The notes under the pieces are model-generated. The model ran no database searches. It was not told the origin of the DNA and saw only the letters and a program-made list of their open reading frames with translations. Source: a virus. From it: a DNA stretch of 30,488 nucleotides. This document shows positions 1-30,488 of this stretch, piece by piece. The translations under genes were made by a program, and so were the position numbers. How positions within the stretch are numbered: the first letter of the stretch is position 1; each line of letters opens with the position of its first letter. The DNA lies in the IMG/VR virus record IMGVR_UViG_3300033233_000127, positions 1 through 30,488 of that record. One strand, 5' to 3'.

Positions 1-193
1 CGAATGCCCTATCAGAAACAGATCCGCTCCCTCAAATATCTCCTCTAACTTCACGGCACGATTAAATTTGCCACCAATCGTTGTGCTGTTTCCTGTGCTG
101 TGATGGATATACAATATGTACTCGTTTTTTGGTGAAGTCATACCGCTTTTTCTATCATACCTGCCTATACGAAATCTTAATACTGCTGAATAA
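1..193. repeat. Left copy of terminal overlap (circular contig join)
   Basis: These 193 bases are repeated at 30296-30488, differing only at position 66 (A here, G at 30361). The repeat lies inside one open reading frame that continues in frame across the join. This suggests assembly overlap of a circular or circularly permuted genome rather than a functional terminal repeat. Collapsing it gives a unique length of about 30,295 bp. Confidence 0.9.
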
Positions 194-567
194 CCTGCAT
201 AAGGGACATTTAATGTCTCGCAAAAAGTTTGGAGCGGGTTAAATCCTGCATATCGCTCAAGTCGGATTTCATGATTACCGGACACTGCACCTAAAATCTT
301 ATCTTTGATTGGATAAAATAAGTCATAAGCAAATTTAATGGCTTCATTCAAATTCATCTCTTGATAATGGGGATTTGTAGGAGAAGAGAGGGTGGCGATA
401 TCCCAAGCGTCGCCAGTTATAAACGTATACGCACTTGGTGTGTTCTTTATCCAATCAATGTAGCCCTTGAGTTTGTTTATGTCAACCCCTCTTGCACCTA
501 AATGAATGTCTCCCAACGGCACGAGGTAAACTTTATCTGAGTAATCAACTTTTTCTATTAACTTCAA
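1..567 (-). CDS. Metallophosphoesterase, N-terminal 189 codons (gene crosses the contig join)
   Basis: This is the first part of a calcineurin-like metallophosphoesterase. Joined across the overlap to the piece ending at 30077, the full protein is 261 residues. The family's metal-binding motifs appear in order: GDIH (D20, H22), GD (D53), GNHE (98-100), a double His (155-156) and GHSH (188-190). The start is a TTG at 567 preceded by GGAGGTGAAGG; an ATG slightly upstream is in another frame. The substrate cannot be told from sequence: such phage enzymes may act on nucleic acid (SbcD/Mre11-like), cyclic nucleotides or phosphoproteins. It lies last in the late cargo cluster, after the zincin gene. 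Codon 168 differs between the two overlap copies (Phe here, Leu at the other end). Confidence 0.88.
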   Translation of the reverse strand, partial: MKLIEKVDYSDKVYLVPLGDIHLGARGVDINKLKGYIDWIKNTPSAYTFITGDAWDIATLSSPTNPHYQEMNLNEAIKFAYDLFYPIKDKILGAVSGNHEIRLERYAGFNPLQTFCETLNVPYAGYSAVLRFRIGRYDRKSGMTSPKNEYILYIHHSTGNSTTIGGKFNRAVKLEEIFEGADLFLIGHS

Positions 568-615
568 CCTTCACCTCCATTGTCAATATTTTTACTTTAC
601 TTTTATTTTGAGTAT

Positions 616-996
616 TCATTTCAAATTGTAAAGTTTTTTTCTTAACAAATTTTTAATAGTGTCTTCGAGTAAAAAAGAAATCTCTTCTTCGTGTTCAAAC
701 TCGAACCCTTTTTCTTCTAACAGAAACTGTATAAAGTGTCCGAGTTCGTGTGCCAAAAGTTCCGCTGTTGCTGTCTTGTTTACAATTCTTATCTCAGTTA
801 GAGGTTTGCCTCGCAAAGTTTTTAGTCTAAATCCGATATCCGCTTCTACTCCGTCTTCATCTATCATCTTTTGTGCTTTTTCGCTTTGAATATCTACCCA
901 AACTATTTTTATGTATTCAATTTCCTCGGTTTTTTCATTTAAAGCCTCATTTTCGGGGTCTGTTTTCTTACTTTGATGTATTATACCTTTTTTCAA
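616..996 (-). CDS. Zincin-like metallopeptidase (HExxH protein)
   Basis: A small protein (126 residues from the preferred start) with a classic zinc-peptidase helix, HELGH, at about residues 83-87. A Glu/His-rich segment follows about 20 residues later and could supply the third ligand. No signal peptide or membrane span is seen, so it is probably cytoplasmic. The frame stays open upstream to a GTG at 1044 overlapping the previous stop codon, but the TTG at 996 has a much better ribosome binding site (AGGGGGGTAAAA). It follows the transglutaminase-like gene and precedes the metallophosphoesterase. It is not a typical ImmA/IrrE protein because no HTH partner is adjacent. The target is unknown. 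Confidence 0.6.
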   Translation of the reverse strand: MKKGIIHQSKKTDPENEALNEKTEEIEYIKIVWVDIQSEKAQKMIDEDGVEADIGFRLKTLRGKPLTEIRIVNKTATAELLAHELGHFIQFLLEEKGFEFEHEEEISFLLEDTIKNLLRKKLYNLK

Positions 997-1040
997 TTTT
1001 ACCCCCCTGTTTTTTGCGTTTAAATGCACGTTTTTAGAAT

Positions 1041-1772
1041 TCACGGTTGCGAGTTTAGAAGGTTTTTCAAGTCCTGAACTTTCGCTGGCGGAAGAGGAGG
1101 ATAGATTGTTTTGTTTATGTCTTCACCTGTAACTGCGATAACATCTTTTTCATTAAACTTGACCGCAACTTTATAGAAACTTGGCACAGGTCTTAGTTCC
1201 GAGAGTGACTGCCCGAGTGTTGTTTCTAAGAGATATTCCTTACCATTCGTGTTGACTGTCACCCAAGCGTGTCCGTAGAGACTTCCATTTATAGATACAG
1301 TTCCGATGTTTACCCAAGCATCAATGTTGTTTGCTCTTAGGAGACTTGCAAGGAGGAAACTTCCATCTTCACAATCAAGCCATACCTCGCCGTTGTTTTG
1401 ATGTTTTATAGCAAGCGTAAAGATTGGTAAGTTCCATGAATCTGCACCGCCTCGCAAGACAATGTGTCCGTTATTCAGAATCACAAGGTCGTCTTCTTCA
1501 TAGTGATATCCGTTTTCTAACCAATTATAAGTTTTTGTTATGGTTGCGATCTCGTTATCGGTTTTAAACTCCTCTGCTTGTTTTTTAATTGCATATTGCT
1601 CTGGTGTAACCCAAAATCGTATGTCCGCAGGTTCTCCAAAATATTTTTCGTTTATCACATACAAAGAACTAAAAATCGATATCCCGCTTGTTCTTGCTTT
1701 TACTCCGAGATAAACAAGCCCAAGACTCAAAACAATACTCAACACGGCGAGGATTGTAATCACCCTTCTCAT
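1041..1772 (-). CDS. Membrane-anchored transglutaminase-like cysteine protein
   Basis: A 243-residue protein. Residues 4-24 form a hydrophobic signal or signal-anchor segment after two Arg. The C-terminal half has a transglutaminase-fold triad: Cys134 in LDCEDGS, followed by a hydrophobic helix ending LLRAN, His168 in GHAWV, and an acidic residue (Glu183) in LLETT. Members of this fold act as cysteine proteases, amidases or cross-linking enzymes. With an export signal, activity at the cell envelope is plausible, for example in lysis or host surface modification. The ribosome binding site AAGGAGAAAGGAG lies next to the ATG. The gene sits downstream of the holin-like and small membrane genes and its stop overlaps the longer reading of the zincin gene. 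The substrate is not predictable. Confidence 0.72.
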   Translation of the reverse strand: MRRVITILAVLSIVLSLGLVYLGVKARTSGISIFSSLYVINEKYFGEPADIRFWVTPEQYAIKKQAEEFKTDNEIATITKTYNWLENGYHYEEDDLVILNNGHIVLRGGADSWNLPIFTLAIKHQNNGEVWLDCEDGSFLLASLLRANNIDAWVNIGTVSINGSLYGHAWVTVNTNGKEYLLETTLGQSLSELRPVPSFYKVAVKFNEKDVIAVTGEDINKTIYPPLPPAKVQDLKNLLNSQP

Positions 1773-1788
1773 CTCCTTTCTCCTTTCG

Positions 1789-1977
1789 TCAAGGTTTCAG
1801 TAAGTCTTTTAACTTGTCAACTGCACTCTGAGGTAATCCGATATTGCCTATATTGTTTGTATTTAAACTCTTGACCCCTTGAGGTAACTTAGTAACCCTA
1901 AGGGAACTTAATAAAATAATCAAAAGTATTGCACCTGTTATGATTTCTTTTAAGTAAACTTTATCTCGTCTAATCAT
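1789..1977 (-). CDS. Small single-span membrane protein
   Basis: A 62-residue protein with basic N-terminal residues, one hydrophobic span at about 12-26 and a short tail ending in an amphipathic stretch. The start has a clear GAGGTGAAAAC ribosome binding site. It is one of several tiny membrane proteins between the lysin and the cargo enzymes. It could be a spanin-like, holin-accessory or antiholin protein, but nothing identifies it specifically. Confidence 0.6.
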   Translation of the reverse strand: MIRRDKVYLKEIITGAILLIILLSSLRVTKLPQGVKSLNTNNIGNIGLPQSAVDKLKDLLKP

Positions 1978-1981
1978 GTTT

Positions 1982-2140
1982 TCACCTCGTTTGGAACATT
2001 AAATTAAATAAATTGATTAAGAATGTAAAATTAAAAACTCGCAAGAGGAGAAGGATTATAATTATTAAAACAAGTATGATTCTCAAAACTAAATATAAAT
2101 CGCTCCAGTCTTTTATTTTAAATCCTTCTCCCCATTTCAT
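1982..2140 (-). CDS. Small membrane protein (52 aa)
   Basis: This short frame fills the gap between its neighbours. The ATG at 2140 is preceded by AAGGGG, and the start lies 3 bases past the stop of the upstream holin-like gene. After a charged N-terminal 18 residues there is a strong Ile/Leu-rich transmembrane segment at about 17-35 and a further hydrophobic stretch to the end. The stop lies within the ribosome binding site of the next gene, as in a coupled operon. A lysis-related role is inferred only from position. Confidence 0.6.
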   Translation of the reverse strand: MKWGEGFKIKDWSDLYLVLRIILVLIIIILLLLRVFNFTFLINLFNLMFQTR

Positions 2141-2143
2141 GTC

Positions 2144-2512
2144 TTACCCCTTCAAATTACTTGCTATCTTTTGTGCTGTTTGTGCGTCTGCTTTAACTTT
2201 GTCCTTGAAACTCGTTATCGTTGCGTAGATTTGGTACACGAAGTCCGCACCGCCTGAGATTAGAATACCTGAGAATATAGCGTCTTCAATTGGATAAATC
2301 TGAATGCCCCACAAACCGAAAATGCCAGGTGCTTTGTTTAGCAAAACATAACTAATTGAGAGAACCTCCGAAAGCACCATCACAATTGCAACCTTTACAT
2401 TCTTGACTGTGTTTGTGTCCTGATTAAACCAAGAGAACCTAAAAAGAGCATTCCCGACGGTTGTAATTAAGACTGATGCACCGACCCATAATAAGAACCC
2501 TGTTAATTGCAT
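2144..2512 (-). CDS. Holin-like membrane protein
   Basis: A 122-residue protein with three predicted membrane spans (about residues 4-26, 39-58 and 72-96) followed by a charged, Lys-rich C-terminal tail. Size, span number and charged tail fit class I phage holins, and it lies about 0.9 kb downstream of the lysin gene. The ATG at 2512 has GGGAGGTGAAAAA in front of it; an in-frame start at 2527 is less likely. No specific holin family motif is recognised, so another late membrane protein remains possible. Confidence 0.55.
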   Translation of the reverse strand: MQLTGFLLWVGASVLITTVGNALFRFSWFNQDTNTVKNVKVAIVMVLSEVLSISYVLLNKAPGIFGLWGIQIYPIEDAIFSGILISGGADFVYQIYATITSFKDKVKADAQTAQKIASNLKG

Positions 2513-2530
2513 TTTTTCACCTCCCATAAT

Positions 2531-3070
2531 TTAAATATAATTCCACGCAATAGCGTTTATTTCGTCCATATTCTGTTGTTTCCAAACTGAGTGTCGTATG
2601 TTTTGATGTATTTCTTTCGGTATATAGATTACAAAATTTTCATCAATATGATGTGCTTCTGCTCCTTCGAAAGGTTTATTTAAAGGTATAAAGCCAAGTT
2701 GTCTTCGTTTTGCACGTTTTCTTGCGTAAGCGATATCAAGTCCGCCTTTCCAGAGGGGACTATTTTCTCCTTTTTTGTGTTGAGACCTCCAAATCCCTGC
2801 ACATTTATAAGAACAAAATAACCCTCCACCTTTCCTTACTACTTTTTGCTTAACATAGAAGGTTTTCCCGCACACTATACATTTGCGTTCAACTTTCCCG
2901 CCTTTCCAGTTCGGATTGTTCTCTCCCGAATATTTTCCTTTGTGTGCCTCACTTATTTTCTTTTTTGCCTCTTCGCTAAGGTGTTTCCCTAAATGATATT
3001 TATTCCCCTTATGTGATTCGCTTATCTTCTTTTTAGTCTCTTCTGAATGGTGAAAACCTTTTGGCCTCAC
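2531..3070 (-). CDS. HNH homing-type endonuclease with NUMOD3 repeats
   Basis: A 179-residue protein. The N-terminus carries two NUMOD3-type DNA-binding repeats of the form HSEETKKKISESHKG and LSEEAKKKISEAHKG, then NPNWKGG. A zinc ribbon follows (CIVC and a later CSYKC). The C-terminal 60 residues hold an HNH-like core with EAHHID, VIYIP and H..IRHSV. This core closely matches the end of the second endonuclease at 29324-29995. Such enzymes usually make site-specific breaks and spread into neighbouring genomes; this one is free-standing between lysis genes. The GTG start overlaps the upstream stop (GTGA) and has GGGAGGTGCAC ahead of it. Confidence 0.82.
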   Translation of the reverse strand: MRPKGFHHSEETKKKISESHKGNKYHLGKHLSEEAKKKISEAHKGKYSGENNPNWKGGKVERKCIVCGKTFYVKQKVVRKGGGLFCSYKCAGIWRSQHKKGENSPLWKGGLDIAYARKRAKRRQLGFIPLNKPFEGAEAHHIDENFVIYIPKEIHQNIRHSVWKQQNMDEINAIAWNYI

Positions 3071-3249
3071 CGTGCACCTCCCGTGTAAGTTGTATAGTTA
3101 TATGTTTTTGTATCTTCGTCTTTACCGAAAATAATATTTACTTCTCTTTGTGTAAACTCATAGTAATTGTTTTTCGTATGAATATACGCTGCAAGAATGT
3201 CCTCGTCTTTTTCTTTACTTAACAATTGCAAAAATTGTTGCCAGGTCAT
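3067..3249 (-). CDS. Hypothetical protein (60 aa)
   Basis: A small soluble protein with an amphipathic N-terminal half and a Thr/Tyr-rich C-terminus. The start has GGAGGTAAGAA and overlaps the stop of the preceding membrane gene (ATGA); its own stop overlaps the GTG of the endonuclease gene. This coupling supports real translation. No family recognised. Confidence 0.5.
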   Translation of the reverse strand: MTWQQFLQLLSKEKDEDILAAYIHTKNNYYEFTQREVNIIFGKDEDTKTYNYTTYTGGAR

Positions 3250-3389
3250 TTCTTACCTCCAAATTTTGAAGATATTATGTCTATTAACCACCCGATTAAG
3301 AGAATAAGCACGATAGGAACTCCAAAAACGAAAAGGATACTTAACCACAAACCGATATAGTCAAGTATGTCTTTAATCAGTTTATTCAC
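3246..3389 (-). CDS. Small single-span membrane protein (47 aa), GTG start
   Basis: This gene fills the space between the lysin and the next gene. It starts with GTG at 3389 after GAGGTAAAAG, and its TGA overlaps the ATG of the downstream gene. A long hydrophobic span covers about residues 13-39, with charged residues on both sides. Its place right after the lysin gene makes a holin, antiholin or holin-accessory role conceivable, but this is inference from position. Confidence 0.58.
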   Translation of the reverse strand: MNKLIKDILDYIGLWLSILFVFGVPIVLILLIGWLIDIISSKFGGKK

Positions 3390-3392
3390 CTT

Positions 3393-4127
3393 TTACCTCG
3401 ATTTATTTATTCTGTAAAGGATTATTGCCAAGTCGTTTTTTGAAATCTGTTTAGTCCAATAGTCATTTGTAAAGTATTGTGGACTTGGAAGGTTGCCTTT
3501 TAGAATTCCCGTCTCCATAACCCATTCTTTGGCTCTCGCCTCTTCGGGAAGAGTTGCTACAAATTCATTATGATTGCTAATAACTCCTGCAGCCCAAGAA
3601 CCGTCAGAAGCATAGTAATAACCAATAGCCCCAAGAGTTTCTCCTCTGTAGTATGGACCACCCTTTGTGAGATATAATGCCTTTAGTCGGTTCGCAACAT
3701 AAATAATAGCCTGTTCTCGTGTCATTGTATCTCGTATCTTGTATGCTTCTGAGTTTGGTCCTGAATCTGTTATTCCCCAACTGAATAAATTATGCCAAGG
3801 CTCTACCGCCCAAGGTCCTCTCCCCCATCCGCTCTCGTGAATTATGATTGCAAGTAGAAAATCTGCACCAATACCAGATTCTTTTTCTGCTTCCATAACA
3901 TACTTACCAATGCCATAGAGAGGTGTCCCCTTCACATATTTATCTATATCATTAGCAGTTATAAATGAAGGTCTAAGCACGGTAATTGATTGTGCGAGTT
4001 GAATCGCTGTTTTTTCTGGGATATTCACTTCTTTAGACAGGTCTTGAATTTTAAATACAAGTATTGCGATAGATATGATTAACACAAAAATGATTATGTA
4101 AAATAAAATTTTTTCCACTTTATCCAT
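3393..4127 (-). CDS. Endolysin: glucosaminidase (FlgJ/LytD-like) with N-terminal anchor
   Basis: A 244-residue lysin. Residues 7-27 form a hydrophobic signal-anchor, so export by the host Sec pathway is likely. Residues about 70-200 resemble the endo-beta-N-acetylglucosaminidase/lysozyme-like family: a Glu in IIHESGWG (probable catalytic acid), NLFSWG and an aromatic-rich YYRGETLGAIGYYYAS stretch. The C-terminal ~45 residues (EWVMETGILKGN ... AIILYR) look like part of an S-layer homology motif, probably for wall binding. The enzyme would cleave the peptidoglycan glycan strand. The start at 4127 was chosen for its GAGGCAAAGA; a GTG four codons upstream is possible. Confidence 0.8.
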   Translation of the reverse strand: MDKVEKILFYIIIFVLIISIAILVFKIQDLSKEVNIPEKTAIQLAQSITVLRPSFITANDIDKYVKGTPLYGIGKYVMEAEKESGIGADFLLAIIIHESGWGRGPWAVEPWHNLFSWGITDSGPNSEAYKIRDTMTREQAIIYVANRLKALYLTKGGPYYRGETLGAIGYYYASDGSWAAGVISNHNEFVATLPEEARAKEWVMETGILKGNLPSPQYFTNDYWTKQISKNDLAIILYRINKSR

Positions 4128-4135
4128 TCTTTGCC

Positions 4136-4429
4136 TCACACGAAAACCGAATCTATAACTCTAAACGCAAACGTTCCCCAAGTTTCGACATAGCCATTCC
4201 CGTAAACTTGAATCTCTACAACATACAAGCCGAGTGTCGAGGTTATATCTGAAGTTATCGGGACTAATACAGTGTCGCCTTCAATAGTGCAATTGACTGT
4301 AAACAAAACATTGTCTGCCATTCTTTTTATCCCTGCCCTGACCTGTAAACCTGTCAAGTCCTTTATTTTGTTATCCTCCATAATCGTGACAGGGATATTT
4401 AAAACATTCCCCTGAAAAATCTCAATCAA
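4136..4429 (-). CDS. BppU-like baseplate/tail-tip beta domain protein
   Basis: A 97-residue all-beta protein whose layout resembles the N-terminal domain of phage upper baseplate proteins (BppU): an opening strand, IMEDNKIKDLTG, a strand beginning V.AGIKR, then a GLYVVEIQV strand and a closing FAFRVID. Such domains join receptor-binding parts to the tail tip. The start is TTG at 4429 with GGGAGGTGAAAC ahead. It overlaps the upstream repeat protein by 8 bases. The assignment rests on pattern only. Confidence 0.55.
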   Translation of the reverse strand: MIEIFQGNVLNIPVTIMEDNKIKDLTGLQVRAGIKRMADNVLFTVNCTIEGDTVLVPITSDITSTLGLYVVEIQVYGNGYVETWGTFAFRVIDSVFV

Positions 4430-5183
4430 GTTTCACCTCCCGATTTTTGTTTTTACTAATTTTATTCTTGTTTAATTGTATTGTCTCTCGTGTCTTGTTT
4501 AAGAGAAGCCCGTCTTTATTCAAGTCCGTGCCTCTCATCTTGCTTAGCAAGACTTTCATTTTTTCTGCAATTTGCTGTGGAGTTTCACCTGCAAATATTT
4601 TGTCAATGCCGATTAAGTTATCTAAAACTGATAGAGCCGTAAGAATGCCGATTATTTCTGATACCGTTGCGTGGTCTTGAACTTGCAAGTTGTTTAGAAC
4701 TGAAAGGATTTCTGAACCCGTTGCCGAGTCCGAAATAAGTTTTTGAACCCAAGCACTTACATCTATAAAGTCTGCACCTGTAAGGAAGTCATTTAAGTTT
4801 AATGAATTTAAAGCCGAAATGATTTCATAAACGCTTGCACTATCTTTCAATTGTAATTCATTTGAAATACTTAAGACTTCTGAACCTGAAATTAAATCTG
4901 TTATTACAATACTTGAAAGAATAGAGAAAACATCAGTCCCGCTTGCGGAGTCTTGAACACCTAAAGTATTTAAGAAGTTTAGGAGTTCTGTGCCATTTAG
5001 TGTATCTTGAATACTAAATGAATTTCCAAAACTTCCCGATTCAAGTCCCGTTCCTGTATCAGAAATTCCGAAAGAATTTAAAATACCTATACTCTCTGCA
5101 CTGCTTAGAGAATCAGATGTGCTTTTGTTTCTGACTGCAAATGAATCATATCTTATCTCGTCAAAAAGTGCTGTGTCAAGCAT
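4422..5183 (-). CDS. Tail-associated 18-residue tandem-repeat protein
   Basis: A 253-residue protein built mostly of about ten imperfect 18-residue repeats between residues about 15 and 200. Each follows roughly L-x-hydrophobic-x-D-S-A-(S/T)-G-x-E-I-L-S-x-L-N-(S/T). One copy is interrupted by a short insertion. The last ~50 residues are a Lys-rich tail without repeats. Regular short repeats with alternating hydrophobics suggest a beta-solenoid or fibrous rod. It lies between the fibre gene and the BppU-like gene, so a tail-fibre or receptor-facing role is inferred. I recall similar DSGSG-type repeats in phage structural proteins but no named family. Confidence 0.6.
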   Translation of the reverse strand: MLDTALFDEIRYDSFAVRNKSTSDSLSSAESIGILNSFGISDTGTGLESGSFGNSFSIQDTLNGTELLNFLNTLGVQDSASGTDVFSILSSIVITDLISGSEVLSISNELQLKDSASVYEIISALNSLNLNDFLTGADFIDVSAWVQKLISDSATGSEILSVLNNLQVQDHATVSEIIGILTALSVLDNLIGIDKIFAGETPQQIAEKMKVLLSKMRGTDLNKDGLLLNKTRETIQLNKNKISKNKNREVKLD

Positions 5184-5184
5184 T

Positions 5185-5385
5185 TTACCTCGGCAAAACG
5201 TTAATCATAAATTTTATCCCATTCGGGTTCTGCGGGCTTGGAGCGGATAGAATAGCCGAGACATCAATATAGCAGTTATACTTCGTTAGAACCTCGTTGA
5301 TTTCTTTTAGACATTTTTCCGCTCTCTCTTGCTTTTTCTTCTCACGCAAGGCTTCTATTTCTTGTTCACTTATTTCTTTTTCCAT
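5185..5385 (-). CDS. Hypothetical protein (66 aa) with charged N-terminal helix
   Basis: Residues 1-35 are a highly charged helix rich in Glu and Lys; the remainder is mixed and ends in a short hydrophobic strand. The ribosome binding site is TTAGGAGGGGTAA. It is packed between tail genes with 1 base to the next. No family recognised; a chaperone or minor tail role is possible. Confidence 0.5.
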   Translation of the reverse strand: MEKEISEQEIEALREKKKQERAEKCLKEINEVLTKYNCYIDVSAILSAPSPQNPNGIKFMINVLPR

Positions 5386-5394
5386 TTACCCCTC

Positions 5395-5733
5395 CTAAAT
5401 ATTTAAATCGGTCAAAAAAGTATTGTCTGTTTCTTTTGTAACCACTGGCGGGTCTGCTGTATCCTTTTTCATCTGATTTACAATTGAATCTTGATCTATA
5501 ACAACATTCCCGTTCTCATCTATGTGCGTCTGCTGTTGTGTCAACTTGTTCTTAATGACTTGTAGAACGTTCTGTATTGTAAATGATGGGACTTCGTTTT
5601 TTGATACACTTATATATGTTTTACTCTTCCTGTTATTATCCAAATTTGTGCAGGTGATTTCTGCTTCTATAACACTTAACACTCCGTTTATTTTTACTTT
5701 GTTCACATTTGTAATTGAAAATTTGTAAGCCAT
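5395..5733 (-). CDS. Hypothetical tail-region protein (112 aa)
   Basis: A soluble protein with a beta-rich first half (alternating hydrophobic strands around KINGVLSVIEAEITC) and a polar, flexible second half. The start has AGGAGGCATAG. It follows the tail fibre gene, a common place for fibre-assembly chaperones, but no chaperone motif is visible. Confidence 0.5.
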   Translation of the reverse strand: MAYKFSITNVNKVKINGVLSVIEAEITCTNLDNNRKSKTYISVSKNEVPSFTIQNVLQVIKNKLTQQQTHIDENGNVVIDQDSIVNQMKKDTADPPVVTKETDNTFLTDLNI

Positions 5734-5742
5734 CTATGCCTC

Positions 5743-6843
5743 CTACGAACTTGATATCGTTTCCCACACAGATCCCGTGTAAACTTTTAATTTTTTTGCC
5801 GATGAGTCATAATATACCATTCCCTCCACAGGTGAACTCGGTGCTGAGGTTGGGGTGTGTTTCACATAACCGTTTATAATTATGTTTGCAAATGTAGGAG
5901 TTCCAGAAACCCCGAGAGGTTGTGCATTGCCTGCCGAGTCCATAACATAAGGATTACCGCCTGAACTATAAATTGAAATTCCATTAGTCAAAGTCCCGAC
6001 TGGTACTGTGCCGTTAAAGATATTTAAGACGTTAGTGCCTGCCATTGTTGCTCTGTCTGAAGTGCCCCCAATAAAGATATTACCACCATTTGTTACTATC
6101 AGTCTTGGATTGCCTATAGTTCTAAGAATAATATTCCCTGATGTTTCATTAGATAGTTCCAAATCAGTGAAATTATAACCAAATCCTATCCAGCCCGCTC
6201 TGGTAGTATTGTTATAGAGACTAAAATAGTTTGATGGTGAACCCACCGCTGTAAGACGCATTATTTCCGTTTCGCCTTGAACCTCTAAATATCTTGCTGG
6301 TGTCGTTGTCCTGATGCCGACTCTGTGATTAACACCATCCACATAAAGTGTATTAGTATCAATAGTCAGTCCTGCAAAAGTTGGGCTGGCTGTAGTTGCA
6401 ATAGATTGAACATTCCAGCCGTCTGCAATTTTGCCATCAGACCCAGCCATTACGATTGCATTCGCTGTCGGTGTCGAAGTCGCATTTGCAGGGTTTTGAA
6501 CTACTAAACCATTTGAATTTAGCGTTGCAAGTCCGTTCGGTTGTCCTGCTGTATTACAGAAGTCTTGAAGTTCTTGTATGTGTTTTGCAACGATTCGTAA
6601 TTCGACAGAAGCCCCTGCTGAATGTGAACTTGCAGTTGTTCCATCATAGCCTCTCGTGAGAGACGAAAATGTGTCGTTTGTCCTTGAACCGACTAAAATC
6701 CTTTCGTTTTCGATTGTAACTATAAAATTGCCCGTTGGGAATAAAGCACCATCGCCAGTCGTAACCGTGAACGAGGTAGCAGTCGACGAGATGTCTGAAG
6801 TCAATTTGCTTATCGCTCTATTAGTTACCTGTAAGAATGCCAT
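5743..6843 (-). CDS. Tail fibre / receptor-binding protein
   Basis: A 366-residue modular fibre. The N-terminal ~90 residues (ISSTATSFTVTTGDG ... ERILVG ... RGYDGTTASSHSAG) match a recurrent phage module that attaches fibres to the tail and includes the turn Y-D-G-T. A collagen-free, Asn/Thr-rich shaft follows, with a VGIRTTTPARYLEV segment typical of fibre repeats. The C-terminus (SSPVEGMVYYDSSAKKLKVYTG..W) is a motif seen at the ends of many virion fibres. The likely role is host recognition. The start has GGGAGGGAGAAA and overlaps the upstream gene by 23 bases. Confidence 0.78.
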   Translation of the reverse strand: MAFLQVTNRAISKLTSDISSTATSFTVTTGDGALFPTGNFIVTIENERILVGSRTNDTFSSLTRGYDGTTASSHSAGASVELRIVAKHIQELQDFCNTAGQPNGLATLNSNGLVVQNPANATSTPTANAIVMAGSDGKIADGWNVQSIATTASPTFAGLTIDTNTLYVDGVNHRVGIRTTTPARYLEVQGETEIMRLTAVGSPSNYFSLYNNTTRAGWIGFGYNFTDLELSNETSGNIILRTIGNPRLIVTNGGNIFIGGTSDRATMAGTNVLNIFNGTVPVGTLTNGISIYSSGGNPYVMDSAGNAQPLGVSGTPTFANIIINGYVKHTPTSAPSSPVEGMVYYDSSAKKLKVYTGSVWETISSS

Positions 6844-7108
6844 TTTCTCCCTCCCATTCTAAACCTAAATACTTTAACATTTCATCTGTTTCCATAGATG
6901 CCCCTTTAACCTTCATCTCATTTTCGTGTTTAAACCAATCTTCAACTGCTTCCTCAGGAGTTTTACCAATTCCATATCCTAATCTTTCATAGCGATACTT
7001 TATGAAAATATAACTTCCATCTTCTAATTCGCCTTCCCATTCGTCGGGACAGCCAAAACAAATTTGAGTTAAAGATTTTAACTTTTTATTAACTTTTACG
7101 AAAGCCAT
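6821..7108 (-). CDS. Hypothetical protein (95 aa), HicB-like end
   Basis: A small protein whose second half (YGIGKTPEEAVEDWF) looks like the strand-turn-helix seen in HicB-type folds, but no partner toxin or DNA-binding segment is present, so an antitoxin role is not supported. The start at 7108 follows AGGG that overlaps the previous stop; an in-frame start at 7150 would overlap the upstream gene by 34 bases. It lies inside the tail fibre cluster, and the end overlaps the fibre start. Confidence 0.5.
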   Translation of the reverse strand: MAFVKVNKKLKSLTQICFGCPDEWEGELEDGSYIFIKYRYERLGYGIGKTPEEAVEDWFKHENEMKVKGASMETDEMLKYLGLEWEGENGILTGN

Positions 7109-7116
7109 ATCATACC

Positions 7117-7596
7117 CTATGACAGGCTTAAAGTTACTGTTATCACCCAAGTCTGACCGCTTGCCTTTGTCCCTTGATTCGAGACTTTACGGTTTAAACA
7201 AATTCCCGAAGTTGAGTTCTTAATCACAAACTCTTGCCAGGCATAGTTTGCATCAGTCCCACCAAAAGTCGCCCTAAATACTGCCTGCTGTCCTGTTCCT
7301 GATTGTGGATAGCCTGTATCCATAGCCTTGTAGGTCTTATTTGTTGTAGCCTGCAAATCAGTTTGCGTTGCAGACTCTGCTACTGTTGAGTCACCGACAC
7401 CGATTTGAGCCGTTGAGTTCGTGAATGCCGTTCCACCATTGCCTGTAACTAACTTCCAGATTTCGTTGATTCCCGAATTTAAGAATAAGTTTTCAAACTC
7501 GCTTGTCTCAATTAGATTCCCTTGTTCGTCATACTTCTCAATTTTCCAAAGTCCTCTAAGTTTTACACCATCTTTTACTTTCATTGTGTCTTTCAT
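7117..7596 (-). CDS. Tail structural protein (159 aa)
   Basis: A beta-rich protein with a pattern seen in phage tail-tip proteins: an opening strand GLWKIEKYDEQGNLIE, then NLFLNSGINEIWKLV, an IGVGDST segment, YKAMD, and later VFRATF and AWQEFVI strands. I recall the layout (free-start domain, then a GVGDST-like turn) from structural proteins of many phages; no enzyme motif is present. The start has GGAGGTGAAGAA and overlaps the stop of the propeller gene by 4 bases. Confidence 0.55.
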   Translation of the reverse strand: MKDTMKVKDGVKLRGLWKIEKYDEQGNLIETSEFENLFLNSGINEIWKLVTGNGGTAFTNSTAQIGVGDSTVAESATQTDLQATTNKTYKAMDTGYPQSGTGQQAVFRATFGGTDANYAWQEFVIKNSTSGICLNRKVSNQGTKASGQTWVITVTLSLS

Positions 7597-8663
7597 TTCT
7601 TCACCTCCATAAAATTTTGTATAAATTGATTAAAACTAAAAGCCATTGCTTTAAAAGTCGGCTCTTGGACTACACCGATTGAAGGCGGTGCTTGTATCGA
7701 CCCACCTGTCAAATATCTCCATTTCAAAGTTCCATTGGGATTGAAAGCATACAAGTAATGACCACTTGAATTCCCGATATAAATCGTGCCATCGCTTCCA
7801 ATCACAGGTGCAGAGCCTGTAATCGTGCCGCCTGTATTGTAAGACCACTTTAAAGTCCCGTTTGGATTTAAAGCATAGACATAACCGTTAGAAGTTCCGA
7901 AATATATTGTCCCATCATTTCCAATAGCAGGTGTAGTCTCGACCCCTGAATCAACAAGATATCTCCATTGCTCTATTCCATTTGTGTCAAGAGCCACAAA
8001 ATAATAACTTGAATAATCAGGCGTTGCCCCGACATAAATTCTATTACTCGCTAATCCAACTGCACCTCTATACAGAGTTACATTTAAACTTGAATAAGTC
8101 CATTTTAAAGTCCCATCAGGATTTATAGCCAAGAGAACAATTTTACTGCTTACATTACCACACACATAGATTGTGCCATCTGAACCGAGTGCAGGGAAAG
8201 TATCGTTGCTTAAACCACCTGATGTGCTGTATCTCCATTTATAAGTCCCATCTGTCGAATAAGCATATAAATAGCCATCAAGCGTGAGAAAATAGAGTGT
8301 CGTGCCAGTTAATAAGACAGAACTTCTGATTTTGTGTCCTATCGACCGTTGCCATTTCAATGAACCGTCTGTTTTGTAAAGAGCATAAAGATATTGACTG
8401 TCAGAACCGAAATATACTGTATCGCTATCGGACGCAGGTGACGACCTGTTATAATAGCCATTGTAGAAATCCCATTTTATACTACCATCTGAATGTAATG
8501 CAAGGAAATCTCCATCAGCTCCGAAATAAATATCCCCATTTGTATCGATAAGCGGTTTTGTGTATATCCAATTGCTTATACTCGTTTTCCATCTAAGACT
8601 GCCGTCGCTATTGATTGCGTAAAAGTATCCATCAAAAGAACCTACATAAATTACTTCTTTCAT
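7593..8663 (-). CDS. Eight-repeat PQQ-like beta-propeller tail protein
   Basis: A 356-residue protein with eight repeats of about 40 residues, each ending in a tryptophan docking motif: DGSLRW, DGSIKW, DGSLKW, DGTYKW, DGTLKW, NGIEQW, NGTLKW, NGTLKW. Between them lie blade strands such as GTIYFGTSNGYVYALN. This predicts an eight-bladed quinoprotein-like propeller, though cofactor residues are not evident, so a binding rather than redox role is likely. It lies between the hub and fibre genes, suggesting a tail-tip or receptor-binding part. The start at 8663 has GAGGTGGAAAA. An in-frame ATG at 8723 would add a hydrophobic, signal-like leader, and its SD abuts the codon. Confidence 0.82.
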   Translation of the reverse strand: MKEVIYVGSFDGYFYAINSDGSLRWKTSISNWIYTKPLIDTNGDIYFGADGDFLALHSDGSIKWDFYNGYYNRSSPASDSDTVYFGSDSQYLYALYKTDGSLKWQRSIGHKIRSSVLLTGTTLYFLTLDGYLYAYSTDGTYKWRYSTSGGLSNDTFPALGSDGTIYVCGNVSSKIVLLAINPDGTLKWTYSSLNVTLYRGAVGLASNRIYVGATPDYSSYYFVALDTNGIEQWRYLVDSGVETTPAIGNDGTIYFGTSNGYVYALNPNGTLKWSYNTGGTITGSAPVIGSDGTIYIGNSSGHYLYAFNPNGTLKWRYLTGGSIQAPPSIGVVQEPTFKAMAFSFNQFIQNFMEVKK

Positions 8664-8719
8664 TTTTCCACCTCTAAAAGGTATCACTAAAAAAATCATC
8701 AATAAAGCAAGAAATTTTT

Positions 8720-9037
8720 TCATCTCCTTGCAACCCCCATAACAGCCCAATGAATTTCTGTTCCAGCCCCTTCTGAATAGACTTTCATACCGGTATAAAA
8801 GTTATTTGAATCCTGTATCCACTCCTGATGATAGCAAATAGGTTGTGAGGCTCTGCCTGTCGCAACACCGATTGGGGAGATTGAAAGAATCACGGGCTCT
8901 GAAACAAAAACAAGATTGTGAGAAGTAGACCAGTCGATAATTATGACTCCCGAAGCGTCTGTAATCGTTCCAGCAATTACGACCTTCGGGTTTGAGTGTA
9001 TAGAAGTTTGTATCAGTCTTTCAACTTGCTTTTTCAT
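8720..9037 (-). CDS. Hypothetical tail-tip protein (105 aa)
   Basis: A beta-rich protein beginning with a basic helix. It follows the hub gene with an ATGA overlap and precedes the propeller gene. No enzyme motif or family was recognised. Position suggests a minor tail or baseplate component. The 56 bases between its stop and the preferred propeller start read as a possible in-frame leader of the propeller. Confidence 0.5.
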   Translation of the reverse strand: MKKQVERLIQTSIHSNPKVVIAGTITDASGVIIIDWSTSHNLVFVSEPVILSISPIGVATGRASQPICYHQEWIQDSNNFYTGMKVYSEGAGTEIHWAVMGVARR

Positions 9038-10131
9038 ACCTTTTTAAATGCCCTGTAAGTCGTTACATATTCTCTCGGTGTTATTCTCGTTGTGTATTCA
9101 AAAACCGTGTAGTAACTTCCAGCCCACAAGATGTCCGAACCGAGTGCATAACTTGAAAACTCGTCTCCTGCTTTCTTAATCGTTAGAACTCGTGATTGAT
9201 TTTTCCCGATATTAAAAAGTTTTTGTGCTATCACCGATAACTGAGTATCTTTTACACCGAAAACCGTTGCGAAAGCCAAATTATTTATCCTTGAAGCGTT
9301 GTATACTGAATCGTCTAAATTCGACCCTGTTCCCATATGCCCGTAGGCAATGCCTTTTAGACTTACGTCGTCATTTACCAAGACTGTTGATGCCATTTTC
9401 AAATAGTCTACTGAATAACTTGCATCGATAACAGAATTAGTATCAAAATTCAAAACTCCTCTCCCGAAGTTAAATGGGTCTGCAATCGTTACATCTCCGA
9501 AACCGACATCACAAAATACTACATAGCCCATCATTTGAGAAACTTTTTGAATTTCTGCTAAAAAAGTTGAGTTCGTGATTACATATTTGCCTTCCTCAAA
9601 TAAATCAGTTAGTAAGGTTGAATTTGCTGGCACTTGATTATTGCGAACCGCAATTCCAGAGACCACTGAGGCGTCGTATGATAAATCGTTTAGCAAATCG
9701 TGGACTGTATAACTCGAATTTGGAGTCTTTGGATAAATCATATTCGTTAATAGAACGTCCCAGCCTTGCAAAACATCAGTTAAGGTGTAAGTTCTAATTG
9801 ACCCGCCTTGCATTCTTTGAGTATCGACATTAATCATAAAGCCCATAAACTTCATATTCGTGCCGACTTTAATCTCCCAAAGTCCTGTAAAGCCTTGACT
9901 CTCTGCAAGATTTACAAGCATAGAAGTTCCATTCGGTTCGTAAAAAGAAAACTTTGCAGAGCCTCTACCGAAAATGTTTCCAGAGTATTCAAGTTCAAGC
10001 AAAGCCCTTTTATTCCCTGTAGTCTGTTGATTAACAGGCAAGCATACATTATCGGAGTCCGTATTCCCAAGTATGTTGAATGGTGCAATATAAATATTTC
10101 TCGGTATCTCTTGCCTATACGCTGTAATCAT
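9034..10131 (-). CDS. Tail hub / baseplate protein (gp27/XkdQ-like)
   Basis: A 365-residue protein whose position two genes after the tape measure and domain style match phage tail hub proteins (T4 gp27, PBSX XkdQ, distal tail hubs). Visible features are an N-terminal strand-rich domain with FSFYEPNG, LTDVLQGW and the segment TVHDLLNDLS, followed by a second beta domain with VNDDVSLKGIAYG. The final VFEYTTRITPREY also resembles hub endings. It would form the ring at the tail tip that opens for DNA exit. The ribosome binding site is weak and the start overlaps the previous gene by 17 bases. Confidence 0.65.
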   Translation of the reverse strand: MITAYRQEIPRNIYIAPFNILGNTDSDNVCLPVNQQTTGNKRALLELEYSGNIFGRGSAKFSFYEPNGTSMLVNLAESQGFTGLWEIKVGTNMKFMGFMINVDTQRMQGGSIRTYTLTDVLQGWDVLLTNMIYPKTPNSSYTVHDLLNDLSYDASVVSGIAVRNNQVPANSTLLTDLFEEGKYVITNSTFLAEIQKVSQMMGYVVFCDVGFGDVTIADPFNFGRGVLNFDTNSVIDASYSVDYLKMASTVLVNDDVSLKGIAYGHMGTGSNLDDSVYNASRINNLAFATVFGVKDTQLSVIAQKLFNIGKNQSRVLTIKKAGDEFSSYALGSDILWAGSYYTVFEYTTRITPREYVTTYRAFKKV

Positions 10132-10417
10132 CTCTGTATAACTCCAGACTGTAAGTCCAAGCGTCGCCCTGGTCTGCTACAAAATGCTCTACAAGCGAAA
10201 TAGACTTTACAAGATAGTTCACATTGTTAATCGTATAGAGTCCGTTATTAGTTGCTATCCCGTTCAGCAAATTATCTCTATCAGTTTGTGTGTGACACTG
10301 AACCGTAATGCTTCGTGTATAGCCTTTAAAAATATATGCAATCGTGCCGTTTATGCCTTGTGCAACATCAGAAATGACTAAAGGTATATCGCCTGAGTCT
10401 TGAATAATTGAAATCAT
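10115..10417 (-). CDS. Distal tail-like protein (100 aa)
   Basis: A small beta-rich protein directly after the tape measure gene. The pattern (GTIAYIFKGYTRSITVQCHT, then a hydrophobic ISLVEHF strand and WTYSLELYR ending) resembles minor tail or distal tail proteins whose C-terminus ends in a strand that reads as a measured profile. The start shares its base with the previous stop. Family not firmly identified. Confidence 0.5.
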   Translation of the reverse strand: MISIIQDSGDIPLVISDVAQGINGTIAYIFKGYTRSITVQCHTQTDRDNLLNGIATNNGLYTINNVNYLVKSISLVEHFVADQGDAWTYSLELYRDDYSV

Positions 10418-11661
10418 TACCAGCCTCCCGTCCCGTGTGACTCATAAGCAAGTCCGTCAAGTATCGTTTCGCCAACGGCCTTTCCGATTTGATTATTTTT
10501 ACTCGCTTGGTCTTTTACATTTACATCGATAACAATCTTTTTAGTTATCGTTGCATTTCGAAGATTGCCTACAAACTTTGCAAGTTCTGGTAAGTTCCCA
10601 CCCATTAAACTTATCGGCTTCCAGAACTCAAAAGATTTCTTAATGTCCTCACCAACAGTATCTCCTGCGTTTTTCCCTTGTTTTTTGAAGTCCTCCCAGG
10701 CTTTTGTCCCTGCGTCGTGTATATTTGAATAGATTTTAGACTTCCAATCCTTAGTTGCAGAATCCATTTTTTGAGTTGTGTCCTCAATTCGAGAACTCAA
10801 GTCCATTCCACCGAAGGTATCTACGACTGTATATGCTTCCGCTCCGAGGTCTGCAACTTCTTTTTGCATTTTCTCAGTAGCGTCGATTGATTTATTCATA
10901 GCGTCGGTGATTTTATCTAGCATCGTGACAGTTGCGTCTGTAACGTCTTTTACCATTGGTGCAAGTTCTCTGCCAACCGCTTCCTTGAAGTTCTCAAAAC
11001 TTGTTTTCATTTTTTCCATACTGCCTGAAGTCGACTTGTTAAACTCGTCAACTGAACCCTTAACTTTGTTCAAAACCGTGTCTAAAATCGCAAGTTTTTG
11101 CTCTGCTGTGAGTTGTGCGTTGTCTCCAAAATCTTTTATGTTGATTCCTAAATCTTTCAAACCTCGTGCATTCCCAAGAAGTCCAAGCGAAAGTCTCTGC
11201 ACGGCGTCGTTCAGGTCAATATTCCTTGCTCTTGCAACTTCCATACCGACTTCGACAGTCTTCATAGCGAGATTTACATCACCTAATTTAATTACGGCGT
11301 TTGAAAGTGCTGAACGGATTTGTGAGTCATCAAAAGAAGTTAACTTCTCAAGCCTGTCTACAGTCTCCTCAATAGACTTGATTCCTTCATCGGATACCCC
11401 GAAGTTCTTAAGCGTATTATTCAATACGACTGCCGAGCGTTCAGTTTCTGCGAATGCGTTTATGGATTCTTTTGTAAAGTTAACTACTTCTTTTGCAGAA
11501 AAAGCGATACCAAACCAGCCAGCAATTTTCTTTAGGCTTGAAGTCCATGCAAATTCCGACTTAGAGGAGGTGTTTTGCATTAAACCTTGAATTTGGTTCA
11601 TTTTATTCTGAACGTCTTCAATAGCGGCTCTAATCTCAATTATCGCTTCATTTTCTGCCAC
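10417..11661 (-). CDS. Tape measure protein (short)
   Basis: A 414-residue, largely helical protein immediately after the tail chaperone pair, the standard siphovirus order. An N-terminal coiled coil (IEDVQNKMNQIQ) is followed by a hydrophobic segment around residues 44-58 and long amphipathic helices typical of tape measures (LNNTLKNFG, AVQRLSLGLLGNARGLKDLGI). The C-terminus ends GTGGW. Tape measures span roughly 0.15 nm per residue, so a tail of about 60 nm is predicted, which is short for a siphovirus. The start is GTG with GGAGG ten bases upstream, overlapping the chaperone gene by 22 bases. Confidence 0.82.
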   Translation of the reverse strand: MAENEAIIEIRAAIEDVQNKMNQIQGLMQNTSSKSEFAWTSSLKKIAGWFGIAFSAKEVVNFTKESINAFAETERSAVVLNNTLKNFGVSDEGIKSIEETVDRLEKLTSFDDSQIRSALSNAVIKLGDVNLAMKTVEVGMEVARARNIDLNDAVQRLSLGLLGNARGLKDLGINIKDFGDNAQLTAEQKLAILDTVLNKVKGSVDEFNKSTSGSMEKMKTSFENFKEAVGRELAPMVKDVTDATVTMLDKITDAMNKSIDATEKMQKEVADLGAEAYTVVDTFGGMDLSSRIEDTTQKMDSATKDWKSKIYSNIHDAGTKAWEDFKKQGKNAGDTVGEDIKKSFEFWKPISLMGGNLPELAKFVGNLRNATITKKIVIDVNVKDQASKNNQIGKAVGETILDGLAYESHGTGGW

Positions 11662-11870
11662 TTCTTAAACACCTCCTCCGCTTGTTTAGGGTCAAATTTC
11701 TCCAAAACGTTTTCATCTTTTTTATCGCCTTTTAGTTTTTCCAATACTCCAAAAAGAACTGAGAGTTCTGTCTCGTCAACTTCTTTTTTACTCCAACCCA
11801 AAATTGCAAAATTTGCATAAACATTTGTAAAAAAGTCAGTCGCTTCATTCCTCACGAAAAAGTTCGTCAA
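11640..11870 (-). CDS. Tail assembly chaperone, second frame (gpT-like)
   Basis: A 76-residue frame that overlaps the end of the preceding chaperone gene by 26 bases in another phase, and ends inside the tape measure gene. Its residues DFFTNVYANFAILGWSKKEV and the following helix look like the short second frame of Gram-positive siphophage chaperones. The only starts available are a TTG at 11870 without a ribosome binding site, since a stop lies just upstream. It is therefore probably expressed by frameshifting from the 12066 gene, giving a longer G-T type fusion. Confidence 0.62.
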   Translation of the reverse strand: MTNFFVRNEATDFFTNVYANFAILGWSKKEVDETELSVLFGVLEKLKGDKKDENVLEKFDPKQAEEVFKKWQKMKR

Positions 11871-12066
11871 AAGATTTCACTGCCTCCACGAATTTGAAGT
11901 CGTTAACATCGTCAAGTTTCAAGTCTGGATTTTCTTTTTTTCTATTCCACCAAACCAAAATCTGGAGAACTTTCGGGTCAACCTCGTCAAGTTTTTTCCC
12001 TGCGATTGCTAAAGCGATGTTTATCCCTGTGAGGTCATAGATTTCTTTTAACTCTTTAAAGGTCAT
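11845..12066 (-). CDS. Tail assembly chaperone, first frame (gpG-like)
   Basis: A 73-residue helical, acidic protein (FKELKEIYDLTGINIALAIA, then DFKFVEAVKSFDELF) between the tail tube and tape measure genes. This is the usual position of the G-type chaperone that coats the tape measure during tail assembly. Its ribosome binding site is AGGTGAGAT. The last codons contain a run of five T (CTTTTTC) that could be the slip site for a fusion with the next frame. Confidence 0.65.
   Translation of the reverse strand: MTFKELKEIYDLTGINIALAIAGKKLDEVDPKVLQILVWWNRKKENPDLKLDDVNDFKFVEAVKSFDELFREE
11856..11862 (-). other. Candidate programmed frameshift site CTTTTTC
   Basis: In zero frame the sequence reads CTT-TTT-CGT near the end of the first chaperone gene. 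The downstream frame reads TTT-TTC-GTG, so +1 or -2 slipping on the T run would fuse both frames. This differs from the common -1 heptamer of lambda-like phages; -2 slipping occurs in Mu-like tail chaperones. Efficiency is untested. Confidence 0.45.
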
Positions 12067-12073
12067 ATCTCAC

Positions 12074-12427
12074 CTACGGAGTAGTCGCTGGGACATACTC
12101 TACTGTGATAGTAAAAATCCACCAGTCCTCTTTAGAGCCTTTTAACTCAGCGTCTACGACTTTCCCACTAATGCTAACTTGCCCCGAGTCCTCGCTTGTG
12201 ATTGCAATCGTAACTGTCTGTCCGATAAGAGTTCTCGGCTCTACAACAGCAGTCACTGCGACATTTGCTGTTATAGTCTCAATTGTCTTTCCAGTCCGGA
12301 CATCTACAATCTGACTTGCTGGGTTACCCGAAAGTTCTTTTTTGTCTGGTGTTGCTTTCACTGTGAAGTCATTACAGACCCCAGTCACACCTCCTGAAAA
12401 ACTTGCAATTCCATACTGATATGCCAT
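12074..12427 (-). CDS. Major tail tube protein
   Basis: A 117-residue beta-rich protein one gene block upstream of the chaperones, the usual tail tube position. The pattern is a strand SFSGGVTGVCNDFTVK, a loop KKELSGNPASQIVDVRTGKTI, then strands ITANVAVTAVV and TVTIAITSEDSGQVSISG. It is small but fits minimal tube folds. The start has GGGAGGTGAAAGAAT. It would polymerise as hexamer rings around the tape measure. Confidence 0.65.
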   Translation of the reverse strand: MAYQYGIASFSGGVTGVCNDFTVKATPDKKELSGNPASQIVDVRTGKTIETITANVAVTAVVEPRTLIGQTVTIAITSEDSGQVSISGKVVDAELKGSKEDWWIFTITVEYVPATTP

Positions 12428-12441
12428 ATTCTTTCACCTCC

Positions 12442-12777
12442 CTAAGGTATATATTCTATTAAAGCAACGGTCACGCTTGTGACGCTGCTATAAGTTATGT
12501 TTACGTGTCCGCTTGAGTCGTTGAACCTCGTAGTTCTAAAAGGACCAAAGTCTTTTGTCTGTCCTGCCGAAACCGTTGCAACGATGTTATGTGTATATCC
12601 TTGGTCACAAGGTACGGGAGACTGAATTGTAATCGTTATATCAGAAGTCCCGCCGTTTACAACTCGCAAGACCTTTCGTCCATTATTAGAGAAATAATTC
12701 CCACTTGCGTCTGCTGCTGTAAAAGTTATCACTGCACCGTTCGAATCACAAGGTTGACTTGTTAACTCTGTTGCCAT
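12442..12777 (-). CDS. Beta-sandwich structural protein (decoration-like)
   Basis: A 111-residue protein with an Ig-like or jelly-roll pattern: RKVLRVVNGGTSDITITIQSP, a Cys-containing loop, HNIVATVSAGQTKDFGPF, RFNDSSGHVNITYSS. The same order of motifs appears in many phage structural proteins near the head-tail junction. A capsid decoration or tail-sheath-like accessory role is possible. The start at 12777 has AGGAGGTATGAG. It lies between the tail terminator and tail tube genes. Confidence 0.55.
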   Translation of the reverse strand: MATELTSQPCDSNGAVITFTAADASGNYFSNNGRKVLRVVNGGTSDITITIQSPVPCDQGYTHNIVATVSAGQTKDFGPFRTTRFNDSSGHVNITYSSVTSVTVALIEYIP

Positions 12778-12778
12778 C

Positions 12779-13120
12779 TCATACCTCCTCAAAAATTACT
12801 ATTGCGTTTAATTCTTGCATATATCTCCCGTCTGGGAGTTTCAAACTATTCTTTAAATTCCATTCTACCTTGCGAATTATCACAGTTGTCCATAATGTCC
12901 TGTTATTAAAGATATTTTTTATACTCGTTATTTTCTCATTTGTCCCTTGCTCATTCCAATCAATTATAAACAATGTTATATCTGCTCTGTAGCCAAGTTT
13001 GTATTTGAATACTTGGTCTGAGTAAGAATAAAGAATAAACGGCGTTTCTGTATCATGTCCCGTGCCGACTTGAGAAGCGGGACAGATTGTATTTAATAGA
13101 CTTAGAAGTTCACTCTCCAC
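12779..13120 (-). CDS. Tail terminator / head-tail joining protein
   Basis: A 113-residue protein in the position of the tail terminator (HK97 gp10 neighbour; lambda gpU-like). The pattern has ETPFILYSYSDQVFKYKLGYRADITLFIID, typical of the beta-alpha fold with paired central strands, then a helix ITSIKNIF and strands. The start is GTG with a weak ribosome site; it overlaps the upstream gene by 11 bases. The identity is inferred from order and size. Confidence 0.55.
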   Translation of the reverse strand: MESELLSLLNTICPASQVGTGHDTETPFILYSYSDQVFKYKLGYRADITLFIIDWNEQGTNEKITSIKNIFNNRTLWTTVIIRKVEWNLKNSLKLPDGRYMQELNAIVIFEEV

Positions 13121-13631
13121 TCTTCATCACCGCTTTCGCTATGCTCTTTGTCAAGTCGTTTACAATCCATTCTTTATTTTCCGTGAAGGCAGGCCACAAG
13201 TAAGGGTGAGGGTCTGTGCCTTGCATTCGTATCTTTTGCCATATTGCACCTGCTGAAGCCTTTCCTAAAAGTCCTTGCTTTCTAAGTCGCCTTCTGGTGC
13301 TTTTATCCACTATATCTGATATGTTTGTTTTTTGTTTATCAACCCAGCCCTGTATTGCTGAAAGAGGTGGAGTGTGAGGCTTTGAACCAAACTCAACAGG
13401 TGCAGCGTATTTCAATTTCGAGCCGACTTGGACTGAAAGACTTCCAATGTCTCCTATAACAGAAATCGAAGCCCTTAGATATCCTGTATTTACGGGCACA
13501 AGATACCTCGCCCTCCCTTGAACCTTGTATCCACCTCTAAGAAGTGAATAATAGGCTGCAGTCCGAACTCGCTCTTGTGCTTTTCGTATAAACTCCTCAG
13601 GACTTGGTTGCCAGAAAAAGAAATAATTCAT
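13110..13631 (-). CDS. HK97 gp10-like head-tail connector protein
   Basis: A 173-residue protein with the gp10/minor head-tail family signature: ARYLVPVNTGYLRASISV, then YAAPVEFGSKPHTPP, and a C-terminal helix after DPHPYLWPAF. These proteins lie at the junction where the head is joined to the tail. The gene overlaps both neighbours by a few bases, as expected for a coupled head-tail operon. Confidence 0.78.
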   Translation of the reverse strand: MNYFFFWQPSPEEFIRKAQERVRTAAYYSLLRGGYKVQGRARYLVPVNTGYLRASISVIGDIGSLSVQVGSKLKYAAPVEFGSKPHTPPLSAIQGWVDKQKTNISDIVDKSTRRRLRKQGLLGKASAGAIWQKIRMQGTDPHPYLWPAFTENKEWIVNDLTKSIAKAVMKSGE

Positions 13632-13945
13632 ATAACTATCTCCCTGTGTCTGTCAAGGATTTCTTTTGCCTTTTGAGGTATGTACTCCATAAAGTCTTGG
13701 TTCGGATTTGCGTTTATACCACCTGCCGAAATTGAAGTCAGTCCTTGCGGGAGAAGTCCAATACCCCTCATATGCTGAATTATTAGTCCACAAGCAAAAG
13801 AAATGTCCTTCGTTGGGTCTATAAACACATTACCAACATAGTTATTTATTATATCTTCTGCATATGCCTCGTAGATAGAAAACTCGTCCTCAGTCACGTT
13901 TACATTTGGAAATAAAACTTTAAACTCGGCATATGTTATATACAT
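13628..13945 (-). CDS. Head-tail adaptor protein (gp6-like)
   Basis: A 105-residue helical protein, with TYAEFKVLFPNVNVTEDEF followed by YAEDIINNYVG and a helix IISFACGLIIQHMRGIGLL-type core. The pattern fits the HK97 gp6/SPP1 gp15 adaptor family that docks on the portal ring. The start has GAAGGAGATATAA. Order (capsid, small protein, adaptor, gp10-like) matches HK97-like phages. Confidence 0.7.
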   Translation of the reverse strand: MYITYAEFKVLFPNVNVTEDEFSIYEAYAEDIINNYVGNVFIDPTKDISFACGLIIQHMRGIGLLPQGLTSISAGGINANPNQDFMEYIPQKAKEILDRHREIVI

Positions 13946-14131
13946 TTATATCTCCTTCTTCTTAGAAGTCTTTATCATCTTGTCTTTTTCGGGTTTCTCA
14001 ATTTCTTTTTCTTCTACAACCTCGTAAAAACCTTCTAACCATTTAGCAAGTTCATCATCAATAACATAGACCTCGCCTGCCTTGAAGTCCTGCCCTCTCA
14101 CAAATATGTTCCCGTTAAATCTTACTTTCAT
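13946..14131 (-). CDS. Small head protein (61 aa) with Lys-rich tail
   Basis: A 61-residue protein: a beta-rich first part (VRFNGNIFVRGQDFKAGEVYVIDDELAKWLEG) and a highly charged Lys/Glu tail. Similar small proteins often follow the major capsid gene; their role is unclear. The start has GGAGGTGAATA. An ordered hairpin lies just before it, after the capsid stop. Confidence 0.55.
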   Translation of the reverse strand: MKVRFNGNIFVRGQDFKAGEVYVIDDELAKWLEGFYEVVEEKEIEKPEKDKMIKTSKKKEI

Positions 14132-14147
14132 TATTCACCTCCAAAGA

Positions 14148-14166
14148 GAGGGGGCAAAGCCCCCTC
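14148..14166 (-). terminator. Strong intercistronic hairpin after capsid gene (no U-tract)
   Basis: An 8-bp GC-rich inverted repeat (GAGGGGGC / GCCCCCTC) with a 3-base loop lies 6 bases past the capsid stop. Few T residues follow on the transcribed strand (TCTTTGG), so strong termination is doubtful. It may raise the ratio of capsid mRNA by attenuation or protect its 3' end. Confidence 0.6.
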
Positions 14167-14171
14167 AACTA

Positions 14172-15227
14172 TCACGATGCTGAAGTCTTTAATACTACGA
14201 AGGTTGCTGGATATGCTACATAGAAGCCGAACCTGAAAGTAGCCTTTAACTCAGTCAAATCTTGGTCGAACTTGACTTCTCTGGATGCAGTAATCTGAAG
14301 TTCCTGTCTCATACCAAACATAACGTTTTGTGGGTCACAGAACAAGGCTATCGGCTTAGAAGCAGAGAAGTCAGAAGGCATAACCTCTACTCTTTCGAAT
14401 GGATAGCCTACGAGGGTCTTGGATTCTGGATTCAAAACAGGATAGTTAGTAGTTGTTTTGAGTTCGAATGCTTTTGCATAGAATGTTCTGTGTGCAATCC
14501 AGAACGGGTTAACTTTATAGTCAGAAGGTATTGCGTTTATAGCGTCGATTAGTGCCTCGTAAGTGACGTCAGAAGTATGCCCTGTCGCTTCTACAACATT
14601 TGTAATACCTGAAGTGTTAAGAATTCCGTTAAACGGGTCGCCGTTAGAAGTGTTGCCTGTCAAGATTAGTCTATCCATCTCTTTACCAAGAACTCTACCA
14701 ATCAAATTCACAATGTAAGCATCGACCGCTCCACCGATAGTAGCGTCTGCAAGAAGTTCGTTTGAAATGTCAACAAGTGCCATTAACTTTTTAATCGGCA
14801 CTGAGTTCTGGTAGACCGTTGGGGTTGTTGGAGTAGGTGCAGTATTCTCACCTGGATAACTTACTGTCACAGGTGCTGATACACCAGTGAGATACACTTG
14901 GTTAGACGCAACAGGGATCCTTGTGACTCTTGGATACACAACTGATTGCTGGATTGCAACGTCGATAATACGGTTAATATACTCAGGCGGCACAAGATAC
15001 CCACCTGCTGAACCTGTGCCTTCCACCATTGTGCCTTTGGTTACCATCTCTCTAATAGATTTTGCTAAAGTCCCAGGTTCGACAGAGTATGTGTCTTTGT
15101 TTGCTGTGAACTCCTTCATTGCTTTTACAAGTTCATCATAGGTAACAAACTTTGAATTGAGTTCTGATAAAACCTTTTGTGCGGTTTTCTCAATTATTTC
15201 GCTTTTTACTTGTTCTACTTCGTTCAT
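14172..15227 (-). CDS. Major capsid protein (HK97 fold)
   Basis: A 351-residue protein. The first ~60 residues are a helical delta-like domain (QVKSEIIEKTAQKVLSEL), followed by the family signature GTGSAGGYLVPPEYINRI and the A-domain and P-domain pattern (PIKKLMALVDISNELLADAT, a conserved LGKEMDRLILTGN). The C-terminus has LFCDPQNVMFGMRQEL and ends in strand YVAYPATFVVLKTS. Position after protease and portal is typical. The start at 15227 has GGGAGGGTGATAACA; an in-frame GTG at 15236 is poorer. Chainmail crosslinking residues are not certain. Confidence 0.88.
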   Translation of the reverse strand: MNEVEQVKSEIIEKTAQKVLSELNSKFVTYDELVKAMKEFTANKDTYSVEPGTLAKSIREMVTKGTMVEGTGSAGGYLVPPEYINRIIDVAIQQSVVYPRVTRIPVASNQVYLTGVSAPVTVSYPGENTAPTPTTPTVYQNSVPIKKLMALVDISNELLADATIGGAVDAYIVNLIGRVLGKEMDRLILTGNTSNGDPFNGILNTSGITNVVEATGHTSDVTYEALIDAINAIPSDYKVNPFWIAHRTFYAKAFELKTTTNYPVLNPESKTLVGYPFERVEVMPSDFSASKPIALFCDPQNVMFGMRQELQITASREVKFDQDLTELKATFRFGFYVAYPATFVVLKTSAS

Positions 15228-15241
15228 TGTTATCACCCTCC

Positions 15242-15856
15242 CTAAAGTGATTTTTTTAATTCGTTTAATATGTCTAAAATTCTGTCAGATTTTTGAGCAA
15301 TCGCCTCTAATGAGGTGCTATTTTGCTCTACTTCCGACAGGTCAAGCAACTCTTTAAGTGGGTCTTTGAGGTCTGAAAGTTCCTTTTGTAGTTGAGTAAT
15401 GCCATCTAAGACATTCTTAATCTTTTGCCTGTTTGCCTCTGAAAGAACTCTCCCGTATTTAACCTCGACATCTAAACCACAAGCCTTGTAAATCTCCTCA
15501 TCGCTATAATAGACTTTGTGAAATTCAGGCGGCTCTTTGTCAAAGTCCTTATAATGTTTTGCAAGATGATTGTAAACACCTTCCTTGTCTGAGTCTGGAA
15601 TGTCAACTCCACCTCTTGCTCCAAGTAGTGCTGCCATCGCTGCTGCAACACCTCGCCAGACGGCTTTTAAATCTGATGCTCTGTGATGTGGTAACTTATA
15701 CGAACTCTTGACATCAGGATTAGATTCATCATACCACGCACACATCTTTTTAAGTGTCCCAACATCTGCTTCTTTTACTTCTTTGCCAGCGTCCCACGGC
15801 TCGCTTTCATCTGCATTTCCGTAATCATGATACGGAATTACGCTTTTTACTTCCAT
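15242..15856 (-). CDS. Nested scaffold protein from internal start in protease gene
   Basis: In frame with the protease, an ATG at 15856 is preceded by GAGGTGACAAAA, as strong as any ribosome site in this genome. The product would be 204 residues: the conserved PYHDYGNADE/WRGVAAAMAALL block plus the C-terminal coiled coil, without the catalytic His/Ser domain. This mirrors lambda gpC/Nu3, where the scaffold is translated from within the protease gene. Expression is inferred, not proven. Confidence 0.6.
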   Translation of the reverse strand: MEVKSVIPYHDYGNADESEPWDAGKEVKEADVGTLKKMCAWYDESNPDVKSSYKLPHHRASDLKAVWRGVAAAMAALLGARGGVDIPDSDKEGVYNHLAKHYKDFDKEPPEFHKVYYSDEEIYKACGLDVEVKYGRVLSEANRQKIKNVLDGITQLQKELSDLKDPLKELLDLSEVEQNSTSLEAIAQKSDRILDILNELKKSL

Positions 15857-16360
15857 TTTTGTCACCTCTTTTGTCTTTAATTCTTTAAATTCCTTTACTA
15901 ACGGCTGATATTCAATAGCGTCTTGCACTGCGTATGGATTTGCAGGCACAAGAACTTGCGAAATCTCAAGAAGTTTAACCTTTGTATAAATCCTCTTGAC
16001 GTTATCGCTCCCTGGAACTGATTCGACAGGTATAAAGCCTACGCTATAACTTGCTAATCCATTTTGTGCTAATACCCAAGCCCAGTCGGCTGTCTCGTTA
16101 CCTTGTCCTACGAAGTATTGAATTTTCACATAAAGTCCTTTGTCATCAGTTCTCGCTTCAATCACTTTGCCTAAAGCATTCTCAATCGTCTCGTAATCGT
16201 GAGAATTGATAACTACGCCGTTATAACCTTCCAAGTCCCAAGCGGTGGGAAGTATAATTTCTCCATCTCGGTCTACATCTTTAGTAGAAGCATAAGCCTC
16301 TACGACGTGATTCATTGTGTCTATTTGTTTTGCTACAAAACTCTTAATTATTTTATCCAT
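15242..16360 (-). CDS. Prohead protease (HK97 type) fused to scaffold-like C-terminus
   Basis: A 372-residue protein. Residues 1-~150 match the HK97-type serine prohead protease: His54 in INSHDY and the nucleophile Ser in ASYSVGF (about 104-106), with a following EISQVLVPANP strand. Residues ~175-290 carry a conserved block (PYHDYGNADESEPWDAG ... YKLPHHRASD ... WRGVAAAMAALLGARGG) that I recall from other prohead proteases. The last ~80 residues form a coiled coil (ITQLQKELSDLKDPLKEL). A consensus ribosome site at codon 169 suggests an internal start. The enzyme would cleave the scaffold and mature the head. Confidence 0.85.
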   Translation of the reverse strand: MDKIIKSFVAKQIDTMNHVVEAYASTKDVDRDGEIILPTAWDLEGYNGVVINSHDYETIENALGKVIEARTDDKGLYVKIQYFVGQGNETADWAWVLAQNGLASYSVGFIPVESVPGSDNVKRIYTKVKLLEISQVLVPANPYAVQDAIEYQPLVKEFKELKTKEVTKMEVKSVIPYHDYGNADESEPWDAGKEVKEADVGTLKKMCAWYDESNPDVKSSYKLPHHRASDLKAVWRGVAAAMAALLGARGGVDIPDSDKEGVYNHLAKHYKDFDKEPPEFHKVYYSDEEIYKACGLDVEVKYGRVLSEANRQKIKNVLDGITQLQKELSDLKDPLKELLDLSEVEQNSTSLEAIAQKSDRILDILNELKKSL

Positions 16361-18337
16361 CTAATCTCCCTCCTCTGGAATTAAAATGATAGAGCACCTG
16401 CAATTGATTATGTTTTCTGGACTTCCGTTCTTATCGCCAGGATACATCAATTCCTCTCCCATCACGATAAAAGGCTCGTCAATATCTTTTGTCTGCCCAT
16501 CTGCTTCAGCGTGCCACTCACGAGTTCTCTCGTCTTCACTTGTCAGCCACTGCTTTTTAGTTATCCCGACTTGCTTGCCTGCCTCAAGACTTGCATAGTT
16601 CGTTGCTGATATAGTCTCGGTTCGTGCTATCGTTTCGCTTCTGTTTTTATAAGTTTCCTCAAAAAGCGTTTTCATACGATTTGCCAAGTCTGGTATACCT
16701 TCCCCGTTTTGAATACCCTCAAGAAGTTGGTCATAAACATCTTTGCGAGTAGTCTGTATAATTTCCGATGCCGACTTCTCCAATGACTTCAAAAGTTTGT
16801 CTTGAATCCCTGGAACTTGCAAGTTAAACGAAATACCAAAACCCAAATCATTCAAAACTTTATCTCCCGCCTGTTGCATAAAACTCAAAAGAAACGGCTT
16901 TAAGTGTTTTACAATGTAGTCCTTCCACTCCTCTGAAACGTTTATCGCCACGATGTCTTGCGGTCTCAATGTATCTTTTTTCTCAACATCGCTTTTAGAT
17001 TTCAACGCCTCAAGTTGTTTTAAAACTTCCTTCTCTTGCTTTTTAAAAATATCCATAACTTCTTTTGCAAGCCTCTTCTCCATCGGCTCGGTCATAGCGA
17101 CATAACTCTTCCAAATCTGTGTTCTATCCACCGACTTGTCTTTTTTCTCGAGTTTGCGTTCTATTTTCTCAAGTTTTTCAAGAATTTTAGAAGTCTCAGG
17201 ATTAGGTTGCGGACTTACACTTCCAAGAGATGTCATAGATAGATTACCCCAAAAATCGTTACCCCACGGAACAGGTGGAAGTCCGTCCTCTTGCCTGTAT
17301 TCGTTTACATAATGCAAACCGCTTTGAAGGTTGAGTTGTCTTATCTGTGCTAATAACTGTTGGTCTTCTAACGTAAGGTTTTGAGTAAACTTAAATCTAA
17401 ACTCCGCCTTGCCATCTAAAACTTTCATAGTTATTTGCTCTGCTAAATCGTTTGCAAGAGGTCGGACTACAAACTTCTCAAAGTATTCATATTGCGTCTG
17501 TGCTACGGCTCTGTTGACGCCTTGCATATCATTAAAAAATACGCTTGGTATACCAAGTGCTACTGCTATGCGTTTCATAGCAAATTCATCAGTGTCTCGA
17601 AGTCCGAAGTCATTGGGATTGGTCTTGATATCGTGGACTTCCCATTTTGAGTTTGATAAAAGCATAATCTTTCCCGAGTTTTGCGGACTTGAATATTTTT
17701 CTCTCACTTGGTCTAAAATCGTTTGAACTTGGTCTTTCGTCAGGTGGTCTTCAGTTGTGAGAATTATGTTTAAGAACGCCCCGTTTTGGAACATGTTTGA
17801 TAAGACTTCCATTTGTCTATACTGTGCTTTTGCGTCTTCTAAAACGGTTAAAAGTGGACTTACATCTTTAATTATTCTCACAAACGGTGACTGGCCTGTT
17901 ATCAAAGCGACTTCAGAAATGTCATAAGTATCAGTCCAGAAAACTCTCATATACAAGACTTTAATTTCGCTTGGAGTTACAAGAAGTGTTATTCTATCGC
18001 CATCCAATAACTCAGGTTGTGGAAATGATTTTCGTATAAACGCTATACCTGTTATGTCTCTCCAATATTGTATCTTTTGTAAAAATTGTCTCGGTGTAAG
18101 ATTCACAGGATTAGCAAACCAGCTCATTAACTTCTGATTAGGCTTGTCATCATTTACTATCTCCCATTCCAAATCTGATATCGCCTGTGCTCTTAAGGTC
18201 AAGGCTCGGTTCACATACGGATTTTTTATAGCGGCGTCTTCAAGCGAACTTATATCTGAACTTACACCGCCTGTCAGAAGTCCTGTCCCGACATACGAAA
18301 AATTTTTCTGCTTTTTAAAGAAATCAAAAAGTCCCAT
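16361..18337 (-). CDS. Portal protein fused to Mu gpF-like head morphogenesis domain
   Basis: A 658-residue fusion. Residues 1-~380 follow the phage portal family (NPYVNRALTLRAQAISDLEWEI, a repeated SNMFQNGAFLNIIL, VALGIPSVFFNDMQG, DLAEQITMKVLDGK). After a charged helical linker, residues ~550-655 show the Mu gpF domain: RTETISATNYASLEAG, KKQWLTSEDERTREWHAEADGQ, DEPFIV and INCRCSI. Separate genes are the usual state, but fusions occur. The portal ring is the site of DNA entry; the gpF part likely enters the head or is cleaved. It starts next to the terminase stop and is the first virion gene after packaging. Confidence 0.88.
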   Translation of the reverse strand: MGLFDFFKKQKNFSYVGTGLLTGGVSSDISSLEDAAIKNPYVNRALTLRAQAISDLEWEIVNDDKPNQKLMSWFANPVNLTPRQFLQKIQYWRDITGIAFIRKSFPQPELLDGDRITLLVTPSEIKVLYMRVFWTDTYDISEVALITGQSPFVRIIKDVSPLLTVLEDAKAQYRQMEVLSNMFQNGAFLNIILTTEDHLTKDQVQTILDQVREKYSSPQNSGKIMLLSNSKWEVHDIKTNPNDFGLRDTDEFAMKRIAVALGIPSVFFNDMQGVNRAVAQTQYEYFEKFVVRPLANDLAEQITMKVLDGKAEFRFKFTQNLTLEDQQLLAQIRQLNLQSGLHYVNEYRQEDGLPPVPWGNDFWGNLSMTSLGSVSPQPNPETSKILEKLEKIERKLEKKDKSVDRTQIWKSYVAMTEPMEKRLAKEVMDIFKKQEKEVLKQLEALKSKSDVEKKDTLRPQDIVAINVSEEWKDYIVKHLKPFLLSFMQQAGDKVLNDLGFGISFNLQVPGIQDKLLKSLEKSASEIIQTTRKDVYDQLLEGIQNGEGIPDLANRMKTLFEETYKNRSETIARTETISATNYASLEAGKQVGITKKQWLTSEDERTREWHAEADGQTKDIDEPFIVMGEELMYPGDKNGSPENIINCRCSIILIPEEGD

Positions 18338-19512
18338 TAAAGTATCACCACCTCTGGCGTTCCCCTCTTTAAATGACTATACACTGCGTATCTAAATGCG
18401 TCCATAAGATGATCATTAAACTTGACAGGCTCTTCTAAAACGTTCCCGTCTTTGTCTTTCCTGTAAGAATAACCCTGTATCTCCTTGATGAAGTTTACAC
18501 ATCGTGGGTGTATGTGAATTTTAAAATTCTTTACAAAGTTTATGCCCTGTATGACGTCCTTGTCTGTTTTACCTACTACGAACCCTGCTTCTTGAAGTTC
18601 TCTTATGCGGTCTGGCTCTGCAAGGTCTGGATAGTATACATTGGCCTGTGGTTTGTCTTTTAAAAGTTCAATGAGTTCGGAATTCTTTAAATGACTTTGA
18701 TATATCTCGTCAAAAATATAAAGTTCATTATCCTTTACTCCGATATAAGCAACCGCACTTGGATTATTAAACCCGAAGTCCACGCCTGCAATTATCTCAT
18801 CGAAATTGAGTTCAAACTCTTTGACATCCCAATTGTTATAAATCAACTCCGACAGCGTTCCCCACTCACCAAGAGCATAAACTTTATAAAGGTTCTCATT
18901 TTGATTTTTCAAGCCTTCAAGGACTTCGACATATGATTGGTCTATGAATTTGTTATCCTGATATGTCGTTTTGCGAATTTCGGCTCGGTTGTCTATCGTA
19001 TCAAAGAATCGTTTTTTCAGCCAGTGCAAAGCCGATACAGGGTTAAAGGTCAAAATCACTTGGTGGTATTCTGATGGGTCTCTCAATCGCAAGTCCACCT
19101 GTGTAAAGTCCTCTTCTGAAAGTTCGGTTGCTTCCTCTATCCAGATTGAAGTTATACCAGCAATTGATTTTAATTTCTCAACATCGTCAAGTCCAGCGAA
19201 TAGTATCTGATTGCCATTTTGACATACGATTTTCATTTCGACATCGTTAATCTTAAAAAGACTTGTCAAGTTCCATTCCGAAATTAAATCTTTCAACAAA
19301 AGAAAACTTGAATTTCGCAATGTCCTTGCAACCTTCCTAACTACAAGAATGCGGCTCTTTTTTTCTTGTAAAGTCCTAATAAGGATTTTCTGTGCTGCGA
19401 AATATGACTTCCCTGCACCTGCTCCGCCGTATAAAATTAAATAACGGCTCTTGTTTTCTAAGAGGTCAATATATTTAGGATTAAATACTTCTTGCTCTAT
19501 TTCAATCACCAT
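18337..19512 (-). CDS. terL: Terminase large subunit (ATPase-nuclease)
   Basis: A 391-residue packaging motor of the PBSX/phage-type family. The N-terminal ATPase has Walker A GGAGAGKS (29-36) and a Walker B WIEEATE (about 124-130) with its catalytic Glu, then an adenine/coupling motif TFNPVS. The RNase H-like nuclease follows, with Asp245 in GVDFGFNNP, then YPDLAEPDRI and the final NDHLMDAFRY Asp. Together they translocate and cut DNA at the portal. The gene overlaps the small subunit gene by 11 bases and its stop codon overlaps the portal start. Confidence 0.92.
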   Translation of the reverse strand: MVIEIEQEVFNPKYIDLLENKSRYLILYGGAGAGKSYFAAQKILIRTLQEKKSRILVVRKVARTLRNSSFLLLKDLISEWNLTSLFKINDVEMKIVCQNGNQILFAGLDDVEKLKSIAGITSIWIEEATELSEEDFTQVDLRLRDPSEYHQVILTFNPVSALHWLKKRFFDTIDNRAEIRKTTYQDNKFIDQSYVEVLEGLKNQNENLYKVYALGEWGTLSELIYNNWDVKEFELNFDEIIAGVDFGFNNPSAVAYIGVKDNELYIFDEIYQSHLKNSELIELLKDKPQANVYYPDLAEPDRIRELQEAGFVVGKTDKDVIQGINFVKNFKIHIHPRCVNFIKEIQGYSYRKDKDGNVLEEPVKFNDHLMDAFRYAVYSHLKRGTPEVVIL

Positions 19513-19978
19513 TTCGCTTTATCCTCACAACGATGTTTGCATCGCTAATCTCTTGGAGTTCGCCTTTGTATTTTAAACCCATCTCGATTGCCTTAAGGGC
19601 TTCTGCTGCGTTGGTAAAACCGTGAGATTTCAAAAATTCATATGCTAATTTCTCAAGGTCGGTTACCATTAAAAAGTCATCATGTTTTGCTTTCGCTATG
19701 GCATCGATAAACTGCTCTTCCTTAGATTTGTCACTGTCTTGATTTGCTATGACATCGATAATGCCTTGCTTAACGCCTTCCTCAAATAACGCCTTCCAGC
19801 CGTATTTTTCTGCCCAATTTAAAATAGTTTGAGCCGTCAACTCAATATCAAACCTTTGTCTAATCTCTGATACGATATCCCTTAAAGAATACTTATGAGA
19901 ACCTTCTTTGTTGGGTGTCAAATATAAGTCTTTTGCATAATTTAAAACTTCCTCTTTGACTTTATTTCTTATCTCAAT
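19502..19978 (-). CDS. terS: Terminase small subunit, probable non-canonical start
   Basis: The N-terminal part is a helix-turn-helix region (KYSLRDIVSEIRQRFDIELTAQTILNWAEKYGW) of the type that binds packaging DNA in small terminases, followed by helices for oligomerisation. The only standard start, TTG at 19921, has no ribosome binding site and cuts off the first helix. The frame stays open upstream to 19978, where GCGAGGTGA lies ahead of ATT (19978) and ATA (19972). The ATT overlaps a stop codon in a leader frame (ATTGA). A start at ATT or ATA giving about 156-158 residues is preferred, but a sequencing error is not excluded. Confidence 0.72.
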   Translation of the reverse strand: MEIRNKVKEEVLNYAKDLYLTPNKEGSHKYSLRDIVSEIRQRFDIELTAQTILNWAEKYGWKALFEEGVKQGIIDVIANQDSDKSKEEQFIDAIAKAKHDDFLMVTDLEKLAYEFLKSHGFTNAAEALKAIEMGLKYKGELQEISDANIVVRIKRNGD

Positions 19979-20033
19979 TCACCTCGCAAATAAAAACAGC
20001 GGGAGAGAGAAGGAGGTAGGAACTCCCCCGCAT
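19974..20033 (-). CDS. Possible 19-residue leader peptide across the terminator
   Basis: ATG at 20033 lies 11 bases after AAGGAG and opens a frame reading MRGSSYLLLSPAVFICEVN. It runs straight through the terminator hairpin and ends in TGA overlapping the preferred terminase start. Ribosomes on this frame would disrupt the hairpin and could re-initiate on terS. The codons alone give no proof of translation and this may be chance. Confidence 0.35.
   Translation of the reverse strand: MRGSSYLLLSPAVFICEVN
19991..20031 (-). terminator. Intrinsic terminator before terminase genes
   Basis: On the transcribed strand a 9-bp stem (GCGGGGGAG pairing with CTCTCCCGC, one G-U) with a 15-base loop is followed by TGTTTTTATTT. 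It sits between the early region and the head operon, only about 13 bases before the preferred terS start, leaving no room for a promoter after it. Confidence 0.75.
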
Positions 20034-20130
20034 CGACGTCGCTACTCCTTTTCTTGTTAAGAGGACAGCCCACCACCGAAAGTCCTCTTGTCCCGCACCC
20101 ACGCAGGGTGCACCCCCCAGAAACTTTCAC
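19991..20130 (-). ncRNA. GC-rich structured leader RNA ahead of terminase (attenuator-like)
   Basis: The 140 bases from the promoter motif to the terminator are much richer in GC than their surroundings and hold no conserved gene. In transcription order they form hairpin 1 (GCACCC / GGGTGC, 20095-20111), hairpin 2 (AAGAGGAC / GTCCTCTT, 20059-20089), a palindrome CGACGTCG (20034-20041), and the terminator (20031-19991). AAGGAGTAG (20042-20050) can pair with CTACCTCCTT in the terminator loop (20010-20019), which would be an antiterminator. The layout resembles lambda 6S RNA at pR'-tR' or HK022 put RNA, but neither is recognised by sequence. Confidence 0.6.
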
Positions 20131-20136
20131 AATAAC

Positions 20137-20159
20137 ATTATACTTAAGTTTTCGTCAAA
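20137..20159 (-). promoter_or_regulatory. Promoter-like motif copy C, upstream of terminase leader
   Basis: A -10 TATAAT (20137-20142) lies in AACTTAAGTATAAT, with TTTG and GA also shared at fixed distances upstream with copies at 26.8 and 30.05 kb. No good -35 is seen at 16-17 bases. It overlaps the stop codon of the gene at 20155. It would start the leader RNA at about 20130. Confidence 0.6.
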
Positions 20160-20694
20160 CAAAAATCTTTGTCAACTTTTTTTCGTGATTTTGTAAAAAA
20201 TCTATGACAATGTTTTGCTCCTGTTGTGACAAATTTTCCGCCTCGATAAAGTTTAGAACTCTGTCAATATGTTGGTTTTCCTTTGGGACGATTGTTATCC
20301 AAGCCCGCCTGCAACTATCCAAGAAGTTCACAATTCTAAGTCCGATGTCGTTTAAAATGATGTCTTCACCATCTAAAAATCGAACCGCTTTATGAAGTTC
20401 TTTTACATAGTCATTTAATTCCGGTATTTTCTTACCCTCACCATCTCGACGCATTACCTTGCGTAAACGCTCCTCATCTTTCTTTTGAACGTTATAGTAG
20501 TATTCTTTCCGTCTAATAGAGACTTCCAATTTATGTTTATTATACCAGCCAACCCATCGCCTCTCGTGCTTCCGCTTGATGTTATAAAGTCGCTTTTGTA
20601 TCTCTTCTCCTTGTTTTCTGCACTCATCAGAGCAATATTTTGCGTCTGTTTTGCCTTCAAATTCTTTGCCACAGATAACGCAAACCTTTTTCAC
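20155..20694 (-). CDS. Zinc-ribbon protein of unknown function (179 aa)
   Basis: The N-terminus carries a zinc ribbon, Cys5-x2-Cys8 and Cys21-x3-Cys25 (VCVICGKEF ... YCSDEC), of the same style as in the two HNH endonucleases. A long Arg/Lys-rich helical stretch follows (residues ~30-85), then a helical C-terminal half. No HNH or other nuclease core is visible. A DNA- or RNA-binding role is likely from composition. As the last gene before the control junction and terminase, a late regulator is an attractive but unproven guess. The start is GTG with GAGGTGAACC. Confidence 0.55.
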   Translation of the reverse strand: MKKVCVICGKEFEGKTDAKYCSDECRKQGEEIQKRLYNIKRKHERRWVGWYNKHKLEVSIRRKEYYYNVQKKDEERLRKVMRRDGEGKKIPELNDYVKELHKAVRFLDGEDIILNDIGLRIVNFLDSCRRAWITIVPKENQHIDRVLNFIEAENLSQQEQNIVIDFLQNHEKKLTKIFV

Positions 20695-20702
20695 GGTTCA
20701 CC

Positions 20703-20855
20703 TCACAGGTAGCCACGAAATCTCTTTTTAAAACTCTCAAACTTGAAATGAAGTCCGCTGTCGGTTGATTCCCAAAAAGCGTCGATTACCCACGAAGCGA
20801 TAATGATTACAAAGTAAACGATTAACCAAAATAAAAGTTGAATTAAGGTCTCCAT
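20703..20855 (-). CDS. Small membrane protein (50 aa)
   Basis: This short gene occupies the gap between its neighbours. The ATG at 20855 has AAGGAGAAGACG in front. One hydrophobic span (residues ~4-22) is followed by an amphipathic, basic C-terminus with Phe-Arg-Lys residues. The stop overlaps the ribosome site of the next gene. It may be an early membrane protein; no family is recognised. Confidence 0.6.
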   Translation of the reverse strand: METLIQLLFWLIVYFVIIIASWVIDAFWESTDSGLHFKFESFKKRFRGYL

Positions 20856-20875
20856 CGTCTTCTCCTTTTTATAGT

Positions 20876-21073
20876 CTACTTGTGAGTAGTATACTCTACA
20901 GTATACTCTTCAACTTTAAACTCCTTGCGCTCTTTAAATTCCTGCCTCTTCCCGTTGTTCCAATGCTGGACTGGTCTGAGATAACCGACAGGTCTTGACC
21001 AAATTTCGCATTTTGTCCTCAATGTCTCAGGAATTACAACCCCGTCTTCAATCAAGTCTTTACTCTCTTTCAT
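20876..21073 (-). CDS. Stand-alone NrdD-type glycyl-radical-like peptide
   Basis: A 65-residue protein. Residues 19-45 match the end of class III (anaerobic) ribonucleotide reductase: KCEIWSRPVGYLRP followed by WNNGKRQEF. In full NrdD enzymes, the Gly of the VGYLRP-like segment (here Gly30) carries the radical. The usual Val before it is Pro-Val here. The rest of NrdD and an activase gene are absent. Free short copies of this segment are known to me from other genomes with unclear function; a spare part for host reductase, as YfiD is for pyruvate formate-lyase, is one option. The start at 21073 has AAGGAGATGACAAA. Confidence 0.68.
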   Translation of the reverse strand: MKESKDLIEDGVVIPETLRTKCEIWSRPVGYLRPVQHWNNGKRQEFKERKEFKVEEYTVEYTTHK

Positions 21074-21103
21074 TTTGTCATCTCCTTTCGTTTTAATTGC
21101 CAA

Positions 21104-21376
21104 CTAATTGCCACAATCTCCAAGCATACTTCGTGCTTTTTTGTAGTCTTCAATTACTTGTGCGTTTCTTTTCCTAAGAATGTCTAATAGCGTTTTAATG
21201 TCTTCAGGCTTGTGCCTCACAACGATTGTGCTGTAATAGCCATCATAATGAACTGTCTTTTTTACAATTTCGAAACCTTTTTCTTTTAAAGTCTCTTCTA
21301 AATCTGGTGGTGCATAATTAAATTCGAAAGTATTCATATCAATAACACGAAAGTCCATTTTGATGTATTTATTCAT
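21104..21376 (-). CDS. Hypothetical protein, paralogue of the 23927-24145 gene
   Basis: A 90-residue protein with the layout N-x-F-x-F-x-x-AP-x-x-LE-x-x-LK-x-x-GFE, then strand IVVR and a helical end. The 72-residue product of 23927-24145 shows the same order of residues, so both likely derive from one ancestor. Cys and Gly at the end are not conserved. The start has GGAGGCAAAAA. Function unknown; both lie in the DNA-metabolism operon. Confidence 0.55.
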   Translation of the reverse strand: MNKYIKMDFRVIDMNTFEFNYAPPDLEETLKEKGFEIVKKTVHYDGYYSTIVVRHKPEDIKTLLDILRKRNAQVIEDYKKARSMLGDCGN

Positions 21377-21809
21377 TTTTTGCCTCCTTCATTTCTTTTT
21401 TAAATTCTTCAAAACTCATACCAGTCAATTTTACAAATTCCTTCCTCAGAAGTTCATTCCAAGCCTGTGCGTAAGTTAAGTTGCGTTTAACAGGTTGTTT
21501 AGACAGTTCAAGTAAGTTTTCATAAGTCTCTTCTCCGACTGCGTTTTTGTAAAACTCAATTTTCTCTTCTTCTGTAAGTCGACCACCATGAATTTTGAAA
21601 CGATGACAGTAATAACATAGACTTAACCCGTTGCGTGTGTCCCAGCGTGTATTCCAATTGTCTCTTCCGATGATGTGTGCCGCCTCTACGAATTTTGTTG
21701 ACTTCCCGCACATTCGACAGGTAAAGTTGTCTCGGAGTCTAACGATAAGACTCCAAATCTCGTCATTCTGCTTTACGACTTTCTTTTTCAAGTCCGTTTT
21801 GTTTTTCAA
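21369..21809 (-). CDS. HNH endonuclease (NinG/packaging-type)
   Basis: A 146-residue protein with a compact HNH domain: CRMCGK, EAAHIIGR, WDTRNGLSLCYYCH and a following helix. Such proteins include lambda NinG (Rap-like) recombination nucleases and the HNH partners that stimulate terminase cutting in HK97-like phages. It is not next to the terminase, so a recombination or repair role is also open. The start is TTG with GGGAGGGACGAT. Two AAGGA-type repeats lie in its promoter region. Confidence 0.7.
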   Translation of the reverse strand: MKNKTDLKKKVVKQNDEIWSLIVRLRDNFTCRMCGKSTKFVEAAHIIGRDNWNTRWDTRNGLSLCYYCHRFKIHGGRLTEEEKIEFYKNAVGEETYENLLELSKQPVKRNLTYAQAWNELLRKEFVKLTGMSFEEFKKEMKEAKNE

Positions 21810-21822
21810 ATCGTCCCTCCCA

Positions 21823-21864
21823 CAAGGATAATTTTATACTTTTTTGTCCTTATTGCAAGGATAA
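21823..21864 (-). promoter_or_regulatory. Candidate regulated promoter with repeated operators
   Basis: A -35 TTGCAA (21853-21858), 16-base spacer and -10 TAAAAT (21831-21836) could drive the HNH gene and those after it. CAAGGATAA occurs twice, 33 bases apart (21823, 21856), about three helical turns. TCCTT-AAGGA (21847-21861) forms an inverted repeat over the -35. This suggests a regulator site. Confidence 0.45.
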
Positions 21865-21866
21865 AA

Positions 21867-23072
21867 TTAAAACATTTCATTTTTCGCCTCTTTACTCCAA
21901 TACTCAATACGCTTCTTTGCAATCTCAACATATTCTTGCTCTTTTTCAATTCCAATAAAGTGTCTCCCATTCAAGACTACTGCAATGGCGGTTGTGCCAG
22001 AGCCTAAAAACGGGTCTAAATAAACTTGATTAGGATTAGGCATTTTGGTTAACTTCACAAGATAGTCCATAAGTTTAATGGGCTTGACGGTGGGGTGGTT
22101 GTTCTTATCTACTCCCGCCTCTCGTTCCGACCTGCTTGCCTTTGCGACATAAAAGAAGCGGGAAGCACCACCTGAATTTGACATTAAATTAGGATTATAA
22201 ACTTCTTTTTGATTACCAAATATTCCACCGAATTTGTTTCTTGTTCTACTCATGGCGTGAGTTTCCGTTATCCCGCTCTGCTCGTCCAACATCTCGGCAC
22301 TCGTCTCATCTAATAAAAGATTGGCTGGGAAGCGACCTTCTTTATACATAGGATAATTATTACCATCAGGAGCAATTGCAACACCTCCATTGTGTTTCCC
22401 TCTGCTTATATTATTTATACCTGTTATACATCTTTTATCTGTTTCTTTTTCTTTATCAATTTTTATCCTTGCCTCATCAATATTCAGTCCCGCCACACCC
22501 CACTTGAGAGCGTTTTCAGCAAAAGTGCCATCCAGAGGCTTCATTGCAAGGATAATAGGCTCGTAGGCAGGTTTAAGTGAAGTGCCATAGTTTTTCCACT
22601 CTGGATATGAATCACCAAGAGCCTTGCCAATATTTAAAGACTTCGGAAAGCCCGAACCGTAAAGCCACATCAATGTATCTCTTATCTCCCAACCTGCGTC
22701 CTCAAGTCCACAAGCCAATCTGTGCCAAGTTCGTGTGCCACCGAAAGCCAGAAGCATAGCCCCAGGCTTGGCTACTCTCAGGACTTCTTTTGCCCATTGC
22801 AAAATAAATTGTTGATAAGGCAATCCCGCTTCATAAGTTGGCGATTGCGATATAGGCGCATTTTCTCTATTCATTGATTTTGATTTATCTTTTTTATTTC
22901 TGCTATCCCAATTATCATTTTTCTTAAATTTATCCCATTCCTTCCCCATAAATTCAAGCCCGTAGGGCGGGTCTGTGATTATAGTATCTATGGAATTATC
23001 AGGTATCTCTTTTAAAACTTCAAGGCTGTCACCTTGAATAACCTTGTCTATAAAATCATCGGGATATTTCAT
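21867..23072 (-). CDS. Site-specific DNA methyltransferase (N6/N4 type)
   Basis: A 401-residue protein with the catalytic DPPYGL motif near residue 32 and the AdoMet-binding motif DPFLGSGTTAIA near residue 350, so the motif order is the beta class. It lies with no restriction enzyme partner, so it probably protects phage DNA from the host or alters regulation. The central region, residues ~100-280, likely recognises DNA. The start at 23072 overlaps the upstream stop as ATGA; ATG is preceded by GGGGTGGGCAA. The recognition sequence is not predictable. Confidence 0.85.
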   Translation of the reverse strand: MKYPDDFIDKVIQGDSLEVLKEIPDNSIDTIITDPPYGLEFMGKEWDKFKKNDNWDSRNKKDKSKSMNRENAPISQSPTYEAGLPYQQFILQWAKEVLRVAKPGAMLLAFGGTRTWHRLACGLEDAGWEIRDTLMWLYGSGFPKSLNIGKALGDSYPEWKNYGTSLKPAYEPIILAMKPLDGTFAENALKWGVAGLNIDEARIKIDKEKETDKRCITGINNISRGKHNGGVAIAPDGNNYPMYKEGRFPANLLLDETSAEMLDEQSGITETHAMSRTRNKFGGIFGNQKEVYNPNLMSNSGGASRFFYVAKASRSEREAGVDKNNHPTVKPIKLMDYLVKLTKMPNPNQVYLDPFLGSGTTAIAVVLNGRHFIGIEKEQEYVEIAKKRIEYWSKEAKNEMF

Positions 23073-23296
23073 TTTGCCCACCCCACCAGCCAAACCGATA
23101 AAATAGCAAACCCGATAATAGTTATAAAAGCAATAATGTTTGCAAATACAACCAAGGCTTTTAGAGGAGTTTCGACATTACAATTTCGCCCCAATACTTT
23201 TTTACCATCAGATAAACCCCAGAAAAATATTGCTACTAATATGCCCCAAATACAAAAGAGAAGTATTGCAAGAAAGACTTTGCCTAAAAGTGTCAT
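23069..23296 (-). CDS. Two-span membrane protein (75 aa)
   Basis: Two hydrophobic segments (about residues 5-28 and 48-70) are separated by a charged loop with Cys. The start at 23296 has GGGAGGCGAGGG and overlaps the previous stop (ATGA); its stop overlaps the methyltransferase start. This tight coupling suggests a functional part of the operon. No family recognised. Confidence 0.55.
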   Translation of the reverse strand: MTLLGKVFLAILLFCIWGILVAIFFWGLSDGKKVLGRNCNVETPLKALVVFANIIAFITIIGFAILSVWLVGWAK

Positions 23297-23937
23297 CCCT
23301 CGCCTCCCAGTTGCTTTTGTAAATGATAAATCTCGCAAAGCCGTTTAAAAATCTCAAATTCTATGTCGGTGTTCTTCTTAACTAACTCCTCAAAGCGTTC
23401 ATTTTCCTCTCGGTTAATTCTAACTATCATAACCCTTTCGGGATTTTCATAGCCATTCTCAACCAATAAATTGCGATAAGCACTCAATTGATAGACATAT
23501 GAGTCGTATATTCCGCTTCCTGTTTTCCAATCTGCAAGAGTTAGAATGCCATCTATTTTTCCGTAAAAATCCAGCGTCCCGCCGTATCTATATTTTTCAG
23601 ACACAAGCGAAGCCTCGATTAAAATCGGTTCAATTGTTTTATGTTTTTGCCACTCTAAAAAACTTAAAAAACTATTTTCAGCAAGGTCAATAATGTCTTT
23701 TGAATACTCGCTTGTATCAGTTTTTTGAAGTTTCAAGAAGTCAAGTATCATCTGATGTGCTAAACTGCCAGCGTCGGCGGTAGAGTTCTTAATCTTATGA
23801 ATGTCTTGCCCATTGATGCCTTGCTTCCAAGCCCACTCGATAAGTTGAGGCTTGCTTAAAAGTCCGATAACAGTTGTCACGCTTGGAACGATTTCGCCAC
23901 TCTGTAGCGTATAAACTTGATGGATTTTAGTGTTCAT
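23293..23937 (-). CDS. PD-(D/E)XK nuclease (RecB/Cas4-like phage exonuclease)
   Basis: A 214-residue protein with the core of the family: PSVTTVIGLLSKP near the start, AGSLAHQMI (His61), GGTLDFYGKID (Asp123), LADWKTG (Asp136-x-Lys138) and YQLSAYR (about 149-155). The Asp, Asp-x-Lys set is the metal site. Similar phage enzymes act as recombination exonucleases. No adjacent recombinase is seen and the OB-fold-like gene at 27223 is distant. It lies between YopX and the membrane gene. No sign of CRISPR association. Confidence 0.82.
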   Translation of the reverse strand: MNTKIHQVYTLQSGEIVPSVTTVIGLLSKPQLIEWAWKQGINGQDIHKIKNSTADAGSLAHQMILDFLKLQKTDTSEYSKDIIDLAENSFLSFLEWQKHKTIEPILIEASLVSEKYRYGGTLDFYGKIDGILTLADWKTGSGIYDSYVYQLSAYRNLLVENGYENPERVMIVRINREENERFEELVKKNTDIEFEIFKRLCEIYHLQKQLGGEG

Positions 23938-24145
23938 TATTGATCTCCTTTACGATTTCAATAAGTCTTTGAACTGCGTTTCTCTGGTCTAACTTCGGAA
24001 GCCTGACTACGATTTTGTAATCTCCCGAAAGAAGTTGAAAACTCTGATACACCTCAAAACCCTCGTCTTTCAGTTTTTTCTCAAGTTCCTTCGGTGCGTG
24101 GATAAAACCAAAGAAATTGTTTTCGATAAAATAGCCTGTTCTCAT
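23927..24145 (-). CDS. Hypothetical protein, paralogue of the 21104-21376 gene
   Basis: A 72-residue protein with the pattern F-x-HAP-x-x-LE-x-x-LK-x-x-GFE and IVVR, as in its paralogue. Helix and strand lengths match, while the C-terminal tail is shorter. The start has AGGAGATGACAA and overlaps the previous stop; the end overlaps the nuclease start. Function unknown. Confidence 0.55.
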   Translation of the reverse strand: MRTGYFIENNFFGFIHAPKELEKKLKDEGFEVYQSFQLLSGDYKIVVRLPKLDQRNAVQRLIEIVKEINNEH

Positions 24146-24522
24146 TTGTCATCTCCTAAAAGTTCGGGATTTTCGTAAATGTTGCCAATGACTTTGCAAT
24201 AGTCTGTTATTTTTTTGTTTAAAGGAAAGCCATTATCTAAACTAAATCCACCGATGTCGTTATTCCATTTAACAGAGTGCGTAAACTTATACATCGGGTC
24301 ATAAAGAATATCGCCCTCATAGATTTCGTTATAAACACCGTCGTAAAGTCCTGTGAACTGCATAAGTTCAAAGCCTTTAGAAAGCCCCACCTGCGTTCCT
24401 GTTTGCATTACATACCACATCACCAAAGCGGGATTTCCTCTCCTGTCGAAGAAGTCTAATTTGTATACATTTACCATTTTCTTTTCTTCCGTAAGCCACG
24501 CTCTAAACTTTATTCCTCTCAT
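24142..24522 (-). CDS. YopX-family protein
   Basis: A 126-residue protein with family hallmarks: IKFRAW at the start, LMQFTGLYDG, NEIYEGDILYD and CKVIGNIYENPELL at the end. YopX proteins are common in phages of Gram-positive bacteria and their function is unknown. The region before the start carries AACGAAAGGAGA, repeated before the gene at 21073. Confidence 0.85.
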   Translation of the reverse strand: MRGIKFRAWLTEEKKMVNVYKLDFFDRRGNPALVMWYVMQTGTQVGLSKGFELMQFTGLYDGVYNEIYEGDILYDPMYKFTHSVKWNNDIGGFSLDNGFPLNKKITDYCKVIGNIYENPELLGDDK

Positions 24523-24540
24523 TTCTTGTCTCCTTTCGTT

Positions 24541-25788
24541 TTAAAAGTCCTCTTGAAACTTCCCTGATGGAGTTAAAACCATCTTTTTCCAACCGTTGCT
24601 TAAGACTCCAAGCGTTTGATTTTTTGCAACGGCGTAATAAAATTTGTTTATCTCGTCTTTGTCTCTACGGATTAAAACGACTGAAGTTGCGGTTTGTTCT
24701 AATGCTCCTGAGTCTCGAAGTCTTGATAAATCAATCTCGGTTTCGTCTTCTTCTTTGGCTCTATTAAACTGACTTAAAATAACAATACATCGCTTTTTTG
24801 AAAGTCTCCTGAGTTCTCTTGCAATATATTCCATCTCCTCATTACGACTTGAGCGAGTTTTTGTCTTAATGAGTTGAATATAGTCTATGAAAACTACATC
24901 AAAATTATGACTTTCTATCCAGTTTTCGATATCTGATAAATCTGAATATTCTTCTACAAAATAAAAGTTTTTAAACACATCTTGATTTATAATCGCCATT
25001 CCAGCGTCCCACCACTTTTTGTCTTTGAGGTTTATATTCGCAAGTGGCGTCCCCTGAGAAATTTTTGAAAGTTCGTCTCCAAACTCCCAGTTGATTAATC
25101 TTAGAAGTAGTTGTTCTCTCCCGAGTTCCATACTTAAATAGCCAACTTTCGCACCTTGAAAGAGAAATGATAAAGCAAGATTTAATGCGATTTGAGTTTT
25201 GCCTGTTGAAGTTCTCCCAGCAATATAGATATTTTCGCCTCTCATAAACGGTATGAAATAAGTTAACTTTGAAAGATTGTCTGAAGTCCAGCGTTTGGAT
25301 TCAGCAAGTCGTTTGTAATCGTCTTCGGTCAAGGTCTCGCCAAAAGGCTTTTCGGACTCATCTATATATAGACTTGATAATTCAGAGCCGATTTGCCTTA
25401 TAGTATCTAAGTCTCCAGCAAGTGCCGAATCCTGTATTTTTTCACCGAGTTCAAATGCGTGCCTCAGGACTGATTTCTCTTTAACCACTCGTATATAGTA
25501 AGGTAGGTTTATCGAGGTCGGTATCGACATAGCAAGTTGCATCAGATACGATTCGCCACCGACTTCTGCAAGTTTATCTCCAAGTTCGTTTATGACCGAA
25601 ACGATATCGGGTTCAACGTTTTTGAACCACAAACTTTGAATTGCTTTAAAAATTTCTTGATGTTCTGTCCAATAAAAGTCTTGAGGACTTAACTCCTCGC
25701 CACCTTTACCGTAAGCCAAAATGCAACCTAAAATAAATTGCTCCGCTTCGACTGAATACGGTAGCGGTCTAAGTTCAGAAGTAGCCAT
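24541..25788 (-). CDS. dnaB: Replicative DNA helicase, DnaB-like
   Basis: A 415-residue protein of the DnaB family. An N-terminal helical domain (EAEQFILGCIL, VGGESYLMQLAMSIPT) is followed by a RecA-like domain with Walker A GRTSTGKT near residue 191, LSMELGREQL, a Walker B VVFIDYIQLI and LSQFNRA. It unwinds the fork as a hexamer in the replisome, and is loaded by the gene next door. The start at 25788 has GGAGGCAGGTT. The gene overlaps the initiator gene by 14 bases. Confidence 0.9.
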   Translation of the reverse strand: MATSELRPLPYSVEAEQFILGCILAYGKGGEELSPQDFYWTEHQEIFKAIQSLWFKNVEPDIVSVINELGDKLAEVGGESYLMQLAMSIPTSINLPYYIRVVKEKSVLRHAFELGEKIQDSALAGDLDTIRQIGSELSSLYIDESEKPFGETLTEDDYKRLAESKRWTSDNLSKLTYFIPFMRGENIYIAGRTSTGKTQIALNLALSFLFQGAKVGYLSMELGREQLLLRLINWEFGDELSKISQGTPLANINLKDKKWWDAGMAIINQDVFKNFYFVEEYSDLSDIENWIESHNFDVVFIDYIQLIKTKTRSSRNEEMEYIARELRRLSKKRCIVILSQFNRAKEEDETEIDLSRLRDSGALEQTATSVVLIRRDKDEINKFYYAVAKNQTLGVLSNGWKKMVLTPSGKFQEDF

Positions 25789-26734
25789 AACCTGCCTCCT
25801 TTTTGGGTTCGGGCTTTGGTTGAGGTTTTGCATTGCTTGATTTTTCTGATGCCTTACTCAACCAATTGTATATAAACCTTTCATAGTTCTTTTTGCGTCT
25901 TTCAGGATTTGCAGACAGCCATACTTCCATTTTCTTAATTTCGGCTTCCACATCGCAATTAAAAGTTTCTTTCCACTTATTAAGTTTTTCGATAGGTATG
26001 TTTTCAAGTTTGAGAGTTTGCTCGTTAAACATAATCGGTTGCGACTTCGCCACTTTTGAAGGGGGGACACTTAAAAGGGGGGTTATATCTTTTAAATCTT
26101 TTTCATCTTTTAGAGAAGAACCCAAAAAATTATTATTACTTATATTATTTATATCTTTATTCTTACTTCTTATACTTCTTACATTCTTAAGCGTGTCTTG
26201 AGCCTGCGTTTCATCTATATTTGTTTGAGTTATGATTTCCCTTTGATTTACATTTGATTTACCTATATCGTTTTTTTGCTCTAAAATTTTGCTCTCCAAA
26301 TTAGAATTTTCCTTCTGTTCTATGATTGACATATGATTTACCTCTAACCCTGTTTTGCAATTTTCGCTTGACAAATTATTTTGATATTTCTCGTAATTAA
26401 GGACAGTAATGACTTCTCCACGCCATACCTTCCGCCTCTTAATCATTCCTTCCTGTTCTAACCAATTAAGGCAGTTATACCATATGCGATTTGTGATATC
26501 AAACGGCAGGGCTTCATATTCTACGCTTCTGAAATGTGCTTCGCCTTTTTTGTATGAGTTGTTATTTACAAAACTAACCTTTAATAAGATGTATATCCAG
26601 CATACAACCCAACTCGACGGCTTTGTTTCCCAGATTTTGCTTTCGGTGATTTGCCTATAGAGTTTTATCCATCCACCATAAGACTCTTGCGGTTCGTTGA
26701 CTTCATTGACTTCGCTTTGATTGTTGTTATCCAT
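25775..26734 (-). CDS. Replication initiator / helicase loader (DnaD/DnaT-like)
   Basis: A 319-residue protein. Residues ~17-125 hold a winged-helix type domain as in Gram-positive phage replication proteins (GGWIKLYRQI, WVVCWIYILLK, TNRIWYNCLNWLEQEGMI, ITVLNYEKYQNN). A long low-complexity Asn/Ser-rich linker follows. The C-terminal 70 residues (KWKETFNCDVEAEIKKMEVWL, ERRKKNYERFIYNWL) match a loader domain often paired with DnaB. It likely binds the origin and loads the helicase. The start at 26734 is preceded by GGAAGGAAGGCAAGA, which can be sealed by the leader RNA. Confidence 0.78.
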   Translation of the reverse strand: MDNNNQSEVNEVNEPQESYGGWIKLYRQITESKIWETKPSSWVVCWIYILLKVSFVNNNSYKKGEAHFRSVEYEALPFDITNRIWYNCLNWLEQEGMIKRRKVWRGEVITVLNYEKYQNNLSSENCKTGLEVNHMSIIEQKENSNLESKILEQKNDIGKSNVNQREIITQTNIDETQAQDTLKNVRSIRSKNKDINNISNNNFLGSSLKDEKDLKDITPLLSVPPSKVAKSQPIMFNEQTLKLENIPIEKLNKWKETFNCDVEAEIKKMEVWLSANPERRKKNYERFIYNWLSKASEKSSNAKPQPKPEPKKEAGYGYF

Positions 26735-26736
26735 TC

Positions 26737-26799
26737 TTGCCTTCCTTCCTAGGAGTGGGGAAGGGGGAAGGAGGCAAGTCCCAAGCCCTTCCCTCACTC
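26737..26799 (-). promoter_or_regulatory. Leader RNA with competing hairpins covering the initiator RBS
   Basis: The leader from the promoter to the initiator start is GC-rich. GAGTGAGGGAAGGG (26786-26799) pairs with CCCTTCCCCACTC (26753-26765), 13 bp with one bulged A. Alternatively TTGCCTCCTTCC (26766-26777) pairs with GGAAGGAAGGCAA (26737-26749), 12 bp with one bulge, which masks the ribosome site. Both folds are possible but exclusive in part, as in a translational switch. Confidence 0.55.
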
Positions 26800-26807
26800 T
26801 TACTTAT

Positions 26808-26835
26808 ATTATACTCAAGTTTTCTGCAAATCCAA
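26808..26835 (-). promoter_or_regulatory. Promoter-like motif copy A, before the initiator gene
   Basis: TATAAT at 26808-26813 lies in AACTTGAGTATAAT, with TTTG at the far end of the motif (26830). A -35 TTGGAT (26830-26835) sits 16 bases upstream. The same motif occurs before the HNH gene (30.05 kb) and the terminase leader (20.14 kb). Confidence 0.65.
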
Positions 26836-26841
26836 TACCTT

Positions 26842-27042
26842 TTACCTATCATTTTCAAAATTCTTCAAAAATTCCTCTAAGTCTTCCTTTTTAATAAACC
26901 ACTGCCAGCCGATTTTGACGGCCTTTAATTTCCCACGATAGATGTAGTATTTGATTTTTGACTCTCGCATTCCAGTAGTCTTTACGATGTCCGTGATTGA
27001 TAGGTAGTTTGTTAAGTCAATCGTTTCATTTCCCCATTTCAT
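26842..27042 (-). CDS. HTH (MerR/excisionase-like) DNA-binding protein
   Basis: A 66-residue protein with a helix-turn-helix, LSITDIVKTTGM, followed by KIKYYIYRGKLKAVKIG and WFIKKEDLEEFLKN, the helix-wing pattern of excisionase/HTH_17 proteins. No integrase is present, so excision is unlikely; it may regulate early transcription or replication. It lies just before promoter copy A. The start at 27042 (ATG) has AAGGTGAAGAAA; a GTG three codons upstream is possible. Confidence 0.72.
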   Translation of the reverse strand: MKWGNETIDLTNYLSITDIVKTTGMRESKIKYYIYRGKLKAVKIGWQWFIKKEDLEEFLKNFENDR

Positions 27043-27226
27043 TTTCTTCACCTTCTCCTTCTTCTCTTACCACCAACGCCGCACCTAATAATTTTCCGAA
27101 ATTGAGTGCGTAGAATTTTGCAATCTCCTCTACATCTGATGCTGGTATTGTGAGGACGAGTTTTGCCTCGCCCTCTCTGTCGATTTTCAAATTCTCTAAA
27201 GCACAACTAAAAACCACATTCTTCAT
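27026..27226 (-). CDS. Hypothetical early protein (66 aa)
   Basis: A small acidic protein with a beta strand (EAKLVLTIPA), a helix (DVEEIAKFYALNFGKLLGAAL) and an acidic tail. It overlaps both neighbours by a few bases. No family recognised; its layout resembles accessory proteins of DNA replication operons only in position. Confidence 0.5.
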   Translation of the reverse strand: MKNVVFSCALENLKIDREGEAKLVLTIPASDVEEIAKFYALNFGKLLGAALVVREEGEGEENEMGK

Positions 27227-27621
27227 TTTTCACCTCCAATTAAATTCTTGAAAGTCTCGTAAATGAATTGTATCTCCTCAAGCGTCTGTTGTAAAGTTTT
27301 GGTCTCTTTGCTTTTTTCCATAATCGCAATCTCCAAGTCTTTTGCATACGCAAGAATCATTGCGTTTAGGTTTACAACTTTTGAGCCTCCAAATGATTTA
27401 TTTTCTTTTGGGAATTGGATGTAAAACCACTTGCTTGTGTTCCCTTGTGAGTCTGTTGTGTCTTTTTCTCGCACATCAACCTCAATCTCATCTCCAATCT
27501 TCTTATCTTGCATCTTTGTGTCGAAGCAATAATAAGTTACACCGCTTGACTTTACTACCCAATAAGGTCTCCCATCTTGTTTCGCCTTTTTCTCAAGGCT
27601 GTCGATTTTCATTTTAGTCAT
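27223..27621 (-). CDS. OB-fold-like early protein (possible ssDNA-binding)
   Basis: A 132-residue protein. Residues ~18-75 alternate strands typical of an OB fold: PYWVVKSSGVTYYCFD, KIGDEIEVDVREKD, KWFYIQFPKENK. The C-terminal 55 residues are helical. Its place in the replication operon suggests a single-strand DNA-binding role, but the acidic C-terminal tip of true SSB is absent. The start has GGAGGTGCAAA. Confidence 0.5.
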   Translation of the reverse strand: MTKMKIDSLEKKAKQDGRPYWVVKSSGVTYYCFDTKMQDKKIGDEIEVDVREKDTTDSQGNTSKWFYIQFPKENKSFGGSKVVNLNAMILAYAKDLEIAIMEKSKETKTLQQTLEEIQFIYETFKNLIGGEK

Positions 27622-27850
27622 TTTGCACCTCCATGTGCCCTTCTTTTATTAGAATGTTTTTTACTACTTCCAAGGCTTCTTTTAAACTTTCCTTGTGAGT
27701 AAAAGCATAAGCATAAATCCTTCCACCATAATACACCGTCCAGCCACCAGCAATTTTTTCAATCGTTAAATTACAAACATCGCCTTTGACCCTCTTGCCT
27801 TTTACCTCAATTCTCTCTGGTAATTCGTTTAGCAATTCCTCAATTCCCAT
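27614..27850 (-). CDS. Hypothetical early protein (78 aa)
   Basis: A small mixed alpha/beta protein (ELLNELPERIEVKG, VCNLTIEKIAGGWTVYYGG, SLKEALEVVKNIL). The strand-helix layout resembles small phage proteins of unknown function. The start has AGGAGGCGATT. It overlaps the next gene by 8 bases. Confidence 0.5.
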   Translation of the reverse strand: MGIEELLNELPERIEVKGKRVKGDVCNLTIEKIAGGWTVYYGGRIYAYAFTHKESLKEALEVVKNILIKEGHMEVQND

Positions 27851-27879
27851 AATCGCCTCCTGCGTTTAAAGTCCGCCGA

Positions 27880-27978
27880 CTATTTGTTTGGTTTTATAAC
27901 TTCTATAATAAAACTATAGACAATGAATAATATCACTGCCATTTCTAAAACTCTGAGGATAAAGTCTACAAGTCCCAT
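27880..27978 (-). CDS. Tiny single-span membrane protein (32 aa)
   Basis: A very short frame starting at ATG 27978, 10 bases after GGAGG (an ATG at 27987 is also in frame but too close to it). After GLVDFILRVLEM comes a hydrophobic span of about 14 residues and a basic end, KPNK. It overlaps the upstream gene by 13 bases. The following ~29 bases hold only the next ribosome site. Small toxins and holin-like peptides have this shape; the function is unknown. Confidence 0.5.
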   Translation of the reverse strand: MGLVDFILRVLEMAVILFIVYSFIIEVIKPNK

Positions 27979-28415
27979 TGTTTCCATGCCTCCTGCAATA
28001 CCTTATAAATTTCTGATAACATCCTGTCATCGTATGTGCCATCAGGCTTTTTCAAGCCCGCTAACCATAGAATATAATCAGGGATTGTGCCATCCGCCTT
28101 GTAAAGCCCGTATGTGGTTGCTAATTTCCTATTTTCCCAGCTATCATCTACGACCTTTATGTGAGTGTCGTAGATGACTACTGTGAATGAACCTATAACA
28201 TCATAGGTTTTGAATCTTAACAATTCTTCGGAGAAGTATTTTTCTAATACCTCGAACATCTCTGGAATTCCAAACATCCGATAAAGAGCAACGAAGTGTG
28301 TAGCCCCACCTTTTAGCTCCTGATTGATAAAGTATAAATCAGGATAGTCGAAGATTGTGGTGATATCTATCTTTTCGAGGATTTGTTCCGTAATGCTCAT
28401 TTCTTCGTTTTCCAT
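27966..28415 (-). CDS. Hypothetical early protein (149 aa)
   Basis: A soluble, mostly helical protein with conserved-looking segments ILEKIDITTIFDYPDLY and IPDYILWLAGLKKPDG. No motif is recognised. The start has GGAGGCAAAA, just after the terminator-like hairpin. Its end overlaps the tiny membrane gene. Confidence 0.5.
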   Translation of the reverse strand: MENEEMSITEQILEKIDITTIFDYPDLYFINQELKGGATHFVALYRMFGIPEMFEVLEKYFSEELLRFKTYDVIGSFTVVIYDTHIKVVDDSWENRKLATTYGLYKADGTIPDYILWLAGLKKPDGTYDDRMLSEIYKVLQEAWKQWDL

Positions 28416-28428
28416 TTTTGCCTCCTTG

Positions 28429-28466
28429 AAAAATAAATATAGGGCGGAAGCCCTATGCTCCGCCCT
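28429..28466 (-). terminator. Terminator-like hairpin inside early operon
   Basis: AGGGCGGA (28459-28466, at the 3' end of the preceding gene) pairs with TCCGCCCT (28441-28448), an 8-bp perfect stem with a 10-base loop, followed on the transcribed strand by ATATTTATTTTT. Position between two early genes suggests partial termination or processing. Confidence 0.6.
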
Positions 28467-28788
28467 CGTTGATTTCTACTGTAGCACCTAAGAAAATCCA
28501 ATCTGTATCAAGAATGCCCGCACAATCCCAGTCACCTTTCTTTGCTTCTATAATCTTAATGTATCCAGCCTGCTCCAGTTTGCGTAGTGCAGATAAAACC
28601 ACATTAATCTCTGCTGGATGGTATCCTGAATAGACTACGTAGAGTCCATCCTCATCCCATCCAGCGTTCCACCAGACCTCTCCACTGTCGTCTGTGTCTT
28701 CCGACAGGGGGACACCCAACTTCTTACACAAGTCTTCTAAATCCCACAAATCTTTCACTTCCATTACTTCATTCTTTCTTTCTGTCAT
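28453..28788 (-). CDS. Hypothetical early protein (111 aa)
   Basis: An acidic protein with a helix DLWDLEDLCKKLG, a strand WWNAGWDEDGLYVVYSG, then EINVVLSALRKLEQAGYIKII, a winged-helix-like arrangement. No family is recognised. The start has GGAGGCAAAC. Its 3' end forms part of a terminator-like hairpin. Confidence 0.5.
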   Translation of the reverse strand: MTERKNEVMEVKDLWDLEDLCKKLGVPLSEDTDDSGEVWWNAGWDEDGLYVVYSGYHPAEINVVLSALRKLEQAGYIKIIEAKKGDWDCAGILDTDWIFLGATVEINEGGA

Positions 28789-28797
28789 GTTTGCCTC

Positions 28798-29079
28798 CTA
28801 TATTGTTAAATTTTTACTAACGATTACGTAATTAACGATATCCTCTTTGTCCGTGTCCTCGAAAGCAGCTTCAAGAAGTTCTTTAATATTCTCATTTTCT
28901 ATGTTTCCGATAACTTCCTCATATATAAAGTCCGAAATTAAATCTATAAAAGCATTTTTAGCATATTCGAATGTATCTTCGTCGCTACTTCTTTTCGCTT
29001 CCCTCACTGCCTGCCTCCATAAAAGTTCTATAACATCTGAGTCTAACATCTCAACTAATTTTAAAGAGAATCCTGTCAT
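28798..29079 (-). CDS. First early gene: hypothetical acidic protein (93 aa)
   Basis: A helical, strongly acidic protein. It is the first gene after the consensus promoter at 29119-29147. Acidic small proteins at this position often inhibit host factors or mimic DNA, but no motif shows this. The ATG at 29079 has GGAGGCAATGAG. Confidence 0.55.
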   Translation of the reverse strand: MTGFSLKLVEMLDSDVIELLWRQAVREAKRSSDEDTFEYAKNAFIDLISDFIYEEVIGNIENENIKELLEAAFEDTDKEDIVNYVIVSKNLTI

Positions 29080-29118
29080 CTCATTGCCTCCTATCTTTTA
29101 TTTTTTTACTTCTAACAT

Positions 29119-29147
29119 ATTATAATATGCATATTGAAACTTGTCAA
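29119..29147 (-). promoter_or_regulatory. Consensus sigma-70/sigma-A promoter for early operon
   Basis: TTGACA (29142-29147), a 17-base spacer and TATAAT (29119-29124) match the textbook promoter exactly. Transcription would start near 29112, about 33 bases before the first early gene. It is the only perfect consensus found and probably drives immediate early expression. Confidence 0.85.
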
Positions 29148-29323
29148 GAGGGTATACAAAGAATTTTTGAAAAATTTGAATTGTTAAGATGTAATGAATA
29201 TAATAATCATCTTATCGTAATAGACTTTTCTAAAACTTTCTTAACATTCAATATTTTTTGGAATATAGATATTTGCTTGCCTTGTTTAGCAAGTTATTAA
29301 ACGCCGATAAAATAGCGGGTTGC
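29148..29323. other. AT-rich intergenic region upstream of early promoter
   Basis: About 180 bases without a gene. It is AT-rich, with several inverted repeats: AATTTTT-G-AAAAATT just before the promoter, TAAGATG-CATCTTA at 29185-29214, and CTTGC-GCAAG at 29276-29293. These might bind a regulator or form an origin. No iteron array was seen. Confidence 0.4.
29185..29214. repeat. Inverted repeat near early promoter
   Basis: TAAGATG and CATCTTA are 7-bp arms separated by 16 bases. They lie about 40 bases upstream of the -35 box, where an activator or repressor could bind. No known operator was recognised. Confidence 0.45.
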
Positions 29324-29995
29324 TTACAGATAATTCCAAGCGATTGCGTTTATTTCGTCCATATTCCGATTGCGTAAAACAGAATGGCGGATTGATTTAT
29401 GAACTTCTGCTGGGATATAAATAACATAGGTTCTATCAAGGTGGTGGGCTTCTGAACCTTGAAAAGGTTTATTTAAAGGGATAAAACCGAATTTTCTTAA
29501 CTTCTTGTGTTTATACTTCTTTTTGGTTTCACGAACTTTGTCTGGATGTGCCTTAGCCCATTGTCTGTTCTGCTCATTGATTTGTTCTCTTCTATTACGA
29601 TAGCGTTGTCTTTCCCTCTCCTTTGCTATCTCCTTGTGTTCTTCATACCATTTATGCTTGTAGGCTTTAACCTGTTCCTTGTGCCGTTCTTCCCATTTTT
29701 TGTTGCTTTGTTGACGTTGTTCTCTGTGTCTTTCGTAGTTCCTTCGGGCATATTCTCTTTCTACTAAGATACGACACTCAGGGCAGTATTTTTCCTTTAA
29801 ACGCTTTGCATAAAATTCTTTTCCGCACCTTGCACATATTTTAATTCTATCTGGTCTTCTAACGGTTCTTTGATAATTGTAGTCATATAGTTTCCGTGCT
29901 GTTGTTTTACATTCTGGGCAAAATCTCTGATTACTTGCTGTTGGTATAAATTCCTTACCACAAAGTTCGCAAACTCTTGGTTTATATTGTCTCAT
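29324..29995 (-). CDS. HNH endonuclease with two zinc ribbons
   Basis: A 223-residue protein. The N-terminus carries two zinc ribbons (CELC ... CPEC and CARC ... CPEC), followed by a highly charged Arg/Glu/Lys helix (residues ~80-160). The last 55 residues are the HNH-like core shared with the 2531-3070 enzyme: GFIPLNKPFQGSEAHHLD, VIYIP, H..IRHSV, NMDEINAIAWNY. It is under a promoter and leader of its own. Likely a homing-type nuclease; its target is unknown. Confidence 0.82.
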   Translation of the reverse strand: MRQYKPRVCELCGKEFIPTASNQRFCPECKTTARKLYDYNYQRTVRRPDRIKICARCGKEFYAKRLKEKYCPECRILVEREYARRNYERHREQRQQSNKKWEERHKEQVKAYKHKWYEEHKEIAKERERQRYRNRREQINEQNRQWAKAHPDKVRETKKKYKHKKLRKFGFIPLNKPFQGSEAHHLDRTYVIYIPAEVHKSIRHSVLRNRNMDEINAIAWNYL

Positions 29996-29998
29996 TTT

Positions 29999-30039
29999 AC
30001 CAGTCCTTTCAGGGCAGGGCGACTGGTGTTCCCTGCCCT
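29999..30039 (-). promoter_or_regulatory. Leader RNA with hairpin and second pairing near the HNH start
   Basis: AGGGCAGGG (30031-30039) pairs with CCCTGCCCT (30011-30019), a perfect 9-bp stem. ACCAGTC in its loop (30021-30027) can pair with GACTGGT (29999-30005), which overlaps the ribosome site (AAAGGA) and lies 3 bases before the ATG. Either a pseudoknot or two exclusive hairpins could control translation. Confidence 0.6.
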
Positions 30040-30045
30040 ACTTAT

Positions 30046-30073
30046 ATTATACTCAAGTTGTCATCAAATACAA
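30046..30073 (-). promoter_or_regulatory. Promoter-like motif copy B, before HNH gene
   Basis: TATAAT at 30046-30051 lies in AACTTGAGTATAAT; TTTG starts the motif at 30068. A -35-like TTGTAT (30068-30073) is 16 bases upstream. The copy lies just after the metallophosphoesterase stop. Confidence 0.65.
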
Positions 30074-30076
30074 AAT

Positions 30077-30488
30077 TCAATAGATGATTTGAAAATCTTT
30101 TTTTGTCCCATCTAAAATTATTTTTACTGCACCCGTTGTTGAAGGTGCAAGCATTTTTTCTTCTGCATATGAGTTGTCATATTCAAGAAAACTTCCGCAG
30201 TCTACATATGTTATTCTCTTATACTTTATAGTTGCCTTGCCATTGCCCGATTTAGATAAGTATGCTGCACTTCTCTCTCCAAGAATTCGGGCGTGCGAAT
30301 GCCCTATCAGAAACAGATCCGCTCCCTCAAATATCTCCTCTAACTTCACGGCACGATTAAGTTTGCCACCAATCGTTGTGCTGTTTCCTGTGCTGTGATG
30401 GATATACAATATGTACTCGTTTTTTGGTGAAGTCATACCGCTTTTTCTATCATACCTGCCTATACGAAATCTTAATACTGCTGAATAA
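30077..30488 (-). CDS. Metallophosphoesterase, C-terminal part (gene crosses the contig join)
   Basis: This segment carries the rest of the gene that starts at 567 in the other end of the window. It contains the double His (155-156 of the joined protein) and GHSH, which complete the metal site, then a beta-rich C-terminus. The reading frame enters from the window edge in the overlap. ATG at 30436 in the frame is internal, not the start. Codon 168 is Leu here and Phe in the other copy. Confidence 0.88.
   Translation of the reverse strand, partial: YSAVLRFRIGRYDRKSGMTSPKNEYILYIHHSTGNSTTIGGKLNRAVKLEEIFEGADLFLIGHSHARILGERSAAYLSKSGNGKATIKYKRITYVDCGSFLEYDNSYAEEKMLAPSTTGAVKIILDGTKKDFQIIY
30296..30488. 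repeat. Right copy of terminal overlap
   Basis: A second copy of bases 1-193, with G at 30361 in place of A at 66. It supports a circular map. The difference changes one amino acid, so it may reflect a natural variant in the sampled population or an assembly error. Confidence 0.9.

Follow-up and report, generated by a model that had tools for sequence, protein, structure and literature searches.

What controls the passage of RNA polymerase from the early genes of a phage into its packaging and head genes? We consider this question for a 165-base stretch that lies directly ahead of these late genes in the viral record IMGVR_UViG_3300033233_000127 (30,488 bases in length, with its ends classed as linear), which was analysed at its full length and is called the window here. 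The main genes of the window are carried on the minus strand. The early region is headed by a perfect consensus promoter (TTGACA-17-TATAAT, 29147-29119, minus strand) and includes genes with profile matches to DnaD/DnaB-like replication proteins, an exonuclease, a DNA methyltransferase, and NinG/HNH. It is followed on the same strand by a gene for a 179-residue protein (20694-20155), the element, a putative small terminase gene (TerS), the large terminase gene (TerL), and the head genes. TerL (18337-19512, minus strand; PF04466, E 7e-59, and PF17288) is the first recognised gene of the packaging and head operon. Its nearest annotated DNA matches include Thermoanaerobacterium and Marinitoga phages; the closest relatives of the window are contigs from metagenomes 3300033233 and 3300043540.

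The putative TerS gene (19502-19972, minus strand) adjoins TerL and found no family match in profile searches. Its start, aligned behind a conserved GAGGTG, is probably an ATA codon (19972-19970, minus strand) behind a good ribosome site; this codon is ATA in contig c572, CTG in c0435, and TTG in the other relatives, and gene callers that accept only ATG, GTG, and TTG make the protein 17 residues shorter. Two observations concern the early side of the locus. A second terminator-like hairpin (28466-28441, minus strand; AGGGCGGAGCATAGGGCTTCCGCCCT with a T-rich tail) sits about 650 bases past the perfect early promoter and overlaps the end of an early gene. Further, a free-standing, 75-residue C-terminal stub of NrdD (anaerobic ribonucleotide reductase) is encoded at 20876-21103 (minus strand), at L004 1630-1848, and at L111 2571-2798. 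It matches PF13597 at profile positions 532-562 of 562, is the only NrdD-family match in the record, and looks like a spare glycyl-radical domain. Y06I/YfiD is such a spare domain for pyruvate formate-lyase.

The element occupies 20142-19980 on the minus strand and consists of a -10 box, two hairpins, a AAAAGGAG segment, a predicted intrinsic terminator, and a ribosome-binding site. The -10 box TATAAT (20142-20137) is invariant in the window and its eight relatives and forms the upstream boundary. Transcription is predicted to begin at about 20130 (GUGAAAGUUUCUGGGGGG), giving an RNA of about 140 bases. Near its 5' end, GGGGGG (20118-20113; GGGGAG in most relatives) provides the 5' strand of a predicted competing helix, P0, whose partner is 20007-20001. 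The original prediction had described two hairpins in a GC-rich leader, and both are present: P1 (20112-20094, TGCACCC-TGCGT-GGGTGCG) and P2 (20089-20059, AAGAGGAC-(15)-GTCCTCTT). They are followed by the Shine-Dalgarno-like GAAAAGGAG (20053-20045), which includes the core of the proposed antiterminator (20050-20045), and by a linker (20044-20032). At 57% G+C, against 39%, the element is the richest and most stably folding stretch of its length in the window (rank 1 of 1786 sampled stretches); its total folding energy is no better than that of dinucleotide shuffles (z -0.12).

Downstream of the linker lies the terminator hairpin (20031-19999, GCGGGGGAG-15-CTCTCCCGC), with nine base pairs and -15.2 kcal/mol when folded alone (about -13 to -17 kcal/mol across contigs). 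As RNA it reads GCGGGGGAG-UUCCUACCUCCUUCU-CUCUCCCGC, then UGUUUUUAUUU; its T-run TGTTTTTATTT (19998-19988) is T-rich in all nine contigs. The hairpin thus agrees with the terminator that had been predicted, with two weaknesses: the T-run is interrupted (TGTTTTTA) and the loop is long. The full hairpin escaped our automatic terminator scan, whose limit on loop length is 8 bases. Within the 15-base loop stands CCTCCTT (20016-20010), the complement of AAGGAG and identical in letters to the anti-Shine-Dalgarno tail of 16S rRNA. The ribosome-binding site of the first late gene, GAGGTG (19985-19980, present in 9/9), forms the downstream boundary. Because it lies directly behind the T-run, there is no room for a later promoter, as had been argued at the outset.

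The promoter is less clear-cut. It had been described as a promoter-like motif, and its perfect TATAAT stands; upstream of this box we found no recognisable, correctly spaced -35, the sequence TTGACG lying just 10 bases from TATAAT. The scanner's top call at the element, TTGACG-18-TATTGT (9/12), is not above chance, since 36 such sites were found against 38 expected from shuffles. The sole perfect -35/-10 promoter on the minus strand within the scanned 15000-30488 is the early one at 29147, far upstream, so that a perfect early consensus (29147-29119) contrasts with a late promoter lacking a -35. Repeats of TTGAC/TTTGAAAA precede the late -10 box (20155-20180, minus strand; L003 4330-4378). 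They vary with the allele of the upstream gene, overlap its coding end, and could be candidate activator sites. The TTGAC-type repeats and the TATTGT/TATAGT motifs by the -10 box lie partly within coding sequence and have spacings unlike those of Q sites or a pause element.

We turn to the relatives of the element. Pattern and protein searches yielded eight phage contigs in addition to the window, each from one of the two metagenomes, so that all comparisons rest on nine sequences of a single lineage. All nine carry the element in the same place, directly behind the same gene, which we call P and which occurs as two alleles. Between contigs the module is 81-97% identical; in pairs of contigs that differ in allele, the upstream flanks are 49-57% and the downstream flanks 51-67% identical, the level of unrelated DNA in the same comparison or of diverged TerS. 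BLAST blocks against contigs with the other allele (L003, L007, L111) begin at 20142, the first base of TATAAT, and those against c120 and c243, two contigs with a different next gene, stop at 19979 and 19977, at the ribosome site. Because identity and BLAST blocks break at these points, we take the conserved unit to run from the -10 box to the ribosome site.

What follows the module changes. Seven contigs continue with one of three TerS types and then TerL. The element is nevertheless no leader of terminase genes in particular: c120 (L004) has a ParB-N6/N4-methyltransferase directly behind it (L004 2751-4079), and c243 (L111) has a transporter of the Vut_1/YhhQ type together with a DpdA-like queuine transglycosylase (3662-5772), then a different TerL. 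These first late genes of c243 suggest 7-deazaguanine DNA modification. Despite the different TerL and the lack of an adjacent TerS, c243 retains the module at 92%. The alleles before and the genes after the element thus combine almost freely, and the retention of the module while its flanking genes are swapped suggests a self-contained on/off gate for late genes. The layout behind the readthrough proposal (-10 box, structured leader, putative terminator, late genes) holds in 9/9 contigs.

Variation within the module is distributed unevenly. None of the 30 columns in the stems of P1 and P2 varies, against 12 of 20 in their loops (Fisher p 1e-6, n=9); the loop of P1 varies, as do 9 of the 15 loop columns of P2. 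Likewise, GAAAAGGAG (nine columns) and CCUCCUU (seven) together show 0/16 variable columns against 21/29 in the remaining linker and terminator loop (p 1e-6); the linker beside GAAAAGGAG varies in 11 of its 13 columns, and the terminator loop around CCTCCTT otherwise changes in sequence and length. The column blocks behind both p-values were partly chosen after the alignment had been viewed, and only the antiterminator core had been named before any relative was seen. Judged from this pattern, there is purifying selection on the stems and on the AAAAGGAG/CCTCCTT pair. The hairpins are not lost in close relatives, the P1 and P2 stems being kept in 9/9. Terminator pairs vary and yet stay paired, with a compensatory G-C to A-U change in c0435 and with G-U/A-U/G-C swaps; one cell of the pairing table fails. 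The shuffle control reached covariation counts as high in 83-122 of 500 shuffles, and is weak because few pairs vary. Covariation cannot bear on P1, P2, the core of P3, or the 5' GGGG, because all of these are invariant.

Can this RNA adopt a second fold? Pairing of 20042-20050 with 20010-20019 had been put forward as a competing antiterminator. The complementarity is there, and its core of six base pairs, AAGGAG:CUCCUU, is invariant in 9/9. In eight of the nine contigs, the minimum-energy fold is not the terminator but a multi-branched competing form composed of P0 (5' GGGGAG with the 3' arm of the terminator), P1, P2, and P3 (AAGGAG with CCUCCUU). The exception is c254, which is predicted to terminate; the predicted probability of P0 is 0 in c254 and 0.93-0.99 in the other eight folds. 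The energy gap between the competing and the terminated form is 0.6-5.3 kcal/mol, and is therefore small enough to allow a switch. The antiterminator is not stronger than shuffled upstream sequence provides: with the terminator held fixed and the upstream part shuffled, as little termination is predicted for 3-47% of the shuffles of each contig other than c254, since G abounds in the upstream part and C and U in the hairpin. No base of P3 belongs to the terminator stem, and a form that held both would be a pseudoknot; we infer that the two compete, because a last loop of 2-3 bases seems too short for six pairs. Folds of growing transcripts show no simple order of events. On these predicted folds, a gate is likely and a switch by AAGGAG/CCUCCUU refolding is possible.

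The gene just upstream supplies a candidate regulator, by position only. P (20155-20694, minus strand) encodes a 179-residue protein with an N-terminal treble-clef-like zinc finger (C5, C8, C21, C25), a long helix, and a helical C-terminal domain. The N-terminus matches phrog_2862 and phrog_1271, and the zinc finger is of a type known from phage HNH proteins. The two alleles across the nine contigs share 34-36% protein identity. Searches with the C-terminal domain find P only in the nine contigs that carry the element, which ties P to the RNA; because one RNA serves both alleles, no tight RNA-protein co-evolution is seen. Profile searches returned no match to Q or to RinA/ArpU. The structure model is of moderate quality and its fold matches are weak; resemblance of the C-terminal part to chains that seem to be ribosomal protein L17 (Z about 5-6) was set aside as untrustworthy.

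From these observations, we regard as real a conserved, modular leader, putatively acting as RNA and ending in a predicted terminator, that stands before the late genes throughout a narrow lineage of phages. We further propose, as the probable reading, that it is a self-contained leader that gates the late genes by conditional termination, with logic like that of pR'-tR'. Polymerase would start at, or enter through, the -10 box at 20142, a weak promoter, and would make a structured RNA of about 140 bases, stopping at the intrinsic terminator (20031-19988). Late genes would be expressed only by polymerases that pass this point. Less certainly, release may come from the alternative fold, in which AAGGAG pairs with CCUCCUU and the 5' GGGGAG with the 3' arm of the terminator; refolding could be helped by a factor with affinity for the invariant hairpins or for AAAAGGAG. 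Since the module reassorts freely, RNA polymerase, a Nus factor, the ribosome, or a shared phage protein is a likelier partner than an allele-specific one. The ribosome is a candidate because AAAAGGAG is a Shine-Dalgarno and CCUCCUU an anti-Shine-Dalgarno sequence. From sequence we infer that the terminator is active inside cells and its readthrough controlled.

The strongest competitor, which is less likely than not, assigns control to the protein: P, in the manner of Q or RinA, would activate the promoter, or load onto polymerase there and render it resistant to the terminator, and the RNA would be mostly a passive leader and terminator. P lies just ahead of the promoter, as do lambda-type Q (PMC6606751) and the RinA-family regulator of Thermoanaerobacterium phage THSA-485A, the absence of a usable -35 ahead of TATAAT points to an activator, and our searches found the P gene and the RNA jointly in 9/9 contigs and in no others. 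However, invariant P1 and P2 stems and two invariant motifs would not be kept by a leader that is merely passive, two very different P alleles share one module, and P lacks profile similarity to Q or RinA as well as a firm structural match. Could the hairpins themselves do the work? Like put of HK022, they might bind the transcribing polymerase and carry it past the terminator without a phage protein: P1 and P2, about 50 bases in total, come right after the promoter, their stems are invariant while their loops vary, and an autonomous element accords with the free exchange of both flanks. We find this improbable: if antitermination were constitutive and autonomous, the adjacent terminator would serve no purpose unless it is conditional, put belongs to early rather than late operons, and P1 is a short simple hairpin without the long bulged stems of put. 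Alternatively, the terminated RNA of about 140 bases may itself be the product, its loop CCUCCUU pairing with Shine-Dalgarno sequences. This is unlikely in our estimate, even with CCUCCUU invariant in a variable terminator loop and equal to the 16S anti-Shine-Dalgarno tail, and with a precedent in StxS, a pR'-tR' by-product that acts as a small RNA (PMC7873438). The loop would be hidden by the invariant AAAAGGAG of the same RNA (in 7/9 folds the loop is unpaired with a probability of about 0.2), and the element always heads the late operon, never standing free (9/9).

Other readings fare worse. Packaging sites are commonly found close to the gene for the small terminase, and the module sits exactly at swap points, as a DNA site (a cos/pac packaging site or a recombination linker) might. 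That it is such a site instead of an RNA element is very unlikely, given its retention at 92% in c243, with a different TerL and no adjacent TerS, and given the stem-versus-loop pattern and the compensation in the terminator, which indicate RNA; a linker role could coexist with an RNA role. We give hardly any credence to attenuation by a leader peptide, with AAGGAG as the ribosome site of a short frame through the terminator: an ATG stands 11 bases past AAGGAG in 7/9 contigs, but c0435 has no start, c254 lacks the spacing, and indels of 1-3 bases alter frame and peptide. We also discarded a frame through the whole RNA (53 residues from GTG 20130), which is broken by indels in c254, c0435, and c243, and masking of the first gene's Shine-Dalgarno sequence by the terminator loop, with a pairing probability of 0 in 9/9.

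The preferred reading, a leader gating late genes by conditional termination, has a bolder extension that we hold to be doubtful: a mobile RNA gate whose own refolding switches the late operon, sensed through the host polymerase or the internal Shine-Dalgarno/anti-Shine-Dalgarno pair, and which phages pass on as a fixed unit. If true, regulators and cargo would be swapped around this unit, and a pair that mimics the 16S tail would couple late transcription to ribosomes. Control of late genes is poorly known beyond lambdoid and a few model phages, and RNA gating of late genes is rare. The element offers a new structured RNA family to seek in related phages, and its sharp bounds make the module a clear object for asking what opens the gate: the RNA by itself, the upstream protein, or the ribosome.

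How does the element compare with known systems? In line with the original prediction's remark that the sequence matches neither lambda pR'-tR' nor HK022 put, it fits no leader family in Rfam: the covariance models found no match in the window at gathering score and nothing credible at E up to 10, the best sub-threshold score being 16.7 bits for atoC against a cut-off of 50. Nothing like the element appeared in distant blastn searches of annotated phages and plasmids, nor did a covariance model give a true match when run over remoter TerL relatives and 398 genomes from a single phylum. Two sets of candidates were rejected: 14 matches to the P2 pattern in a genome collection, which are only chance AAGAGGAC/GTCCTCTT hairpins, and a 27-bit match in Saccharibacillus that lies where an insertion element ends, next to transposase-like genes. 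Across 18 more distant TerL loci and THSA-485A, strong terminator-like hairpins upstream of TerL occur only in L020 and L024, and these have no similarity to the element. The literature on late-leader RNAs yielded only the comparators cited here (Q, put, P7, and StxS), and a literature search on the metagenome found nothing.

The nearest likeness is to pR'-tR' with Q in lambda and phage 21, where a regulator gene, promoter, short leader, terminator, and late operon stand in the same order and readthrough is needed. In all nine contigs, a putative intrinsic terminator (20031-19988) lies between the late promoter and the late genes, and P occupies the position of Q or RinA. Here, however, the upstream protein has no profile match to Q, there is no clear pause element, packaging genes follow directly, and the leader RNA is strongly conserved as structure and reassorts between regulator alleles. 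In Gram-positive phages, RinA/ArpU late activators likewise come from a small gene set immediately before the terminase operon (a RinA-family one in THSA-485A), but P has no such profile match and is followed by a structured terminator leader. We do not file the element under Q or RinA systems because searches with the protein gave neither family. Sequence and bulge features of put contact the zinc-binding domain of polymerase. HK022 put is a two-stem RNA of about 70 bases that needs no dedicated protein, and putL adjoins PL (PMC9378689). The conserved P1 and P2 likewise form a two-stem RNA near the 5' end, with possible RNA-based antitermination, whereas put serves early operons, has longer bulged stems, and includes no terminator in its module. 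With P7, Xp10 has a protein for opening the intrinsic terminators that precede late genes (PMC6624301). StxS of Stx phages is also a short terminated leader transcript before late genes that may act in trans, but here the terminator loop is an anti-Shine-Dalgarno sequence with a built-in complement. Finally, the element resembles attenuators and riboswitches of Bacillota in its mutually exclusive predicted folds and its terminator directly before a ribosome-binding site, and differs from them in lacking an Rfam match and in standing at the front of a phage late operon whose cargo changes.

Follow-up and report, generated by a model that had tools for sequence, protein, structure and literature searches.

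Genes and Promoter Boxes around the Leader

The window, by which we mean the whole stretch of 30,488 bases of a virus record, carries phage genes for a terminase, a portal, a capsid and a DnaB helicase. On its minus strand, a leader called here leader A is located between an HTH_17 gene (26842-27051) and a gene for a DnaD-like helicase loader (25775-26734, minus strand), which starts with the ATG at 26734 and is followed in the operon by a gene for a DnaB-like replicative helicase (24541-25833, minus strand; Pfam DnaB_C, E = 1.4e-30, and DnaB, E = 3.3e-23). An earlier note on this DNA called the former gene the replication initiator. It is a replication gene, for which DnaD-like helicase loader is a better name than initiator according to its match with phrog_2514 (E = 2.5e-13). 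Its comparison with Pfam gave no family above the cut-off, and a search for it in phages gave no match. When genome contigs were searched with a profile made from the DnaB alignment, a Streptomyces DnaB was the sole match.

Leader A is preceded by a promoter box (box A, 26801-26835, minus strand), which consists of TTGGAT (26835-26830), a spacer of 16 nt and TATAAT (26813-26808), and which is conserved in relatives. The window has a second one (box B, 30039-30073, minus strand) with TTGTAT, a 16-nt spacer and TATAAT (30051-30046), and the two boxes form a 35-nt direct repeat of 89% identity. A 27-nt core of the box is found twice in the window, while none is expected by chance. In a consensus promoter scan the shared box falls below the threshold, and the scan lists no plus-strand promoter-like site at leader A. 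The promoter-like box A would place the start of transcription at about 26801-26799, so that the RNA would include the whole element.

Apart from these boxes, a perfect promoter of the sigma-70 type (TTGACA, 17 nt, TATAAT; 12 of 12 matches) is present at 29119-29147 on the minus strand, upstream of a gene at 28798-29079. It overlaps a palindrome-like stretch, and is possibly a main early promoter with an operator.

Two Interleaved Stems in Leader A

Both long pairings described in the earlier note exist at this place on the minus strand, each with 13 pairs and one bulged base. The first stem, S1, is made of a 5′ arm (26786-26799), whose first base would be some 1-3 nt past the start of transcription, and a 3′ arm (26753-26765): GAGTG(A)GGGAAGGG pairs with CCCTTCCCCACTC, leaving one A bulged. 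The second stem, S2, is made of a 5′ arm inside the loop of S1 (26766-26778) and a 3′ arm (26736-26749): CTTGCCTCCTTCC pairs with GGAAGG(A)AGGCAAG, again with one bulged A. Loop 1 (CTTGGGA, 26779-26785) lies between the two 5′ arms, and loop 3 (CTA, 26750-26752) between the two 3′ arms, all on the minus strand. The 3′ arm of S2, which holds the Shine-Dalgarno (SD)-like sequence GGAAGGAAGG, is the ribosome site itself and stops 1 nt short of the ATG at 26734. The arms are disjoint and interleaved in the order 5′-S1-S2-S1′-S2′, which is that of an H-type pseudoknot. No nucleotide is common to both stems, so that the partial exclusion seen in the earlier note could only be steric.

How can two such long stems be formed together across so short a third loop? 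As a rule of thumb, 13 + 13 bp with a third loop of 2-3 nt cannot close unless some pairs open. If the five outer pairs of S1 are opened in leader A, an S1 of 8 bp and the full S2 are left, and the two outer loops then have 7 and 8 nt. Judged from loop length only, both leader A and its variant A′ (see below) fit a pseudoknot with 8 + 7/8 bp, ungapped, when outer S1 pairs open.

Judged alone against its own shuffles, leader A is borderline. Fold z-scores of four stretches containing the whole leader are between -0.6 and -1.1, and dinucleotide shuffles equal its best two-helix score in 19 of 300 cases, or in 10 of 300 under strict loop limits. Leader A alone is only weakly significant because the stretch is of low complexity, with many runs of purines and pyrimidines. 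The duplex between the S1 loop and the SD region, equaled by 2 of 2000 mononucleotide shuffles, outweighs the fold z-score and the two-helix score as evidence for leader A. Could the complementarity have arisen merely by chance in such purine/pyrimidine sequence? The 19 of 300 shuffles are in favor of this, while leader B, the compensated changes, the diagonal pairing matrix and the genome scan, all described below, largely refute it, and chance is scarcely credible as an explanation.

A Second Leader in the Window

Directly behind box B there is another leader, leader B (29996-30039, minus strand), which is followed by the ATG at 29995 of a gene for a zinc-ribbon, NinG-like nuclease-type protein (29324-29995, minus strand; a weak match to phrog_171 NinG/Rap, E = 0.0038), 3 kb away from the replication genes. 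Its S1 of 9 bp is formed between 30039-30031 and 30019-30011, and its S2 of 7 bp between 30027-30021 and 30005-29999, both on the minus strand. The loops are 3, 1 and 5 nt long, the SD AAAGGA overlaps S2, and S2 ends 3 nt before the ATG. None of 300 shuffles equals the two-helix score of leader B. Its stems are unlike those of leader A. As modeled, leader B is a textbook H-type pseudoknot over its own SD.

This leader and its variant B′ bear directly on the relation between the two stems. With 9 + 7/8 bp and loops of 3/2, 1 and 5 nt, both stems can coexist in B and B′ as far as loop length is concerned. The earlier note held a simultaneous pseudoknot to be unlikely, and the compact pseudoknots predicted for these sister leaders speak for the contrary. 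It pointed instead to control by RNA refolding, temperature or a bound ligand. On such a reading, the message would form either the S1 hairpin, with the SD free, or the S2 hairpin, with the SD hidden, and temperature, a ligand or the speed of transcription would make the switch. Both stems are long, and the third loop of just 2-3 nt in A and A′ does not allow both full stems to coexist, which is in line with this idea. However, the stems have no base in common, and the loops of B and B′ permit both of them. Moreover, in each of the five leaders (A, A′, B, B′ and C) the minimum-energy fold that is computed without knots is built around S1, and S2 alone is weaker by about 7-16 kcal/mol (in leader A, -28.4 kcal/mol for S1 versus -19.6 kcal/mol for S2 alone), so that a switch between exclusive hairpins would leave the SD open nearly always. 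Neither a common loop core nor an Rfam match is found either. Mutual exclusion is thus weak as a switch, and we consider such refolding unlikely.

Compensated Changes in Related Contigs

The close relatives found are few, and all of them are contigs of one metagenome, 3300033233. Leader A is found also in 000133 (L003), with a single change, which is in loop 3 (CCA), and in 000120 (L004). Another contig, 000254 (L006/L052), carries A′, whose S1 is the same as that of A and whose S2 is altered on both arms. In 000676 (L005/L007), the replication operon has leader C and the NinG-like gene has B′. Across the related phage contigs, S2 occurs in five versions and S1 in three.

The pairs of A and A′ (L006) were set out by hand from the junction outwards, as MAFFT split the arms. 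Among the 13 pairs of S2, 8 are the same, 5 are changed on both sides, and none is broken. Between B and B′, 14 of 17 pairs are invariant, two are changed on both sides, and one is formed only in B′. Both changed pairs belong to the 8 pairs of S2, of which the eighth is an end pair lacking in B. When the partner is slid by 1-3 columns, paired cells drop from 97% to 32-47%; a shuffle control gave 131/500, and such a control is powerless with two sequences. Covariation in relatives, proposed in the earlier note as a check, is thus seen in S2 (5 of 13 and 2 of 8 pairs) and not in S1, which is identical between A and A′ as well as between B and B′, and which is backed by three different, non-alignable S1 sequences with no compensated changes.

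An N-terminal extension of the protein was also considered as a general feature, since a GTG at 26797 is in frame in the window, and was rejected. The frame is open in A (three records), B, B′ and C, and A′ alone is informative: its leader is non-coding because there are two in-frame stops between TATAAT and ATG.

Outside this group, the letters of leader A have no match among INPHARED phages and PLSDB plasmids, and two scans with the letters of leaders A and B gave no further contig. In L009, a more distant DnaB relative with 52% identity from another sample, the pattern of the shared box gave hits with two mismatches only, the same number as in the control.

What do these leaders precede? 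Leader A stands before the DnaD-like loader in the window, before a relative of this loader with 70% identity in L003, and before a Phage_rep_O gene (E = 1.6e-18) in L004. In 000676, leader C is followed by a DUF559-type nuclease gene, a different DnaD-like loader and DnaB in this order. As far as these contigs tell, the leader is separable from the gene: the leader stays and the genes behind it are exchanged. Such a situation is met at a recombination joint, and it might be supposed that the element works on the DNA level, as origin hairpins or as the joint of exchangeable gene modules, without any control by RNA; gene conversion could match the inverted arms too. This is very improbable, because the position is always fixed between TATAAT and the start codon with the SD inside an arm, and because leader B is far off the replication genes.

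As for the exchanged genes themselves, unlike replication proteins, DnaD-like or Phage_rep_O, are swapped at one place (25775-26734 in the window, 9399-10364 in L004 and 5115-6029 in L007). Those behind A-type leaders are similar in the first dozen residues, and a C-terminal KKEAGYGYF tail is shared.

Specific Pairing and an Unbiased Scan

The promoter box and the order 5′-S1-S2-S1′-S2′-ATG are common to A, A′, B, B′ and C. In all five, an SD-like stretch overlaps S2, as scored against a 16S end, and 1-5 nt separate the end of S2 from the ATG. If every loop is combined with every pre-ATG tail in a 5 × 5 matrix of duplexes, the loop of each leader pairs best with its own tail, and this duplex is the best of both its row and its column. 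The energies are -21.7 (A), -21.9 (A′), -12.1 (B), -13.1 (B′) and -16.4 kcal/mol (C), and mononucleotide shuffles as good as these number, per 2000, two for A, one each for A′ and B, two for B′ and 94 for C; S2 of leader C taken alone is therefore weak.

The two-helix score, which takes ungapped stems of at least 6, a middle loop of at most 2 and a last loop of at least 5, was applied to five sources, namely the window, L003, L007, L052 and L058, whose two strands gave 37,536 windows of 68 nt. Leaders A, A′, B, B′ and C, scored on either strand, take all of the ten top rows, and these rows are not independent, as the sources hold homologous DNA. The strand was assigned from promoter and start codon because the reverse complement of a knot also scores. 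The eleventh row, at about 7293-7360 of L058 (minus strand), is the best place that is not a leader, with -31.6. In the window itself, leader A scores -32.6 and leader B -37.0, both being located between a promoter box and a start codon. Block-wise dinucleotide shuffling of the window, repeated 60 times, gave a median of -27.1 for the best score anywhere; three of the 60 shuffles reach -31, and one reaches -32.6 (this one has -39.6). It is the comparison among sequences, not leader A alone, that makes a structured leader convincing.

A Probable Pseudoknot Burying the Ribosome Site

From these results, we think it probable that the leaders are 5′-terminal H-type RNA pseudoknots that bury the SD and thereby gate translation. 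Comparison of the contigs establishes, as far as it can, that S2 pairs, that the arms are interleaved, that the SD is located within S2 and that the leaders share a promoter box. The pseudoknot would take up nearly all of the leader from this phage promoter to the start codon. S1, at the 5′ end, would be the first to fold as the RNA is made, and its loop would then capture the newly made SD region to form S2, so that 30S ribosomes could not land. The helicase loader, or the NinG-like protein in the case of leader B, would be translated only once the knot opens, either by a factor or by slow spontaneous opening. The stability of S1 together with the kept pairing of S2 argues that both stems form together, as with exclusive stems the SD would mostly be free and S2 would hardly need to keep its pairing. 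The view of the earlier note that the ribosome site of a replication gene can be hidden by a structured leader is supported, as a prediction.

In all five leaders, S1 begins within 0-2 nt of the seventh base that follows TATAAT, and so at the inferred +1. This raises the possibility that the knot chiefly serves to protect or tag the message at its 5′ end, against a 5′ exonuclease or as a binding shape for a phage protein such as an autoregulator, and that burial of the SD is a side effect. A known pseudoknot that is bound by its own replication protein is that of T4 gene 32. However, such protection needs no S2 over the SD, yet S2 always covers it and always stops just before the ATG; protection as the chief role is thus rather improbable.

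The earlier note also mentioned a bound ligand. Rfam 15 gave no gathering match in the window, the leaders matched Rfam at E up to 5 at chance level only (microRNA/snoRNA-like families and similar), and comparison of the loops of A, B and C by eye revealed no common core. A shape conserved without its sequence argues against a metabolite aptamer, and this part of the suggestion finds no support.

The pairing kept under changing letters suggests that the shape itself may control the timing of protein production, and several replication and recombination messages of this small group of related phages appear to start with a compact RNA knot. A further step, which we offer only tentatively and hold to be doubtful, is that promoter and SD-burying pseudoknot make up a portable cassette before several replication and recombination genes, all of which could be opened at the same moment of infection by a single phage or host factor that reads the shape, or by the ribosome. 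Since two leaders with a common promoter box are in one genome, the opener could be tested with two unlike reporters.

Relation to Known Leaders

If this is right, the leaders are a phage case of translational control in which a pseudoknot buries the ribosome site of replication genes. A limited literature search found no paper on such a phage leader family. Which known systems come near to it? Ribosome entrapment is the mechanism at rpsO (S15) of Escherichia coli. Its leader is a translational operator with a pseudoknot (PMC3014915); unlike the leaders of these phage genes, it is a ribosomal protein operator. The same paper also describes, in the leader of the message of a DNA-replication protein, gene 32 of T4, T2 and RB69, an H-type pseudoknot with two coaxial helices, to which binding of the gene product was shown, and which is located 67 nt upstream of the start, with the ribosome site in an unstructured, A+U-rich stretch (PMC3014915). 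As far as that account goes, the likeness is an H-type pseudoknot in the leader of a phage replication gene, and the difference is that the knot of gene 32 lies upstream of an open ribosome site, while here the 3′ arm of S2 contains the SD.

Another pseudoknot in the leader of a replication gene is that of the IncI-alpha plasmid ColIb-P9, whose repZ is the replication initiator gene. There, the knot activates translation and an antisense RNA counters the knot. Unlike repZ, the SD is inside the knot here, and the leader has no plus-strand promoter-like site in the consensus scan. The preQ1, SAM-II, SAM-V and SAM/SAH riboswitches also have small H-type knots, of which the SD is a part or with which it overlaps. 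Pseudoknotted translational riboswitches keep the sequence of their ligand-binding core, whereas leaders A, B and C differ from one another in both stems and in the loops and have no match among Rfam families: the shape is kept and the sequence is not.

Element D and the Shared Box

A scan with the promoter box gave 22 stretches, of which five, from metagenome 3300033233, carry leaders or another element, element D; by eye, the other 17 have no such leader. Element D (from 20159 to about 19990 of the window, minus strand; also in L052 at 5144 on the minus strand, in L058 at 2993 and in L063 at 1174, both on the plus strand) is located immediately upstream of the terminase genes. It consists of the shared promoter box, followed by about 140 nt of highly conserved, structured and apparently non-coding sequence and by a hairpin rich in G+C (GCGGGGGAG..CTCTCCCGC) that has a T run. 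Mean column identity over four sequences is 92%, and Rfam gave no match to the element. For now, it is rejected as a further pseudoknot of this class, since its score is ordinary: 62-111 of 300 shuffles equal it (three copies, two settings), and for the copy in L063, 79 of 300 and 190 of 300 are as good in two settings. Element D could be a short RNA of the phage, or else an attenuated leader that precedes the packaging genes.

The shared box TTTGnnnnnnACTTnAGTATAAT is found at 20137-20159, 26808-26830 and 30046-30068 on the minus strand, where it precedes element D, the replication operon and the NinG-like gene, respectively. The three sites possibly form one regulon with a phage-specific activator site beside the -10.
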